Of a DNA stretch of 64,000 nt, positions 1 through 64,000 are shown piece after piece. The position numbers and the translations under genes were made by a program. This DNA comes from Apibacter sp. B3706 (GTDB lineage: Bacteria; Bacteroidota; Bacteroidia; Flavobacteriales; Weeksellaceae). The DNA lies in contig NZ_CP049715.1 in assembly GCF_011082725.1 (NCBI RefSeq), positions 1,798,001 through 1,862,000 on the forward strand. The letters are read 5' to 3'. Position 1 is the first letter of the stretch. Each line of letters begins with the position of its first letter. Below the pieces are notes generated by a model that was not told the DNA's origin, did no database searches, and worked only from the letters and a program-made list of their open reading frames with translations.

Positions 1-441
1 TTAGAAACTAAAATAATGGAAGCGATGAAAGTCGCCATGAAAGATAAAGATAAAGTAGCATTGGAATCATTACGAGCTATTAAATCTCAATTATTATTAC
101 TTAAAACAGATGGTAAGACGGAAGATATTTCTCCGGACCAGGAAATTGCTTTATTACAAAGATTGGTTAAGCAAAGAAAAGAGGCTTATGAACAATTTTT
201 AGCTAACAACAGGAATGAATTGGCTGAAAATGAATTAGCACAAGCAAAAGTCATTGAGCAATTCCTTCCGACACAACTTACTCCTGAAGAATTAGAAAAA
301 GAACTTCGAGAGATTATAGCCGAAACCGGTGCTCAAGATATCAAAGATCTGGGAAAGGTTATGGGCATAGCTTCAAAAAAATTACAAGGAAAATCCGAAG
401 GAAAAACAATATCAGAAACTGTTAGGAAGTTGTTGTCCTAA
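1..441 (+). CDS. YqeY/GatB-domain protein (5' partial)
   Basis: Small helical protein of the YqeY family, related to the tail domain of GatB, the tRNA-amidotransferase subunit; its exact role is not established. The reading frame is open from base 1 (codons for LETKIM precede the first ATG at 16), and family members usually begin a few residues before this point, so the true start almost certainly lies just outside the window. The visible part has the family's pattern: a lysine-rich N-terminal helix with LRAIKS, a middle segment with LVKQRKEAYEQF, then EQFLPTQL and the C-terminal DLGKVMG segment. A hairpin with a T-run follows the stop (458-484). Confidence 0.88.
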   Translation, partial: LETKIMEAMKVAMKDKDKVALESLRAIKSQLLLLKTDGKTEDISPDQEIALLQRLVKQRKEAYEQFLANNRNELAENELAQAKVIEQFLPTQLTPEELEKELREIIAETGAQDIKDLGKVMGIASKKLQGKSEGKTISETVRKLLS

Positions 442-457
442 TTTATCTTTTGTATGT

Positions 458-484
458 AAGCCGATAATATCAGTCGGCTTTTTT
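458..484 (+). terminator. intrinsic terminator of the yqeY-like gene
   Basis: Seven-base GC-rich stem AAGCCGA/TCGGCTT with a nine-base loop, followed by a run of six T. It lies 17 bases after the stop codon on the plus strand. Confidence 0.75.
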
Positions 485-492
485 AAATTAAA

Positions 493-520
493 AAAGACAT
501 TCGTAAATGAATGTCTTTTC
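493..520 (-). terminator. intrinsic terminator of the giant T9SS protein gene
   Basis: Perfect 11-bp stem (AAAAGACATTC / GAATGTCTTTT) with a six-base loop. Read on the minus strand it is followed by a T-run, so it can stop transcription arriving from the minus-strand gene that ends at 549. The plus-strand side is also T-rich, so it may act in both directions. Confidence 0.7.
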
Positions 521-548
521 TATTTTGTATTGTTTATAAGCAAACTCT

Positions 549-3500
549 TTATCGATCTGATTCATTGTAATTCCTTAACATAATCCAACCGGTAAATTCT
601 CTCCCGTCGGCAATTGTAATTATGTACCAATAGGAAGATGTCGGCAGATTTCTGCCTAAATGTTTTCCGTCCCATACAAAACATGTATTAGAGGTTTCTT
701 CAAAAACTTGTTTACCGTATCGGTCAAAGATTTTAACTTGAGAATTTTCGCCTTTAAACAAATCTAATCCGCATACTCTCCATGCATCGTTATAATTATC
801 ACCGTTGGGAGTTATCACATTATTAATTCCGAAAATTATTCCTTTGGATGTTATAGCATCACAAGAATTGGCAACAGAACGTACATAGAATGTATAAATT
901 CCTTGTTTTAAATTAGTAAATGTGTTACTTCTTTGCCAATTTATCTTATCGATGGAATATTCCAACGGAGCCGGTCCATTTGCTATTACGGTTATATAAT
1001 CTTTTCCTTGCTGTAATTCAACAATAATCGGTTCTTCCAATAATTTAACTTCTATTTGATGCGTAGTAGTACAGCTGATATTATAATTTAAAATTTTAGT
1101 ATGTTCAACCGTATAAATACCTATGTCTCTAACATTTTCCAGATATTGACCGGTCCCAACTAATTTTCCTTTGAAATACCATCGGATTTGATCGTATCCA
1201 TCATCTCCTGCGTCTAGTGTTGCAGCATATCTTGGACAGATATAAACTATTTCATTAGGAGGCGTTGGAGAAACATAAGGAATCAACTCTACTTTTGCTA
1301 CCGATGGACAAAAATCATCATCTATATTATCCACACGAACATATACATATCCTTTATTACTTTTATAATTAGATAATTCGGGTTCTTGTATTTGTTTTGA
1401 AGGTTTACCCATTGCTTCATCTTTCAAGGCATTATTTGCATCCCTTTCGGTTCTATAAAAACGAATTGTTGAATTGGGTTGATTTTTAAATAAATGTTCA
1501 ACTAACGGAAGTTGAAAATACGCGTATCCGTCTTTATCTCCATCACAAGCATATAGGGTAGCATCATTAAGTTCTACAGGATCATTGGTTTCAAATTCTA
1601 TTTTTGTAATGCCGATACATTCGGTTTGAATATTTTTAATTCTACAATAAATTGAATCGGATAAATTAAAATATTTGTTTTTATCTAATACCCCTGTTCC
1701 GTTCAATGCTTTTTTATATCCTTCATGATAGGTAATTTCATATACGCGTTGATCTAAATAATTATGTCCTGATTTATCTTTAATTTTAGGATCAAGGTCT
1801 TTGAGTAACAGGTCATCATATTTTCCATTATTGTCTCCATCACATACAAATTGAGGTATCAGTTGTGGACGTGGCGTTTCTTTTTGGGTGATTATAATCG
1901 TTCCTTCATTTCCACATCCATTCTCTTTGTTTTCGAATTTGACTTTTATTTCTACTTTGTTTTCTCCTACAGGGGGTTCGTAATCGGTTAAAGCATTAGG
2001 TATTGCTCCTGATGTGTCTTCTACTCTGCCAATCTCTACTCCTTTGCTGTCTTGGAAAATTATTCGCATATCTTGTAAGAAGCTTTTTATTCTTGCTTCT
2101 TCTCCATTGGATGATAACATTGGATAAATCGAACTCCATAAATCTACTCGGGTTTTAATGCCTTGCGGTTCGTATTCACAAATGATCGGTTCGTCTTTTG
2201 CTACTTTTAAATATGGATATACGTAGAGTTTTACTTTCGATACTTCATCACAATAATTGCCTTCTTCGTCTTTTACTCTTACATAGATTTCATCTACTAG
2301 GTATAATCCTTCTTTATATAATTCTCTATTGGTATAGTTACTTATTTCAGGTTCGGTCAGGTGTGTATATATCCCTTTTGCTTCATTTTTAAAGGCTTCT
2401 TTGGCATCTGATTCATTTCTGTAATAACGATAATTGCTTGTCGGATAATTGCCCAGTAATTGTTCTGATTCATGTAGATTAAATATTTCTTTTGAATCGT
2501 CTTGGGAATCATCGCATTTTATTGATAAGCGTACTTCTTTGGGGATCGGTACATGGTTGGGATTTTTCTTAAACCATACTTCATTTATGCCTATACAACC
2601 ACTCTCTTGGTTTAGTACTCGTACGTATAACGGGTTCAGGAAGTCCACAGTAAAGTACGTTTGTTTGTCTATCGGAATTATCATCGGATCATTTACTGCT
2701 AAGGCTTCGGACTGAGTGCGGTAATAGGTAATTTCTTGTTTCGCTGACGGGGCAATTACCAGATTATCTAAATCTTTTAGTAATACGTCATTATATTCTC
2801 CGTCTAAGTCTTCATCACACAGGGTATAGGTTACCTTATTGGGACGTGGCGTTTCTTTTTGGGTGATTATAATCGTTCCTTCATTTCCACAGCCGTTCTC
2901 TTTGTTTTCGAATTTGACTTTTATTTCTACTTTGTTTTCTCCTACAGGGGGTTCGTAATCGGTTAAAGCATTAGGTATTGCTCCTGATGTGTCTTCTACT
3001 CTGCCAATCTCTACTCCTTTGCTGTCTTGGAAAATTATTCGCATATCTTGTAAGAAGCTTTTTATTCTTGCTTCTTCTCCATTGGATGATAACATTGGAT
3101 AAATCGAACTCCATAAATCTACTCGGGTTTTAATGCCTTGCGGTTCGTATTCACAAATGATCGGTTCGTCTTTTGCTACTTTTAAATATGGATATACGTA
3201 GAGTTTTACTTTCGATACTTCATCACAATAATTGCCTTCTTCGTCTTTTACTCTTACATAGATTTCATCTACTAGGTATAATCCTTCTTTATATAATTCT
3301 CTATTGGTATAGTTACTTATTTCAGGTTCGGTCAGGTGTGTATATATCCCTTTTGCTTCATTTTTAAAGGCTTCTTTGGCATCTGATTCATTTCTGTAAT
3401 AACGATAATTGCTTGTCGGATAATTGCCCAGTAATTGTTCTGATTCATGTAGATTAAATATTTCTTTTGAATCGTCTTGGGAATCATCGCATTTTATTGA

Positions 3501-6500
3501 TAAGCGTACTTCTTTGGGGATCGGTACATGGTTGGGATTTTTCTTAAACCATACTTCATTTATGCCTATACAACCACTCTCTTGGTTTAGTACTCGTACG
3601 TATAACGGGTTCAGGAAGTCCACAGTAAAGTACGTTTGTTTGTCTATCGGAATTATCGTCGGATCATTTACTGCTAAGGCTTCGGACTGAGTGCGGTAAT
3701 AGGTAATTTCTTGTTTCGCTGACGGGGTAATTACCAGGTTATCTAAATCTTTTAGTAATACGTCATTATACTCTCCGTCTAAGTCTTCATCACACAGGGT
3801 ATAGGTTACCTTATTGGGACGTGGTGTTTCTTTTTGGGTGATTATAATCGTTCCTTCATTTCCACATCCGTTCTCTTTGTTTTCAAATTTGACTTTTATT
3901 TCTACTTTGTTTTCTCCTACAGGGGGTTCGTAATCGGTTAAAGCATTAGGTATTTGACCTGATGTGTCTTCTACTCTGCCAATCTCTACTCCTTTGCTGT
4001 CTTGGAAAATTATTCGCATATCTTGTAAGAAGCTTTTTATTCTTGCTTCTTCTCCATTGGATGATAACATTGGATAAATCGAACTCCATAAATCTACTCG
4101 GGTTTTACTGCCTTGCGGTTCGTATTCACAGATGATCGGTTCGTCTTTTGCTACTTTTAAATATGGATATACATAGAGTTTTACTTTCGATACTTCATCA
4201 CAATAGTTGCCTTCTTCGTCTTTTACTCTTACATAAATTTCATCTACTAGGTATAATCCTTCTTTATATAATTCTCTATTGGTATAGTTACTTATTTCCG
4301 GTTCGGTCAGGTGTGTATAAATCCCTTTTGCTTCATTTTTAAAGGCTTCTTTGGCATCTGATTCATTTCTGTAATAACGATAATTGCTTGTCGGATAATT
4401 GCCCAGTAATTGTTCTGATTCATGTAGATTAAATATTTCTTTTGAATCGTCTTGGGAATCATCGCATTTTATTGATAAGCGTACTTCTTTTGGGATCGGT
4501 ACATGGTTGGGATTTTTCTTAAACCATACTTCATTTATGCCTATACAACCACTCTCTTGGTTTAGTACTCGTACGTATAACGGATTCAAAAAGTCTACAG
4601 TAAAGTACGTTTGTTTGTCTATCGGAATTATAGTCGGATCATTTACTGCTAAGGCTTCGGACTGAGTGCGGTAATACGTAATTTCGAGTTTCGCTGCCGG
4701 GGCAATTATCAGATTATCTAAATCTTTTAGTAATACGTCATTATATTCTCCGTCTAAGTCTTCATCACACAGGGTATAGGTTACCTTATTGGGACGTGGC
4801 GTTTCTTTTTGGGTGATTATAATCGTTCCTTCATTTCCACATCCATTCTCTTTGTTTTCGAATTTGACTTTTATTTCTACTTTGTTTTCTCCTACAGGGG
4901 GTTCGTAATCGGTTAAAGCATTAGGTATTTGACCTGATGTGTCTTCTACTCTGCCAATCTCTACTCCTTTGCTGTCTTGGTAGATAATTCGTAAAGAATT
5001 GAACATTCTATTTAAACGTGTTGGATCAGGAATGCCATTTGATTCAAGCATTGACCGGGATAATTCCCAAAGATTAATTTTTGATTTTGTAGCATCCGGT
5101 TCGTATTCGCAAATATCAACGGATTGATTTTCTACTTTTATATAAGGATATACTTTTATTTTAATCTTTGCTATACTATCGCATTGAATTCCTTTGCTAT
5201 CCTTTACTCTGACAAATACTTCATCAAATGTATAAAATCCATCTGTAGTTATCACTCCGGTTTGGTAAGCATTTGGATTTGCAACAGCATTACTGATCTC
5301 TCCTTTTCGTGCTTGATTTTCATCTTTATAATATTCAAATTGAACATCGGAAGAACTACTAATCCGGTTAGAAACAGAAGTTAGGTCAACGAAGGATTTA
5401 TCCTGACCGTCCATACATCCTATTATTTCAACTTCCTGTTTATCCAGCGATAGGCGTGGATTTACATTTACCGAAATAGCAGTAATGGTCGGACAAGTTT
5501 TATCTTTTTTATCTATTCTGACATATATTGTATAAAAGGGATTGTCTGGAGGAACACTGGTAAATTCATTATGTTTGATGGTAAAGTTTACAGGCGATAC
5601 CTCATTCTTATGTTCTTCTGCATCTTGTTTCGTTCTATAGTAAGTAAAATCATATTCCGAATTGATAAAGGACAAAGATTCTCCGGTAATAATATTAGTT
5701 TTGTAATCATCTAAATTGCTGATTACATACTTGCCGTCTATGGTTCCATCGGTTTCATCACAAATATCTATAAAGTGTACATTGGCTTTAGGAACTAAAG
5801 AAATTAAAAATTCTACTTTACGGATAATTAAACACCCTGTTTTATGGTAAATAAACTTAACCCAAACTTCATCTCCTCCTGAAACTTCATATTCTTCTAA
5901 ATTTGCCTCAGGTATATCTATCCCATAAATTGCGTTGTACTTACTTGCATGATAGGAAACAGTAAAATCACTCAATGTATATGAACTTCCAATCATTTGA
6001 GATGGATAATCCTTTAAGTTAACTTTTACCTTTTTTTCTTCATTACATAATAAGGTAGCAAAATGATTTACCTCTAATTCAGGATATGCTTCAACTTCTA
6101 TAGGGGCAATTGAAAAACAGTTACTTTTTATATTTCTTACTCTAACCCAAAAAGTGGTTGGAAATCGGGTAACCGAAGCACTCCCCCAAATACGATTTTG
6201 ATTTTTAAGTGCATCATCCTCGCTAGTAAAATAAATAAATTCAAAATCCTTACTATTTATGTTGGAATCAAGAAAAAGGCTATTATAATTTCCCAATTGA
6301 ATATTTTCATAGATGCTGTCTTGATCATTTTTTGTGTTATTATTGCATATGGTAACACTTACATTTTGCTTTAAAATGGGAGATTCAATTAATGAAAAAT
6401 TTAACATAAAATAATCAGAACAATCTTTGGTTTTAATCTTTACCCAAATTTTTGTGGAGTTGGTTACATCAAATTCACTAACCGGATTAGTCCCATTTTT

Positions 6501-9500
6501 TGCATCATTTTCTGTTACATAATATTCATAATCCATTTGATTCGTCAACTTTGAATTATTGGATATAAGTGGGGCCGTTACCAGTTGATATAAATTTGAT
6601 GAATTGATTTTTTCTGTTCCGTTATTTCCAAAATCACATATATAGATGTTTGGATTACTAACTGTCGGTACAGGAATTAAGTTTATTGTAACTCGAATAA
6701 TCTTAAAACACTTAGTTACCGGATCCTCCACTCTCATGCATATCTCATTATTGGTAATATTTGTTGTCGTATTTACCAGATACTTTATTGGAGTATTGCT
6801 ATTCGTATACGTTCCTAACAATTCACCGGGAGCATCTATTTCATATTCCGCATCGTATATCAACCGATAAAATTGAATGGTTGTCCCTTTTGAATCAAGT
6901 ATGATTTTAGACAAATCTACTTCTTCTTTATAGTCATCCCCTATGTCACAAATCTCTAAGTCTGTATATTCAGGCAATTGTACGGAGGGCACTAAATTAA
7001 ATTTAATCTCTACAATAATGGGACATTGGTTTTTAAATTCTAATTTGACAAATGCCGAAAAAATTCCTTGTCCAATTTGAAATTTAGCAGGATTTGTAAT
7101 CGTTGCTTTACCCCCGTCGTGTGCTTCATTTTTGGTTTTATAATACCTTAAATTTTTTATATCTTTTATAGGAGTTTTTAAACTTGATAACTGATCTTGA
7201 GTAAGAAGTTCTTCCAGCTTGTTTGGATCAGTCTTTTTAGAACCTTTTATAAATTCTAATATATTAACAACCTCAATTCCATCATCATTAAAATCACAAA
7301 TAGTATGCGGACCCAATACTTTTTCTTCAATTGTTATCAAATTGAATTTCAAATCATAAGCATAGCTGCATCGATTATATCGGACTGCAGGATATATTAT
7401 TTTTGGATTTTCAGCCGAAGTTAGATCAAAACTCTTTTTAATCATTCCTTTTTCATGTTTAGGATCTGCCAAATACATATCCCGATCGTGCTGATTGTCA
7501 AAAAATACAATTTTATCATCTGAATCATTTCCAAAGGATGGATGTGAATATGAATAAGTATAAAGATCTTTAAGTAAATCTTCGTAATCTTTTAAGTATA
7601 TTTTCTCGACACGATCATTGTATGTGTCGCATATATCAAATTCCCTCTTATATAATGTTTGATTTTTAGATACGAAGATAGTTATTGAGCTTACTGCTAT
7701 AATTCCGCTTTTTTTAATCTTATATTTTAAATAAATAGTTGGTTTAGCCGGTGCCTCTACACTATAGATATAGCCGGGTGATGATTCCTTTAATTTAAGT
7801 TTATCCGTACATGCCAAATCTTTATAAAAACCTTCAATCTCAATATCTTGAGGAGTTAATGAAGTACCGGACAAAAAGTTAGGAAGATACGATTCTAAAT
7901 TTACTTCTTCAGTATCATTGGCATTACATATAGTTGGATAAGGCAATCCATCTCCGATGCCGCCGCCACCGCCGCCGCCGCTATCGCTACAATCTCCGAT
8001 GGCTCTTAAAACCAATTTTGTTTTTACTTCTCCACAAAAATCCGGATGAGTCGCTTTGATGTAAATAGTGTTATTTAATCTCAACATACAATTATCCGGA
8101 TTTACAATTTCGTTGCTGTAATAGGAATCTTTATAGTATTTCCATTTTACGGTAGTATGTGAAGGATTGATCGGAGAATTTGTTAGTAAGTTAGAGTTAT
8201 ATTTAGTTAGATCCAACATCACGGATTGACCTTCTCTAACATTGCAAATTTCAGCTAAATACTCTTCTAACTCTAATTTTTTAACCAATTTTACAGTAAA
8301 TGCGATTAAGGTATAACACGACTTATCCCTTATGGATTTATTCCATGCTTTAAGGTAAAACTTTACGCTATCATCGTCAGTTCCTGATAAATCAATCGGG
8401 TAATTACGTATAACAACATCGGGCAATTCTCTCATCTGATCATCCAGTATTATATACTCTGTAGTCCGTTTATTTATTCCGTAATTAAAATTATTCAGGT
8501 TCACATTCTCTATGTCGTCATTTCCTTCATCGCAAACAATGAATTGCTGGTTATCTTTTAAATCAGGCCTCTTATTTAATTTAAGATTTATCTCTGTAGA
8601 AACAAAACAAACTCCGCTTTTCAATACTTTTACATAGACCGTCATATCATCAGAAAAAGTAAAGGATTTTGCTTCTTCATCTGAAATCTGATTAGTTAAA
8701 TTTTTATACCTGTAATAGGTAAATTTTAAAGTTGGATCCGGGTTTATCAGTTGCTGATATGAGGTTAAATCAACTGTATAACTTTCTCCTTTATTAATAC
8801 AAAAAGGTGGGGGTGATTGTTTTACTGCCGTAGGATATTCTTTGCTAAACTTCACCTGTAGGGTATCCGTAAGTGAAAAACTATTACATCCATTATAAGT
8901 AACCTTTGCTATAAAGTAATTGTTGGTGGTGGATTTGACTACCCAAGTATCACCCCAATTACTTGGACTTGAAGAATTTCCTTCATACCAAGTAACAGAA
9001 ATATCCGTATTTCCATTCGGTGTAAATCTCCATGCTTCTTTTTTTGCTTCCCAATCTCCCCTATTTCTTCCCGGGGGAGAAACTCCAATGTATCCATTGG
9101 AATTGATGATCCCTATTAAAGCGTTTTTATCTTTAGTGGTCCTGGGGTTTTTACTTTTATTTCCAACATATATATCTATGATATTAAAAGTTTCATACAA
9201 AACAATTTGTGAAGATGAATAAATCCGATCCGGTCCGTATTGTTTTAAATTATCAAAATTAATAATGAATTTTCTATAGGGAGCTTTCCCTTCATAAGCA
9301 ACTTTTACCTTGCTCGGTGTGGTATTATTCATGTCGTGATAAACACCAAATATTGAATTTTTAGGTAATCCGGAATTTGGATTATTACCTGAAATAATAT
9401 ACGGGCATTCTTTATTTTTTTGCGACAGGTCAAAGCTGACTACTCCATTATCACTGACAATAATTTGATTATAACTTTTTCCATAAAAACAAAAATTAAA

Positions 9501-9824
9501 ACCTATATCGATGATATCGTTACCAAAAACATCATCGTTTTTACCATTGGAGTTACCGGTTGATACCGGAGTACCCTTGGTAAAATCTACATTTGAAGGA
9601 TATTGAATGGAAGAAACTTCATATTTATTGGTTTGTTTGATTATAGGATAATCTACACTTAGTTTAATGTTTTTATTTCTAAAAAACTTATAATCACAGT
9701 CAACATACACAGTATCTGAATTTCCATTATGATCTTTGATCGAGATCTTGGGTTCTTTAAAATCCTGTGAAAAAATTTTACCAATAAAAAATATTAAAAT
9801 AACGAACGAATAAAGGTTTTTCAT
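549..9824 (-). CDS. giant secreted repeat protein, gliding-motility/T9SS type B C-terminal domain
   Basis: A 3091-residue exported protein, presumably a surface adhesin or filament; no catalytic motif was found. A signal peptide is evident (MKNLYSFVILIFFIGKIFSQ). The first ~270 residues contain a beta-rich domain (FGNDIIDIGFNFCFYG, SDNGVVSFD). A long series of ~100-residue beta modules follows, most opening with a Cys-Asp signature such as CDEDLDGEYND, CDDSQDDSKE or CEYEPQG. A seven-glycine run lies near residue 618. Residues ~1615-2653 are three near-identical 325-residue units plus a partial fourth. The last ~95 residues (NNVITPNGDNYNDAW, KIFDRYGKQVFE, WDGKHLGR) match the gliding-motility-associated C-terminal domain (TIGR04131 type), a type IX secretion signal. 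The export route is inferred from that domain. It appears to be transcribed alone. Confidence 0.9.
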   Translation of the reverse strand: MKNLYSFVILIFFIGKIFSQDFKEPKISIKDHNGNSDTVYVDCDYKFFRNKNIKLSVDYPIIKQTNKYEVSSIQYPSNVDFTKGTPVSTGNSNGKNDDVFGNDIIDIGFNFCFYGKSYNQIIVSDNGVVSFDLSQKNKECPYIISGNNPNSGLPKNSIFGVYHDMNNTTPSKVKVAYEGKAPYRKFIINFDNLKQYGPDRIYSSSQIVLYETFNIIDIYVGNKSKNPRTTKDKNALIGIINSNGYIGVSPPGRNRGDWEAKKEAWRFTPNGNTDISVTWYEGNSSSPSNWGDTWVVKSTTNNYFIAKVTYNGCNSFSLTDTLQVKFSKEYPTAVKQSPPPFCINKGESYTVDLTSYQQLINPDPTLKFTYYRYKNLTNQISDEEAKSFTFSDDMTVYVKVLKSGVCFVSTEINLKLNKRPDLKDNQQFIVCDEGNDDIENVNLNNFNYGINKRTTEYIILDDQMRELPDVVIRNYPIDLSGTDDDSVKFYLKAWNKSIRDKSCYTLIAFTVKLVKKLELEEYLAEICNVREGQSVMLDLTKYNSNLLTNSPINPSHTTVKWKYYKDSYYSNEIVNPDNCMLRLNNTIYIKATHPDFCGEVKTKLVLRAIGDCSDSGGGGGGGIGDGLPYPTICNANDTEEVNLESYLPNFLSGTSLTPQDIEIEGFYKDLACTDKLKLKESSPGYIYSVEAPAKPTIYLKYKIKKSGIIAVSSITIFVSKNQTLYKREFDICDTYNDRVEKIYLKDYEDLLKDLYTYSYSHPSFGNDSDDKIVFFDNQHDRDMYLADPKHEKGMIKKSFDLTSAENPKIIYPAVRYNRCSYAYDLKFNLITIEEKVLGPHTICDFNDDGIEVVNILEFIKGSKKTDPNKLEELLTQDQLSSLKTPIKDIKNLRYYKTKNEAHDGGKATITNPAKFQIGQGIFSAFVKLEFKNQCPIIVEIKFNLVPSVQLPEYTDLEICDIGDDYKEEVDLSKIILDSKGTTIQFYRLIYDAEYEIDAPGELLGTYTNSNTPIKYLVNTTTNITNNEICMRVEDPVTKCFKIIRVTINLIPVPTVSNPNIYICDFGNNGTEKINSSNLYQLVTAPLISNNSKLTNQMDYEYYVTENDAKNGTNPVSEFDVTNSTKIWVKIKTKDCSDYFMLNFSLIESPILKQNVSVTICNNNTKNDQDSIYENIQLGNYNSLFLDSNINSKDFEFIYFTSEDDALKNQNRIWGSASVTRFPTTFWVRVRNIKSNCFSIAPIEVEAYPELEVNHFATLLCNEEKKVKVNLKDYPSQMIGSSYTLSDFTVSYHASKYNAIYGIDIPEANLEEYEVSGGDEVWVKFIYHKTGCLIIRKVEFLISLVPKANVHFIDICDETDGTIDGKYVISNLDDYKTNIITGESLSFINSEYDFTYYRTKQDAEEHKNEVSPVNFTIKHNEFTSVPPDNPFYTIYVRIDKKDKTCPTITAISVNVNPRLSLDKQEVEIIGCMDGQDKSFVDLTSVSNRISSSSDVQFEYYKDENQARKGEISNAVANPNAYQTGVITTDGFYTFDEVFVRVKDSKGIQCDSIAKIKIKVYPYIKVENQSVDICEYEPDATKSKINLWELSRSMLESNGIPDPTRLNRMFNSLRIIYQDSKGVEIGRVEDTSGQIPNALTDYEPPVGENKVEIKVKFENKENGCGNEGTIIITQKETPRPNKVTYTLCDEDLDGEYNDVLLKDLDNLIIAPAAKLEITYYRTQSEALAVNDPTIIPIDKQTYFTVDFLNPLYVRVLNQESGCIGINEVWFKKNPNHVPIPKEVRLSIKCDDSQDDSKEIFNLHESEQLLGNYPTSNYRYYRNESDAKEAFKNEAKGIYTHLTEPEISNYTNRELYKEGLYLVDEIYVRVKDEEGNYCDEVSKVKLYVYPYLKVAKDEPIICEYEPQGSKTRVDLWSSIYPMLSSNGEEARIKSFLQDMRIIFQDSKGVEIGRVEDTSGQIPNALTDYEPPVGENKVEIKVKFENKENGCGNEGTIIITQKETPRPNKVTYTLCDEDLDGEYNDVLLKDLDNLVITPSAKQEITYYRTQSEALAVNDPTIIPIDKQTYFTVDFLNPLYVRVLNQESGCIGINEVWFKKNPNHVPIPKEVRLSIKCDDSQDDSKEIFNLHESEQLLGNYPTSNYRYYRNESDAKEAFKNEAKGIYTHLTEPEISNYTNRELYKEGLYLVDEIYVRVKDEEGNYCDEVSKVKLYVYPYLKVAKDEPIICEYEPQGIKTRVDLWSSIYPMLSSNGEEARIKSFLQDMRIIFQDSKGVEIGRVEDTSGAIPNALTDYEPPVGENKVEIKVKFENKENGCGNEGTIIITQKETPRPNKVTYTLCDEDLDGEYNDVLLKDLDNLVIAPSAKQEITYYRTQSEALAVNDPMIIPIDKQTYFTVDFLNPLYVRVLNQESGCIGINEVWFKKNPNHVPIPKEVRLSIKCDDSQDDSKEIFNLHESEQLLGNYPTSNYRYYRNESDAKEAFKNEAKGIYTHLTEPEISNYTNRELYKEGLYLVDEIYVRVKDEEGNYCDEVSKVKLYVYPYLKVAKDEPIICEYEPQGIKTRVDLWSSIYPMLSSNGEEARIKSFLQDMRIIFQDSKGVEIGRVEDTSGAIPNALTDYEPPVGENKVEIKVKFENKENGCGNEGTIIITQKETPRPQLIPQFVCDGDNNGKYDDLLLKDLDPKIKDKSGHNYLDQRVYEITYHEGYKKALNGTGVLDKNKYFNLSDSIYCRIKNIQTECIGITKIEFETNDPVELNDATLYACDGDKDGYAYFQLPLVEHLFKNQPNSTIRFYRTERDANNALKDEAMGKPSKQIQEPELSNYKSNKGYVYVRVDNIDDDFCPSVAKVELIPYVSPTPPNEIVYICPRYAATLDAGDDGYDQIRWYFKGKLVGTGQYLENVRDIGIYTVEHTKILNYNISCTTTHQIEVKLLEEPIIVELQQGKDYITVIANGPAPLEYSIDKINWQRSNTFTNLKQGIYTFYVRSVANSCDAITSKGIIFGINNVITPNGDNYNDAWRVCGLDLFKGENSQVKIFDRYGKQVFEETSNTCFVWDGKHLGRNLPTSSYWYIITIADGREFTGWIMLRNYNESDR
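1867..4980 (-). repeat. 975-bp in-frame tandem repeat, three full copies plus a 189-bp partial copy
   Basis: The same sequence recurs at 1867, 2842, 3817 and 4792, exactly 975 bases (325 codons) apart. Stretches compared by eye differ by only scattered substitutions, for example CCATTC/CCGTTC near 1920/2895 and ATCATC/ATCGTC near 2687/3660. Similarity stops abruptly at about 4980. Upstream of 1867 the sequence is only distantly related. Each unit encodes several Cys-Asp beta modules of the giant secreted protein. The near-identity implies recent duplication or gene conversion. Confidence 0.95.
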
Positions 9825-10112
9825 TTTTTAATTTTATTTATATTATTTAACTAAATAATACCCTATTAAATCAGATTTTATGATAAATACGGATAATGAA
9901 TGGATAAAGATATTAATTCTTATTTTTTTTTACTACTATTAGAGCAATAATTATATAATTTAAAAGTTTTGAAGTGTTTTATATTTATATATACTTTTTA
10001 TTTTATGTGATAAAAATATAGTATATGTATTTTAAAAAATTAAAATAATTATATAATCTATAATAGAACCTATATTTTTATCCAAAGATCTTTTATTAAC
10101 CTTTTAATCAAT

Positions 10113-12236
10113 TTAATCAATCATAGATAATTGTATTCTCTTTCGTTCCTTATCTATATCGATTATTTTTACTTCTACATGTTGATGAAGATGCACGACT
10201 GTGCTAATGTCTGTTATGAAATCATTGCATACTTTAGAAAGATGAACTAATCCATTCTCTTTAATTCCTATATCTACAAAACAACCGAAATTAGTGATAT
10301 TATTGATTATTCCGGGAACTTTCATTCCAGGTTTTAAATCATCGATGGTTTTTAAAGAAGGATCGAAAGTAAACATTTTTACTTGTGTTCTTGGGTCTAG
10401 ACCGGGTTTTTCCAATTCTTTACAAATATCTTCCAAAGTTAAAATCCCTACTTCTTCGTTTACGTAATTGTTTAAATTTATTTTTTGAATTAGTTCTTTA
10501 TTTCGGATTAAATCTCCCAATTTTACTCCTAAATCTTTCGCCATTTTCATAACTAGTGAATAGCTTTCGGGATGAACAGCGGAATTGTCTAAAGGATTTT
10601 CAGATGTCGGAATTCTTAAGAATCCGGATGCTTGTTGAAATACTTTTTCACCAAGTCTGGGAACTTTTTTCAGATCTTGTCTGGTTGAAAATGCTCCCAT
10701 TTCCGAACGGTACTGAACAATATTTTCTGCCATCTTTTCTCCTATCCCCGAAACATAAGACAATAAGGATTTACTGGCTGTATTAAGGTTAACCCCTACA
10801 CTGTTTACGCAAGATATAACAACTGCATCCAGTTCTTTTTTCAATAATGATTGATCTACATCGTGTTGATATTGTCCCACTCCTATGGCTTTAGGTTCTA
10901 TTTTTACCAATTCGGCAAGTGGATCTGACAACCTTCTTCCTATGGAAACTGCTCCTCTTACCGTAACGTCATAGGATGGAAATTCTTCCCGAGCCAATTT
11001 AGATGCAGAATATACGGACGCCCCGGCTTCATTTACTACAAAAACTTTTAGGGTACGATCAAAAGCTATGGATTGTATTAATCGTTCTGTTTCTCGGGAG
11101 GCTGTACCATTACCTATGGATATGGCTTCAATTTTATAGGCATTAATTAAAGATTTAATTTTTTTTATTGATTCTTTGGTTTCTTTTTGGGGAGGATGAG
11201 GATATATGGTATCATTGTGTAATAAATTACCATTTTCATCTAAACAAACCAACTTACAACCTGATTTATATCCGGGATCAATTGCCAGTATCCTTTTTTC
11301 CCCCAAAGGAGATTGCAGTAATAATTGTTTTAAATTGGATGAAAACACTTGAATGGCTATTTGGTCGGCTGACTCTTTGGCTTTCTGGAAAACTTCATTA
11401 CTTAGCGCCGGTTCTAATAAGCGTGAAAAAGAATCTTTTATTGCTAAAAGTAGTTGATCTTTAATTATTTTTTCATGAGTTTTAATTATATATTTGCTTA
11501 TTATATGTAAGGCTTCCTCTGAGTCAACTTTAACTTTAACGCGTAGAATTCCTTCCTTTTCCCCTCGTAAGATTGCTAAAAACCGATGTGATGGCGAACG
11601 TTTTAAATTTTCAGAAAATTCAAAATAATTTGAAAATTTTTGTGCTTCTTTTTCCTCCTCTTTTCCTTTAATCAGCTTAGATTCCAATACGGCATTTTGT
11701 TGAAAAAAACGTCTTAAATTTGAACGTACATAATTATTTTCGTTAATCCATTCCGCAATAATATATCCGGCACCTTGAAGAGCATCATCTACTGACAATA
11801 CCTCATCTGAGGTGTATTTTGAAGCTAATAGGGTTAAATCTGAAATCGGTTTTTGCGCCATTAAGATTTTTGCTAAAGGTTCTAAACCGTTTTCAATTGC
11901 AACAGACGCCTTTGTTTTTCTTTTCTTTTTATAGGGTAAGTAATAATCTTCTAAAAGAGTAAGTTCGAAACAATTTTCTATTTTTTTCTTAAATTCTTCG
12001 GTTAATGCTCCTTGTTCGTCAATACTTTTTAAAATAAATTCCTTACGTTTTTGAATTTCTTCAAAATCTGTTTTTAACTTAGATATATTGAATAATTGAA
12101 CTTCATCCAGATTTCCGGTCATTTCCTTTCTATAACGGGCAATAAAGGGTATGGTATGATCTTCGTTTAATAATTTTACCGTATTTTCTATGCTTTTTTG
12201 AGAGATATCAATTCGTTTCTGAATGAAGGAAATCAT
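10113..12236 (-). CDS. tex: Tex family RNA-binding transcription accessory protein
   Basis: Cytoplasmic Tex/YhgF-type nucleic-acid-binding protein, implicated in other bacteria in transcription and RNA processing. About 707 residues, normal for the family. The N-terminal helical part has IPFIARYRKEMTGNLDEVQL. A YqgF/RNase-H-like domain (ILAIDPGYKSGCK) and the conserved SIGNGTASRETE segment follow. Next come helix-hairpin-helix segments (VGVNLNTAS, LSYVSGIGEKMAENIV), and a C-terminal S1 domain (GIINNITNFGCFVDIG). The frame is open to 12323, but the ATG at 12236 (MISFIQKR) is chosen because the upstream 29 codons do not resemble Tex N-termini. Single-gene unit. Confidence 0.93.
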   Translation of the reverse strand: MISFIQKRIDISQKSIENTVKLLNEDHTIPFIARYRKEMTGNLDEVQLFNISKLKTDFEEIQKRKEFILKSIDEQGALTEEFKKKIENCFELTLLEDYYLPYKKKRKTKASVAIENGLEPLAKILMAQKPISDLTLLASKYTSDEVLSVDDALQGAGYIIAEWINENNYVRSNLRRFFQQNAVLESKLIKGKEEEKEAQKFSNYFEFSENLKRSPSHRFLAILRGEKEGILRVKVKVDSEEALHIISKYIIKTHEKIIKDQLLLAIKDSFSRLLEPALSNEVFQKAKESADQIAIQVFSSNLKQLLLQSPLGEKRILAIDPGYKSGCKLVCLDENGNLLHNDTIYPHPPQKETKESIKKIKSLINAYKIEAISIGNGTASRETERLIQSIAFDRTLKVFVVNEAGASVYSASKLAREEFPSYDVTVRGAVSIGRRLSDPLAELVKIEPKAIGVGQYQHDVDQSLLKKELDAVVISCVNSVGVNLNTASKSLLSYVSGIGEKMAENIVQYRSEMGAFSTRQDLKKVPRLGEKVFQQASGFLRIPTSENPLDNSAVHPESYSLVMKMAKDLGVKLGDLIRNKELIQKINLNNYVNEEVGILTLEDICKELEKPGLDPRTQVKMFTFDPSLKTIDDLKPGMKVPGIINNITNFGCFVDIGIKENGLVHLSKVCNDFITDISTVVHLHQHVEVKIIDIDKERKRIQLSMID

Positions 12237-12320
12237 ATTTATAGTAATTATTTTATATTTAAGTAGTGTAGGTTCGTTTTTTATTTTATAAAAATAGGTA
12301 ATATAAATTAATTGTCGAAT

Positions 12321-12328
12321 CAAAAATA
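12321..12328 (-). promoter_or_regulatory. candidate -7 element for tex
   Basis: On the minus strand this reads TATTTTTG, matching the Bacteroidota TAnnTTTG element, about 85 bases upstream of the chosen tex start. No TTG was found at the expected -33 distance. Confidence 0.35.
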
Positions 12329-12516
12329 ACTTGCTTTCAAAATAAATTATAATTTATATTAATAGCATTCCAATTAAATTTTATCTTTACCATCTGATCT
12401 TTATAAATTTTGTTTAATGACTTTAAAAAGTCTTCTTCTTACTCTTAAACCCTTATTTTTGTTGTAATAAAAGCAAATGTCTATTATAAAATAGAGTCTT
12501 ATATTATTAAAACTTA

Positions 12517-12524
12517 TATTTTTG
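12517..12524 (+). promoter_or_regulatory. candidate -7 element for the rsmG operon
   Basis: TATTTTTG matches TAnnTTTG and ends 17 bases before the rsmG ATG, implying a very short leader. A second match lies at 12454-12461. Neither has a clear TTG at the -33 position. Confidence 0.4.
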
Positions 12525-12541
12525 TATATCTATTAATACCC

Positions 12542-13168
12542 ATGACAAACTTAATACAAAAGTATTTTCCGGAGATAACTGAAAAACAATTGCATAGTTT
12601 CGAAAAACTCCCTGATTTGTATTCAAATTGGAATGAAAAAATCAATGTTATATCAAGGAAAGATATAGATTCTTTACTTGAAAAACATGTCCTTCATTCT
12701 TTGGGAATAGCAAAAGTAATGCAGTTCGCTCCTTCGACCAAAGTTTTGGATATTGGTACAGGTGGCGGATTTCCGGGGATACCTTTAGCTATACTTTTTC
12801 CGGAATCTCAATTTACTTTGGCCGACTCCATTGGAAAAAAAATTAGGGTTGTTAATGAAATTGCACAAGAATTACAGTTAGAAAATGTCATTGGTATTCA
12901 TACACGAGCCGAAAAAATTAAAGAGAAATTTGATTTTGTAGTAAGCCGAGCGGTTACCCAAATGCCTGTTTTTATGTCTTGGGTTAAAGGAAAATTTACA
13001 TCTAAGAATATCAATAGTTTACAAAATGGCGTTTTATATTTAAAAGGAGGAGATCTAACTGAAGAATTGAAAAATTTTCCCGAGGCTACACTCTATGAGT
13101 TAAAAGATTATTTTGAAGAGGAATTTTTTAAAACTAAAAAAGTCGTTTATATTAAAAATATGCACTAA
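12542..13168 (+). CDS. rsmG: 16S rRNA (guanine(527)-N7)-methyltransferase RsmG
   Basis: SAM-dependent methyltransferase that modifies G527 of 16S rRNA in the 30S subunit. At 208 residues it is full length. The SAM-binding motif VLDIGTGGGFPGIPLAI is at about residues 75-91, and the family's KINVISRKD and VVSRAVTQMP segments are present. The start ATG at 12542 lies just downstream of a TAnnTTTG element. The stop is four bases before the start of the TPR protein gene, so the two are probably cotranscribed, although no functional link is evident. Confidence 0.96.
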   Translation: MTNLIQKYFPEITEKQLHSFEKLPDLYSNWNEKINVISRKDIDSLLEKHVLHSLGIAKVMQFAPSTKVLDIGTGGGFPGIPLAILFPESQFTLADSIGKKIRVVNEIAQELQLENVIGIHTRAEKIKEKFDFVVSRAVTQMPVFMSWVKGKFTSKNINSLQNGVLYLKGGDLTEELKNFPEATLYELKDYFEEEFFKTKKVVYIKNMH

Positions 13169-13172
13169 AGTT

Positions 13173-16142
13173 ATGCGAAAAAAAATCCAATGGCTTATCC
13201 CATTATTAGGAGCAAATTTATTTGTGAATGCTCAATTATCTGAAATTTATTATAACAATTACCAGATAAGCAACGCAAAGGAATTATATGAAAATGAAGC
13301 CTATAGAGGAACTCAATATATAATTAATGATTTAATTAACTTTTCTAATCTGAGATCTTATCAATTGGAAATTGCCAATTTTTACGATGCTCTGATAAGC
13401 CTCATCTTACAAGATGAAGAAGCAGAAAAGAAATTTGATGCTTTTACCAATAAATATCCGCAAAGCGTATTAACTGAAAGAGCTCACCTCCAATTGGGAA
13501 ATTACTATTTAATACATCAGGATTATTTTCGCGCAGCAGAAGAACTCTCTAAAGTAGCTATAGATAAACTTCCTCCTAATAAAAGAGCCAATCAATACAT
13601 CAAACTCGGGTATGCTCAATTTATGAATCAGGATTTTGAAAATGCTGAAAAAAACTTGGAAAAAGGATCCTATAGCAACCAATACAAAAATCAAATAGAC
13701 TTTTTGTTAGGTCATATAGCTTATGCTAACGGTGAGCATATTGAAGCTAAGAAAAAATTCACATCCTTATTAAATCAACCGGAATTTACCGAAAAAATCA
13801 AGCCTTATATGGTTCAGATTTATTTTAATGACGGTGAATATGATTCTGCCATATCAACCGGTAAAACTTTATTAGCTTCTAATCAATATCCTGAGTTAAA
13901 AAACGAGATAATAAAAATTATAGGAGAAAGCTATTTCAAATTAAAAAAGTATGCCGAAGCCGAACCCTATCTTTCATCTTATATAAAAAATAGTGCTTCT
14001 CCAACTTTGAGCGATTATTATCAAATGGGATATGTTTTGTATCAAGCCAAAAAATATGAAGAAGCAGTTACTTATTTTAATAAAATAACTGTTGGAGATA
14101 TTTCTCCCATTTCGCAAAATGCATATTACCAATTGGGAAATTCATACCTGAAAACAAATAAAAAGAAAGAAGCTTTAACGGCTTTCAAAGCTGCTTCTGA
14201 AATGGATTTTGACAAAAAAATTCAAGAAAATGCCTATTTAAATTATGCGAAATTGAGCTATGAAGTAGGTAATCCTTATAAGCCTGTTTCCAAAGTTTTA
14301 AATACCTATTTAAAAAGATATCCTGCTTCCAAGCATCAATCGGAAATCAATGAATTGTTGGTTAAATCATATATTAATTCCGGAAATTTCTCAGAAGCCT
14401 CTCAACTTCTATCTTCCATACCCAATAAATCTTCGGAGTTGAAACTTAAAGAGCAAGAAGTTGCTTATGCCTACGGAGTACAATTATACAATCAGGGCAA
14501 AATAGAATCGGCTTCTCAAGAATTCGAAAAAGCCATACTTTTAAAAAATAATTCTCAATTTTATGCTCGTTCACTCTATTGGTATAGCGATTGTCAATAC
14601 CAATTAGGAAATTATCAAAATGCTATTGATAAATTACAACTTTTGCAAAATTCCGGAATTACCATACCGGAAAGTTCGCAAGTGATGTATCAAAAAGGAT
14701 ATTCTTATTTAAAATTGAAGAATTTCGATTTGGCAGCAGTTTCATTTCAAGAATATCTTAAAAATCCAAAGCAAGAATTTAAAGCAGATGCAGAATTACG
14801 TCTTGCCGATGCATTATTAGGCAGCAATCAGCTTAACCAAGCAATTCAAATGTATGATCAAGCGTATACCTCTTCTATCGAAGACAGAGAATATTCTCAA
14901 TATCAAAAAGCTATTGTATATGGTCTGCAAAAAGATTATAAAAATAAAATTGTTGAACTTGAAAAGTTCATTAAAGCATATCCAAAATCGGAAAAAATTA
15001 ACGATGCTTATTTTGAATTAGGTACAGCGTACGCTGAAACTGAAAATTACCAGAATTCTAATAATTATTTTCAGAAAGTTATCAGTTCTTCCAAAAATAA
15101 TGACTTAGTGGTTATGTCATATCTCGGTATTGCTGATAATTTGACCAGTTTAAAAGAATATCAAAAAGCTATTGTAAATTATGGAACTATTGCCGATAAT
15201 TATCCTAAAACCGATTATGCCCTCCAAGCTATTACCGGAGCTAAAACTGCATTTATTGAAAGCGGTAAAGAAAATGAATATATTGACTGGGCATATAGAA
15301 AAGGCTATAATATGGACCGTGCGGAAGCTGAAGAATTATCTTTTATGTCTGCTCAAAAGAAATTTTTATCTAAAGATTACTCTGCAGCCTCTCAAGAATT
15401 TGCGACTTTTTTAACTAAGTTTCCAACTACAAATCGTAAAATAACCTCTCTCTATTATTTAGGAGAAAGTTATTTTCAGCTAACTAATTATAATCAAGCG
15501 TTAGAGGCATTAAAAGAAGTTTCAGAATCATCCAATGAATTCCAGGAAGATGCTTTGGTTAGACTTTCTCAAATTTATATAAAACAAGAAAAAGACGAAG
15601 CTGCTCAAAATTCACTAGAATCTTTGTATAAAATTACTTCCAATCAGAACTATAAATCTTTCGCCGAATTAGAATTGATGTATATCTATTCCGATCATAA
15701 AGAATATACTAAGGCTAATGAAATGGCTATAAAAGTAATGAATAATTCCAAAAATCCTTCTACTGTAAAAGAACAAGCCACTTTGATAAAAGCACGCAGT
15801 TTATACAATTCGGGAAAAATAAATGACGCAAAATCAGTATTTACAACTCTTGAACAATCTAAAAACAATGCGGTAAAAGCTGAGGCCTTATACTATAATG
15901 CATTATTTAAAAATAAAGATAAAAAATACGATGTTAGTAATTCCGTAATATTTAATTTAACATCTAAATATTCTGATCAGCAGTATTGGGGAGCTAAAGC
16001 TCTTCTTATAATGAGCAACAATTATCTAAACCTTAAAGATAATTATCAGGCTACTTATATATTGGAGCAAATTATAGAAAATTATAAAGAGTTTCCGGAT
16101 GTTGTTCAAGATGCCCAAACTCAACTTAACCATATTAAATAA
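13173..16142 (+). CDS. large periplasmic TPR-repeat protein
   Basis: About 989 residues. The frame extends upstream to 13113 inside rsmG, but the ATG at 13173 gives a good signal peptide (MRKKIQWLIPLLGANLFVNA) and follows the rsmG stop by four bases. The rest is almost entirely tetratricopeptide-like helical repeats, with recurring patterns such as AYYQLGNSYLKTNKKKEAL, YWYSDCQYQLGNYQNAI and YLGESYFQLTNYNQAL. TPR arrays are protein-interaction scaffolds; no enzymatic domain was seen. The next gene, 21 bases downstream, encodes an outer-membrane barrel, so the TPR protein may work with it at the outer membrane. That role is inferred from context only. Confidence 0.88.
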   Translation: MRKKIQWLIPLLGANLFVNAQLSEIYYNNYQISNAKELYENEAYRGTQYIINDLINFSNLRSYQLEIANFYDALISLILQDEEAEKKFDAFTNKYPQSVLTERAHLQLGNYYLIHQDYFRAAEELSKVAIDKLPPNKRANQYIKLGYAQFMNQDFENAEKNLEKGSYSNQYKNQIDFLLGHIAYANGEHIEAKKKFTSLLNQPEFTEKIKPYMVQIYFNDGEYDSAISTGKTLLASNQYPELKNEIIKIIGESYFKLKKYAEAEPYLSSYIKNSASPTLSDYYQMGYVLYQAKKYEEAVTYFNKITVGDISPISQNAYYQLGNSYLKTNKKKEALTAFKAASEMDFDKKIQENAYLNYAKLSYEVGNPYKPVSKVLNTYLKRYPASKHQSEINELLVKSYINSGNFSEASQLLSSIPNKSSELKLKEQEVAYAYGVQLYNQGKIESASQEFEKAILLKNNSQFYARSLYWYSDCQYQLGNYQNAIDKLQLLQNSGITIPESSQVMYQKGYSYLKLKNFDLAAVSFQEYLKNPKQEFKADAELRLADALLGSNQLNQAIQMYDQAYTSSIEDREYSQYQKAIVYGLQKDYKNKIVELEKFIKAYPKSEKINDAYFELGTAYAETENYQNSNNYFQKVISSSKNNDLVVMSYLGIADNLTSLKEYQKAIVNYGTIADNYPKTDYALQAITGAKTAFIESGKENEYIDWAYRKGYNMDRAEAEELSFMSAQKKFLSKDYSAASQEFATFLTKFPTTNRKITSLYYLGESYFQLTNYNQALEALKEVSESSNEFQEDALVRLSQIYIKQEKDEAAQNSLESLYKITSNQNYKSFAELELMYIYSDHKEYTKANEMAIKVMNNSKNPSTVKEQATLIKARSLYNSGKINDAKSVFTTLEQSKNNAVKAEALYYNALFKNKDKKYDVSNSVIFNLTSKYSDQQYWGAKALLIMSNNYLNLKDNYQATYILEQIIENYKEFPDVVQDAQTQLNHIK

Positions 16143-16163
16143 TTATATCTCGTTTTGAAGTTT

Positions 16164-17912
16164 ATGAATACTCAATATAAAATACTGATTTTAATTTTAA
16201 TAGCAACTATTTCAACCACATCAGGATATTCTCAAATTAAAGAAGAAATATTAACCATTGGAAAAAAGAAAAATCCGAATGTTAATGTAAAAAATATTGA
16301 GAAAAAGAAAACAGATCCGGATAAATATCCACCGTCTAATGAAAAAAACTCAGTAAAAAAAGATTCACTGAATTATACAATTATTGATGTTCCTGCTGTT
16401 TCTGAATTTCAAACGTCTCAACTGCCTCCCCAATCCTTAAACACTGATTTTACTAATTCATATTATGACAATCATGCTAAGTTAGGTTATGGAACCAGAA
16501 ATACAGTACTGGGGGATTTATATTTTAATTATCCGATAAATAATAATTTGACCGGTATCAAATTGTCTGCACTTTCTACCGATGGTCCTAAAAACAAATA
16601 CGATTGGAAAACTTCTTCTTCAACAATTGATGCAGAAGCTTTTTACATTTTTAAATTAAAAACGGGAAAATTACATTTTGCGGGAAATTATACCTATAAT
16701 GGAACTAATTATTACGGTCTTAACACACCGGAAATACATGCAACTCCCCACATGAATTTAAGGCAAAATACCAATCAACTTACCTTTAAATCCGATTATG
16801 ACATGTATAGTAATAATTATTTAGACAAAGCTTCTTTAAAAGCCGGATATATGTGGGACAAATTTGATTCAAATGAAACTTTTGTAGACTTAAAAGCAAA
16901 GCTGGCTAAGAGTTCCGAAAATGCAAATCTTATGCTTCCCGGTTTAAATTTTGGCGTGGAAGCAGATGTATTATTTAATTATACTTATACGCATTTTGGA
17001 TTGGACACAAAAGATAAATATTCATTTTTAACTGCCGGATTTTCTCCTGTGTTACGAATTTCCAGTCAAGGTTCTTATTTAAAAGTGGGTGCTAATATTG
17101 CCTATAATGGCGAATTGGAAGGTAATAATACAAAAATTTTCTTCCATCCCAAAGCTGAATTTTTATTCAATGCTGCCAGAGAAATTAATGTATATGCCGG
17201 TATTGATGGCGGTTTAAAACTTAATAATATGTCCGACTTATTTTCGGAAAATCCGTATTTATACTCCAATCAATTGTTAAGACCTACCAATATATTATAT
17301 AAAGTTTATGGAGGGGTTAAAGGGGATATAGATGAAAGCATTAAGTACGAAGCGGAAGGATCATTCAGTAAAGCCGAAAACCTTTATTTTTTCATGAGAA
17401 ATCCTTATGACCTTACCTTGCCTTCTGTATTAAAGGCCTATAACCGATTAAATACCTTTAATGCTGTGTACGATGATGGTAATATTATTACTGTTAAAGG
17501 TGCTTTACAATATTTTTGGACCGGAGATTTGACTATTGGATTGGAAGGAGAATATCATAATTACAATCTGGATGAGCTTAAACATGCTTATAATTTACCA
17601 AATTTTAAAGTAGGGTTAGATAGTAATTATAAAACTTTAGAAGATAAATTAAAATTAGAAGCAAAATTATTTTTTACCGGTGAGCGTAAGAGTAATTATT
17701 TTTATTACGATCCTGCTTCTTCATCTGTTAGGGAGGGAATAACTACTTTAGACAGTTATGTAGACCTTAATCTTTCGGCTTCATATAAATTATATAAGAA
17801 TTTTTCACTATTTGTTAATGGAACTAATTTATTCAGTAAAAATTACGAACGCTTTCAAGGTTATAAAGTCTTAGGAGCTCAAGTATTGGGAGGTATTTTG
17901 GTTCAATTTTAG
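16164..17912 (+). CDS. outer-membrane beta-barrel protein, TonB-receptor-like C-terminus
   Basis: A 582-residue protein from the ATG at 16164; the frame also has a TTG three codons earlier. It has a signal peptide (MNTQYKILILILIATISTTS...YSQ), then a polar Lys/Pro-rich segment to about residue 90. The remainder is alternating beta-strand sequence ending in aromatic residues, for example FVNGTNLFSKNYERFQGY and a terminal VLGGILVQF, typical of Bacteroidota TonB-dependent receptor barrels. No plug domain or TonB box was recognised, so it is not called a TonB-dependent receptor. It follows the TPR gene closely and is probably in the same operon. The substrate is unknown. Confidence 0.8.
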   Translation: MNTQYKILILILIATISTTSGYSQIKEEILTIGKKKNPNVNVKNIEKKKTDPDKYPPSNEKNSVKKDSLNYTIIDVPAVSEFQTSQLPPQSLNTDFTNSYYDNHAKLGYGTRNTVLGDLYFNYPINNNLTGIKLSALSTDGPKNKYDWKTSSSTIDAEAFYIFKLKTGKLHFAGNYTYNGTNYYGLNTPEIHATPHMNLRQNTNQLTFKSDYDMYSNNYLDKASLKAGYMWDKFDSNETFVDLKAKLAKSSENANLMLPGLNFGVEADVLFNYTYTHFGLDTKDKYSFLTAGFSPVLRISSQGSYLKVGANIAYNGELEGNNTKIFFHPKAEFLFNAAREINVYAGIDGGLKLNNMSDLFSENPYLYSNQLLRPTNILYKVYGGVKGDIDESIKYEAEGSFSKAENLYFFMRNPYDLTLPSVLKAYNRLNTFNAVYDDGNIITVKGALQYFWTGDLTIGLEGEYHNYNLDELKHAYNLPNFKVGLDSNYKTLEDKLKLEAKLFFTGERKSNYFYYDPASSSVREGITTLDSYVDLNLSASYKLYKNFSLFVNGTNLFSKNYERFQGYKVLGAQVLGGILVQF

Positions 17913-17983
17913 CGAATTGATAATAGTAATTAAAAAATTGTAATTTTTTACTTTAGATGAATTAATTTAATAAATACTTTTTT

Positions 17984-18205
17984 ATGATAGAAAAATTACG
18001 CACCCTATTTGAAGCAAACGGATTTGAAGTAATTTCACGTGTATCGGAAAAATTCGGAGTACGGGCGTCTAAATTAAGACTTTTATTTATCTACTTGTCA
18101 TTTATTACTTTAGGTGGAATTTTTGCTTTATATCTTACCGGAGCATTTTTTCTATGGATTAAAGACAGCATTATCACTAAACGACCTTCGGTTTTTGATC
18201 TATAG
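17984..18205 (+). CDS. PspC-domain small membrane protein
   Basis: A 73-residue protein matching the short PspC-like proteins common in flavobacteria: an amphipathic N-terminal region (EKLRTLFEANGFEV), a segment VRASKLRLLFIYLSF leading into a hydrophobic stretch (FITLGGIFALYLTGAFFLWI), and a conserved tail ending RPSVFDL. PspC domains are linked to envelope stress in other bacteria; the role here is unknown. Its 3' end overlaps the convergent rhomboid gene by six bases, and no terminator is visible between them. Confidence 0.8.
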   Translation: MIEKLRTLFEANGFEVISRVSEKFGVRASKLRLLFIYLSFITLGGIFALYLTGAFFLWIKDSIITKRPSVFDL

Positions 18206-19000
18206 TTTCTCTTGATTTTTCAAAGAATCTATTTCATCTTCGTGATGGACATTGTCTGTTTTATTTATCTCTGAAGTCGGATCAGATTTCGAAGGGTCTT
18301 CTTCATGAAAATATTCAGGATATTCCAATTGATATTTTTCCCAAAGTTTTTCATCATCAGAATGATCATATTCATCCTTATCCCATTGAGGTTTCTCTCT
18401 TTTTTTGCCTATTCTTCTCAACATATAAGCTAATATAAACCCGGTTACTGCTCCCGACAGATGACTTTCCCAGGAAATAGGCCGATCATCGTATATGCCT
18501 AAAAGTTCTCTGGGAAATATTCCCCAAACTAAACTCCCATATAAAAAAACGACAATCAATGAAACTGCCAGTAAGGTTTTTTCATGCCTGAAAATTCCAC
18601 TAAAAAAAAGAAATGAAGCCAAAACATAGATAATACCGCTGGCTCCTACATGGCAAGATAAAACGGAAGAATTTAATAAAGAAAAATTAGGTAGTAACCA
18701 AACCACAAAACCGGATATAATCCATCCATTTAGTAAAACGAAATATGCCAATTTTTCATAAAACTGAAAAGTAAAAAATGTTAATACAAATAAAGGAATA
18801 GTATTACTGAGTATATGGGTAAGGTTTCCATGAAATAACGGTGATAGTAGTACTCCTCTCAACCCTTTTAGATTAAGAGGTATGATTCCATAACATTCTT
18901 TGAAAACCAATAAATTTTGCAATAGAAATACCAACCATATGGCACCGACTAATACGATCGGAATAATAATAGCTTCTTTATGGATCGGAAATTTATGCAT
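18200..19000 (-). CDS. rhomboid family intramembrane serine protease
   Basis: A 266-residue membrane protein with six or so hydrophobic segments over residues ~10-200. The rhomboid signature is present: HGNLTHILSN after the first segments, the catalytic serine in GASG (S121), and the second catalytic residue in WESHLSGAVTGF (H180). Rhomboids cleave membrane proteins within or near the bilayer; the substrate is unknown. The last ~65 residues form a hydrophilic, strongly acidic cytoplasmic tail (KDEYDHSDDEKLWEKYQLE and on), which is longer than the core fold needs. It converges with the PspC-like gene. Confidence 0.93.
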   Translation of the reverse strand: MHKFPIHKEAIIIPIVLVGAIWLVFLLQNLLVFKECYGIIPLNLKGLRGVLLSPLFHGNLTHILSNTIPLFVLTFFTFQFYEKLAYFVLLNGWIISGFVVWLLPNFSLLNSSVLSCHVGASGIIYVLASFLFFSGIFRHEKTLLAVSLIVVFLYGSLVWGIFPRELLGIYDDRPISWESHLSGAVTGFILAYMLRRIGKKREKPQWDKDEYDHSDDEKLWEKYQLEYPEYFHEEDPSKSDPTSEINKTDNVHHEDEIDSLKNQEKL

Positions 19001-19080
19001 TTACCTTATTTATAAATACAAATTTGAACAGATTGTAAAATCCAAAAAATTTATCTTCTATAAATTATATACTACTAAAA

Positions 19081-19104
19081 AACGGTAAGAAATCTCTTAC
19101 CGTT
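19081..19104 (-). terminator. bidirectional intrinsic terminator after the DUF2911 gene
   Basis: Ten-base perfect stem AACGGTAAGA/TCTTACCGTT with a four-base loop. The minus-strand side is followed by six T (including the stem end) and the plus-strand side by nine T. It lies 26 bases past the stop of the minus-strand DUF2911 gene. Confidence 0.85.
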
Positions 19105-19129
19105 CTGATTTTTTTTTAACATTAATATT

Positions 19130-19990
19130 TTATAATATTTTTTTCCATTCTTTAATAGATTCGTTATTTAATCTAATGTAATCTTTATTACCTTCTTTTT
19201 GAGCTCCATCTAAAGATTTCTCAGCTGAATCTATTGCCCCTTTTATATCTCCTAACTTAGCTTGAATTTGCGATTTAACTCTGTAATACCAATAAGGGGA
19301 TTCTCCTTGCTTTAAATCAATGGCTCTATTGATCCAATTTAAAGCTTTCTTCATATCTCCATTAGATTGTAAATAATAATTGGCTGAAGCATAATAGGCA
19401 TTAGCATCTGCTCTTGGGTTGGATAATATACCGTCAATACTTGCATTTGCTATTTTTTGTGTCGGTACATGGAAAGTTACATCTACCAAAACCTGATCCC
19501 ACATAAATTGTAAATGTGCGGAATTATCTGAAAGATTATTTATTCCTATAGTAAATGATTCCACTGATTCTGCCAATTTTTTAACCGGTACCGTTGTTTT
19601 TAAAACCACTTTTTTATCGTCCCATTTTTCAGGTGTTCCCCAATTTTCTGAATCGGAATAAAAAATTACATCCCAGCTATCTTCACGGGGGATTGTATAT
19701 ATTGCATATTTACCTTTAGGAATAGTTTTTCCATCAATCTCAACATCATCCCCAAACTTAATGGTTGTATTTTCATTAGCCCCTGTTCTCCAAACTTGGC
19801 CGTAAGGTACCAATCCGCCAAAAATTACCCTTCCTTTTTTATTAGGTCGAGAATATTCATATTCAACATCTGTTAAACCTACCATTTGTTCAACCTCCGC
19901 TTTTAAACTTGCTGCCGGAGTTTTTACTTGTTGAGCTTCACTGAAAAGTGAAAAAGAAGAAAGAGCAATTAAAAAGATTATTTTTTTCAT
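19130..19990 (-). CDS. DUF2911 domain protein with TPR-like C-terminus
   Basis: A 286-residue exported protein with signal peptide MKKIIFLIALSSFSLFSEA. Residues ~25-180 carry the DUF2911 pattern: EYEYSRPNKKGRVIFGGLVPYG, VWRTGANENTTIKF and GKYAIYTIP. The last ~100 residues are helical and TPR-like (NAYYASANYYL, ALNWINRAIDLK, KGAIDSAEKSLDGA). DUF2911 has no assigned function. It lies 11 bases downstream of glnS on the same strand and is likely cotranscribed with it. The transcript ends at the hairpin at 19081-19104. Confidence 0.9.
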   Translation of the reverse strand: MKKIIFLIALSSFSLFSEAQQVKTPAASLKAEVEQMVGLTDVEYEYSRPNKKGRVIFGGLVPYGQVWRTGANENTTIKFGDDVEIDGKTIPKGKYAIYTIPREDSWDVIFYSDSENWGTPEKWDDKKVVLKTTVPVKKLAESVESFTIGINNLSDNSAHLQFMWDQVLVDVTFHVPTQKIANASIDGILSNPRADANAYYASANYYLQSNGDMKKALNWINRAIDLKQGESPYWYYRVKSQIQAKLGDIKGAIDSAEKSLDGAQKEGNKDYIRLNNESIKEWKKIL

Positions 19991-20001
19991 AATTTAAAAC
20001 T

Positions 20002-21684
20002 TTATTTATTAGCGATTTTCGCCCAGGTATCTTTTAATGTTACAGTTCTGTTAAAAATTAGATGATTTTCTGTTGAATCGTCATCGACTGCAAAATACCC
20101 AAGTCTTTGGAATTGATATTTTGTTCCAATTTTTGTACCATTTAAGCCGGGTTCTGCAAAACCATGAATAGTTTTTAAAGAATCCGGATTTAAAAAATTT
20201 AAAAAGTCACCTTCTTGTGTATCCGGAGATTCTTCTTTAAATAATCGATCATAGATTCTCACTTCTATAGGTAATGCGTGTTTAACGGATACCCAATGCA
20301 AAGTACCTTTCACTTTTCGCATGCTTTCTTCTGTTCCGCTTCCGCTCTTACTTTTATCGTCATACGTGCAATAAATGGTTTGTATTACACCGTTTTCGTC
20401 TTTTTCTACAGATTCTGCTTTAATTATATAAGCTCCTTTTAATCGGACTTCTCCTCCTAAGGTCAATCGGAAAAATTTCTTAGGAGCTTCTTCCATAAAA
20501 TCTTCTCTTTCTATATATATTTCTCTTGAGAAAGGAACTTCTCTTTCTCCTGCTTCCCTATTCTCCGGATTGTTTTCAATAGTAACATTTTCTTCTGAGT
20601 TTTCCGGATAATTAGTGATTACAACTTTCACCGGATTGACCACAGCCATGACTCTTGGAGCAATCTTATTAAGATGATCTCTTACCGTGAATTCTAATAA
20701 AGCAAAATCAATAATGTTGTCTCTTTTAGCCACTCCTACTCGTTCCATAAAATCTTTAATAGCTTCAGGAGTATATCCTCTTCTTCTCATACCCGATACG
20801 GTAGGCATTCGCGGGTCATCCCAACCGGATACATAATTTCCTTCTACTAAACGCAATAATTTTCGTTTACTCGTAATCGTATAACTTAAATTTAATCTTG
20901 CAAATTCACGCTGCTTACTTTTAACTTTTGATGGATCGTATACTTGATCCAAAAACCATTCATATAAAGGTCGGTGATTTTCAAATTCAAGAGAACATAA
21001 AGAATGAGAAACCTGCTCTATGTAATCTGATTCTCCATGTGTCCAATCGTATAAAGGATATATACACCATTCGTTACCGGTTCTTTGATGATGTTTTTTT
21101 AAAATACGATACATTACCGGATCCCTCATATTCATATTCGGGGATTTCATGTCTATTTTTGCGCGAAGTACACAACTTCCTTCCTCAAATTCTCCTTCTT
21201 TCATTCTTTGGAAAAGATCAAGGTTTTCTTCGATACTCCTGTTTCTGTAAGGACTTTCGATACCTTCTTCAAAAGGATTTTTTTTCTGCACATTCATCTC
21301 TTCCGAAGTCTGATTATCAACATATGCTTTTCCTTCTTTAATTAATTTTATAGCCCAATCATATAACTGTTGAAAATAATCAGAAGCATAACATTCCTTA
21401 TCCCAAGTATATCCCAGCCATTCTACATCCTTTCTAATCGCGTCAACATATTCTTGATCTTCTTTAACCGGATTAGTGTCATCAAATCGTAAATTAACGG
21501 GTACATTATATTTCTGACCCAATCCGAAATTTATCCAAATGGCTTTGATATGGCCTACATGAAGATAGCCGTTAGGCTCAGGTGGAAATCTAAACCTTAA
21601 TTTCTCTTTAGGAAAACCATTTTCTAAATCTTCTTCAATTATCTGCTCTAAAAAATTTAAAGATTTTTTTTCTTCTTGGTGCAT
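20002..21684 (-). CDS. glnS: glutaminyl-tRNA synthetase
   Basis: A class I aminoacyl-tRNA synthetase of 560 residues that charges tRNA-Gln with glutamine. The HIGH-type motif appears as PEPNGYLHVGHIKA near residue 35. The conserved RFDDTNP follows, then the GlnRS/GluRS catalytic segment YPLYDWTHGESDYIE. The KMSKS-like loop is ITSKRKLLRLV. The C-terminal anticodon-binding beta-barrel part includes EVRIYDRLF and GTKYQFQRLGYFAVD. The start ATG at 21684 gives the expected short N-terminus. Having GlnRS indicates direct charging of tRNA-Gln. Confidence 0.97.
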   Translation of the reverse strand: MHQEEKKSLNFLEQIIEEDLENGFPKEKLRFRFPPEPNGYLHVGHIKAIWINFGLGQKYNVPVNLRFDDTNPVKEDQEYVDAIRKDVEWLGYTWDKECYASDYFQQLYDWAIKLIKEGKAYVDNQTSEEMNVQKKNPFEEGIESPYRNRSIEENLDLFQRMKEGEFEEGSCVLRAKIDMKSPNMNMRDPVMYRILKKHHQRTGNEWCIYPLYDWTHGESDYIEQVSHSLCSLEFENHRPLYEWFLDQVYDPSKVKSKQREFARLNLSYTITSKRKLLRLVEGNYVSGWDDPRMPTVSGMRRRGYTPEAIKDFMERVGVAKRDNIIDFALLEFTVRDHLNKIAPRVMAVVNPVKVVITNYPENSEENVTIENNPENREAGEREVPFSREIYIEREDFMEEAPKKFFRLTLGGEVRLKGAYIIKAESVEKDENGVIQTIYCTYDDKSKSGSGTEESMRKVKGTLHWVSVKHALPIEVRIYDRLFKEESPDTQEGDFLNFLNPDSLKTIHGFAEPGLNGTKIGTKYQFQRLGYFAVDDDSTENHLIFNRTVTLKDTWAKIANK

Positions 21685-21707
21685 AATATAATATAGTTAT
21701 AGACGTA

Positions 21708-21715
21708 CAAATTTA
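21708..21715 (-). promoter_or_regulatory. candidate -7 element for glnS
   Basis: Reads TAAATTTG on the minus strand (TAnnTTTG), 23 bases upstream of the glnS ATG. No TTG at the -33 spacing. Confidence 0.4.
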
Positions 21716-21862
21716 AATCATTTTTAAAATTATTCTCCATATAATATTTTAAACGTACTAAATATTTCTTTAGCTTTATTTTTAATCAGATAAGATTTTA
21801 AAAATATTGAAAATTTTCGATATGTCTTAAATTTCATCGGTTAAAATGATTAATTTTGTACT

Positions 21863-23419
21863 ATGAAGGAACGTTTCATCCCTATTTTATCGGGATTAAT
21901 GACCATTTCCCTTATAGTTTTTGTGGGATTGCAGATTTTTTGGCTGAAACAAGCTATAGATGCAGGTGAACAGGATTTTTCATCTCGTGTATACAAAGCA
22001 CTAAATAATTCTTCCAAAAAAATTAATACTATAGAGATTAATAAGTTTTACAAACCGTTTACTAATTTCTATCAAGACATTAATAATCAAAAAGATTCCA
22101 GCACCATCCAAACAGCCATGAGTGTTATTGACTCACAGTCTGTTAAATACATCATTTATAAAAAAACAATCGTCAATAAAAAGCCTCTTATCATTCCTTT
22201 TTCAAAAAAAGATACTTTAAAAATCACCAATTTACTAACGGATGAAGGCGTATTAAAAATTAAAAAAGATTCTCTTCAAACCAATATTAGACCGATTGAA
22301 AAAAATATTGAAAATAGTTTTGTAAGCCCTAAATTTACCTTGGACGAATTTGCAAGATTGAGTGTAAACCAGATGAGTTTGGAATCCAGGATTAACATGC
22401 AGTTAATAGATTCAGTGGTTAACTTAGAGCTTAAAAAGCACAATATTAATACTGAATTTAAATGCGGAGTGCTCAACAATAAACTTAAATTAACTAAAAT
22501 CCATAGTGATGACTTTATCTTAAGTAATAAGTTTACTCAAAATTACAATGTAGTTTTATTTTCTGACGGAAAAGATAATACCCAATATTATTTATCCGTT
22601 TATTTCCCTTCTAAACAATATTCCGTACTAAATCCTATTTTGGGAGCTATTGGAGTAACCATAGCCTCTACTTTGGTTATTATTGCTATATATATTGCTT
22701 CCATATATTATATGTCCCAGCAAAAAAAGATTTCTGAAATAAAAACTGATTTCATAAATAATATGTCTCATGAATTTAAAACTCCTATAGCAACCATTAA
22801 TATTGCTACGGATGCGCTAAATTCGGAGAAAGTTCAATCAGAACCGGAAAAGATGAAATTCTATACTTCTTTAATCAAGCAAGAAAATGATAGAATGAAA
22901 AAACAGGTAGAGATGGTTTTGAGAATGTCGAAACTTGAACGAAATGCACTTCAACTGATCCGAAAAGAAACAGATATTCGACAAATCCTGAAAAACAGCA
23001 TTAAAACTGTTCGGGTACAAGTGGAACAACGAGGGGGAACAATTAAAGAAGAGTATTTAGCAGATAAATATATTGGAAATGTGGATGGATTTCATCTCAC
23101 CAATGCTTTTGTTAACATATTAGACAACGCGAACAAATATTCATTAGAAAAACCTGAAATCTCGGTAAAAACTTACAACGATAAAAATGATTACGTAGTT
23201 GAAATTTCAGATAAAGGAAAGGGTATGTCTGAAAACGTTATAAAAAAAATATTTGAAAAATTTTATCGGGAAGAAACCGGAAACATACATAATGTAAAAG
23301 GTCACGGATTAGGCTTGACCTACGTAAAAAATATCATTAAGTTACATAATGGTGGTATTAAAGTTGTTAGTAAATTACATAAAGGAACCACTTTTATTGT
23401 ACGTATTCCTCTAAATTAA
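21863..23419 (+). CDS. membrane sensor histidine kinase (RprX-like)
   Basis: A 518-residue inner-membrane kinase. There are two transmembrane segments (residues ~9-29 and ~262-287) flanking a ~230-residue periplasmic sensor region of no recognised family. The cytoplasmic part has the HisKA box NNMSHEFKTPIATIN with phospho-acceptor H303. The HATPase domain has an N-box (NAFVNILDNANKYS) and G-boxes (DKGKGMS, GHGLGLTYVKNI). It is followed eight bases later by its response regulator. The layout resembles Bacteroides RprX. The signal is unknown. A TAATTTTG -7-like element ends only four bases before the ATG (21851-21858), so a leaderless transcript is possible. Confidence 0.93.
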   Translation: MKERFIPILSGLMTISLIVFVGLQIFWLKQAIDAGEQDFSSRVYKALNNSSKKINTIEINKFYKPFTNFYQDINNQKDSSTIQTAMSVIDSQSVKYIIYKKTIVNKKPLIIPFSKKDTLKITNLLTDEGVLKIKKDSLQTNIRPIEKNIENSFVSPKFTLDEFARLSVNQMSLESRINMQLIDSVVNLELKKHNINTEFKCGVLNNKLKLTKIHSDDFILSNKFTQNYNVVLFSDGKDNTQYYLSVYFPSKQYSVLNPILGAIGVTIASTLVIIAIYIASIYYMSQQKKISEIKTDFINNMSHEFKTPIATINIATDALNSEKVQSEPEKMKFYTSLIKQENDRMKKQVEMVLRMSKLERNALQLIRKETDIRQILKNSIKTVRVQVEQRGGTIKEEYLADKYIGNVDGFHLTNAFVNILDNANKYSLEKPEISVKTYNDKNDYVVEISDKGKGMSENVIKKIFEKFYREETGNIHNVKGHGLGLTYVKNIIKLHNGGIKVVSKLHKGTTFIVRIPLN

Positions 23420-23426
23420 AAATATC

Positions 23427-24131
23427 ATGGATAAAAAAGTAAAGCTATTATTAGTAGAAGATGATCCAAGTTTTGGTGCTGTTTTAAAAGATTACCTCTC
23501 TATTCACGATTACGATGTAACCCTATCTGTTGATGGTGAGGATGGGTTAGAAAAATTTAAAGCAGACAATTTTGATATTTGTCTCTCCGATGTAATGATG
23601 CCGAAAAAAGACGGCTTTACATTAGCTAAAGAAATTATTGACATTAATCCGGATGTTCCGATTATCTTTTTAACAGCTAAAAATATGCGTGAGGATATTC
23701 TTACCGGATATAAACTTGGCGCTAATGATTATATAACTAAACCATTTGATTCTGAAGTTTTATTGTATAAAATTAATGCCGTTCTTCAAAGGAATTCCAA
23801 TTCTTCCGTTAATTCTGAAAATGAAGACAAAGAAATTTATGAAATTTCCAATTTTAAATTTAACACCAAATTACGTCAATTAGAGGTTAACGGTAAAATG
23901 CATAAATTATCTCCTAAAGAGAATGAGCTGTTAAAACTTCTTTGCAAGTATAAAAATGATCTTATGCCAAGAGAAGAAGCCTTAACTAAAATTTGGCATA
24001 ATGATAATTATTTCACTTCTCGCAGTATGGATGTTTACATTGCTAAAATCAGAAAATTACTTAAAGATGACGACAATGTAGAAATCGTAAATATTCATGG
24101 AGAAGGTTTTCGCTTATTAGTGAAAGATTAA
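23427..24131 (+). CDS. OmpR-family response regulator (RprY-like)
   Basis: A 234-residue DNA-binding regulator partnered with the preceding kinase. The receiver domain covers residues ~1-120, with the acidic pair E11/D12-D13, phospho-acceptor D55 (LSDVMMPKKDG), and the conserved T and K in FLTAKN and ITKPFDSEVL. The winged-helix output domain is at about 135-234 (LSPKENELLKLL, SRSMDVYIAKIRKLL, NIHGEGFRL). The hairpin at 24152-24194 ends the two-gene operon. Confidence 0.95.
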   Translation: MDKKVKLLLVEDDPSFGAVLKDYLSIHDYDVTLSVDGEDGLEKFKADNFDICLSDVMMPKKDGFTLAKEIIDINPDVPIIFLTAKNMREDILTGYKLGANDYITKPFDSEVLLYKINAVLQRNSNSSVNSENEDKEIYEISNFKFNTKLRQLEVNGKMHKLSPKENELLKLLCKYKNDLMPREEALTKIWHNDNYFTSRSMDVYIAKIRKLLKDDDNVEIVNIHGEGFRLLVKD

Positions 24132-24151
24132 TCTTTCTCAAAAACTATATG

Positions 24152-24198
24152 GAATAGATTATTAATCTTCATAAAAAAGATTAATAACCTATTCTTTT
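24152..24198 (+). terminator. intrinsic terminator of the two-component operon
   Basis: Long stem: GAATAG, one mismatch, then TTATTAATCTT, pairing with AAGATTAATAA, mismatch, CTATTC, around a seven-base loop. TTTT follows immediately. It lies 20 bases after the regulator stop codon. Confidence 0.7.
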
Positions 24199-24250
24199 CC
24201 TTTACTTAACTAACTATTTATTAAAAAACAGACGATCTTAATTATTACGA

Positions 24251-25615
24251 ATGGAGGCTATAGATAAATCTCAAAACATCTCAGAGCTGGAGAATGAAAA
24301 ACCCGGCAAACTTATTTGGAAATATGCCGTTCCGGCTATTATAGGAACTATAGTAATTGCTTTATACAATATCATTGACAGTATTTACATAGGTCATGGA
24401 GAAAATTTGGGAGATCATGCTATAGGAGGACTGGGAGTTCTTCTTCCCATAATGAACCTTATCTCAGGAATAGGTATGCTGGTTGGAGCCGGTGCGTCTA
24501 CACGTACCTCAATTTTTCTAGGCCAAAAAGATATGAAATCTGCCAATATTGTATTGGGAAATTCCATCTTATTAGCTACCGCATTAACTTTCTTGTTAAT
24601 CATAGGTATGTATGCCTACATGGATCCGATACTTATTGGTATTGGAGCTACTCCTCAAACATTCCCATTTGCAAAAGAATTTTTACTCTATTATCTTCCG
24701 GGAAATATATTTTTAACGGTTAATTATGCTCTCAACAGTATCATGCGAGCATCAGGATATCCTAAAAAAGCCATGTATATGATGCTTATAGGAGTTGTCG
24801 CCAATATTATTTTGGCTCCCATCTTTATATTTGTATTGAAATGGGGAATGAAAGGTGCTGCCATAGCAACCAATATTTCCATGGCGATAGGCTTGGGTGT
24901 CGTTTTAAAACATTTTTTTAATTCTAGTTCCATTGTATATTTTCACTGGAAAAGTTTAAAACCCAATTATAAGATCATTTGGTCCATAATTAATGTGGGG
25001 TTTGCTCCTTTTTTCATGTTAATTGCTGCATCTGTTGTTGTTTTATTCATAAATAACAGGCTTAATGTTTACGGAGGCAGCACAGCCATAGAAGCTTATA
25101 CCATAGCCAATCGCCTAATCATGGTATTTATAATGGTATTAGTAGGTTTAACTCAAGGAATGCAGCCTATTATAGGTTATAATTTCGGTGCTGAAAATAT
25201 GAATAGAGTTAAGGACACGTTAACTTACAGCCTTAAAACCGGATTTTTTATTGGATGTCTAGGATTTTTATTCGGTTTTTTATTCCCTGGACTTGTTGTT
25301 CAACCTTTTAATCCTTCCCCAAAATTAGCAAAAGAAGCATCTTTAGCTTTACAAATAATGACCATTACATTACCATTAAGCGGCATACAAATGGTTATTT
25401 CGAATTTTTTTCAATGTATTGGAAAAGCTGTTATTGCTTTTATTTTAAGTATGAGCAGACAATTCTTACTACTTGTACCCTCATTATTTATTCTACCTAA
25501 CTACTTAAAATTAAACGGAGTGTGGTACTCCATTCCATTATCCGATACAATCTCTACTATTTTAGCTATAATCATCTTTATTTGGCAGGTTCGCAAGATC
25601 AAAAACTTAATATAA
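24251..25615 (+). CDS. MATE family multidrug/metabolite efflux transporter
   Basis: A 454-residue inner-membrane antiporter of the MATE superfamily with about 12 transmembrane helices. The N-terminus has the family pattern KLIWKYAVPAIIGTIVIALYNIIDSIYIGHG, here broken across the first helix. The first half has GAGASTRTSIFLGQ and the second half has GLTQGMQPIIGYNFGA, the duplicated MATE consensus. It resembles the MepA-like branch. It sits between the two-component operon terminator and the synthase operon. It could export the synthase product, but it is separated by 174 bases containing its own promoter-like element, so that link is speculative. Confidence 0.92.
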   Translation: MEAIDKSQNISELENEKPGKLIWKYAVPAIIGTIVIALYNIIDSIYIGHGENLGDHAIGGLGVLLPIMNLISGIGMLVGAGASTRTSIFLGQKDMKSANIVLGNSILLATALTFLLIIGMYAYMDPILIGIGATPQTFPFAKEFLLYYLPGNIFLTVNYALNSIMRASGYPKKAMYMMLIGVVANIILAPIFIFVLKWGMKGAAIATNISMAIGLGVVLKHFFNSSSIVYFHWKSLKPNYKIIWSIINVGFAPFFMLIAASVVVLFINNRLNVYGGSTAIEAYTIANRLIMVFIMVLVGLTQGMQPIIGYNFGAENMNRVKDTLTYSLKTGFFIGCLGFLFGFLFPGLVVQPFNPSPKLAKEASLALQIMTITLPLSGIQMVISNFFQCIGKAVIAFILSMSRQFLLLVPSLFILPNYLKLNGVWYSIPLSDTISTILAIIIFIWQVRKIKNLI

Positions 25616-25654
25616 ATTAATATTAACAAAATGTTAAAATTATTTTTTTTTGAT

Positions 25655-25662
25655 TATATTTG
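25655..25662 (+). promoter_or_regulatory. candidate -7 element of the synthase/glycosyltransferase operon
   Basis: TATATTTG matches TAnnTTTG, 127 bases upstream of the first synthase ATG. No TTG at the expected -33 distance. The implied ~120-base leader contains a C6 tract and a TTCCCC/GGGGAA stem (25672-25677 with 25691-25696). Confidence 0.45.
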
Positions 25663-25789
25663 CGATTCGATTTCCCCCCTTTAATAACACGGGGAATATG
25701 TTTAGTTAATACTATATGATCCTAGATTATCTTAAGTAGTAAAAAACATTGATAAGTTAAATATTTACTAAATACAATTTTTTTAAGCC

Positions 25790-28700
25790 ATGCAAGAAAA
25801 AAAAGAGTTATTTGTTCTTTCTCCTTTTGAATTACCTGACGTTGATCTAGCCTTAAAAACTATTAAAACCGGGGCTTTTCCAATTCTACATTTAGGAAGA
25901 GATAAAAACAAAGCTATTCAAAGTTTAAATGAACTTTCTGAAAAAACAAGAGAATCATTTGGTGTATGTTTTGTGTCAGAATCAATGGCTGACCTTACAC
26001 TTCCTGAAAATGTAACAAAAATATTTATTCCTTTTAATTTTAAAATTTCTGTTAAAAAAAATATAGAAATTTTTCATCAAGTTCACTCATTGGATGAAGC
26101 AGAAGAAGCCATCAAAAAAGGGGTAGAATCAATTATATTAAAAGGAAATGAAGGAGCAGGAAAAGTGGCTTATGAATCCTCATACGTTCTTTTTCAAGGA
26201 ATCAAAAACAAGCACAAAAAATTAAAAACTAAAATTTACATACAAGGAGGAATGGGTATTCATACCTCTGCTGCTGCCTTAGCAATGGGGGCACAAGGTA
26301 TCATATTGGATAGTCAAATCGCTCTTTTTCCAGAATGTAGTATATCTAAAGATTTAAAAAATATTTTTAACAAGCTGAGTGGAAGCGAAACTGTTATTAT
26401 CGACAATTTCAGAATTTTACTTAGAAAAAATTCACCGGAATTACCAATACAAGCAAAATATGAAGATATTTTACCTTTTTTAGGCGGCCTGGATCTTTCT
26501 CAAAATATAATTCCTATGGGACAGGATATTTGCTTATCCGTGGATTTTGTAGAACGATACAAAAAGCTTGAAAATTTAATTATAGCTTTTCAAGAAGCTG
26601 CCTATGGGCATTTATTGCAAGCTAAAAATTTAAATATAATCGGAGAGAACAGCCCTCTTGCGAAAGAATTAGGAACCAGATTTCCAATCGCTCAAGGTCC
26701 TATGGCTCGAGTTAGTGACGTACCTGAATTTGCTGAAAAGATTGCCAATGAAGGTGGGGTTCCATTTATTGCAATGAGCTTAATGATTGGACAAGCAGCT
26801 AAAGATGCTGTTGAAAAAACACATGCACTATTAAAAGATAAGGCTTGGGGAGTAGGTATCTTAGGTTTTGCTCCGGCGCCATTGCGTGAAGAGCAAATGA
26901 AATACATCCTCGAAAATAAACCTCCTTTTATTATCATTGCAGGTGGAAGACCTTCATTAGCTAAACCTTATGAAAAGGAAGGTATCAAAGCATTTTTACA
27001 TGTACCATCTGTATCATTACTGGACATGTTCTTAAAAGAAGGTGCCAGAAATTTCATTTTTGAAGGAAGAGAAAGCGGTGGACATGTTGGCCCTTTACCT
27101 AGTATGGTTCTTTGGGAAAAACAAATCTATCGTTTATTAAAAGACGACCAACCAAGTACATTAAATATATTCTTTGCAGGAGGAATTCACGATGCATTTT
27201 CTTCCGCATTTATCTCTATTATGTCTGCATCCTTAGCAGCAAAAGGAGCTAAAATTGGTATACTGATGGGAACTTCTTACTTATTTACAAAAGAAGCTGT
27301 TGAAACGGGTGCTATTTCAGATGAATATCAAAAACAATCCGTAGCACATGATAAAACCGTTTTACTAGAAGCGGCTCCAGGTCAAGAAACCAGAGCTCTA
27401 CCTACCCCTTTTACCAAATTATTCGATCAAGAAAAACAACGATTATTTGCGGAAGGTTTAGATTCCAAAGAAGTTTGGTTGAAACTTGAAGAAATGAACT
27501 TGGGACGTCAAAGAATTGCTGCAAAAGGAATTGAAAGACAGGGTAAAGAACTTATCAAACTATCCAATGAAGACCAGTTAAATAAAGGGGTATTTATGAT
27601 TGGACAGGTTGGTGCTTTAAGAGGCAATTCAACTACCATAAAAGAACTCCACAAAGACGTAGCAATAGAAAACAATAAAGTTCTTTCAAAATTAGATAAT
27701 CTTACAGAACCAACTAAAGAACCTAGTGGTTCTAAATTGGCAATTGTAGGTATGGCAGGTATTTTTCCTCAAGCCCAAACGTTAGAGGAATACTGGAAAA
27801 ATATTTTGTCCGGTAAAGATTGTGTTACCGAAGTTCCTGATGACCGATGGAATAAAGAACTTTTCTATAATCCCGACACCAGAGATACTGATTTCGTTTC
27901 CTCTAAGTGGGGTGGTTTTATACCAACCATAGATTTTGACCCGTTAGAATTTGGTATCCCTCCTCAATCATTAGCTTCCATAGAACCGGTGCAGTTATTA
28001 AGCCTTTTAGTAGCTAAAAGAGCATTGGAAGATGCCGGTTATGACATGAAAACTTTCGATGGAGAAAATACATCTGTTATTATCGGTGCAGAAGGAGCAA
28101 CCGAATTAGCTTCAAGTTATGGATTCAGAGGATATGCAAAACAAGTTTTCGGAGATCTTCCTGAGGAACTTAAAAATATGCTTCCTAAACTTAATGAAGA
28201 TTCCTTCCCGGGGGTTTTATCCAATGTGGTGGCAGGTAGAATTACCAACAGGTTAAATTTAGGGGGTACCAACTATACTGTTGATGCTGCCTGTGGTGCA
28301 TCTCTTGCAGCAGTAGATATAGGATGCCAAGAATTACAAAATTATAGAACAGACATTGCCATCATAGGGGGAGCAGATTTACATAATGGTTTAAATGACT
28401 TTTTAATGTTCTCTGCAACACATGCCTTATCAAGAAAAGGAAAATGTGCTTCCTTCGATGCTAATTCTGATGGAATTGCTTTAGGAGAAGGAATTGGAAT
28501 GATTGTGGTTAAAAGACTGGAAGATGCAGAACGCGATGGAGACAGAATCTATGCCGTAATAAGAGGAACAGGTGCCAGCAGTGACGGTAAAAGCTTAGGT
28601 ATGACCGCTCCAAATAAAAGAGGTCAGATGAAAGCTCTACAAAGAGCCTATAAACATGCAGGTGTTTTGCCTTCAGAAGTTGAATTAATTGAAGCTCATG

Positions 28701-31700
28701 GAACAGGAACTGTTGTAGGTGATAAAACAGAATTAAGCGCATTGACTGAAATGTTTTTAGAGTCCGGAGCTTTAGTGGGACAAACTCATTTAGGGTCTGT
28801 AAAAACTCAAATCGGACATACTAAATGTGCTGCCGGTATGGCCGGATTGATTAAAACGGCTTTAGCAACCTATTACGGTATTCAACCGCCGACCATCAAT
28901 TTAACTAATCCGAATGCTTTTTATAACAAAGAAAGCAGTCCGTTTAAATTTAATACTAAAGCGGGAATCTGGAGCAGTGAAAGAAGAATATCCGGAGTAA
29001 GTGCGTTTGGTTTTGGTGGAACCAATTTCCATGTTGTAATGGAAAATTATAAATCAGAAATTCCTACTACAAGCAGCTTAACTTCTTGGCCTTCCGAATT
29101 ATTTGTTTTCAAAGGGGATAACTTACAAGAAGCCAAACAAATTGCTCAAAAAGTTAAAAATTTAATTGAAATAAACAGTTCTCTAAACTTAAAAGATATA
29201 GCTTATAGTTTAGCAACTGATAACAATAAAAATATTCAAGCTTCTATAGTAGCTTCCAATACTATTGAATTAAAAGATAAAATTGAATCTCTTCTTTCCA
29301 ATAAAGAAGAAGCGGGGATTTATCTAAGGGATCCTAAGGAAGGTAAAGTTGCCTTTTTATTTTCAGGACAAGGAAGTCAAAGAATTAATATGGCTCGTGA
29401 TCTTTTTGTGGCATTTCCTACTATGAGATCCTTATTAATTCAAAATAAAGAGGTTGAAAAAATATTATTCCCTCATGCGGTTTTTGATGATGAGAGTAAG
29501 AAATTACAGCAAACTACCATCACAAAAACTCAAAATGCCCAGCCATCATTAGGTATCGTTGATTATGCGATCGCCAGTTTTTTACGATCTTTAGAAATTG
29601 AACCGGATATGGTTGCGGGACACAGCTATGGAGAACTTCCTGCGCTTTGTTTTGCAGGAGTATTCAAACCTGAAGAATTAGTCTCTTTAAGTAGAAAAAG
29701 AGCCCATGCAATTTTAGATGCTGTTGGACAAGATAAGGGTAAAATGATTGCATTAAATCTACCGGAAGTAGAAATAAAATCATTACTCGAAGGAGAAAAA
29801 GAAGTTTGGGCCGTAAACTTCAATTCTATCAAACAAACCATTCTTGCCGGTTCTACTGCTGCAATGACTGAGTTTATGAAGAAACTTACGGATAAGAAAA
29901 TCACTTACAGAGAATTGGCCGTAGATTGTGCTTTCCACAGTCCACTATTGAATAAATCTACAGATTTATATTTGAAAGAGCTTTCTTCTGTTGATTTTAC
30001 TTCTCCGACGTTGTCCATATGGTCTAATACAACTGCAGAATTATACCCTTCCAAACCTGAAGAAATTAAAAATCGTTTAGCTGAGCATTTAATTAATCCT
30101 GTATACTTTACCAAAGAGGTTACGAATATGTATGCAGAAGGTGCGCGAATATTCATTGAAACCGGTCCGGGTAAAGTTCTCATAAATCTTGTTCAATCTA
30201 CTTTAGGTGCTCAAGAAATTACTACAATTCAAACCGAAGAAAAAGAAAAAGAAGGAATTACCTTTTTACTTAATGCATTAGCTAAATATATTGCTACCGG
30301 AAGAAATATAAATCTTGAAAAACTATTTGAAGGTAGAAAAGTTACTTCTATAAATTTTGATGAACCGGAAAAATATAAAAAGAGAGCTACAAACTGGCTT
30401 ATCAATGGCCATTATGCTATTCCTTCCGTAGGAAGCCTTCCTCCTAACGGAGCACTTCCAATTAGCAAACCGATAAATTTAAATTTTGGAGCTATTTCCG
30501 ATACTTATACCATGAATAACAATCTTACACAAGCGGATCATGTTATCCTTGAATATTTAGGAAACATGAGATCTATGATACAAAACCAAAGAGACGTCAT
30601 GTTAGGATACTTTGGTCAAAATCCAACAACTATTGCTGCTCCTCAAGCAACAACAACTATTCAAGTGCCTACTCAAAGCAATCAAATTGCTACTCCTCAA
30701 CCAACGGTGGTTGTTCCGGCTCAAGTCGCCGTACCGGTACATACAGTTGCTCAAAGTTCAGCTCCTGCATTATCAATTCAAGTAATCAAAGACACTTTGC
30801 TTGATACAGTAAGTGAAAAAACCGGATATCCTATTGATATGCTAGGTTTAGACATGGATCTGGAGGCCGACTTAAGTATAGATTCCATTAAAAGAATGGA
30901 AATAATTGGAGCTTTAAAAGAAAAATTAAAAATCAATGCTGATTTTGAAGAATCTGAAGATGCTATCGAAAAAATGGCTTCTATTAAAACACTTAGCGGG
31001 GTTATCGGATGGGTTGAAGAATTAGTAAAATCAGATCAACCCGTATCTCAAGAAGTTACTGTAGCTACAAATATATTACCTGCAGCAACTCCAAGTGCTA
31101 AGAAAGAAGCCCTTTCTTTGGAAGTGATTAAAGATGCTCTCCTTAATACCGTAAGTGAAAAAACAGGATATCCAATTGATATGTTAGGTTTGGATTTAGA
31201 TTTAGAAGCTGATTTAAGTATCGATTCCATTAAAAGAATGGAAATAATTGGAGCATTACGAGAAAGATTAAATATTACTTCTGATTTTGAGGAATCTGAA
31301 GATGCTATCGAAAAAATGGCCTCTATAAAAACATTAAACGGGGTTATCGGATGGATTGAAGATTTAGCAAATGGGGATTCTTCAGAAAAAACAGACAAGC
31401 AAATTGCAGCTTCACCGGCTGTAAATGAAATATCTTTTGATGCTGAATCAATTTCAGAATTAGAAAAAAACCTTGATTCAGCTAAAGACGAACCTCTTTT
31501 AAGAACTCGTTTTGAACTTGAAAAATATCCAATTAATGGATCAGATAAAATACAAATAGAAGGCAAAAAATTTGCAATTACTGATGATGGAAAATCTATG
31601 GCTAAAGATCTTAAAAAAGCTTTAGAAGCAAAAGGAGCTACAGTAGATATCATTTCAGACAGTAATACAAATCTTTCAAACTACGACGGTCTTCTTATTC

Positions 31701-32932
31701 TAGAGGTTTCAGAATCATCTAGGCATTATACTATTAAAGATGCTTTTACTCTTATAAAAAGTGCTGATATGGATCGTATTCAATGGATCTATAGCTTCAG
31801 TGACCTGATGGGTGATTTAGAAGGTAAAAAAGATATCAAAGAATTAAAGAAAATTCAAGGTTTTCCGGGATTAATCAAAAGTTTAGCTCGTGAATATTCT
31901 AAAATAAATTGTAGAGCTATTATATCTAATACTGTATTTACTTCTAAAAATTTAACGGAAATAGTTTTAAATGAAATACAAGCAAAAGACATTTCTGCTG
32001 AAGTCATTTATAAAGATACCGAACGTTTTCGTCTTAATTTAGTACCTGAAGCTCTTGCTGTAAATGGAAGCTCTAAATTAGACCTGGATAAAGAATCTGT
32101 AGTACTTGTTTTAGGAGGTGCTCAAGGAATTACCGCTGAATTAACTAATCAACTTTCTTCTGAATATCCTTGTCATTATATTTTGGTAGGACGTTCCGCT
32201 AAACCTACTGAGGAAGATAAAAAATACATTTCATTAAAAGATAAAAATGAAATCCGTAAATATCTTATCAATGAAGAGCAAATGAAAACTCCTACTGAAA
32301 TAGAGAAGAAAGCTCAAAAAATTGATAAAACCAATCAAATTATACAAACCATAGCCCAAATTGAAAAGTCAGGTTCTAAAGTAACATATGTTTCTTTAGA
32401 TGTAACAGATGAAAAAGGACTAAGGAAATTTATAAAAGATACGTACAAACAATACGGTAGAATTGACGGATGCATTCATGCAGCAGGACTTTTAGTTGAT
32501 AAGTTATTTACACATAAAACCCTTGAAGCATTCGAACAAGTTTATTCTACTAAAATAAATCCTTTACACGTACTGTTAGACGAACTTCATAGTGATATTA
32601 AATTCATTATTTTCTTCAGCAGCATCGCTTCTGTATACGGTAACAGAGGACAAACTGATTATGCTGCAGCCAACAGCGTGTTTGACATGATTTCGTGGGC
32701 TATCCAGGGAAAAACCAACGCCAGAGTTTTAGCTATTAATTGGGGACCTTGGAAAGGAGCAGGAATGGTATCCAGCTCTTTGGAAAATGAATTTAATAAA
32801 AGAGGTGTTGCTATGATTCCTTTAAAACAAGGAGCTCGTGAATTCGTTAACGAATTAAAATATGGTAATGATAACCAAGTTTTAATTATGGGAGGAAGTG
32901 ATCAAGGAGTTAAACAATTTTTCGGAATCTGA
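25790..32932 (+). CDS. Pfa-like type I synthase: NMO*-NMO-KS-AT-ACP-ACP-KR
   Basis: A 2380-residue iterative polyketide/secondary-lipid synthase. Residues 1-~270 form a degenerate nitronate-monooxygenase/PfaD-like barrel. Residues ~290-640 form a second, intact-looking barrel (FPIAQGPMARVSD; GRESGGHVG; FFAGGIHD), the type that is the enoyl reductase in PfaD. KS covers ~649-1085 with C835 (DAACGAS), H970 (EAHGTGT) and H1010 (IGHTKCAAGMAG). AT covers ~1186-1460 with S1279 in GHSYGE and a CAFHS motif that suggests malonyl units. Two nearly identical ACPs carry S1699 and S1813 in IDSIKRMEI, the PUFA-synthase ACP motif. KR covers ~2100-2380 (LGGAQGITAEL, SSIAS, TDYAAAN). It heads a seven-gene operon; the partner starts eight bases downstream. 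Confidence 0.93.
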   Translation: MQEKKELFVLSPFELPDVDLALKTIKTGAFPILHLGRDKNKAIQSLNELSEKTRESFGVCFVSESMADLTLPENVTKIFIPFNFKISVKKNIEIFHQVHSLDEAEEAIKKGVESIILKGNEGAGKVAYESSYVLFQGIKNKHKKLKTKIYIQGGMGIHTSAAALAMGAQGIILDSQIALFPECSISKDLKNIFNKLSGSETVIIDNFRILLRKNSPELPIQAKYEDILPFLGGLDLSQNIIPMGQDICLSVDFVERYKKLENLIIAFQEAAYGHLLQAKNLNIIGENSPLAKELGTRFPIAQGPMARVSDVPEFAEKIANEGGVPFIAMSLMIGQAAKDAVEKTHALLKDKAWGVGILGFAPAPLREEQMKYILENKPPFIIIAGGRPSLAKPYEKEGIKAFLHVPSVSLLDMFLKEGARNFIFEGRESGGHVGPLPSMVLWEKQIYRLLKDDQPSTLNIFFAGGIHDAFSSAFISIMSASLAAKGAKIGILMGTSYLFTKEAVETGAISDEYQKQSVAHDKTVLLEAAPGQETRALPTPFTKLFDQEKQRLFAEGLDSKEVWLKLEEMNLGRQRIAAKGIERQGKELIKLSNEDQLNKGVFMIGQVGALRGNSTTIKELHKDVAIENNKVLSKLDNLTEPTKEPSGSKLAIVGMAGIFPQAQTLEEYWKNILSGKDCVTEVPDDRWNKELFYNPDTRDTDFVSSKWGGFIPTIDFDPLEFGIPPQSLASIEPVQLLSLLVAKRALEDAGYDMKTFDGENTSVIIGAEGATELASSYGFRGYAKQVFGDLPEELKNMLPKLNEDSFPGVLSNVVAGRITNRLNLGGTNYTVDAACGASLAAVDIGCQELQNYRTDIAIIGGADLHNGLNDFLMFSATHALSRKGKCASFDANSDGIALGEGIGMIVVKRLEDAERDGDRIYAVIRGTGASSDGKSLGMTAPNKRGQMKALQRAYKHAGVLPSEVELIEAHGTGTVVGDKTELSALTEMFLESGALVGQTHLGSVKTQIGHTKCAAGMAGLIKTALATYYGIQPPTINLTNPNAFYNKESSPFKFNTKAGIWSSERRISGVSAFGFGGTNFHVVMENYKSEIPTTSSLTSWPSELFVFKGDNLQEAKQIAQKVKNLIEINSSLNLKDIAYSLATDNNKNIQASIVASNTIELKDKIESLLSNKEEAGIYLRDPKEGKVAFLFSGQGSQRINMARDLFVAFPTMRSLLIQNKEVEKILFPHAVFDDESKKLQQTTITKTQNAQPSLGIVDYAIASFLRSLEIEPDMVAGHSYGELPALCFAGVFKPEELVSLSRKRAHAILDAVGQDKGKMIALNLPEVEIKSLLEGEKEVWAVNFNSIKQTILAGSTAAMTEFMKKLTDKKITYRELAVDCAFHSPLLNKSTDLYLKELSSVDFTSPTLSIWSNTTAELYPSKPEEIKNRLAEHLINPVYFTKEVTNMYAEGARIFIETGPGKVLINLVQSTLGAQEITTIQTEEKEKEGITFLLNALAKYIATGRNINLEKLFEGRKVTSINFDEPEKYKKRATNWLINGHYAIPSVGSLPPNGALPISKPINLNFGAISDTYTMNNNLTQADHVILEYLGNMRSMIQNQRDVMLGYFGQNPTTIAAPQATTTIQVPTQSNQIATPQPTVVVPAQVAVPVHTVAQSSAPALSIQVIKDTLLDTVSEKTGYPIDMLGLDMDLEADLSIDSIKRMEIIGALKEKLKINADFEESEDAIEKMASIKTLSGVIGWVEELVKSDQPVSQEVTVATNILPAATPSAKKEALSLEVIKDALLNTVSEKTGYPIDMLGLDLDLEADLSIDSIKRMEIIGALRERLNITSDFEESEDAIEKMASIKTLNGVIGWIEDLANGDSSEKTDKQIAASPAVNEISFDAESISELEKNLDSAKDEPLLRTRFELEKYPINGSDKIQIEGKKFAITDDGKSMAKDLKKALEAKGATVDIISDSNTNLSNYDGLLILEVSESSRHYTIKDAFTLIKSADMDRIQWIYSFSDLMGDLEGKKDIKELKKIQGFPGLIKSLAREYSKINCRAIISNTVFTSKNLTEIVLNEIQAKDISAEVIYKDTERFRLNLVPEALAVNGSSKLDLDKESVVLVLGGAQGITAELTNQLSSEYPCHYILVGRSAKPTEEDKKYISLKDKNEIRKYLINEEQMKTPTEIEKKAQKIDKTNQIIQTIAQIEKSGSKVTYVSLDVTDEKGLRKFIKDTYKQYGRIDGCIHAAGLLVDKLFTHKTLEAFEQVYSTKINPLHVLLDELHSDIKFIIFFSSIASVYGNRGQTDYAAANSVFDMISWAIQGKTNARVLAINWGPWKGAGMVSSSLENEFNKRGVAMIPLKQGAREFVNELKYGNDNQVLIMGGSDQGVKQFFGI

Positions 32933-32940
32933 GTATAACT

Positions 32941-35900
32941 ATGAAAGATACAGATATTGCAATTGTAGGAATGTCTTGTTTCCTTCCAGGAGCAAATAAT
33001 ATCAATGATTTTTGGAACAATTTATTGAAAGGAACTTCTTCCATAACTGATGTTCCTGAAGAAAAAATTGATTCAATCTACTTTAAAAATAATTTAAATA
33101 AATTAGATCATATTTATTGTAATAAAGGAGGATTTATTCCTCCTATTACAATTGATCCATCTAAAATAGGAATAACACCGGAACAGGTACAGCACTTAGA
33201 CCCTACACAACTTTTAGTAATAAAATTAGTCTATCAAGCATTAGAGGATGCTTCTGTATTTGAAAAAAATATTTCTTTAAAGAAATCTTCGATTATAATC
33301 GGAAAAGAAAATTACATTAGTTCCAATGACTTAAAATGGATCGATATTGTTCGTACCAGCGAGCAACTTGCTTTAGCCATTAAAAATATACTTCCGTCCA
33401 TTTCCGATCAAGACATTGAAAAAGTTAAAGAGGCTTTTCAAAAGGATAAAGGGGCTCAAGAAAATAAATTACAACTTGAACATACGACAAAGTCAATTGC
33501 GGGAATAGTTTCCTCTCATTTTAATACTGAAGGTACTGCCTATACCATCGATGCATCCGAAGTAAGTTCATTACTTGCTGTTGAACAATCAATACAGGAA
33601 TTACTTGCTAATAAGGTCGAAATTGCAATCGCAGGAGGTATGCAATTTAGCCAAAACTCTCCTTATTGGAGTATGTTTTCAAAATCGGGTTTATTATCTC
33701 ATAAACAAGAAATTAAACCTTTTAATGAAGATGCTGACGGTATTTTATTAAGTGAAGGAGCCGGATTTATTGTACTAAAAAAATTAAGTAAAGCTCTTTC
33801 CGATAATGATCGTATTTATGCTGTAATTAAAGGGGTGGGAATTGCTTCCAATAGAAATAATTTTTCAAACGGACAAAAAACTGCTATTCAGGAGGCTTGG
33901 AAAAATGCAAAAGTTAAATCTGAAAATATCGGATATATAGAGGCTAACGGCACAGCTATTAAAAACGATGATAAAATTGAGATTGATGTGCTTTCTGAAC
34001 TATTCAAAGATGGAAAAGTTTTAATCGGATCGGTAAAATCAAATATCGGACATACTCTTTCTGCGTCCGGTATGGCCGGTTTAATTAAAACTGCACTTTC
34101 TTTATATAATAAGAAAATTCCTGTAACTCTGAATTGTGAAAATCCTAATAATTCACTTAAAAATACACAAATTACACCCGTTACCGAAATAATCGATTGG
34201 AATGAAAAAGAAATTCCATTACATGCAGGGGTTAGCGCATTTGGTATTGACGGAATGAGTGCACACGTTGTTTTACAGGCACATAGTCATTCCGAGGAAA
34301 ACAACTCTTCAATTCCGGTTTTTGACAACGAAGCGATAGCTATTTCCGCTTCATCTAAAGAGGCGTTAATTAAAGCTTTAGATAAAAGAAATTTTTCCTT
34401 ATCTGATCCAAACGGTACTTATCGATTAGTTCTTTTTAATCCGACATCGGATCGTATTGAAAAAGCTAAAAAATTAATTTCAAAAGATAAGCCTTGGAAA
34501 GGAAGACAAGATATTTGGTTCTCAAACAAACCACTTTTAAGAAATAATGAAAAAATAGCTTTCTTATTTCCGGGATTCGATCCTTCATCTAATCCGGAAG
34601 TAGAAAGTATTGCAAAATATTTTGGGTATAAAATACCTAAAGAAAGAATTACAGGTAATTTATTACTTGACCAGTCTTTTAAACAATTTCACGGAGGTGA
34701 AATTATAGACGGAGCGTTAAAAAAAATGGGTATAATACCCGATTTAACTGCAGGGCATAGTTTAGGAGAATGGTTCGCAGCAAAATCAGGTGGTCTGGTT
34801 TCTGATGAATCCGTTGAAAATTTATTAAATTCAATGGATCCGGAAAAATACAATATGGACGATGTGTATTTTATCGCCGTAGGCGCCGGTACAGAAACAG
34901 TAAATCCCATTTTAGATGGAATCCAGGATCTTTACCTGTCTAATGATAATTGTCCCAACCAAGTTCTTTTGTGTGGAACAGAAACAGCAAAAGATCAATT
35001 AATACAAATCTTAAAATCTAAAAGTATATTTTATCAAGTTTTAGATTTTAAATCGGGCTTTCATTCACCATTCCTAAAAAAGAAGCTTTATTTACTGGAC
35101 GATCTTAATTACATTAAGATTGAAAAAAATGACATTCCGGTTTGGTCGGCCACTACCCTAGATGTTTACCCGCATGATTTTGAATCTTTCAAAGAATTAA
35201 CCATGCAACATCTAACTCAAGCCGTTCTTTTTCGTGAATTAATTGAAAAATTATATGAAAAAGAAAATGTTAGATTTTTTATACAAATAGGAAGTGGAAG
35301 TTTAATTGGTTTTGTGGATGATATTCTTAAAAATAAAGAATATGCTGCAATATCGGCTACAGTTCCTAAACTTTCAACTTTGGAACAATTGAGAAGGGTA
35401 CTTTCTTTATTATTCATTGAAGGTAAAGAAATTAATACTTCTTTCATAGGTCTTAAAAATAAGGAAACTTCTTCTATCGAAGAGATTCAAGTTTTTGAAA
35501 ACCAATCTTTAGTAAAAAACTTTCCTTTATTACAGGAATTATCCAATAAATATAAAATTCATACTACCGAATCAGATTCTATAAATTCTCTTTTCATTAA
35601 ATCCAATCATCCGGTTATTCAAGCGATGAATGAGTATACCCAAGAACTTATTCTCATGCAAAAGGAATTTACTGAAATGGTTGAAACAAGAAAAGCATTT
35701 GCATCAAATTCTGATTATTTAGTTACTGATTTTGTACCCTTAAAAGAATATGCTCCTCAACCAATTATTCCAAATACGGTTACTCAAGAGATAAAAGTTG
35801 GAAGTTCTTTTGAAGAAAAATTAGATATCGACTTAAAGAATTATCCTTATATAATAGATCATTCTTTATTCAGACAACCTAAAAATTGGAAAGTTGTTGA

Positions 35901-37266
35901 AGATATGTGTCCGGTTATACCTATGACCATGACTTTTGAACTATTAATAGAAGCAGCTCATAAACAAAACTTAAATAAAAAGGTTCTTCGTTTGGGTCCT
36001 GTAAGTGTTTTCCAATGGATGAAAGTATATAAACCTTTCCAACATACCATTGAAGGAACTTGGAAAACTGAAAATGTAGTTTCTTTGAAAATCAAAAATT
36101 TCGCAAATGGAGATGTAACTTTAGGCGATGCATATCCAAGTGCAGACCCTGCTTATCTTGAAAATATTGATTTTGGAGAAAATGCGGTAGCTCTCCCTAC
36201 TCCGGAAATTATTTATAAAGATCATATGTTCCATGGTCCCGGATATCAAGGTATTTTAGAAGTTACAAACATTTCTAAAAAAGGATTAAGAGCCATTGTT
36301 AAGAAATCCTTTGGTAAAGGTTCTTTAATGGATACTATTGGTCAACTTTATGGCTTATATCTTCAATTGATGTTAGAGGGAGAATCTAAAGTTAGTTTTC
36401 CGGTAAAAATTGAAGAAATTAATTTCTATCAAGATGTAGAAGATCAAGAAGGAATTTTTGAATGTATTTGTCTTCCTACCTCCTATGTAGATAAATTGGC
36501 AACTGCCGATATTATCATGAAACGCGACGGAAAAATTTGGTGTATAATTAAAAATTGGAAAAATCAAATATTTGAAGGTTTTGACACCAGGCTATGGAAT
36601 ACGAATATGAGTCCGGCGGATCATATTTTGGCAAATGAAATAGCACCGAATGTTTATTTCTTCGATGACCGATATAAAAAAGCTGTTAATCAAGATTTCT
36701 TGATGCATATATATTTAAACACTGAAGAAAAACGTCGATATGATTCTTTAATGTTAAATAAGAAAAAAGATTTCTTAATCAGTCGTGTATGTGTAAAGGA
36801 TAGTGTTAGAGATTACATCAATAACCAAAATGGTATAAAATATTTCCCTATAGAATTTTCTATTCAGCATGACGAAAAAAATAAGCCATCCATACACGGG
36901 GTTCCGGAAACTAAGTCATTAGAAATTTCAATTGCTCATAAAGGAAGCAATACGGTAAGTATGGTATCTAATAAGCCGGTAGGGATTGATATAGAAACCA
37001 TTGAGGAACGTGACAAAGGCTTTTTAGATATTGCATTCACAGATAAAGAACTTACTCTTATTAAATCAAAAGAAAATATAGCAGAATGGAGCACTCGTTT
37101 TTGGGTAGCTAAAGAAGCCTATGGAAAAATGCTTGGTGTTGGATTAAACGGAAATCCTAAGCAATATGAAGTAACATCTATTGATGGTGAAAATTTAACT
37201 ATCAATGAAACTATAATAAAAACAATTAAACATAATAATAAATTCATAATCGGATGGACTCTATAG
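32941..37266 (+). CDS. Pfa-like synthase partner: CLF-like KS-AT-DH-phosphopantetheinyl transferase
   Basis: A 1441-residue second synthase subunit. The N-terminal KS fold (~1-450) is complete, but the nucleophile position is glutamate (E207 in IDASEVSS) and the first histidine is N336 (EANGTA). Only H371 is kept, so it should act like a chain-length factor rather than condense. An AT-like domain (~540-830) keeps the serine in GHSLGEW (S607) and GFHS. A PS-DH-type double hot-dog lies at about 960-1210, with H974 (IIDHSLF) and a DxxxQ motif (D1131-Q1135). The C-terminus (~1270-1441) is an Sfp-type phosphopantetheinyl transferase (SIAHKG, VGIDIE, FWVAKEAYGKMLG), which would activate the ACPs. 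It overlaps the ACP gene by 13 bases. Confidence 0.9.
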   Translation: MKDTDIAIVGMSCFLPGANNINDFWNNLLKGTSSITDVPEEKIDSIYFKNNLNKLDHIYCNKGGFIPPITIDPSKIGITPEQVQHLDPTQLLVIKLVYQALEDASVFEKNISLKKSSIIIGKENYISSNDLKWIDIVRTSEQLALAIKNILPSISDQDIEKVKEAFQKDKGAQENKLQLEHTTKSIAGIVSSHFNTEGTAYTIDASEVSSLLAVEQSIQELLANKVEIAIAGGMQFSQNSPYWSMFSKSGLLSHKQEIKPFNEDADGILLSEGAGFIVLKKLSKALSDNDRIYAVIKGVGIASNRNNFSNGQKTAIQEAWKNAKVKSENIGYIEANGTAIKNDDKIEIDVLSELFKDGKVLIGSVKSNIGHTLSASGMAGLIKTALSLYNKKIPVTLNCENPNNSLKNTQITPVTEIIDWNEKEIPLHAGVSAFGIDGMSAHVVLQAHSHSEENNSSIPVFDNEAIAISASSKEALIKALDKRNFSLSDPNGTYRLVLFNPTSDRIEKAKKLISKDKPWKGRQDIWFSNKPLLRNNEKIAFLFPGFDPSSNPEVESIAKYFGYKIPKERITGNLLLDQSFKQFHGGEIIDGALKKMGIIPDLTAGHSLGEWFAAKSGGLVSDESVENLLNSMDPEKYNMDDVYFIAVGAGTETVNPILDGIQDLYLSNDNCPNQVLLCGTETAKDQLIQILKSKSIFYQVLDFKSGFHSPFLKKKLYLLDDLNYIKIEKNDIPVWSATTLDVYPHDFESFKELTMQHLTQAVLFRELIEKLYEKENVRFFIQIGSGSLIGFVDDILKNKEYAAISATVPKLSTLEQLRRVLSLLFIEGKEINTSFIGLKNKETSSIEEIQVFENQSLVKNFPLLQELSNKYKIHTTESDSINSLFIKSNHPVIQAMNEYTQELILMQKEFTEMVETRKAFASNSDYLVTDFVPLKEYAPQPIIPNTVTQEIKVGSSFEEKLDIDLKNYPYIIDHSLFRQPKNWKVVEDMCPVIPMTMTFELLIEAAHKQNLNKKVLRLGPVSVFQWMKVYKPFQHTIEGTWKTENVVSLKIKNFANGDVTLGDAYPSADPAYLENIDFGENAVALPTPEIIYKDHMFHGPGYQGILEVTNISKKGLRAIVKKSFGKGSLMDTIGQLYGLYLQLMLEGESKVSFPVKIEEINFYQDVEDQEGIFECICLPTSYVDKLATADIIMKRDGKIWCIIKNWKNQIFEGFDTRLWNTNMSPADHILANEIAPNVYFFDDRYKKAVNQDFLMHIYLNTEEKRRYDSLMLNKKKDFLISRVCVKDSVRDYINNQNGIKYFPIEFSIQHDEKNKPSIHGVPETKSLEISIAHKGSNTVSMVSNKPVGIDIETIEERDKGFLDIAFTDKELTLIKSKENIAEWSTRFWVAKEAYGKMLGVGLNGNPKQYEVTSIDGENLTINETIIKTIKHNNKFIIGWTL

Positions 37267-37553
37267 AAAAACAAAAAGAAACTATTTTTGAATCACTTAA
37301 AAAATTTATTACTGAAGTAATTGGCGAAGACGTAGCGGAAGAATTAACTATTGAACCGGAAAGTGTTTTTACCAGAGATTTGGAAATGGACAGTATTGAA
37401 ATTGTTTCATTTGCGGAGAAAGTAAAAGCTACCTATGGTGACAATATAGATTTTAATGGCTGGTTATCAGGTATGGATATGGATCAATTAATCAATTTAT
37501 CAATCAACGATGTTGTTAATTATATTGTAGATGCCAATAATTCAGATAAATAA
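37254..37553 (+). CDS. discrete acyl carrier protein of the synthase operon
   Basis: A 99-residue carrier protein. The phosphopantetheine attachment serine is in DLEMDSIEIVSFAEKV (near residue 46), preceded by FTRDL, and the helix III region has LSINDVVNYIV. It is not the fatty-acid AcpP, which is encoded separately at 46314-46553. Its ATG lies inside the last codons of the synthase partner gene, and its 3' end overlaps the hydrolase gene by 23 bases, so translation is probably coupled. It may carry the starter or the finished chain for release; this is inferred from position. Confidence 0.9.
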   Translation: MDSIEKQKETIFESLKKFITEVIGEDVAEELTIEPESVFTRDLEMDSIEIVSFAEKVKATYGDNIDFNGWLSGMDMDQLINLSINDVVNYIVDANNSDK

Positions 37554-38292
37554 CAGAAAAACTCACATCTTAGAACTCAATCCGGAAGCTTCCGAAACAA
37601 TTGTAATGGTTCATGGTATGTTTACCAATTTATCCATATTTTATTTTAATATAGCTCCGGAACTTGCTAAAAAATATCACGTGGTTATGTATGATTTACG
37701 TAGCCACGGCCTTAGCGGCAAAATTGATAATGGGTATGATTTAGAAACTCTTTCTAATGATTTGATGGATCTTTTAAATCATTTAAATTTATCAAAAGTT
37801 GATCTTGTAGGCTATAGTTTTGGTGGTTTAATAGCTTTATATACTGCAATTCACCATCAGGATAAAATAAAAAAACTTGCTATTATCGATTCTCCTATTA
37901 CAGATAAAAATGGAGATACAGAGCAAATTCTTGAAAAATATGGTAATGAGTATATCGAACACTATATGAAAAATTATAGTATTTCAACAAATATTACTCC
38001 TAATAACAAACAGCTTGAAAAAAGTAAAAAATTATTTGATTTTCTACTTCATGAAACTTCGATGCCTCAAGATTTAATAAAGGATAAGAATTTTTCAACA
38101 GAAAAAAATATGAGTCTCATAAAAAATAAAACATTATTACTTTATGGGAATGAATCGGATTGTTTACCGGATGGGAAGTTATTAAATACCTATATTCCTG
38201 ATTCAACCTTATTTTCAGGAACAGGAGATCATAACATTCCAATTCAAAACCCTGAATGGATTAACGAAAAACTGAGTGAATTTTTTACTTAA
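37531..38292 (+). CDS. alpha/beta-fold hydrolase, probable chain-releasing thioesterase
   Basis: A 253-residue alpha/beta hydrolase. The oxyanion-loop motif is VMVHGMFTN, the nucleophile elbow is GYSFGG (S96), the acid is probably D210 in GNESD, and the histidine is H234 in GDHNIP, so the triad looks complete. The start at 37531 overlaps the ACP gene; the frame has no better start downstream. Since neither synthase has a terminal thioesterase or reductase, this enzyme is the best candidate to hydrolyse or transfer the finished chain. That function is inferred from context and could instead be editing. Confidence 0.85.
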   Translation: MPIIQINNRKTHILELNPEASETIVMVHGMFTNLSIFYFNIAPELAKKYHVVMYDLRSHGLSGKIDNGYDLETLSNDLMDLLNHLNLSKVDLVGYSFGGLIALYTAIHHQDKIKKLAIIDSPITDKNGDTEQILEKYGNEYIEHYMKNYSISTNITPNNKQLEKSKKLFDFLLHETSMPQDLIKDKNFSTEKNMSLIKNKTLLLYGNESDCLPDGKLLNTYIPDSTLFSGTGDHNIPIQNPEWINEKLSEFFT

Positions 38293-38307
38293 TAAATTAA
38301 TTACTAG

Positions 38308-39495
38308 ATGGCAAAATTTACTTTCATAGTTCCTCCCCTTACAGGTCATATTAATCCAACATTAAGCCTTGGAAATGAACTTTTAAATAGAAACCATGAA
38401 GTTACCTGGTATAGTTTAGATGCTAATTTAAAAGCTCAATTGCCTGAAAAAGGCCAATTAGTTGTTCTTCCTTTAGAAATGGATGAAATGGCAAAAAAAA
38501 AGCTTTTTGAACATGCTCAAGAGCTTCAAAAAAAGAAAGTATATGGAATAGACAGTCTTAAATTTTTATATGAAGAAGTTCTCACTCCCATGAATTCATT
38601 AATGATGAATGGGATTGAAAATGCATTAGATGAATATAAACCGGATGTGGTGATTTCCGATCATCAAATTTTTGCCGGAGCTGTTGCTTCATTCAAAAAA
38701 AATATTCCTTATGCTACTTCCGTTACTGCACCGGCATCAATTAAAGTTAATCCTTCGTTTCCAAAAATTCATGAATGGGAAGGTGAACAGGTTATAGCTT
38801 TTCAAAATAAATACGGTGTTTCCGGATATGATCGTCTTGATTGTTCTAAATTATTAACTTTGGTATACACCTCAAGAGAATTTTTCGGTGAAACCGATTT
38901 GCCATCCAATTACAAATTTATAGGACCTGTACTATCACCACGCACTCAAAAAATTAATTTTGATTGGGAAAAACTAGAAAAAATGGGTCAAGATCGTCCC
39001 AAGATTTTAGTAAGTATAGGAACCACATTTGATCATACACAAAAGAAACAATTTTTCAGTAAAGTTGTTGAGGCTTTTGGGGGAGAAAATATTACTGTTA
39101 TTGTAGTATCCGATCCTGATTTATTTGAAAATATTCCAGATAATTTTATTATCCAAAAGAATATACCCCAACTTGAAATAATTCAACAGATGCAAGCAGT
39201 GGTATGTCATGGAGGAAATAATACGGTCTGTGAATCTCTGTCTTACGGTATTCCTTTAGTAGTTATTCCCATTGCTTACGACCAATCTTTTGTATCCAGT
39301 TGCGTTACAGATAGTGGTGCAGGTATACGTTTAAATTTTAATCGTTTTAAAACTTCTCATCTAAAAGAAGCTGTTGAATCACTATTAAATCAGAAATCAT
39401 TTAGTGAAAATGCAAAAATGATTCAAAGTTCATTTGAAAAAGCAGGAGGAGTGAGTAAAGGAGCAGACTATTTACAAACATTAGTAAAAAATTAA
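38308..39495 (+). CDS. GT1 (macrolide/UGT-like) glycosyltransferase, copy 1
   Basis: A 395-residue GT-B-fold glycosyltransferase of the GT1/MGT type, which transfers a sugar from a nucleotide donor to a small lipophilic acceptor. The N-terminal motif VPPLTGHINPTLSLG places the catalytic histidine at H14. The donor-binding C-terminal domain has VVCHGGNNTVCESLSYGIP (H301) and VIPIAYDQ. It is 42-odd percent-like by eye to the next gene, with which it shares order and length, so the two are probably duplicates; no alignment was run. It follows the hydrolase by 15 bases. Donor and acceptor are unknown; the acceptor is likely the synthase product. Confidence 0.9.
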   Translation: MAKFTFIVPPLTGHINPTLSLGNELLNRNHEVTWYSLDANLKAQLPEKGQLVVLPLEMDEMAKKKLFEHAQELQKKKVYGIDSLKFLYEEVLTPMNSLMMNGIENALDEYKPDVVISDHQIFAGAVASFKKNIPYATSVTAPASIKVNPSFPKIHEWEGEQVIAFQNKYGVSGYDRLDCSKLLTLVYTSREFFGETDLPSNYKFIGPVLSPRTQKINFDWEKLEKMGQDRPKILVSIGTTFDHTQKKQFFSKVVEAFGGENITVIVVSDPDLFENIPDNFIIQKNIPQLEIIQQMQAVVCHGGNNTVCESLSYGIPLVVIPIAYDQSFVSSCVTDSGAGIRLNFNRFKTSHLKEAVESLLNQKSFSENAKMIQSSFEKAGGVSKGADYLQTLVKN

Positions 39496-39500
39496 ACATT

Positions 39501-40694
39501 ATGTCAAAATTCTTATTTGTTGTCCCTCCTTTTTTTGGGCATATCAATCCCAGTCTAAGTATAGGTAGAACTTTATTAGAAAACGGTCATGAAGTCGCAT
39601 GGGCCGGATTAACCGAAATAAAACCTGAAACTATACCCGCAGGCGGTACTTTTTTTATATTAAAAGAATCATATCAAGAAAATAAAGAAGAAATACAAGA
39701 TATTATTAAACTACAAGACAGAGGGGCTAAATTACCTGCTTTGGAAGCATTAAAATTGGGACTTCAGGGTACTTATATTCCTTTTGCCAGAATAATGTAT
39801 GCCGAGCTTTCTAAGTTAGTAGATACTTATAAACCGGATGTTATAATCAATGACTGTATTACATTTGCGGGAGCATTTGTAGCTCATGTTAAAAAAATTC
39901 CATTGGCTACGATCACTCCTGTTACCCCAAATACACTTCATGATCCGGGGACAGCACCAAAAGTAACTCAATGGGTGCATGATTCAATCATAAATTTGCA
40001 AAAATCCTTAGGTATATCGGGTGATGAAGAATTAATTTCTTCTAAAGAAGTTAATATGTTTTATACCTCTCAAAAATTTGCAGGATATAATGATGGAGAA
40101 TATCCTTCGTATATGAAATTTATCGGAGCTTTAACCGGTCGCCCGGATAATACTCCTTTTGATTGGGACAGATTGAATAAAGATAAAAATCCTAAAATAT
40201 ATATATCTTTAGGTACTGTCCTGGTAGATATCAGAAAAGAGTTTTTCACTAAAATGATTGAGGCTCTTAAAGATAAAAACGTAACTGTTGTTGCGGCAAC
40301 AGACCCTTCTATTATAGAAAAATGGCCGGATAATTTTATTGTACAAAGTTATGTGCCACAACTTGAACTTTTAAAGCATATTGATGTAGTAATTGGTCAT
40401 GGAGGATTAAATACCGTTTGTGATACTTATATGAATGGTATTCCAATGCTCATAATACCTATAGCTTTTGACCAATCTCATACAGCCACTTTAATTGAGC
40501 AATACGGATGCGGCATACGGCTAAAATACAAACGTATGAGAATTATTGATATAGAACATGCGGTTGACGAATTATTATATAATGAAAAATATAAAAAAGC
40601 AGCAAAAGAAATTCAAGAATCTTTCATTGAAGCCGGAGGAAATAAAAAAGCTGCAGAGCTCATCGAAAATCTAGTTATTAAGAATAAGATATAA
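39501..40694 (+). CDS. GT1 (macrolide/UGT-like) glycosyltransferase, copy 2
   Basis: A 397-residue GT-B-fold enzyme paralogous to the preceding one. It keeps H14 in VPPFFGHINPSLSIG and the donor motif VIGHGGLNTVCDTYMNGIP (H300), followed by IIPIAFDQ. The acceptor-side N-terminal half differs more between the two copies than the donor half, fitting two successive sugar additions to different acceptors. It starts five bases after copy 1. Sugar identity cannot be read from the sequence. Confidence 0.9.
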   Translation: MSKFLFVVPPFFGHINPSLSIGRTLLENGHEVAWAGLTEIKPETIPAGGTFFILKESYQENKEEIQDIIKLQDRGAKLPALEALKLGLQGTYIPFARIMYAELSKLVDTYKPDVIINDCITFAGAFVAHVKKIPLATITPVTPNTLHDPGTAPKVTQWVHDSIINLQKSLGISGDEELISSKEVNMFYTSQKFAGYNDGEYPSYMKFIGALTGRPDNTPFDWDRLNKDKNPKIYISLGTVLVDIRKEFFTKMIEALKDKNVTVVAATDPSIIEKWPDNFIVQSYVPQLELLKHIDVVIGHGGLNTVCDTYMNGIPMLIIPIAFDQSHTATLIEQYGCGIRLKYKRMRIIDIEHAVDELLYNEKYKKAAKEIQESFIEAGGNKKAAELIENLVIKNKI

Positions 40695-40717
40695 GTAAAA
40701 TATTTAATTTTTATAAA

Positions 40718-42286
40718 ATGGAAAAAACTTCTGAAAGAAATATTTACTTTTTGCTATTTATATATGTATTAAGTGTTTTATTCATATGCTCAAAGATGTC
40801 CCCTCTTTATACTACAAATGAATGGGCAGATCCTAACATTTATTTTAATGTTGCAAAAGGAATGGTTAATGGAAGGGCTTTATATACTGAAATTTTCGAT
40901 CATAAAGGGCCTTTCATATTTTTTATTTATGCAGCCGGATATATAATTTCCAATGAAAATTTTTTCGGGATGTTTTTAATTGAATTAGCCTCCTGGTTTA
41001 TTTTAGCATTGTCTTTATATTCTTCTTCTAGATTATTCTTAGGTAAATTCATTTCTTTTGTAATTACCACCGCATTCTTTATTTTTATAATTAAAATTAT
41101 GAAAGCGGGAGGTTCTGCTGAAGAATTTATTTTATGTATGGAAGGGGTCACCTTATACTTATTTTTTAAATATTTTAAATCTGACAATCCTATTCACAAG
41201 CCTATATATATGTTTATTAATGGTTTGTTAGTAACTGCTGTGTTATATACTAAAATAAATCTTATAGCATTTTGGATTTTCCCACTTTCAGCGATATTTA
41301 TTAATATTTTATACCATAAAGAATATAAAAACTTTTTATACAATATTTTAGCATTTATTTTAGGGTTTTTATTCATTAGTATTCCTGTTATTGGATATCT
41401 ATACACACATAATTGTTTAGAAGAGGCTTATAAAATATATATTGAGTTGAATAGTGCTTATGCAAAATTAGGAACTCCTAAGGATATTGTTTTAAGACTA
41501 TTGGCAAGAATTCTTTATTTATTTTTAGAACCCACCTGTTTGTTTTTACTTGCTTTTATGGGAATATTTTTATTTCCATTCAAGCACATTAAAAATATAT
41601 TTGCTAAACTTGGAATAGTATTTTCCGGATTTATTTTGTATTCGGTAATATTTATGGGTAAATTTCAATATTATTATCCTATACCTTTTTTAATTTTCGG
41701 GTTTATAGGTTTTATATATGTTGGAGCCATATTCCAAAAATGTTTTGGCTCATTTTATATAAACTCAAGTAAAACATTATTTTTTACTATGTTGGTATTC
41801 GTATTTACCTGTGCGGGCATGTCAGGACTTGATAATACGCGCATAGAAGAATGGATATTAACGGATGAAAATTATGACCGAAAAGCTTTAATGACCATGA
41901 GGTTAAAAAAAGAAATTATGAAAGAAAATAATCCTACTTTATTAAATTTAGGATTTGGTCTGGCAAATAATCTTTTTACTACATGTAATATAGTACCTAA
42001 TATTAAGTATTTTGTTACTCCTAATCTTTCTCATAAATTTTATCCTCAATTAAGAGACGAACAATTTCAATATTTAAAAGATAAAAAAACGGATTTTGTT
42101 ATCATACAACAATACATTCCTAGTAATGGATATTATGATAAAATGGATTCTATTGATACGCCGTATAGTTTAAAACGAAATCCATTCTTATTGGAAAATT
42201 ATAAATTAATTCTTACCGATACGATCATTAATACAATTGATGAAAGATCAGTTGATATTTATTTTCTATATAAGAAAAAACCCTAA
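40718..42286 (+). CDS. GT-C-like multi-pass membrane glycosyltransferase (GT39-like)
   Basis: A 522-residue polytopic membrane protein with about ten hydrophobic helices and a soluble C-terminal part of ~140 residues. The first extracytoplasmic loop after helix 1 has E35 and D38 in NEWADPN, followed by GRALYTEIFDHKGPFIFFIY. This arrangement is seen in lipid-linked-sugar-dependent GT39/ArnT-like enzymes, where the acidic residue is catalytic. It is the last gene of the synthase operon, 23 bases after the second GT1. It could add a sugar outside the inner membrane after export. The family call is moderate and the substrate unknown. Its stop codon lies inside the first terminator hairpin. Confidence 0.72.
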   Translation: MEKTSERNIYFLLFIYVLSVLFICSKMSPLYTTNEWADPNIYFNVAKGMVNGRALYTEIFDHKGPFIFFIYAAGYIISNENFFGMFLIELASWFILALSLYSSSRLFLGKFISFVITTAFFIFIIKIMKAGGSAEEFILCMEGVTLYLFFKYFKSDNPIHKPIYMFINGLLVTAVLYTKINLIAFWIFPLSAIFINILYHKEYKNFLYNILAFILGFLFISIPVIGYLYTHNCLEEAYKIYIELNSAYAKLGTPKDIVLRLLARILYLFLEPTCLFLLAFMGIFLFPFKHIKNIFAKLGIVFSGFILYSVIFMGKFQYYYPIPFLIFGFIGFIYVGAIFQKCFGSFYINSSKTLFFTMLVFVFTCAGMSGLDNTRIEEWILTDENYDRKALMTMRLKKEIMKENNPTLLNLGFGLANNLFTTCNIVPNIKYFVTPNLSHKFYPQLRDEQFQYLKDKKTDFVIIQQYIPSNGYYDKMDSIDTPYSLKRNPFLLENYKLILTDTIINTIDERSVDIYFLYKKKP

Positions 42287-42301
42287 ATATAATTTTAGGG
42301 T
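42280..42301. terminator. small hairpin overlapping the last stop codon of the synthase operon
   Basis: Eight-base stem ACCCTAAA/TTTAGGGT with a six-base loop. The TAA stop of the membrane protein (42284-42286) sits in the left arm. Confidence 0.5.
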
Positions 42302-42306
42302 ACAAC

Positions 42307-42341
42307 AAAAAAGAGTTCAGTTTATAACTGAACTCTTTTTT
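42307..42341. terminator. bidirectional intrinsic terminator between the synthase operon and pyk
   Basis: Perfect 11-bp stem AGAGTTCAGTT/AACTGAACTCT with a three-base loop, flanked by A6 and T6 tracts, so it works on either strand. It separates the convergent membrane protein gene and pyk. Confidence 0.92.
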
Positions 42342-42361
42342 ATGGTAAAAATTTAAATATG

Positions 42362-43789
42362 TTAAATTTGGGTAAGGCGTAATGTGTTTGTCAAACTATT
42401 CGCAAAAGAAGGCATTGCATTTAGGTTAATTACAAAATCACCTGATTTAATATACCCTTTTTGCTTAATATTATTGTTAACCTCAACAACTGTTTCATCT
42501 GTACTGTTCGCTCCTTCATATAAATACGCTTTAACGCCCCATAGTAAGCTTAGCATATTGATTATTCGTTTATTGGATGTATAAACTATAATGTTAGCTA
42601 GTGGACGATGAGATGATATTTGAAATGCTGTATATCCTGATTGAGTTAAAGTAATAATAGCTTTCGCTCCTACTTGTCCAACCATAACTGCAGCATTGTA
42701 GCAAATCATATCAGTTATATAACGCTCACTGCCTTTTTTTGGATAATGCAAAGGTATTTGAATACGGTGATCATCCTCTACGCTTAAAATAATTTTAGAC
42801 ATGTTCTCAATTACTTCAACCGGATGCTTACCTACGGAGGTTTCTCCACTTAACATAACCGCGTCAGCGCCATCTAGTACAGAATTAGCCACGTCATTAA
42901 CTTCCGCTCTAGTAGGTGTTAACCCGTCAATCATGCTTTCCATCATTTGAGTTGCTATGATCACAGGTTTACAGTGAGTTTTACATATGCTAACCAAATT
43001 CTTTTGAATTAAAGGAACTTTTTCCATCGGAATTTCAATTCCTAAATCTCCTCTGGCTACCATGATTCCATCGACAACATGAACTATTTCTTCAATGTTA
43101 GTTATAGCTTCCGGTTTTTCAATTTTTGCAATAATTGGGATTTTATGATCACAATGTTTCTTAATTAAATTTTGTAAATCTATAACATCCTCTTTATGTC
43201 TAACAAAGGAAAGCGCAATCCAATCAAATTCGTATTTAATTGCAGTTATCGCATCTTTAATATCCTTTTCAGTTAAAGCAGGTAAAGAAATTTGAGTATT
43301 CGGTAAGTTAACTCCTTTTTTAGATTTTAAAGGACCTCCTTGAATAACTTTTGCTACTACTTTATCTGTTAAATTAGTTTCTAAAACTTCAAAAATTAAT
43401 TTTCCGTCATCCAAAAGTATTCTTTCTCCCACTTTGACATCTTTAGCAAATTGGGGGTAACTCATATAGACCTGTTTTGCGTCGCCTTCTATATTTTCAT
43501 TGGTAAACGTAATTGTATCTCCAGCATTAACAATTGTTCCTTCTTTAACAATACCTACTCTAAGTTTAGGCCCTTGTAAATCGGCTAATAAGGCTACGCT
43601 AAAGCCATGTTCTTCATTAAGGTCTCTAACTGTACGTACCCATTTTTCAACAACTTCTTCTTCTGCATGAGAGAAATTCACTCTAATTACATTTACGCCT
43701 GCTTGGAACATCTTTAATAATGTATTCTTATCTTCAGATGCAGGACCAATAGTAGCTACTATCTTCGTTTTTTTTCTAAATCCACTCAT
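42362..43789 (-). CDS. pyk: pyruvate kinase
   Basis: A 475-residue glycolytic enzyme converting phosphoenolpyruvate and ADP to pyruvate and ATP. It has the N-terminal TKIVATIGPAS and GVNVIRVNFSH, a B domain, the active-site signature IPIIAKIEKPEAI with the catalytic lysine, and MVARGDLGIEIP and ATQMMESMI. The C-terminal regulatory domain is present. Its ATG shares one base with the stop of the upstream IPExxxVDY gene (TAATG), indicating translational coupling. It is the last gene of the acpP-fabF-rnc operon. Confidence 0.98.
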   Translation of the reverse strand: MSGFRKKTKIVATIGPASEDKNTLLKMFQAGVNVIRVNFSHAEEEVVEKWVRTVRDLNEEHGFSVALLADLQGPKLRVGIVKEGTIVNAGDTITFTNENIEGDAKQVYMSYPQFAKDVKVGERILLDDGKLIFEVLETNLTDKVVAKVIQGGPLKSKKGVNLPNTQISLPALTEKDIKDAITAIKYEFDWIALSFVRHKEDVIDLQNLIKKHCDHKIPIIAKIEKPEAITNIEEIVHVVDGIMVARGDLGIEIPMEKVPLIQKNLVSICKTHCKPVIIATQMMESMIDGLTPTRAEVNDVANSVLDGADAVMLSGETSVGKHPVEVIENMSKIILSVEDDHRIQIPLHYPKKGSERYITDMICYNAAVMVGQVGAKAIITLTQSGYTAFQISSHRPLANIIVYTSNKRIINMLSLLWGVKAYLYEGANSTDETVVEVNNNIKQKGYIKSGDFVINLNAMPSFANSLTNTLRLTQI

Positions 43790-44271
43790 TATGTAGGTAA
43801 TATCAAATTTTCTAAATTTTTTATTTTAATTTTATCTATATTTATTTCACTAAATTTATAAATATTTTTAAGATTTCCCAAATTTATATAGAATTCTTCA
43901 TCTAATATGACATCTGATTTTAAGAAATAATTGTAATATTTATATTCAGGGATTAAAATTTTAACTTTTTCGATCTGGTCAAAAAAACTTTCGTTTTCAT
44001 GTATGGTTTGAGGAAAGGAGAAGTTACTTATTAATTCTAATTTTTGTTTAGTCTTTTCGTGGAAAAACCTATAAATTGAGAAAATATAAGTAATCCCATC
44101 TTCTATTATTTGCTGGTCATTGACTCGCTTAAAATTAAGGTTACAATTCTTATTTAAATAGAATACAAAATCATAATCTTTATTAATACAGGTTTTAAAT
44201 CCTAATAAATTAAAATCAAATATTGGATCATTTACTTCCCAATCTAAAGAATATGTTTTTAGTATACTCAT
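43789..44271 (-). CDS. IPExxxVDY family protein (diverged motif)
   Basis: A 160-residue cytoplasmic protein of unknown function. In Bacteroidota a gene of this family usually lies between rnc and pyk, exactly as here. The naming motif is present at residues 107-115 as IPEYKYYNY, so the VDY part reads YNY; the following FLKSD is typical. Its start overlaps the rnc stop by four bases (ATGA). The family call rests on position plus the partial motif. Confidence 0.8.
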   Translation of the reverse strand: MSILKTYSLDWEVNDPIFDFNLLGFKTCINKDYDFVFYLNKNCNLNFKRVNDQQIIEDGITYIFSIYRFFHEKTKQKLELISNFSFPQTIHENESFFDQIEKVKILIPEYKYYNYFLKSDVILDEEFYINLGNLKNIYKFSEINIDKIKIKNLENLILPT

Positions 44272-45020
44272 TTATTTTGCAGAGAATTATAATACTTGCT
44301 AAGACTATGATAGGCTCTTCTGGAAGCGCTCTCTTCGGCTTTTTTCTTAGAAGTAGCTCTTCCTTTAGCAATAATCTTATTATCCAGTTGAATTATAGAA
44401 TTAAAGATTAATGATTCTTCTGCATTTTCTTCTTGAAAAGTATTAAAAATAATTTCGAGTTTATTTTTTTGAGCCCATTCAATAATCAGACTTTTGTAAC
44501 TTGCAATTCTTTTTTCAAGCTGTTCAAAGTTTTCTTGCTTAATGAGTGTTTCTTTAATAAAATTTCGACAAAATTCAAATCCACTATCTATATAAATTGC
44601 ACCAACTAACGCTTCATATAAATTTCCATTTATATTTTCGCCCAAACTTGTATTTTGCCTCTTTTGAAGAAAAGAGGTTAATTTTAAATCTGCTCCTAAA
44701 ACATTTAAGGATTTTCGACTTACCAGTTTGGATCGCATCTGAGTAAGATAACCTTCTTTTTTATCAGGTGCTTGATGGTATAAATAGTCAGATACTATAC
44801 TTGATAATATGGAATCTCCTAGAAATTCTAATCTTTCGAAATTCTTATTATCATTTGTATTAATTGAGGAATGAGTAAAGCACTCATAGAAAATCGACAG
44901 GTTGGATGGTTTATATCCAATAAGATTTTCAATTTTCTTATTAAAAGTTATTTCCTCTTTTTTTTTAGAATTTTGTTTAAATAAATATGAACATAAAAGT
45001 ATTTTTTTCCAAATACTCAT
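44268..45020 (-). CDS. rnc: ribonuclease III
   Basis: A 250-residue double-strand-specific endoribonuclease that processes rRNA precursors and other duplex RNA. The catalytic signature ERLEFLGDSIL lies near residue 67, followed by the second acidic cluster (EALVGAIYIDSGF), and a C-terminal dsRNA-binding domain (KSLIIEWAQKNKLE ... GRATSKKKAEESASRRA). The order acpP-fabF-rnc is the common bacterial one. It starts 19 bases after the fabF stop. Confidence 0.97.
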   Translation of the reverse strand: MSIWKKILLCSYLFKQNSKKKEEITFNKKIENLIGYKPSNLSIFYECFTHSSINTNDNKNFERLEFLGDSILSSIVSDYLYHQAPDKKEGYLTQMRSKLVSRKSLNVLGADLKLTSFLQKRQNTSLGENINGNLYEALVGAIYIDSGFEFCRNFIKETLIKQENFEQLEKRIASYKSLIIEWAQKNKLEIIFNTFQEENAEESLIFNSIIQLDNKIIAKGRATSKKKAEESASRRAYHSLSKYYNSLQNK

Positions 45021-45039
45021 TTGTTAGTAATCTCTTATT

Positions 45040-46290
45040 TTAAAATTTCTTTAAAATAACACATGCATTATGACCTCCAAAACCAAAAGTATTACTCATT
45101 GCATAATTTACTTGTTTTTCTTTTGCTACATTAAAAGTAAAATCTAATCTTTTATCAAACTCTTCATCGTCAGTAAAGTGATTGATTGTAGGCGGAACTT
45201 TATTTTCTCTGATAGCCACAATACAAGCCAAGGCTTCAATAGCACCTGCAGCACCCAATAAATGACCGGTCATTGATTTGGTTGAATTGATCTGGATGTT
45301 ATACGCATGTTCACCAAATAATTTTAGGATAGCTTTTGATTCAGCTAAATCTCCCAATGGTGTTGAAGTCCCATGGACATTAATATGGTTGATATCTGTT
45401 AATTCTATTCCGGCATCCTCAATAGCATTTTTCATAACATTATATGCTCCTAATCCTTCAGGATGCGGGGCTGTCATATGATAGGCGTCGGAACTTAATC
45501 CTCCCCCAACTACTTCGGCATAAATAGTAGCCCCTCTTTTTACTGCATGTTCGTATTCTTCTAGAATAAGGGTTCCTGCTCCTTCTCCAAGAACAAATCC
45601 ATCTCTATCCTTATCAAAAGGTCTAGAGGCAGTTTTAGGATCATCATTACGAGTAGACATAGCGTGTAAAGCGTTAAAACCACCAACACCACTTGCTACT
45701 ATCCCGGCTTCGGAACCTCCTGTTATAATTACATCTGCCTTACCTAATCTTAATAGCATTAAAGCATCAATTATAGAATTGGAAGAAGAAGCACAAGCTG
45801 AAACAGTTGCATAATTCGGCCCTCTAAATCCATATTCGATTGAAATAAGACCTGCGGTCATATCTGCAATCATTTTTGGAATGAAGAATGGATTAAATCT
45901 AGGGGTTCCATTTCCTAAAGCATAAGCGGTAATTTCTTGCTCAAAAGTGTTTAAACCACCTATTCCGGATCCCCATACAACTCCTACTCTATCTTTATTT
46001 AAATCAGAATATTCTAATATTTTACTATCGATTACTGCTTCTTTGGTAGAAATTAACCCAAATTGAGCACATCGATCATATTTGCGAATATCTTTTTTTT
46101 CAAAATAATCCTCTGGATTATAATTCTTTACTTCGCAAGCGAATTTTGTTTTAAAATTTGTTGCGTCAAATAGAGTAATTGGACTAGCCCCACTAACTCC
46201 GCTTAATAAAGCTTTACAGTATTCTTTAAAATTATTTCCGATTGGAGTTATTGCACCCAGTCCAGTTACTACTACTCGTTTTAAAGCCAT
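45040..46290 (-). CDS. fabF: 3-oxoacyl-ACP synthase II
   Basis: The type II fatty-acid condensing enzyme KASII, 416 residues. The catalytic cysteine is C166 in VSACASSS, with the two histidines in NVHGTSTPLGD and MTGHLLGAAGAIE. The start follows acpP by 23 bases. It serves ordinary membrane fatty-acid synthesis and is distinct from the large synthase's KS at 27735-29045. Confidence 0.98.
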   Translation of the reverse strand: MALKRVVVTGLGAITPIGNNFKEYCKALLSGVSGASPITLFDATNFKTKFACEVKNYNPEDYFEKKDIRKYDRCAQFGLISTKEAVIDSKILEYSDLNKDRVGVVWGSGIGGLNTFEQEITAYALGNGTPRFNPFFIPKMIADMTAGLISIEYGFRGPNYATVSACASSSNSIIDALMLLRLGKADVIITGGSEAGIVASGVGGFNALHAMSTRNDDPKTASRPFDKDRDGFVLGEGAGTLILEEYEHAVKRGATIYAEVVGGGLSSDAYHMTAPHPEGLGAYNVMKNAIEDAGIELTDINHINVHGTSTPLGDLAESKAILKLFGEHAYNIQINSTKSMTGHLLGAAGAIEALACIVAIRENKVPPTINHFTDDEEFDKRLDFTFNVAKEKQVNYAMSNTFGFGGHNACVILKKF

Positions 46291-46313
46291 ACTTGAATGT
46301 GTCTTTGTGTAAA

Positions 46314-46553
46314 TTATTGTTTGTTTACTTCTTCAATATAAGAAATGGCTTGACCAACTGTTGAAATCTTTTCTGCTTGATCATCAGGTATTTGAATATC
46401 AAATTCCTTTTCAAACTCCATGATTAATTCTACTGTGTCTAATGAATCTGCCCCCAAGTCATTTGTAAAACTTGCTTCTGGTGTAACTTCGCTTTCATCT
46501 ACTCCTAGTTTATCTACGATGATAGCTTTTACTCTTGATGTAATGTCAGACAT
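46314..46553 (-). CDS. acpP: acyl carrier protein
   Basis: The 79-residue fatty-acid AcpP. The phosphopantetheine serine is S37 in [15 protein letters not shown], and the acidic helix II is typical. It is the first gene of the acpP-fabF-rnc-IPExxxVDY-pyk operon. A TAnnTTTG element lies 33 bases upstream. Confidence 0.98.
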
Positions 46554-46585
46554 AACCTTTTATTTTTTTATTATAGTTCAGTCGG

Positions 46586-46593
46586 CAAATATA
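46586..46593 (-). promoter_or_regulatory. candidate -7 element of the acpP operon
   Basis: Reads TATATTTG on the minus strand, matching TAnnTTTG, about 33 bases before the acpP ATG. No matching -33 TTG was seen. Confidence 0.5.
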
Positions 46594-46788
46594 AAAATTT
46601 TTTTACTATAATAATATTTTTTAATACTTTTTGATTGAAATGCTCATTCTTCAAAGAATTTATTGCAATTTTATTAACCTTAAAATCAACACATTAAAAT
46701 GCATTTAAATAGTACTTTAAATTATTAATAATTTTTATGTTTTTCTGTCATATTTTATTAAATTATAGTTAACAATTACAATAAAGTA

Positions 46789-47565
46789 TCATTTAAAAAA
46801 TTTTCTTTCAATGTAATTTAGCGAATCATAAACTCCTTTTCCATACTTATATGAAGAAATATAATGTGCTTTTTCTTGTAAAGATTTTACCGCATTGTTT
46901 ACTGCACATCCAAAAAAAGAATTTGTAATCATTTCCAAATCATTATAAGAATCGCCAAATGAAAAAATTCTACTTTCCATATTTTTTACTACCTCTTCTA
47001 CTGCTAAATATTTATTTATATTTGAAGAAAATATTTCTATGTAAGAATTTGATGAAGTAGTTATGTGAACCCCTTTAAGATTGTTTTTTAAATCTTCGGT
47101 TACTTCTTTTAAATTTTTTTCTTCAACAATTAATATTTTTAATACCTCTTGAAAATTATAATCTTTTAAAGGCAATGCCTGATGATTAACTCCTTTTACT
47201 TCTTTGCAGTAAACTTCTGTTTCTAAAGATGATGCATACCAAGCTTCTTCTGTGTAAAACCATAAGTTTAAATATTTCTGCTTGACTTGCAAAAAATATT
47301 TTATGATATCAAGAGATATGGGATAGGTTTTAAATGTCTTGTTTTTATATAAAATATGTGCTCCGTTTAATGCAATTATATAATCAATGATAAGGTCTTC
47401 CGGTGAATACATGCTTATAATTCCTTGAAAAGGGCGGCCGGATGCTAATATAACTTCACCTAATTTTAAAGCTTTTTGTAAAGCTTTAATTCCATAAGCA
47501 TCTAAGCTAGGTTTGCATGGGGCAGTTAATGTTCCGTCAATATCTGTAACAAATATATTTTTCAT
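46789..47565 (-). CDS. Cof-type HAD-superfamily phosphatase
   Basis: A 258-residue haloacid-dehalogenase-fold hydrolase of the Cof/type IIB group. Motif I is TDIDGTLTAP with the nucleophile and acid aspartates, motif II is ILASGRPFQG, and motif IV is SFGDSYNDLEMI. A cap domain lies between them. Such enzymes dephosphorylate sugar phosphates or cofactors; the substrate here is unknown. Monocistronic; it diverges from the exonuclease gene at 47647. Confidence 0.92.
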   Translation of the reverse strand: MKNIFVTDIDGTLTAPCKPSLDAYGIKALQKALKLGEVILASGRPFQGIISMYSPEDLIIDYIIALNGAHILYKNKTFKTYPISLDIIKYFLQVKQKYLNLWFYTEEAWYASSLETEVYCKEVKGVNHQALPLKDYNFQEVLKILIVEEKNLKEVTEDLKNNLKGVHITTSSNSYIEIFSSNINKYLAVEEVVKNMESRIFSFGDSYNDLEMITNSFFGCAVNNAVKSLQEKAHYISSYKYGKGVYDSLNYIERKFFK

Positions 47566-47620
47566 AATATTTTACTATTTCTTAAATTTAATCAATATTA
47601 TCTGAATTATAAGTTTTGAT

Positions 47621-47628
47621 TACCTTTG
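47621..47628 (+). promoter_or_regulatory. candidate -7 element for the exonuclease gene
   Basis: TACCTTTG matches TAnnTTTG and ends 18 bases before the ATG at 47647. No TTG at the -33 spacing. Confidence 0.4.
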
Positions 47629-47646
47629 AGATATTAAATATTTAGT

Positions 47647-48342
47647 ATGTTATCTTCTATACCCTTAAAACAAATTTTATTTCTTGATTTGGAAACCGTT
47701 CCTCAACATGAAAATTGGAACGAATTATCTGAAAGAACTAAAGTTTTATGGGAGAAAAAAACTCAATTTCAAAGGAAAGAAAATGTTTCCCCGGAAGAGT
47801 ATTATTATGAAAGAGCAGGAATACTTTCTGAATTTGGTAAAATTATATGTTTATCTTGTGGATTAATTATCGAGGATAAAAAAATTCGTATTAAAAGTTT
47901 TTATGGTGATTACGAAGAAAAAATATTAATCGAATTTAATGAATTATTAAAATCAAATTATTTTAAATCCAATTTGATTTTATGTGCTCATAACGGTAAA
48001 GAATTTGATTTTCCTTATCTCGCCCGGCGAATGATGATTCATCAAATAGAGCTGCCTAAAATTTTAAGATTTCACGGTAAAAAACCATGGGAAATTCAAC
48101 ATCTTGATACTATGGATTTGTGGAAATTCGGAGATTATAAACACTATACATCCCTGGATTTATTATCTCATGTTTTTGGATTGCCTTCTCCTAAAGATGA
48201 CATGAATGGCAGTGAGGTATCTGATGTATATTATAAAGATAAAAATCTAGAACGTATAAAAACATATTGTGAAAATGATGTGATAACGCTTATAAATGTA
48301 TTTCGTAAAATGAGATATGAATCCGTTCTTGAAAGAGAATAA
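47647..48342 (+). CDS. DEDD-type 3'-5' exonuclease (PolB-exonuclease-like)
   Basis: A 231-residue RNase H-fold exonuclease. Exo I is FLDLETVP, exo II is LCAHNGKEFDFPYLARRM, and exo III is YCENDVITLINVF, giving the four acidic residues of the DEDD group. It matches the stand-alone predicted PolB-like exonucleases common in Bacteroidota, not a polymerase. It ends six bases from the convergent LTA-synthase-like gene with no terminator visible. Confidence 0.88.
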   Translation: MLSSIPLKQILFLDLETVPQHENWNELSERTKVLWEKKTQFQRKENVSPEEYYYERAGILSEFGKIICLSCGLIIEDKKIRIKSFYGDYEEKILIEFNELLKSNYFKSNLILCAHNGKEFDFPYLARRMMIHQIELPKILRFHGKKPWEIQHLDTMDLWKFGDYKHYTSLDLLSHVFGLPSPKDDMNGSEVSDVYYKDKNLERIKTYCENDVITLINVFRKMRYESVLERE

Positions 48343-48348
48343 ATTTGT

Positions 48349-50412
48349 TTATTTATTTTCAACCCGCAATTTATTGTTTTCCAAAAAATAGAAACATGTC
48401 TGATAATTAGCTATTGCTTCATCAGCTACAGAAGTATCAATGGATTTTGATTTTTTCATTTGAGTTCCTTCTATCACATTATATTGTTCAATTTTTTGGT
48501 TAGGTGATAAAACAATTAATTTATTATCTTTTAAATATCCTAATTTCTGATAGGTTGCGATTAATGCTCGTGGTTGATAAGTAGAGTCAAATACATCTTG
48601 CCCATAAAAACGTGATGAATAGGAAAAATGTAATTTTCCAAAAAGTGTAGGCATAAGATCAATTTGGGAAACCAGCTTAGAAAACTTTTCCGGTTTAATA
48701 AATCCAGGAGAATATATAATTGCAGGTATTTTGTATTTATCCAAAGGTATATCTTCTTTACCGGCACTTGAGGCACAGTGATCTGCTACAAACACGAATA
48801 CTGTATTGGGAAACCAAGGACGTTTTTTTGCTTCTTCGATAAATCTACCAATAGCATAATCCGTATATTTTACTCCTCCTTCTCTGGATTTACTGGTATT
48901 AGATATATCTATTTTCCCTGAGGGATAGGTAAATGGCCTGTGATTACTTACTGTCATAATGTGTCCGAAAAAGGGAGACTTATGTTTACTATTTTCATCA
49001 AATACATGGATTGCTTTCATAAACATATCTTCGTCACATACTCCCCATATATTAGCAAAAGTTATCTCATCTTTTTTAAAAGAACTTCTATCTATAACAT
49101 TATATCCATTTCCTTCAAAAAAAGTATTCATATTATCAAAATATCCATATCCACCATAAAAATATTGAACCGTATATCCTCTGCGTTTGAATAAATACCC
49201 CGTAGAAAACATATGATCATTGTTATTTCTTTTTATTAAACTTTCACCGGGTGATGGCGGGATACATAGGGTAACAGATTCTAAACCTCTAACGGTTCTA
49301 TTTCCGGTAGCATACATATCAGTAAAAAAAAGTCCTTCTTTTGCCAATTTATCTAAGTTTGGTGTCAAATGTTGAGTATTTCCAAATTCCTTTAGAAAAC
49401 CGGCACTCATACTTTCTATGGTTACAAGAATAACGTTTTTATGAAGTTCCGGGAGAGTATCCTTTATAATTTTGGTATTATTATTTGCAGACCATTCATT
49501 ATCATAAATTTTATTGATTAGTGAAAATGCTTTTTGTAAGGGCAATTTTGCATAAAATTTATCATAGTTTAAGGAACTGTCGCTATATGCATTACAAAAT
49601 CGAACTAATCCGTTTGCTTGTAATTCATTTACAAAGGCATTATCTGAATTTTCATACTTTTCATTTACTTTTAAAAGAAAAATTGCACCTACAAATAGTA
49701 TTATATAAACTATACTGTTTATTAATTTTGTTTTAAAATTAGGTAAATCTTCAAAATAATTTTTGGATTTTTTGAGATAAAATATAGTAATCAATACTGA
49801 GATTACTATTAATGCAGAAAACATGGGAATAATGGGATAGGATTCTAAAATATTCCCGATTACCTCATTGGTATATATTAAATAGTCAACAGCTATAAAA
49901 TTATATCTTACCCCGAATTCATTCCAAAATAAAAATTCACTGATTACATTGAAATTAATTAAAAAAATGTATAAAAAGAAAATAAAAAAGTATATGCAAT
50001 AACGCCATGTTTGCCTTATTTTAGGGATCAATAGTAATATTATATATGATGAGGCTTTTATTAACACAAATGTTTTTATTATTTTAGGAACAGCACTTCC
50101 ATAATCATCAAAAACCGTTTTAAAAAGAAACAAATAACCAATTAAAATCAAAAAAAGACATAATATAATGTATTTTAAAGGTGATTTAAATTTTGAATCG
50201 GTAATGAAGATTAGATGTATCCAAAAAAAAACAAAAATTAAAATTGATACACAAAAATCATTAAGTAGACCAACAGAAAATATTTTTAAATAGTCAATAA
50301 ATGAAAAATTTGAATCAGTAACAGGTGAAAAGAGGAGAACAATTCTTAAGATTAAACCAACTATTATGTAAAAACTTGAAATCTTTATAAATGGCGCTAC
50401 TAACTTTTTCAT
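48349..50412 (-). CDS. LTA synthase/sulfatase-fold membrane phosphotransferase
   Basis: A 687-residue inner-membrane enzyme of the LtaS/OpgB-like alkaline phosphatase superfamily. Five or so transmembrane helices occupy residues ~1-240. The extracytoplasmic catalytic domain has VTIESMSAGF with the metal-binding glutamate, the nucleophile T373 in GNRTVRGLE, and VFVADHCASSAG with metal-binding Asp/His. In Gram-positives these polymerise glycerol phosphate; Gram-negative relatives modify glycans or lipids with phosphoglycerol or phosphoethanolamine. The substrate here is not known. A complete promoter lies upstream at 50562-50590. Confidence 0.9.
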   Translation of the reverse strand: MKKLVAPFIKISSFYIIVGLILRIVLLFSPVTDSNFSFIDYLKIFSVGLLNDFCVSILIFVFFWIHLIFITDSKFKSPLKYIILCLFLILIGYLFLFKTVFDDYGSAVPKIIKTFVLIKASSYIILLLIPKIRQTWRYCIYFFIFFLYIFLINFNVISEFLFWNEFGVRYNFIAVDYLIYTNEVIGNILESYPIIPMFSALIVISVLITIFYLKKSKNYFEDLPNFKTKLINSIVYIILFVGAIFLLKVNEKYENSDNAFVNELQANGLVRFCNAYSDSSLNYDKFYAKLPLQKAFSLINKIYDNEWSANNNTKIIKDTLPELHKNVILVTIESMSAGFLKEFGNTQHLTPNLDKLAKEGLFFTDMYATGNRTVRGLESVTLCIPPSPGESLIKRNNNDHMFSTGYLFKRRGYTVQYFYGGYGYFDNMNTFFEGNGYNVIDRSSFKKDEITFANIWGVCDEDMFMKAIHVFDENSKHKSPFFGHIMTVSNHRPFTYPSGKIDISNTSKSREGGVKYTDYAIGRFIEEAKKRPWFPNTVFVFVADHCASSAGKEDIPLDKYKIPAIIYSPGFIKPEKFSKLVSQIDLMPTLFGKLHFSYSSRFYGQDVFDSTYQPRALIATYQKLGYLKDNKLIVLSPNQKIEQYNVIEGTQMKKSKSIDTSVADEAIANYQTCFYFLENNKLRVENK

Positions 50413-50561
50413 TAATTATTTATCGTATTTTCTTTAGTTTATTTGTTATTTATTAAATGAAACGTATTAATTTTTTTTATACTATTTAAAATAACGAAAA
50501 AAAATTATCAATAGTATAATCAACTAATAATTATTATTTTTTCTCAATTATTGTAAATAAT

Positions 50562-50590
50562 CAAATATATAAAATTATTATAATTCACAA
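50562..50590 (-). promoter_or_regulatory. promoter of the LTA-synthase-like gene
   Basis: On the minus strand: TTG (50590-50588), an 18-base spacer, then TATATTTG (50569-50562), fitting the Bacteroidota TTG-N(17-23)-TAnnTTTG pattern. The implied leader is about 140 bases. Confidence 0.6.
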
Positions 50591-50748
50591 CTTGTTTGAA
50601 AAATAATTATGGAATTTTTAAATTTTAATTTAAGCATTGCTTGAATTATTTATTTAATTATTAAGCTTATTTTTAAAAATATCTTTTTAAGACTTTTTTC
50701 TTTACTGATTAATATTCTCTATTATTATAATTATAAACTTCTTTAAAT

Positions 50749-50778
50749 AAAAAAGGGTAAATTAATTTACCCTTTTTT
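50749..50778. terminator. bidirectional intrinsic terminator
   Basis: Perfect 30-base palindrome: A6-GGGTAAATT / AATTTACCC-T6. It lies downstream of the minus-strand small exported protein gene that ends at 50914 and can work in both directions. Confidence 0.85.
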
Positions 50779-50913
50779 ATCAATTAAATTTATCCATTTT
50801 ATGGATTAGTAAATGATTTATTCTTCTATTCTAAAAAGAAATCTAAAGAATGAAAAAAATTTAATTCTTATTGTATGAAAATTTATTTAGCATTTATCCA
50901 CAAAAATTTTCTT

Positions 50914-51426
50914 TTACTTCCAATAATTCCATTGTAAACCATCAAAAATCGCTATACATTGACTTGCAGTATCATAACAAATCATTCCCGGATGTGGACT
51001 TTTTACATTTAAATGAGGATCGGAAATTTTTGGCAAAATTAAAGCTTTATCGGCCGCCTCTAAGACTAATACTCCTTCGGGTGTTGAACTCGTATAATCT
51101 CCGATGACAACCCCATTTCCTTTTTCAACTGAATCATTAAACTTTACATTAGAAACATTACCTGTTCCGGTTAAATCCATCCAACTATCATTTATTTTCA
51201 CCTTAACTACTGCATCTTCTTTATCCATTATAAAAGTTCCATCAACCGCTTTCTCCGGTAACGTTTCAACGATAGGCAATAGTATACCTTTAGTAGTCCC
51301 TTGACTAAAATCTAAAATTCCACCTTTATCCACCTTCTTTTTACCAATAGCAACTTGCGCGTTTGAAGTTACTGTCAGAAGCAATATAAATAAGATCAAT
51401 ATTTTATTTTTCATATCATTTTTCAT
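50914..51426 (-). CDS. small exported protein sharing its tail with the upstream giant protein
   Basis: A 170-residue exported protein (166 from the second ATG at 51414, which starts the signal peptide more cleanly: MKNKILILFILLLTVTSNA). The body has no family I recognise. The last ~25 residues (GMICYDTASQCIAIFDGLQW) match in pattern the end of the 1927-residue protein encoded just upstream (GMVIYDTTDKCIKLYNGEEW). Such GM-YDT-C-I-G-W tails occur on exported Bacteroidota proteins. It follows the giant gene by 36 bases on the same strand, so the two probably form an operon. Function unknown. Confidence 0.78.
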   Translation of the reverse strand: MKNDMKNKILILFILLLTVTSNAQVAIGKKKVDKGGILDFSQGTTKGILLPIVETLPEKAVDGTFIMDKEDAVVKVKINDSWMDLTGTGNVSNVKFNDSVEKGNGVVIGDYTSSTPEGVLVLEAADKALILPKISDPHLNVKSPHPGMICYDTASQCIAIFDGLQWNYWK

Positions 51427-51462
51427 TTTTGTGAGTTATTTTCAATTTTGCTCGTCAAAAAA

Positions 51463-54400
51463 TTATTGAGGACAAGTTCTTTCTATACAATGCCACTCCT
51501 CACCATTATACAATTTAATACATTTATCCGTAGTATCGTATATAACCATCCCCTCTACTAATTTTTCCTGAGGAATTAAATCAGAACTTGTTCTTGTAAT
51601 TACAAAACCTTTATTTTTTGATTCCAAAACTATAAATCCATTGTAGATATTAAAAGGCCATCCTTTCAACTCTTTTTCAAGAGTGGTAATTCCTATTTTA
51701 GAAACTTCAGTTGAAGGTTCCAGGTTAGGATCTAATGTACAAAATGGAACAGGTGTACAGAATGAAACCAAAACAAAGTTGTTGCCGTCTATATCAATGG
51801 AGGCACAATCAATTTCGGAAGATGTCGTCATATCTATATTTATTTCCATTTCCGTAAAATTATTAGGCAGAATTTCAGGCGCTTTAATTTTAAAGCTTAA
51901 CGTATGATTTCCATTCGGTAAGCTAAAGTCTTCTATTTCGAACTCATTATCTTCAATATCTTCTGTGTTAATTGTACCGTCCGTCATAATAAATGAAGAT
52001 TTTAAACTTCCTTTAACATATTTGAAACCTTCACTAAATGATGCATTTAAGGTTACATTATCCAATAAAGAATTAGGATTGTTTATATCCATTGTAACTA
52101 AAATGGTATCGTCTTCTGCAATACAAGTTTTATCAACTCTAAGATCGCTTATTATAACCGGACTAGGCAAACCTGCTGCAACTGCATTTACAGTGGTATT
52201 ACCACAACCATCTATAACATCACAACTTTCATAGGATACATTTTCATTATTACGATTTAAATATTTTATAGAAGCCCTTGTGAAATAGGATGTTGTTTTA
52301 TCTTCTGTAAATTTTGCTCTTGCCGTAATAATAGTTGTAGTCCCACCGGGAACTTTTATTCCTTTTATTGAAAGCAAATCACTGTCTCCATATTCTTTAG
52401 TTTCAGTAGTAAACTCTCCGTCTTCAATATTTAAAGATTCTTTCACCCACTGCATACCTTGCGGTAGTTGATCCGTTAATTCTATTATTTTGGATTCGCA
52501 ATTGGTATTCATGATTTTAAATATAAAAGGCACCTCTTCACAGGTAAGGGTGGATTCAGCAACTTTAAGCGTAAATGCTAGACCATCTTCATTAACTTCC
52601 ACCGGCTTTGGACAATATAGCTTTATAGCTCCAATACCTATCATTTGTGATCCCGTCGCAGGACGTCTATTATAATGAACTTTATACTCAATAACTATCT
52701 TCTCGACAGCTACGGAAAAATCTACTAAAACTTTTCCTCTGGCAGCAGTATATCCTGAAGATCTATAACCACCCGTAGCTTTTGCTGTTGCTATATTTTT
52801 ATCAATAGTATAAGAACTTTTCTTTTTAGGTGCTACGTGCATAAGCTTTGGTTTAACAATTCCTCCTCCGCAAATTCCGTAAACATTAATTTCATCTGAC
52901 CTGTACGCTTGGGTATCAATATCAAATATTTCAAACATTGCAGCAGCGGCTCCTCCGTTAAATGAAATGGTAGTAGTGATAGGTTCTTTATCTTTATCAA
53001 AATTTCCATATCGGTAAAATTGCAAGGTTTTACCACTTCTTCTCGGGTACTTATATCGTAGAACTTTGCCCGGATCTGAAATATTAATATTGGCAGAGAA
53101 ATCATCTCCTAAATCAACCGTTTTATCTAGCTGACCATTATTTGCCGCTCCCTTCCAAATTTGCGGTAGATCAATGGTTTTATATCCGCTGAAGCTGCAA
53201 TTCGTACAAACTCCATCTGACTTAACAGCCCCAAAGGTAAAATAGGTAGTATCTTCTGTAAATTTATAATTAAATTGAACTTTGTTATCTACCCATTCGC
53301 CGGGTATAGTATAAGCCCAATTTTCATTTTTAATATCATCATCAGAATTAGCAATTAATAAATAAACTCTATAATTTTGATTAAAAACAAATTCATCTGC
53401 AGACTCATCAGCTGATAAAATAACCGATTGTTCATCTAAATTGGTTTTATTTACTAACCATATTCGATTCATTCTTCTGTCTAATCCTCCACAAATAGAT
53501 TGTGAAAGCTCACTTAAATCTGTAGTTCCCGTATCTCCGTTATGTCCCCAAAATAATCCACTTAGATCATTTTTTAATACAGACTTTTGTCCTTGTCCGC
53601 ATTCCGTACTTTCACCGGCTTGAATAGTTACAATTGACTGAACATCAGTAGATCGAGCTTTGTTAACATATATATTTGAATTATCATCACGTACCAAACC
53701 GGCTACATTTCTATGATAGTCAGAATAAGGCCGTGTTGATCCTTTCCAAACTTTAGTTTTAATGTCTGATAATATGTAATCAGTCGGTTGTTTTTGTAAT
53801 TGCACTGTTTCCTCACCCATAGTTATATACTTAGTTGTATATAAAGTAATAGCATATTTCATTGCTAAATAGGTTTGTATACGAACTTTTTCATCTTTAC
53901 TTAACTTTCTTTCATAAAAAAACAATTCGGAAATTAATCCATCAAAAAGCCCGGAATTCAAACTGGCTGCACCTATAGTTCCTCCACTAGCCATTAAGAA
54001 ATCCGAACCAAAGTTAGATTCCGGCCTAGATAATGTATCAACAATACCTCCAAAATCATGTTCGATTAAAGGAAATTTCGGATCTATACCTTTATAAGCT
54101 TTACTAAGCCTGGTCATATGCAAGGCTGTAGCTCCAAATTCGAATCCTTGTACTGTACCTTGAGTTACAGCTATGGAAGTTGCTATTCTTCCTGTTCCAT
54201 GATTTGGATTGAAACCTACCGCCGGGTGTCTGGATTTTACCGTAACTGGATCCACTCCACCAAAGCCGTGGGTGTAGGTTCTAACTGATGATGGAGACGC
54301 GAAGCTATTATAAATGATGAAAGAAGTGGTATGTTCCGGCGCATTAGTACTCATAGGCCCCTTATTTATAGCAAGTGCAGAATTTTGACTAAAATATATG

Positions 54401-57246
54401 CTTGGAAAGAAATTCATTTTACTATTACATGAATCATACACCGGCTCTATTTTATTTTTATTATCCACTAATGAAAAATAATAATCGTTTTCATTAACGG
54501 TTTGGTCTTTCCAAATCAATAATTTAGAACTTTCCCCATCAAACACTAAACTATTCTTATCATCTGCTTTTAACCACAATCTTAATCCATTCAATACTCC
54601 CCCCGGAGCAAATCCGTATAAAGCATAACTTATATAATCTCCATCATTAATTTCAACATTTTTGGCAACTTTATTTTCCACCACATAAAATCTGGTATTT
54701 TTGGGCTCAAATTTTCCATCAGGAGAAACTAACATGATCTTTGCCGTCAAACTTGGTTGTATATTTACTACGTAGGAACCGGATCCTGATGTCTGTGCTT
54801 TTAAAGTCACCTGATTCCTATAATCGATTCTAAATGGCAATTTACCGTTCGCATAAGCAGTGCCTTCAAGATAATTATAATCTAATAAATAATCTTCTAA
54901 CCCATTAGAACCTAACATCAAATAATCTTTGTTTTTCAAGGTTCCGTTACCTAACTTATTCATATCTGCGACTTCATTACCAACAAAAATGGTCATAAGG
55001 TCTCTATCGTAACTTACAGATTGCTTTTGATATAAATCAGAACTATCATCTCTGGCTATACCAAAAATATCATGATTAAATCCTGCATTTATTTTACCAT
55101 CCCAAACTTTGTTCCCATAAGAGTCATAATAATTCGGTTCAGATTCACTATGTAATGTAATTCCATATTTAATCGCTAAATAAGAATTAATTCTATTAAA
55201 GTCTTTGGAATCTATGGGGGTTCCTTTATTTCCAGAAAGAACAATTATTTCCTGAACATTTCCTACAAAAGGATTGAAATTATTTAAAGTTTTAGTATAG
55301 AGTTGTCGAGCTCCGATAAGACTTATCGCCGGAATTTTATTTTCCATATCATATCCGTAAAATGTATTGGAAATACCATTGAATATAATTCTTTGTTCAA
55401 CATATTTATCATTGGTTCGTTCAACTGCTACTACTCCATACGTTTTATTTATACTATTGTAATGTGTTTGAACAGTATTAGACGGATTATACCCATTGGT
55501 TAATGCGGGATTTCCAAAATACCATCCTTGGTTATTATCATTATTGGTATTACTATAATTACTGTTTAAAGCATATAATACAGATAATCCGCTAGTATTT
55601 ATTTCGGATACATAGAATATGTAGTAAGATTTATCTGAACTAAAAAAACTTGGAGCTGTCAATACCGGAATTGTAGAATTTGACTGACCGGTATTAGTAA
55701 ATTGCAAATGTGAATGATAATTCATTAATCCTTTTTGATTACGAATAATAGGTCCTGTAAACTCTTTAGCATCAGTAATGACCGAGTGGTCTCGTTTATA
55801 TACTGAAATATCTTGCCAAGTACTAATTTCAGTACTATCTTCTTCAGTGCTTGGTATATCATCAGCTCGTAACCAAAGTTCTGTTAGTAAATTTACACCT
55901 CCCGGATTAGGTCGTCCACTGGTAAAAGAAACGTAATCATCATTCTCTATCTCAACTCCTTTAACGATTCCGTCATTAACAGGATAAATACGAGTTTTTG
56001 AAGGATCAAACGTTTCAACAGAACTAACTATAACATATTTAGCATCAACATTTAATTTCATGTTGACAGTTAGACTTTTAGTTCCTGTAACCTTCGTTTT
56101 TAAGGTTCTTTTTAATTTAAAAAATATATCTTCACTCAATATGCTGTTAGAATATTTTTCTCCTTGCAAATGTTCATACCGTTCTACACCAATCTCATCA
56201 TTAGATCCAAACATCAAAAAAGTGTTATTGGTTAAAGTTCCATTATTGTTATCATTTAATTCTGTTAATTCATCTCCAACATAAGCGGTTAAAGTTGATA
56301 AATCAAAATTAGTTGATTGTTTTTGATATAAACCGTATTGATCATCTCTTCCTAAACCAAATACATGGTTTTGATAGGACATGAAATTTTCTCCGTCCCA
56401 AATTTTTTCACCTTTTGAATTAACATAATTTGGAAATGATATCTCGTCAGCTGATTCTAAAGAAATACCATATTTAACGGATAAGTAAGAATGAATTTTT
56501 TGTAAATCCATATCTGTTAAATAGGTATTTTGAGGGGCAGATAATACAATTATTTCTTGTATTTCACCTTCAAAAGAATTTAGATTTTTTACATTTCCAG
56601 CTCCCACCACACTCTGTCCATCTCCCAGCTTTATTGAATAGGATCTAAATGTGTTTTCGGGAATAGAGTTGAAATAGAGCATCTGGGTTAAAGTTGTACT
56701 ATTAGGACGAATTATCCCGACTATACCATAATTTTTACCTTGACTGATTTTACTTCTATAAGTTCCGCCCGCTGTAGTAAAATATGGAAACCCGGTAGAC
56801 CAACCCGAATAATTATTTCTCGCAGAATTTAATGAATAAACGTAATGTATACCTGTAGGTTTATCTAATATTGATACATAAAATACATAATACGCTTTAC
56901 TTGCAGATATTTTTAAATCCGGCCCCGCTAAAAAAGCTTTAGATCTTGGTTCAAAATACATAGACGGTTGAAAATTCATTAAATCTCCGGTTTTTTTATA
57001 CACCGGCAAATTTTCATTAACTTTCTTATGATCTCTTCCATTACCGGATACATCCTTCCATAAATCCACCGGTTGATTATCCATCAATGAGCCGACTCCC
57101 CCTTCTTGAGGCCGGTCTGCTTTTAACCATAACTCTACATTGCTATCAAACCCACCGGGACTTTGTCCCAACAAAAGCACGGGTATTACAAAATAAAATA
57201 AAAATGAATAATAAGTAATTGATCCATAACTAGCTTTTCTTTTCAT
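51463..57246 (-). CDS. large exported modular protein with three ~425-residue lectin-like repeats
   Basis: A 1927-residue exported protein; signal peptide in the first ~29 residues. Three modules begin with ELWLKAD-type motifs near residues 39, 455 and 882 and each contains a SYLAxKYGIxL-like motif near 253, 690 and 1125. They resemble concanavalin-A/LamG-like surface modules of Bacteroidota. The region after ~1350 has beta domains of the DUF11 style (LTDQLPQGMQWVKESL) and an IxxKTCIAEDDT segment. The tail ends GMVIYDTTDKCIKLYNGEEW. No type IX CTD and no catalytic motif were found. Presumably a surface adhesin or glycan-binding protein. It leads a two-gene operon with the small tail-sharing protein. 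Confidence 0.82.
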   Translation of the reverse strand: MKRKASYGSITYYSFLFYFVIPVLLLGQSPGGFDSNVELWLKADRPQEGGVGSLMDNQPVDLWKDVSGNGRDHKKVNENLPVYKKTGDLMNFQPSMYFEPRSKAFLAGPDLKISASKAYYVFYVSILDKPTGIHYVYSLNSARNNYSGWSTGFPYFTTAGGTYRSKISQGKNYGIVGIIRPNSTTLTQMLYFNSIPENTFRSYSIKLGDGQSVVGAGNVKNLNSFEGEIQEIIVLSAPQNTYLTDMDLQKIHSYLSVKYGISLESADEISFPNYVNSKGEKIWDGENFMSYQNHVFGLGRDDQYGLYQKQSTNFDLSTLTAYVGDELTELNDNNNGTLTNNTFLMFGSNDEIGVERYEHLQGEKYSNSILSEDIFFKLKRTLKTKVTGTKSLTVNMKLNVDAKYVIVSSVETFDPSKTRIYPVNDGIVKGVEIENDDYVSFTSGRPNPGGVNLLTELWLRADDIPSTEEDSTEISTWQDISVYKRDHSVITDAKEFTGPIIRNQKGLMNYHSHLQFTNTGQSNSTIPVLTAPSFFSSDKSYYIFYVSEINTSGLSVLYALNSNYSNTNNDNNQGWYFGNPALTNGYNPSNTVQTHYNSINKTYGVVAVERTNDKYVEQRIIFNGISNTFYGYDMENKIPAISLIGARQLYTKTLNNFNPFVGNVQEIIVLSGNKGTPIDSKDFNRINSYLAIKYGITLHSESEPNYYDSYGNKVWDGKINAGFNHDIFGIARDDSSDLYQKQSVSYDRDLMTIFVGNEVADMNKLGNGTLKNKDYLMLGSNGLEDYLLDYNYLEGTAYANGKLPFRIDYRNQVTLKAQTSGSGSYVVNIQPSLTAKIMLVSPDGKFEPKNTRFYVVENKVAKNVEINDGDYISYALYGFAPGGVLNGLRLWLKADDKNSLVFDGESSKLLIWKDQTVNENDYYFSLVDNKNKIEPVYDSCNSKMNFFPSIYFSQNSALAINKGPMSTNAPEHTTSFIIYNSFASPSSVRTYTHGFGGVDPVTVKSRHPAVGFNPNHGTGRIATSIAVTQGTVQGFEFGATALHMTRLSKAYKGIDPKFPLIEHDFGGIVDTLSRPESNFGSDFLMASGGTIGAASLNSGLFDGLISELFFYERKLSKDEKVRIQTYLAMKYAITLYTTKYITMGEETVQLQKQPTDYILSDIKTKVWKGSTRPYSDYHRNVAGLVRDDNSNIYVNKARSTDVQSIVTIQAGESTECGQGQKSVLKNDLSGLFWGHNGDTGTTDLSELSQSICGGLDRRMNRIWLVNKTNLDEQSVILSADESADEFVFNQNYRVYLLIANSDDDIKNENWAYTIPGEWVDNKVQFNYKFTEDTTYFTFGAVKSDGVCTNCSFSGYKTIDLPQIWKGAANNGQLDKTVDLGDDFSANINISDPGKVLRYKYPRRSGKTLQFYRYGNFDKDKEPITTTISFNGGAAAAMFEIFDIDTQAYRSDEINVYGICGGGIVKPKLMHVAPKKKSSYTIDKNIATAKATGGYRSSGYTAARGKVLVDFSVAVEKIVIEYKVHYNRRPATGSQMIGIGAIKLYCPKPVEVNEDGLAFTLKVAESTLTCEEVPFIFKIMNTNCESKIIELTDQLPQGMQWVKESLNIEDGEFTTETKEYGDSDLLSIKGIKVPGGTTTIITARAKFTEDKTTSYFTRASIKYLNRNNENVSYESCDVIDGCGNTTVNAVAAGLPSPVIISDLRVDKTCIAEDDTILVTMDINNPNSLLDNVTLNASFSEGFKYVKGSLKSSFIMTDGTINTEDIEDNEFEIEDFSLPNGNHTLSFKIKAPEILPNNFTEMEINIDMTTSSEIDCASIDIDGNNFVLVSFCTPVPFCTLDPNLEPSTEVSKIGITTLEKELKGWPFNIYNGFIVLESKNKGFVITRTSSDLIPQEKLVEGMVIYDTTDKCIKLYNGEEWHCIERTCPQ

Positions 57247-57691
57247 ATAATTTAGTTTTTTATACAGTTATAATTCTATTGATTTAGATAGAATTTTAGC
57301 CATACATCAATTCATTATAGTAATATATTTTAAAAAATTATTTAGGGCTTAATTTATCTTCTATAATAAACAATGATTTATTATTTATTATCTGCAAAGA
57401 ATAAAAATGATATTAACAATATATTATCTAATCAATTATAATGTATGTTTTTTAACCTGCAAATGTAACAAAGTATTAACAAAGAAAATAAGCATTATAC
57501 ACATTAAATGTACATTATATCTCATTTAAAATTATAAGTAGTTAATTTTAAATACCTTAGTTTTTAACGCTTATTTAATATTTTATTAAAATAATTTTAA
57601 AATATGAGATATATAAATTTTTATTCTGCTTTAGAAACATATTTATTTTAAATAAATAAAAATTTAAATTGCACAATCAAAAAAAACAACT
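57247..57691. other. AT-rich divergent intergenic region
   Basis: Separates the minus-strand modular protein from the plus-strand pyr operon. On the minus strand TACATTTG (57467-57460) matches TAnnTTTG but sits ~210 bases from the ATG and lacks a TTG. A weak AATTCTAT/ATAGAATT stem lies at 57272-57295. No coding signal was seen. Confidence 0.5.
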
Positions 57692-57699
57692 TATCTTTG
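57669..57699 (+). promoter_or_regulatory. promoter of the pyrB-carA-carB operon
   Basis: TTG (57669-57671), a 20-base spacer, then TATCTTTG (57692-57699), a full match to TTG-N(17-23)-TAnnTTTG. Transcription would begin near 57705, leaving a leader of ~295 bases before pyrB. Confidence 0.7.
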
Positions 57700-57704
57700 T
57701 AGGA

Positions 57705-58001
57705 TTTTAAAAAAATCGATTTAATAAAAAAGTTTGTATAATCACACTAATTAAATCTTTTGAATAACTCTGAATCATTACCTAAAACAATAAACAAAAA
57801 AGGAAGAATTCCTTTTAACAAAAAGTTTATCCCTCTACTATTCCAGATTCAGGGCAAGAAATCATCTTTAGAAGATACCGGAAATATTTTTTTTAAATAT
57901 TCATTTAAAACATCTTATTATATAAGATGTTTTTTTTTATTTTTAAAAAGCAATAATAAAAATTACACTATTATAACACCAATTAAACTAATATATAAAT
58001 A
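57705..58001 (+). promoter_or_regulatory. pyr operon leader with putative attenuator
   Basis: The leader between the promoter and pyrB contains a hairpin (57798-57816) and a strong intrinsic terminator (57908-57938), 64 bases before pyrB. No pyrR-like gene is nearby. A frame from a TTG at 57760 runs 80 codons through the terminator and stops at 58000-58002, overlapping the pyrB ATG. That arrangement resembles UTP-sensitive pyrBI attenuation of enteric bacteria, but the peptide has no recognisable features and could be a chance frame. Confidence 0.5.
57908..57938 (+). terminator. intrinsic terminator inside the pyr leader
   Basis: Ten-base stem AAACATCTTA/TAAGATGTTT with a five-base loop, followed by nine T (57930-57938, the first three being in the stem). 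There is no preceding plus-strand gene to terminate, so it most likely acts on the pyr transcript itself. Confidence 0.75.
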
Positions 58002-58877
58002 ATGAATCATTTTATCACTTTAGAAAATCTTGATCTAAGTTTGATTGAGGAATTAGTGGATGATGCGATAAGCTTTAAAAAGAAAAAAGCTTTTCCAAAT
58101 CTGTCTAATCATTATATATCCAACCTTTTTTTCGAGAACAGTACTCGAACCAAACTCAGCTTTGAAATGGCTGAGAAAAAAACAGGAATGGAAATTATAT
58201 ATTTTGATGCAGAGAGTTCAAGTGTTAAAAAAGGTGAAACTCTTTATGATACAGTTAAAACTTTAAATTCCATAGGGGTTGAATGTTTTGTTATAAGACA
58301 TATGCAAGATAGATTTTATGATGATTTAATTACAAAAATAGAGGTGCCCATCATTAATGCCGGTGATGGTTGCGGAGACCACCCTACCCAATCTTTATTA
58401 GATTTAGTAACCATATATGAGGAATTCGGTACTTTTAGAGATCTGAATATAGTAATTGTTGGCGATGTGATACATAGCAGAGTAGCTCATTCAGATGCTA
58501 AAATTTTAAAAAGACTGGGATCTTCTATAACATTTGCGACTCCGGAATTTTGGAGAGATTCCAGCATGACTATGGGAACCTATGCTTCTCTTGATTCAGT
58601 AATACAAGAAGCAGACGTTGTGATGTTATTAAGGAATCAAAACGAAAGACATGCGAAACAATATGACGAAAAAAATTTTTTAGAATTATATGGATTAACA
58701 AAACAGAGAGCCGATAAAATGAAATCCTCGGCAATCATTATGCATCCGGCACCTATTAACCGTAATGTTGAGATTGATGAGAATCTTATCGAATCTTCAA
58801 AATCAAGAATATTTACGCAGATGACGAATGGAGTTTTTGCCAGAATTGCTGTGCTTAACTATGTTTTTAATTCATAA
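58002..58877 (+). CDS. pyrB: aspartate carbamoyltransferase catalytic subunit
   Basis: Catalyses the first committed step of pyrimidine synthesis, carbamoyl phosphate plus aspartate to carbamoyl-aspartate. 291 residues, slightly short for the family (~300-310). The carbamoyl-phosphate site FFENSTRTKLSFE is at about 43-55. Also present are CGDHPTQSLLDL, a conserved GDVIHSRVAHSD, and the aspartate-site MHPAPINRNVEID. No regulatory subunit gene follows. carA starts 34 bases after the stop, so carbamoyl phosphate synthesis and use are cotranscribed. Confidence 0.97.
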   Translation: MNHFITLENLDLSLIEELVDDAISFKKKKAFPNLSNHYISNLFFENSTRTKLSFEMAEKKTGMEIIYFDAESSSVKKGETLYDTVKTLNSIGVECFVIRHMQDRFYDDLITKIEVPIINAGDGCGDHPTQSLLDLVTIYEEFGTFRDLNIVIVGDVIHSRVAHSDAKILKRLGSSITFATPEFWRDSSMTMGTYASLDSVIQEADVVMLLRNQNERHAKQYDEKNFLELYGLTKQRADKMKSSAIIMHPAPINRNVEIDENLIESSKSRIFTQMTNGVFARIAVLNYVFNS

Positions 58878-58911
58878 CCATATTCAAACCACTATAATAA
58901 ATTAACAACCC

Positions 58912-59985
58912 TTGAAAAGAAAATTAGTATTAGAAAACGGATTAGTATTTAATGGCGAAGGCTTTGGGAGCGACCAATTCACAATCGGTGAAGTTGTTTT
59001 TACCACAGGTATGACCGGTTACCAAGAAACCTTATCAGATCCTTCCTTCCACAAGCAAATTATTGTTTTCACCTATCCATTAATAGGGAATTATGGAATT
59101 AATTCCAGCGATTTTGAATCCCTTAATTCTTTTGTAGGTGGAATTATCGTTCATGAATACGCTGAAACAGAATCTCACTGGAAAAGCCAAATGAACATCG
59201 ATTCTTTTTTGAAAAAACAAAATATTCCCGGTTTAAGCGGTATTGATACCCGCGCCTTGGTAAAAACCATACGAACCAAAGGCAGTATGAAAGGTAAATT
59301 CTGTGATGAAAATGAAAACATTGATGAAGTAATTAAATCTCTACAAGAGACCAAGTTAGGACATCACGTTCCCGAAGTTTCTACACCAAGAGCCTATAGT
59401 GCTCCAGCAGAAGGACACAGAATTGTATTGATAGATTATGGAATGAAAAAAAGCATTTTAAAAGAATTATGCTTACGAAATTGTGATGTAGTGGTAGTAC
59501 CTTATAATACAGATTCAAGCTCTATATTAGAATTAAACCCCGATGGAATTATGCTCTCCAATGGTCCCGGTAATCCGGAAGAATTAACCGAATCTATAAA
59601 CACTATAAAAGAATTGAGCGGAAAAGCCCCGATATTCGGAATTTGCTTAGGTCACCAATTATATGCCCTTGCACACGGAGCTAAAACTTTTAAAATGTTA
59701 TTCGGACACAGAGGTGCAAATCATCCGGTAAAAGAACTTGCCACTAACAGAGTGTATATAACTTCTCAAAATCACGGATATGTAGTTGATGAAGAATCTT
59801 TACAAAACACAACTTTAGAAGTAACGCATCGAGCTTTAAATGACGGAACTATAGAAGGATTACAGGATAAAAAGAATTGGGCATTTACTGTCCAATACCA
59901 TCCCGAATCCAGTCCGGGCCCTCATGATAACGAATATTTATTTAACCGCTTTATGTCTATGGTAGAAGAATTTAAAAATAAATAA
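58912..59985 (+). CDS. carA: carbamoyl-phosphate synthase small subunit, TTG start
   Basis: The glutamine amidotransferase subunit of carbamoyl-phosphate synthase, 357 residues, delivering ammonia to CarB. The class I amidotransferase nucleophile is C245 in FGICLGHQL, with the His/Glu pair in YHPESSPGPHD. The start is a TTG: an in-frame stop (TAA, 58903-58905) precedes it, and the next in-frame ATG would remove ~33 conserved residues (LVLENGLVFNGEGFG). It lies between pyrB and carB in the pyr operon. Confidence 0.96.
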   Translation: MKRKLVLENGLVFNGEGFGSDQFTIGEVVFTTGMTGYQETLSDPSFHKQIIVFTYPLIGNYGINSSDFESLNSFVGGIIVHEYAETESHWKSQMNIDSFLKKQNIPGLSGIDTRALVKTIRTKGSMKGKFCDENENIDEVIKSLQETKLGHHVPEVSTPRAYSAPAEGHRIVLIDYGMKKSILKELCLRNCDVVVVPYNTDSSSILELNPDGIMLSNGPGNPEELTESINTIKELSGKAPIFGICLGHQLYALAHGAKTFKMLFGHRGANHPVKELATNRVYITSQNHGYVVDEESLQNTTLEVTHRALNDGTIEGLQDKKNWAFTVQYHPESSPGPHDNEYLFNRFMSMVEEFKNK

Positions 59986-60117
59986 TAAAATTCTTTATAT
60001 CCGAATAGTTAAGCACTATCGAATTATTACTAGGTTAAAAAGGATTAATGTAAAAGAATTAGTAAAAATTCATATAAACTGAAGTCACTACTTCAAACTA
60101 AAAATTAAAAAAACAAC

Positions 60118-63100
60118 ATGCCAAAACGCACAGATATAAATAAAATTCTTGTAATAGGTTCAGGACCTATCATTATCGGACAAGCTGCTGAATTCGATTA
60201 TGCGGGAACCCAGGCTTGTCTGGCTCTTAAGGAAGAAGGATACAAAGTCGTTCTTGTTAATTCGAATCCTGCAACGATCATGACCGATAAAGAAATTGCC
60301 GATAAGGTATACATGGAACCGTTAACATTAGATTTTCTTCAACAAATTATTGCATTAGAGCGTCCCGATGCGTTGTTACCATCTTTGGGAGGACAGACCG
60401 GACTTAATCTTGCCGTTGAATTAGCTAAAGCAGGTACGCTAGCCCAATATGATGTTGAAATTATCGGAACCAAATTATCTTCCATTGAGCAGGCCGAAGA
60501 CAGAGATTTGTTCAAACAATTAATGGAAAACATTAATGAACCTATTGCAGAAAGTATAATTGTTAATGACGTGGAGTCATCGGTGGAATTCGCTAATCAA
60601 ATTGGTTATCCGATAATTGTTAGACCTGCTTTTACTCTGGGAGGCACCGGAGGTGGAATAGCAGAAAATGAAACCGAACTAAGGGAAATTACTGATTCCG
60701 GATTAAAATACAGTCCGGTTCATCAATGTCTTATAGAGAAAAGTATTGCCGGATATAAGGAAATTGAGTATGAAGTAATGAGGGATGCCAATGACAATGC
60801 CATAGTAGTTTGTAATATGGAAAATTTTGATCCGGTTGGAATACATACCGGAGATTCCATTGTTTTCGCTCCTAGTCAAACATTAGCAGATCAAGAATAT
60901 CAATTACTTAGAAATTCTGCATTAAAAATAATCCGCGCTTTAAAAATTGAAGGAGGTTGTAATGTTCAATTTGCTTTAGATCCTTCTAGTAGAGATTATA
61001 TAGTCATCGAAGTAAACCCAAGAGTTAGCCGTTCGTCTGCATTGGCCTCTAAAGCTACCGGATATCCGATTGCAAAATTGGCGGCTAAAATTGCGGTAGG
61101 ATTAACTCTGGACGAAATGAAAAATCCGGTAACTAATACTACTTATGCTTGTTTTGAACCTTCGCTGGATTATGTTGTTGCCAAAATCCCTCGATGGCCT
61201 TTTGATAAATTTCAAAGTGCCAACAGGCATCTAGGAACTCAGATGAAAGCCACCGGTGAAGTTATGGCTATAGGAACTTCAATTGAAGAATCATTATTAA
61301 AGGCTGTACAATCTTTGGAAATAGGTTGTTTGCATTTAACTAAAAAAGATATGACGCCGTATGATTCTACGACATTGGAAAAGAGACTTAAAAATGCCGA
61401 TGATGAACGTCTGTTTTTAATTGCCGAAGCTTTACGAAACGGTGTAAGTATTCAAAAAATACATGAAATAACCAAGATAGACCTATTCTTCCTGGCTAAA
61501 ATATTACATATCATCAATATTGAAAATGAAGTAAAAGAAAAACCAAAAAATATTGAGGTTTTAGCAAAAGCCAAAAAATACGGATTTTCTGATTGGGAAA
61601 TTGCCCAATTATGGAGCATGGAAGAAAAGCAAGTGTATTCTTTGAGAAAGGAAAACTCTATTATTCCGGTGTATAAAATGGTCGATACGTGTGCTGCTGA
61701 ATTTATATCCACAACCCCATATTTTTACAGTACTTACGGTATTGAAAATGAATCGGTACGTTCTGATAAGAAAAAAGTGATTGTATTAGGTTCCGGACCT
61801 ATACGAATCGGACAAGGGGTGGAATTTGATTATGCTACCGTACACAGTGTTTTAGCCCTTAAAGAGTCAGGATATGAAGCTATTATCATCAACAGCAATC
61901 CGGAAACCGTTTCTACAGATTTCAGCATTTCTGATAAACTTTATTTTGAACCTCTAACCAGAGAATCCATCACTTCTATTATAGATTTAGAAAAACCGGA
62001 CGGTGTTTTAGTTCAATTTGGTGGTCAAACGGCCATTAACTTGGCTCAAGCTGCCATAGATGCCGGAGCAAAAATATTGGGTACTACGCTGGAAGATATA
62101 GATCGAGCTGAAGACCGTAAAAAATTCGAAGAACAATTAAACGAATTAAATATCGCTCGTCCTAAAGGCGATACAGTATTTACGTTAGAAGAAGCCTTAC
62201 ATGTAGCTAATTCCATTGGGTATCCGGTTGTTATTCGTCCTTCTTATGTTTTAGGAGGAAGAGCCATGCAAATTGTATATCAAGATTCTGAATTGGAACG
62301 ATATATGAAAGAAGCGATCAATGTTCATGAGAAACAACCTATTCTAATTGATAAATACTTAATTGGAAAAGAAATTGAAGTAGATGCAATTTCCGATGGC
62401 GAAAATGTTTTTGTTCCCGGAATTATGGAACACATTGAAAAAGCCGGAGTTCATTCCGGAGATTCTATTGCTGTATATCCTTCCCAAACATTAACAAAAG
62501 AAGAAAAAGAAGAAATTATCAGACAAACCCAAGCATTAGCCAGAGGATTTAAAATCATTGGATTAATGAATATACAGTTTGTTTTAATGAGCGGAAAAAT
62601 ATACGTTCTGGAAGTTAATCCGCGTTCCAGCCGAACCATTCCATTCATGAGCAAAGTAACCGGTATTCCTTTAGCAAAAATAGCAACAAAAGCTGTTTTA
62701 GGCCAATCTTTGAAAGAGCAAGGGTATGCTATGGATTGTTATTCGGAACCTCGCAATATATACATTAAAGCTCCTGTTTTTTCATTTGCTAAATTACGTT
62801 CTGTAGATATTACGTTAGGCCCTGAAATGAAATCGACCGGTGAGGTTATTGGAAAAGATACTACTTATGAAAGAGCTCTTTATAAAGCTTTAAGAGCGGG
62901 TCAAATCAATATACCTATTTTAGGAAATGCCATATTTACAGTAGCAGACAAGGATAAAGCCGAGGCTCTCCCATTAGCGAAGAGATTCTATGATATAGGT
63001 TATACAATTATGGCTACCGAAGGAACTGCCAAGTATTTCCGAGATTATAACATTCCTGTTGTTGAAATTAACAAGATTGAAAGTGAGGACAACAATATTG

Positions 63101-63294
63101 TTAAAATTATGCAACAAGGAAAAGCTCAATTTGTTATTAATACACTTTCTAATGACGGTACGGCTCAAGAAGACGGCTTTTTAATTCGACGAAATGCTGT
63201 TGAAAACAGTGTGGCTTGTTTTACTTCTTTGGATACTACCGCCGCCGTAATTCAAGTATTAGAATCAATAGTATTTGATATTAAACCTTTTTAA
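60118..63294 (+). CDS. carB: carbamoyl-phosphate synthase large subunit
   Basis: The 1058-residue synthetase subunit making carbamoyl phosphate from bicarbonate, ammonia and two ATP. It shows the internal duplication of the family: [21 protein letters not shown] opens the first half and [20 protein letters not shown] (near residue 555) the second. Each half has an ATP-grasp domain with [10 protein letters not shown] or GGRAMQIVY and metal-site [15 protein letters not shown]. The C-terminal ~140 residues form the allosteric MGS-like domain. A 132-base gap separates it from carA, without an obvious promoter or terminator, so it is likely cotranscribed. Confidence 0.98.
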
Positions 63295-63320
63295 ATTTAA
63301 ATTTTATAAAATATTCATAC

Positions 63321-63350
63321 AAAAAAGCCCTGTAAAAACAGGGCTTTTTT
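63321..63350 (+). terminator. intrinsic terminator of the pyr operon
   Basis: Perfect 13-bp stem AAAAAAGCCCTGT/ACAGGGCTTTTTT with an AAAA loop, the right arm ending in six T, 26 bases after the carB stop. Confidence 0.95.
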
Positions 63351-63592
63351 GCATTTATAGTTTTTCGATGTTTGTTTTTATTTCTTTAATAGTATCTTTT
63401 CATATCTGATTACGACTAATATAAATACACAATATGGTAAAAGTATCGCTTATTCAAGCTCTATTTTTATCTAGTAAAATACATTTTATACCACTTAATT
63501 ACGTTTATCGTAAAACTTATTGTAATACATTTTTTACTATAATAAATTTGATTTTATTTACAAAAGATACAGAATTTATGAAATAAAAAATT

Positions 63593-63600
63593 TATTTTTG
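63593..63600 (+). promoter_or_regulatory. candidate -7 element for the DoxX gene
   Basis: TATTTTTG matches TAnnTTTG and ends 20 bases before the ATG at 63621. No TTG at -33 was seen. Confidence 0.45.
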
Positions 63601-63620
63601 ATCAAATTTACATTATAATT

Positions 63621-64000
63621 ATGGCTAAAGAATTGAATTCTGATCTTGGAAAACTCCTATTACGTGTTTCAATAGGCGGATTAATGGTCTTCCATGGAAT
63701 ATCTAAATTATATCATGGACACGATTTTATAAAAGGAATGCTTACTTCAAAAAATTTGCCTGAATATCTCTGGCTTGGTGTTCCTTTAGGGGAAGTCTTT
63801 GCTCCTATTTGTATCTTATTAGGGGTTTTTACAAGGATTTCATCCCTTTTAGTAGCATTTACTATGCTTATGACTTTTTATTTGGTGCATGGGATGGAAG
63901 GTTTTTCACTATCACAAACCGGAGGTTTAAAAGTTGAACTTAACCTATTTTATTTATTAACCTCATTAGCGCTTTTCTTCTTAGGTTCAGGAAAATATAG
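63621..64000 (+). CDS. DoxX family membrane protein (3' partial)
   Basis: The frame opens at the ATG at 63621 and runs to the window edge (126 codons, no stop). The translation starts MAKELNSDLGKLLLRVSIGG and continues with the DoxX signature LMVFHGISKLYHG. Three further hydrophobic segments follow (VPLGEVFAPICILLGVFTR, SSLLVAFTMLMTFYLV, LNLFYLLTSLALFFLGSG), the four-helix DoxX layout. Members have been linked to oxidative stress and redox functions; the role here is unknown. Only a few residues are missing at the C-terminus. Confidence 0.88.
   Translation, partial: MAKELNSDLGKLLLRVSIGGLMVFHGISKLYHGHDFIKGMLTSKNLPEYLWLGVPLGEVFAPICILLGVFTRISSLLVAFTMLMTFYLVHGMEGFSLSQTGGLKVELNLFYLLTSLALFFLGSGKY

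Follow-up and report, generated by a model that had tools for sequence, protein, structure and literature searches.

A seven-gene operon of Apibacter, an insect-gut bacterium and bee symbiont, probably directs the synthesis of a glycolipid on a reduced polyketide chain, by the pathway proposed in the last section. In the window (the whole 64,000-nucleotide stretch of DNA analyzed), seven ORFs form one gene row on the plus strand (25790-42286) and encode, in order, P1, P2, an ACP, an alpha/beta hydrolase, the glycosyltransferases GTa and GTb, and a membrane protein (Table 1). The spacings between them are +8, -13, -23, +15, +5, and +23 bases, and the same ORFs and range (-23 to +23) had been described in the original prediction, whose KS, AT, ACP, KR, NMO, PPTase, and two GT1 domains agree with HMM searches. 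Three features absent from that account were a second AT, an extra degenerate NMO-like barrel ahead of the ER in gene 1, and the apparent nature of KS2 as a decayed KS. Against two close species, dN/dS was 0.015-0.204 across the P1/P2 segments and 0.042-0.135 across genes 3-7, which indicates purifying selection on the operon genes.

Table 1. Positions in the window of the operon, its domains, and adjacent elements
Feature	Position	Strand	Residues or remarks
MATE-family transporter, directly upstream	24251-25615	+	
P1, 2380 aa (NMO-like barrel, FabK-like ER, KS1, AT1, two DSIK ACPs, KR)	25790-32932	+	
First NMO-like barrel, degenerate (P1 residues 1-285)	25790-26644	+	Pfam NMO
FabK-like FMN enoyl reductase, ER (P1 residues 286-640)	26645-27709	+	
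KS1	27725-29089	+	Cys835/His970/His1010
AT1	29345-30319	+	GHSYG
Two tandem DSIK ACPs	30767-31339	+	Ser1699, Ser1813
KR	32099-32830	+	Ser/Tyr/Asn
P2, 1441 aa (KS2, AT2, DH, PPTase)	32941-37266	+	
KS2	32941-34320	+	Glu207 at Cys site, Asn336 at first His
AT2	34321-35520	+	GHSLGE; Ser607, His708
Predicted polyketide-type double-hotdog DH	35761-36585	+	His974, Asp1131
PPTase domain	36724-37263	+	HMM match
Free-standing ACP (gene 3)	37254-37553	+	Ser47
Alpha/beta hydrolase (gene 4)	37531-38292	+	Ser96, His234
GTa, GT1 glycosyltransferase	38308-39495	+	Donor site D-Q
GTb, GT1 glycosyltransferase	39501-40694	+	Donor site D-Q
Polytopic membrane protein, probable GT-C (PMT_2-like; gene 7)	40718-42286	+	
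Terminator hairpin, 16 bp	42307-42341	+	z -5.9

Gene order, glycosyltransferases, and acyltransferases among relatives

The locus set comprises the best 80 of 144 relatives (75 of them non-Apibacter), to which all counts over 80 loci or rows and over their non-Apibacter members refer, and it covers Apibacter, Pedobacter, Chryseobacterium, Mucilaginibacter, Flavobacterium, Niabella, and Taibaiella. Several of these relatives are soil bacteria, and the Apibacter operon looks like an altered form of their gene set. The order of the six-gene core is conserved, with P1-P2-ACP-TE-GTa-GTb on one strand in 79 of the 80 loci; in the remaining locus, the contig starts within P2. GTa and GTb are fused in 32 loci (all 29 from Chryseobacterium and three from Flavobacterium) and in none of the other 48. 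Two PapA-like acyltransferase genes follow the core in 74 of the 75 non-Apibacter loci, and in the last one the contig stops past the first of them. These acyltransferases match Pfam Condensation, AATase, and PapA_C and retain HxxxD, and the best match of their profile is 8s6l, a phthiocerol/phthiodiolone dimycocerosyl transferase (E 6.8e-23). A small membrane protein is also present in the operons of relatives. The conserved core order, the glycosyltransferase fusion, and the PapA-like acyltransferases of relatives strengthen two original proposals: that a Pfa-like synthase is coupled to glycosyltransferases, and that the likely product is a glycolipid or glycosylated polyketide.

In Apibacter, the gene 7 membrane protein occupies the place of both acyltransferases. 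Its homologues were detected in seven of 149 genomes, every one Apibacter (including the window's own), and in five of the 80 loci. Pfam gave no meaningful match for the window's protein, and PMT_2 was matched by four of six aligned homologues, the window's protein not among them (best 1.8e-8). Nine hydrophobic windows and a poor predicted structure (pLDDT 50.7) accompany what is probably, on a weak sequence assignment, a GT-C glycosyltransferase. The donor site of GTa reads D-Q in 80/80 loci; that of GTb reads D-Q in all seven genus operons, the window's included, versus D-H in 75/75 non-Apibacter loci. Between synthase and glycosyltransferases, the free-standing ACP matched Pfam and the NCBIfam ACP models (E 1.5e-6) below their cut-offs, and its Ser47 is found in all 80 loci. 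The hydrolase, a probable thioesterase or acyl transferase, retains Ser96 and His234 in 80/80 loci, and its guessed catalytic acid at position 210 is Asp in nine loci and Asn in 71.

An unlikely alternative is that the product is a soluble, antibiotic- or signal-like glycosylated polyketide made with a macrolide-type GT1 pair and exported by the MATE protein. For both GTa and GTb, the top-scoring model is TIGR01426 of the macrolide family, although its cut-off is not reached (197.7 and 196.4 versus 260), and a MATE gene, possibly encoding an exporter or flippase, lies directly upstream in 7/7 genus operons. This reading keeps some probability because GT1 and condensation-like acyltransferases act on non-lipid polyketides too; however, the acyltransferase pairs and the small membrane protein of relatives indicate lipidation, and the synthase is of PfaA type with a complete reductive set. 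Thus, a glycolipid is the preferred product.

Beyond the genus, no MATE gene was recognized beside the five non-Apibacter operons with an upstream flank read (two from Chryseobacterium and one each from Pedobacter, Taibaiella, and Mucilaginibacter). Among these flanks and the downstream ones read (one each from Chryseobacterium and Pedobacter), no common neighbor was recognized outside the genus Chryseobacterium. Two of nine genus genomes, both fragmented (about 230 contigs each), lack the operon; in these genomes, different genes flank the MATE homologues (41-43%), which are on 4.7- and 5.0-kb contigs. On the 3' side, the hairpin separates the operon from a convergent pyruvate kinase gene. 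The strong terminator of the original prediction is upheld by this hairpin but not by the consensus scan, from which it is missing and in which the terminator total (7) does not exceed the 8.6 expected. The promoter-like element of the original prediction lacks statistical support (60 sigma-70-like sites versus 77.7 expected); upstream of the operon, no match to the Bacteroidota-type promoter pattern was found, and the string TATATTTG occurs in only four of seven aligned upstream stretches.

KS2 in Apibacter and in its relatives

Judged from its substituted residues, the KS2 of the window is predicted to be catalytically broken. The Cys-His-His triad is intact in 74/74 non-Apibacter loci holding KS2 (among the best 80 of 144 relatives), whereas in the genus operons it is broken in differing ways in six of seven, and the seventh, that of A. 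adventoris, is without the whole domain. Since the triad is intact in relatives, the label "CLF-like KS" fails as a functional class. The decay coincides with loss of the acyltransferases, gain of the membrane protein, and the His-to-Gln change at the GTb sugar site.

It is improbable, though conceivable, that the Apibacter KS2 is a true CLF-like partner that still joins KS1 in determining chain length and whose Cys loss was adaptive. The domain is still under purifying selection among close species (dN/dS 0.119 and 0.150), and full-length P2 is retained in six of seven genus operons. However, the residue at the Cys site varies through the genus (E in three, Y, T, and C kept in one), and the first His has become N or S. 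In every one of the ten genus pairs, KS2/KS1 divergence (1.9-7.3) is higher than the largest value of the control, namely non-Apibacter pairs at comparable KS1 distance with low-distance pairs included. The deletion in A. adventoris also counts against this role, because a needed CLF should not vanish. Decay of KS2 therefore remains the preferred reading.

The synthase proteins and known Pfa-like systems

P1 scores above the cut-off of the PfaA model TIGR02813 (1030.6 versus 1010.1 bits) and has the KS-AT-tandem ACP-KR arrangement of PfaA-type Pfa-like FAS/PKS proteins with conserved residues. Gaps aside, the catalytic residues of KS1, both ATs, the ACPs, KR, ER, and DH are conserved in the rows examined: the KS1 triad, the ER motif GGH, and Ser1699 in 80/80, Ser1813 and the KR residues in 79/80 with one gap each, and the AT2 and DH pairs in 81/81. 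P1 is split over two ORFs in one locus. The first barrel, matched by Pfam NMO below cut-off in the window (E 0.0016) and above it in a relative (L078, 7.4e-8), may be an ER partner or a remnant. The ER itself resembles the FabK structure 7l00 in profile comparison (E 9.2e-25), and the FabK family model matches it at E 1.6e-34, yet below the model's cut-off. Because the PfaD model TIGR02814 had no match at E<=0.001 anywhere in the genome while the FabK model did match, below cut-off, the reductase is no longer called PfaD-type in the strict sense. A separate PfaD elsewhere in the genome was rejected, as the remaining NMO matches sit in a 491-aa protein that is, by eye, an IMP dehydrogenase. In P2, Pfam gave the DH region of the window no match at E<=0.01; its predicted structure (pLDDT 88) has a fold like that of polyketide DH domains, and on this model the DH is polyketide-type.

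At E<=0.01, Pfam matched no FabA-type DH/isomerase in either P1 or P2, in line with the original account, and no KS-CLF pair is present, which separates the operon from PUFA (EPA/DHA) synthases. An enediyne PKSE is a single KS-AT-ACP-KR-DH-PPTase protein; here, the domains are spread over two proteins and an ER is present. A polyunsaturated or conjugated polyene chain, which would arise if the synthase followed the logic of PUFA or enediyne systems and its ER acted in some cycles only, is the least probable product: P1 exceeds the PfaA cut-off and a DH adjoining a PPTase resembles the PKSE, but the FabA-type enzyme is unmatched and, among the best 80 of 144, each of the 79 loci holding P1 has the FabK-like ER, its motifs conserved, as part of that protein. 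Mycobacterial systems of the phenolic glycolipid/sulfolipid type combine a PKS with PapA-like acyltransferases and glycosyltransferases. The operon shares the PKS and glycosyltransferases with them, and its relatives the acyltransferase profile matching 8s6l; with another synthase family, another phylum, and no acyltransferases in Apibacter, it is an analogue rather than a member.

Closer counterparts have been described in other bacteria. According to Shulse and Allen (2011, PMC3098273), pfa-like clusters of Chryseobacterium and Chitinophaga constitute Type N, with Chitinophaga pinensis and Chryseobacterium gleum as named hosts and an uncharacterized product. The PfaA-type KS-AT-ACP-KR core and the pfa-homologous cluster in Bacteroidota are shared, and the Apibacter-type operon is likely identical with Type N; by description, it is set apart by the ER joined N-terminally to the PfaA-like protein, the polyketide-type DH and PPTase fused in the second protein, and the glycosyltransferases that follow. 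The C. gleum and C. pinensis genomes lie outside the 80 loci kept. In cyanobacteria, the heterocyst glycolipid (hgl) island comprises hglT and the hgdCB/hglEAFGCA genes. It likewise glycosylates, through HglT, a long chain from a pfa-related FAS/PKS (PMC3098273, PMC11804610), and its cluster has KS-CLF-AT without the pfaC DH/I (PMC3098273); by description, the operon differs in its polyketide-type DH, two tandem GT1s, and the PapA-like enzymes of relatives. The Ottowia thiooxydans pfaD-pfaA cluster, as described in PMC13291983, has an ER fused to a PfaA homologue, a glycosyltransferase, and a pfaBC fusion without a canonical KS-CLF, and unlike Apibacter it adds NRPS and PKS modules. The term "undescribed" in the original prediction thus holds for the product, for which no characterization was found in the open PubMed Central literature, but not for the cluster, given Type N and a C. 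herbae region flagged by antiSMASH that appears to contain a homologue of the operon (PMC10459008).

Proposed pathway and its significance

Genes, domains, gene order, the glycosyltransferase fusion, the gene replacement, and the state of the catalytic residues are direct observations. From them, we infer each chemical step, how long the chain is, which sugars it receives and where they are attached, the sequence of events, and export, as follows. P1 and P2 would form one iterative FAS/PKS, in which AT1 puts malonyl units on the tandem ACPs, activated by the P2 PPTase, and KS1 condenses them, with reduction by two P1 domains, KR and, in the N-terminal half, the FabK-like ER, and, in trans, by the DH of P2. 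The chain, probably long and bearing a hydroxyl or carboxyl, would reach the alpha/beta hydrolase through AT2, the free ACP, or both and be released or transferred by that enzyme, and two sugars would be added, by GTa first and GTb second. In non-Apibacter relatives, the glycoside would then be O-acylated by the two PapA-like acyltransferases; in Apibacter, the membrane GT-C probably adds one more sugar at the outer face, possibly once the neighboring MATE transporter has exported the molecule.

More tentatively, and at somewhat less than even chances, these operons may define a lipid family of soil and insect-associated Bacteroidota, consisting of PapA-acylated polyketides with two sugars, that would parallel in Gram-negative bacteria the PKS/PapA glycolipids of mycobacteria. 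Insect-gut Apibacter would have rebuilt it into a lipid that carries more sugar and lacks the acylation, through four linked changes: inactivation of KS2, disappearance of the two acyltransferases, a change of sugar donor in GTb, and acquisition of a membrane glycosyltransferase.

For the culturable genera Chryseobacterium and Pedobacter, the operon predicts a specific class of lipid for which the open-access literature searched yielded no product. KS2, intact in relatives and apparently broken or deleted in Apibacter, provides a natural test of the role of paired KS domains in Pfa-like synthases. Moreover, the free-living and insect-gut versions form a natural pair for understanding how a host-associated lineage may rebuild a surface or secreted lipid.

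Domain content and placement of the operon

The original prediction had claimed seven open reading frames and their spacings, which were borne out by ORF reading of the window; the genome is a single contig of 2.30 Mb. The PfaA-like synthase protein P1 comprises, in order, an NMO-like barrel, a FabK-like ER, a KS (KS1), an AT, two ACPs and a KR, and the second synthase protein P2 contains a KS (KS2), an AT (AT2), a DH and a PPTase. For the DH, no Pfam match was obtained in the window's P2 at E<=0.01, and a PS-DH match to the DH of one relative was under cut-off (E 0.0016). Its AlphaFold model (pLDDT 88, built from 16 sequences) is predicted by fold search to resemble polyketide DH domains, with MlnB as the top match (TM 0.74, E 5e-14), and FabA proteins were absent from the 50 fold matches listed. 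His974 and Asp1131, presumably the catalytic pair judging from motif roles, are conserved in 81/81 alignment rows.

Pfa-like clusters of unknown product have been reported by Shulse and Allen as Type N; Chitinophaga pinensis and Chryseobacterium gleum are their carriers in this listing (PMC3098273). For Chryseobacterium herbae, antiSMASH region 2.2 (hglE-KS, T1PKS, terpene; 495,527-554,653) is described as lacking similarity to known clusters (PMC10459008). A related locus, L103, occupies 515,173-536,777 on NODE_2 of the same strain, and would lie inside this region if region 2.x denotes contig 2. An ER-fused PfaA homologue is also described, among other pfa-like hybrids, in Ottowia (PMC13291983). 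Because of these three reports, the window operon is placed as a variant within a kind of pfa-like cluster already on record.

Distribution and organization of related loci

A contig profile search with the DH-PPTase alignment yielded 144 relatives, the best 80 of which were kept. Among the named loci returned, from which records very close to the window's genome may be missing, the closest was Apibacter mensalis (P1 ER region 96% identical). Five of the best 80 belong to the window's genus (four Apibacter and one Flavobacteriaceae MAG, which matches genome G001), and the other 75 to Pedobacter, Chryseobacterium, Mucilaginibacter, Flavobacterium, Niabella, Taibaiella and a Sphingobacteriaceae MAG. 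In the order-level sample, 27/395 genomes matched at E<=1e-50 (23 in genus g20, three in the window's genus, its own included, and one in g35). In the class-level sample, with up to three candidates scored per genome, full-length matches occurred in 2/395 genomes, again including its own, and the PPTase part alone matched in 58 further genomes.

By tblastn, the order P1-P2-ACP-TE-GTa-GTb was found on one strand in 79 of these best 80 loci, the exception being L061, whose contig starts within P2; in L118, P1 is encoded by two ORFs. Using queries from L050 (on a contig shared with L065), a pair of acyltransferase genes was found after this core in 74/75 non-Apibacter loci and a small membrane protein in 73/75; the contig of L122 stops past the first acyltransferase, and the small membrane protein was not found in L075. 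Some loci, chiefly of Mucilaginibacter, have three acyltransferases. The top PDB match of the acyltransferase profile was 8s6l, a mycobacterial dimycocerosyl transferase (E 6.8e-23). The five Apibacter-type loci yielded no match to either acyltransferase or to the small membrane protein, and all of them (5/5) carry gene 7 in their place. The gene 7 product is probably a GT-C enzyme: PMT_2 matches were present in 4/6 aligned members (best 1.8e-8), the window protein had no meaningful Pfam match, and the structure model was of poor quality. A gene 7 homologue is present in 7/9 genomes of the genus; in the other two (G005 and G006), neither gene 7 nor P1 was found.

The two GT1 enzymes, GTa and GTb, are fused into a single protein in 32/80 loci, comprising 29/29 Chryseobacterium and three Flavobacterium loci (0/48 others). 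An acylated glycolipid product would best explain why fused glycosyltransferases adjoin paired acyltransferases downstream of a lipid-type synthase. The donor motif of GTa ends in D-Q in 80/80 loci, and that of GTb in D-H in 75/75 non-Apibacter loci and in D-Q in 7/7 genus operons (those of Apibacter type, the window's included). In a plant UGT study, the equivalent last residue is Gln in 55/56 glucosyltransferases and His in 4/6 galactosyltransferases, the galactosyltransferase characterised there being a Gln-ended exception (PMC10934233). By analogy, this rule might be carried over to bacterial GTa and GTb as a lead only.

Pedobacter panaciterrae O48 contains the cluster twice on one contig (L067 and L068, ~70 kb apart, in opposite orientation) with equal identities, reflecting either recent duplication or an assembly effect.

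A MATE transporter gene lies immediately upstream of the operon in the window. The other six operons of the genus share this arrangement, with MATE identities of 63-92% across the portions covered by the stretches compared. Upstream flanks were examined for five non-Apibacter operons, and no MATE gene was recognised there. G003 and G001 retain the MATE gene, and pyruvate kinase was not found downstream of their operons.

Other features of the window
Position	Strand	Feature	Reading
549-9824	-	3091-aa protein; sole Pfam match CHU_C (type IX secretion signal) at the C-terminus	
21863-24131	+	Histidine kinase and response regulator, immediately 5' of the MATE gene and operon	Possible operon regulator
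44268-46535	-	Ribonuclease III gene, FabF-like KS and ACP, close 3' of the operon	KS and ACP probably housekeeping fatty-acid genes
51463-57246	-	1927-aa ORF, no Pfam match at E<=0.001	

Divergence of the second ketosynthase

The Cys-His-His triad of KS2 is intact in all 74 non-Apibacter loci holding the domain (the contig of L061 is cut before it). Within the genus, the Cys site is occupied by E in the window, L052/G008 and L053/G004, by Y in L054/G003 and by T in G007; L055/G001 keeps C at this site, yet its first His is replaced by Asn, and in L056/G002 (A. adventoris) KS2 is wholly deleted, leaving a P2 of 969 aa.

G001 (MAG Im510_bin53) has a second P1-P2 pair (L144, G001:C54) with an intact KS2 triad and no GT homologue found within the stretch examined. 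In a FastTree phylogeny of 34 chosen loci of the 80 plus the window, G007, this second copy and three KS2 outgroups, the copy is adjacent to the Apibacter clade (support 0.97).

For the six pairs among the window, L052, L053 and L054, the KS2/KS1 divergence ratio was 3.5-7.3; pairing L055 with each of these gave 1.9-2.7 (four pairs). Non-Apibacter maxima were 3.09, 2.59, 1.86 and 1.52 at KS1 distances of 0.01-0.03 (96 pairs), 0.02-0.05 (190), 0.15-0.20 (448) and 0.20-0.25 (1130), respectively, the highest across all bands examined being 3.36; thus, 10/10 genus pairs, which are non-independent through common ancestry, exceed their own control band. KS2/AT2 gave a weaker contrast (0.99-1.71 in genus pairs), with values of at least 1.5 in 4/2700 non-Apibacter pairs and as high as 1.76 in their distance bands.

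In comparisons with two close species, dN/dS was 0.119 and 0.150 for KS2, indicating that constraint persists, and 0.015 and 0.019 for KS1; the second comparison gave 0.122 for GTa and 0.135 for gene 7. Because KS2 remains constrained by this sequence-based measure, it may possibly serve a structural role in the genus.
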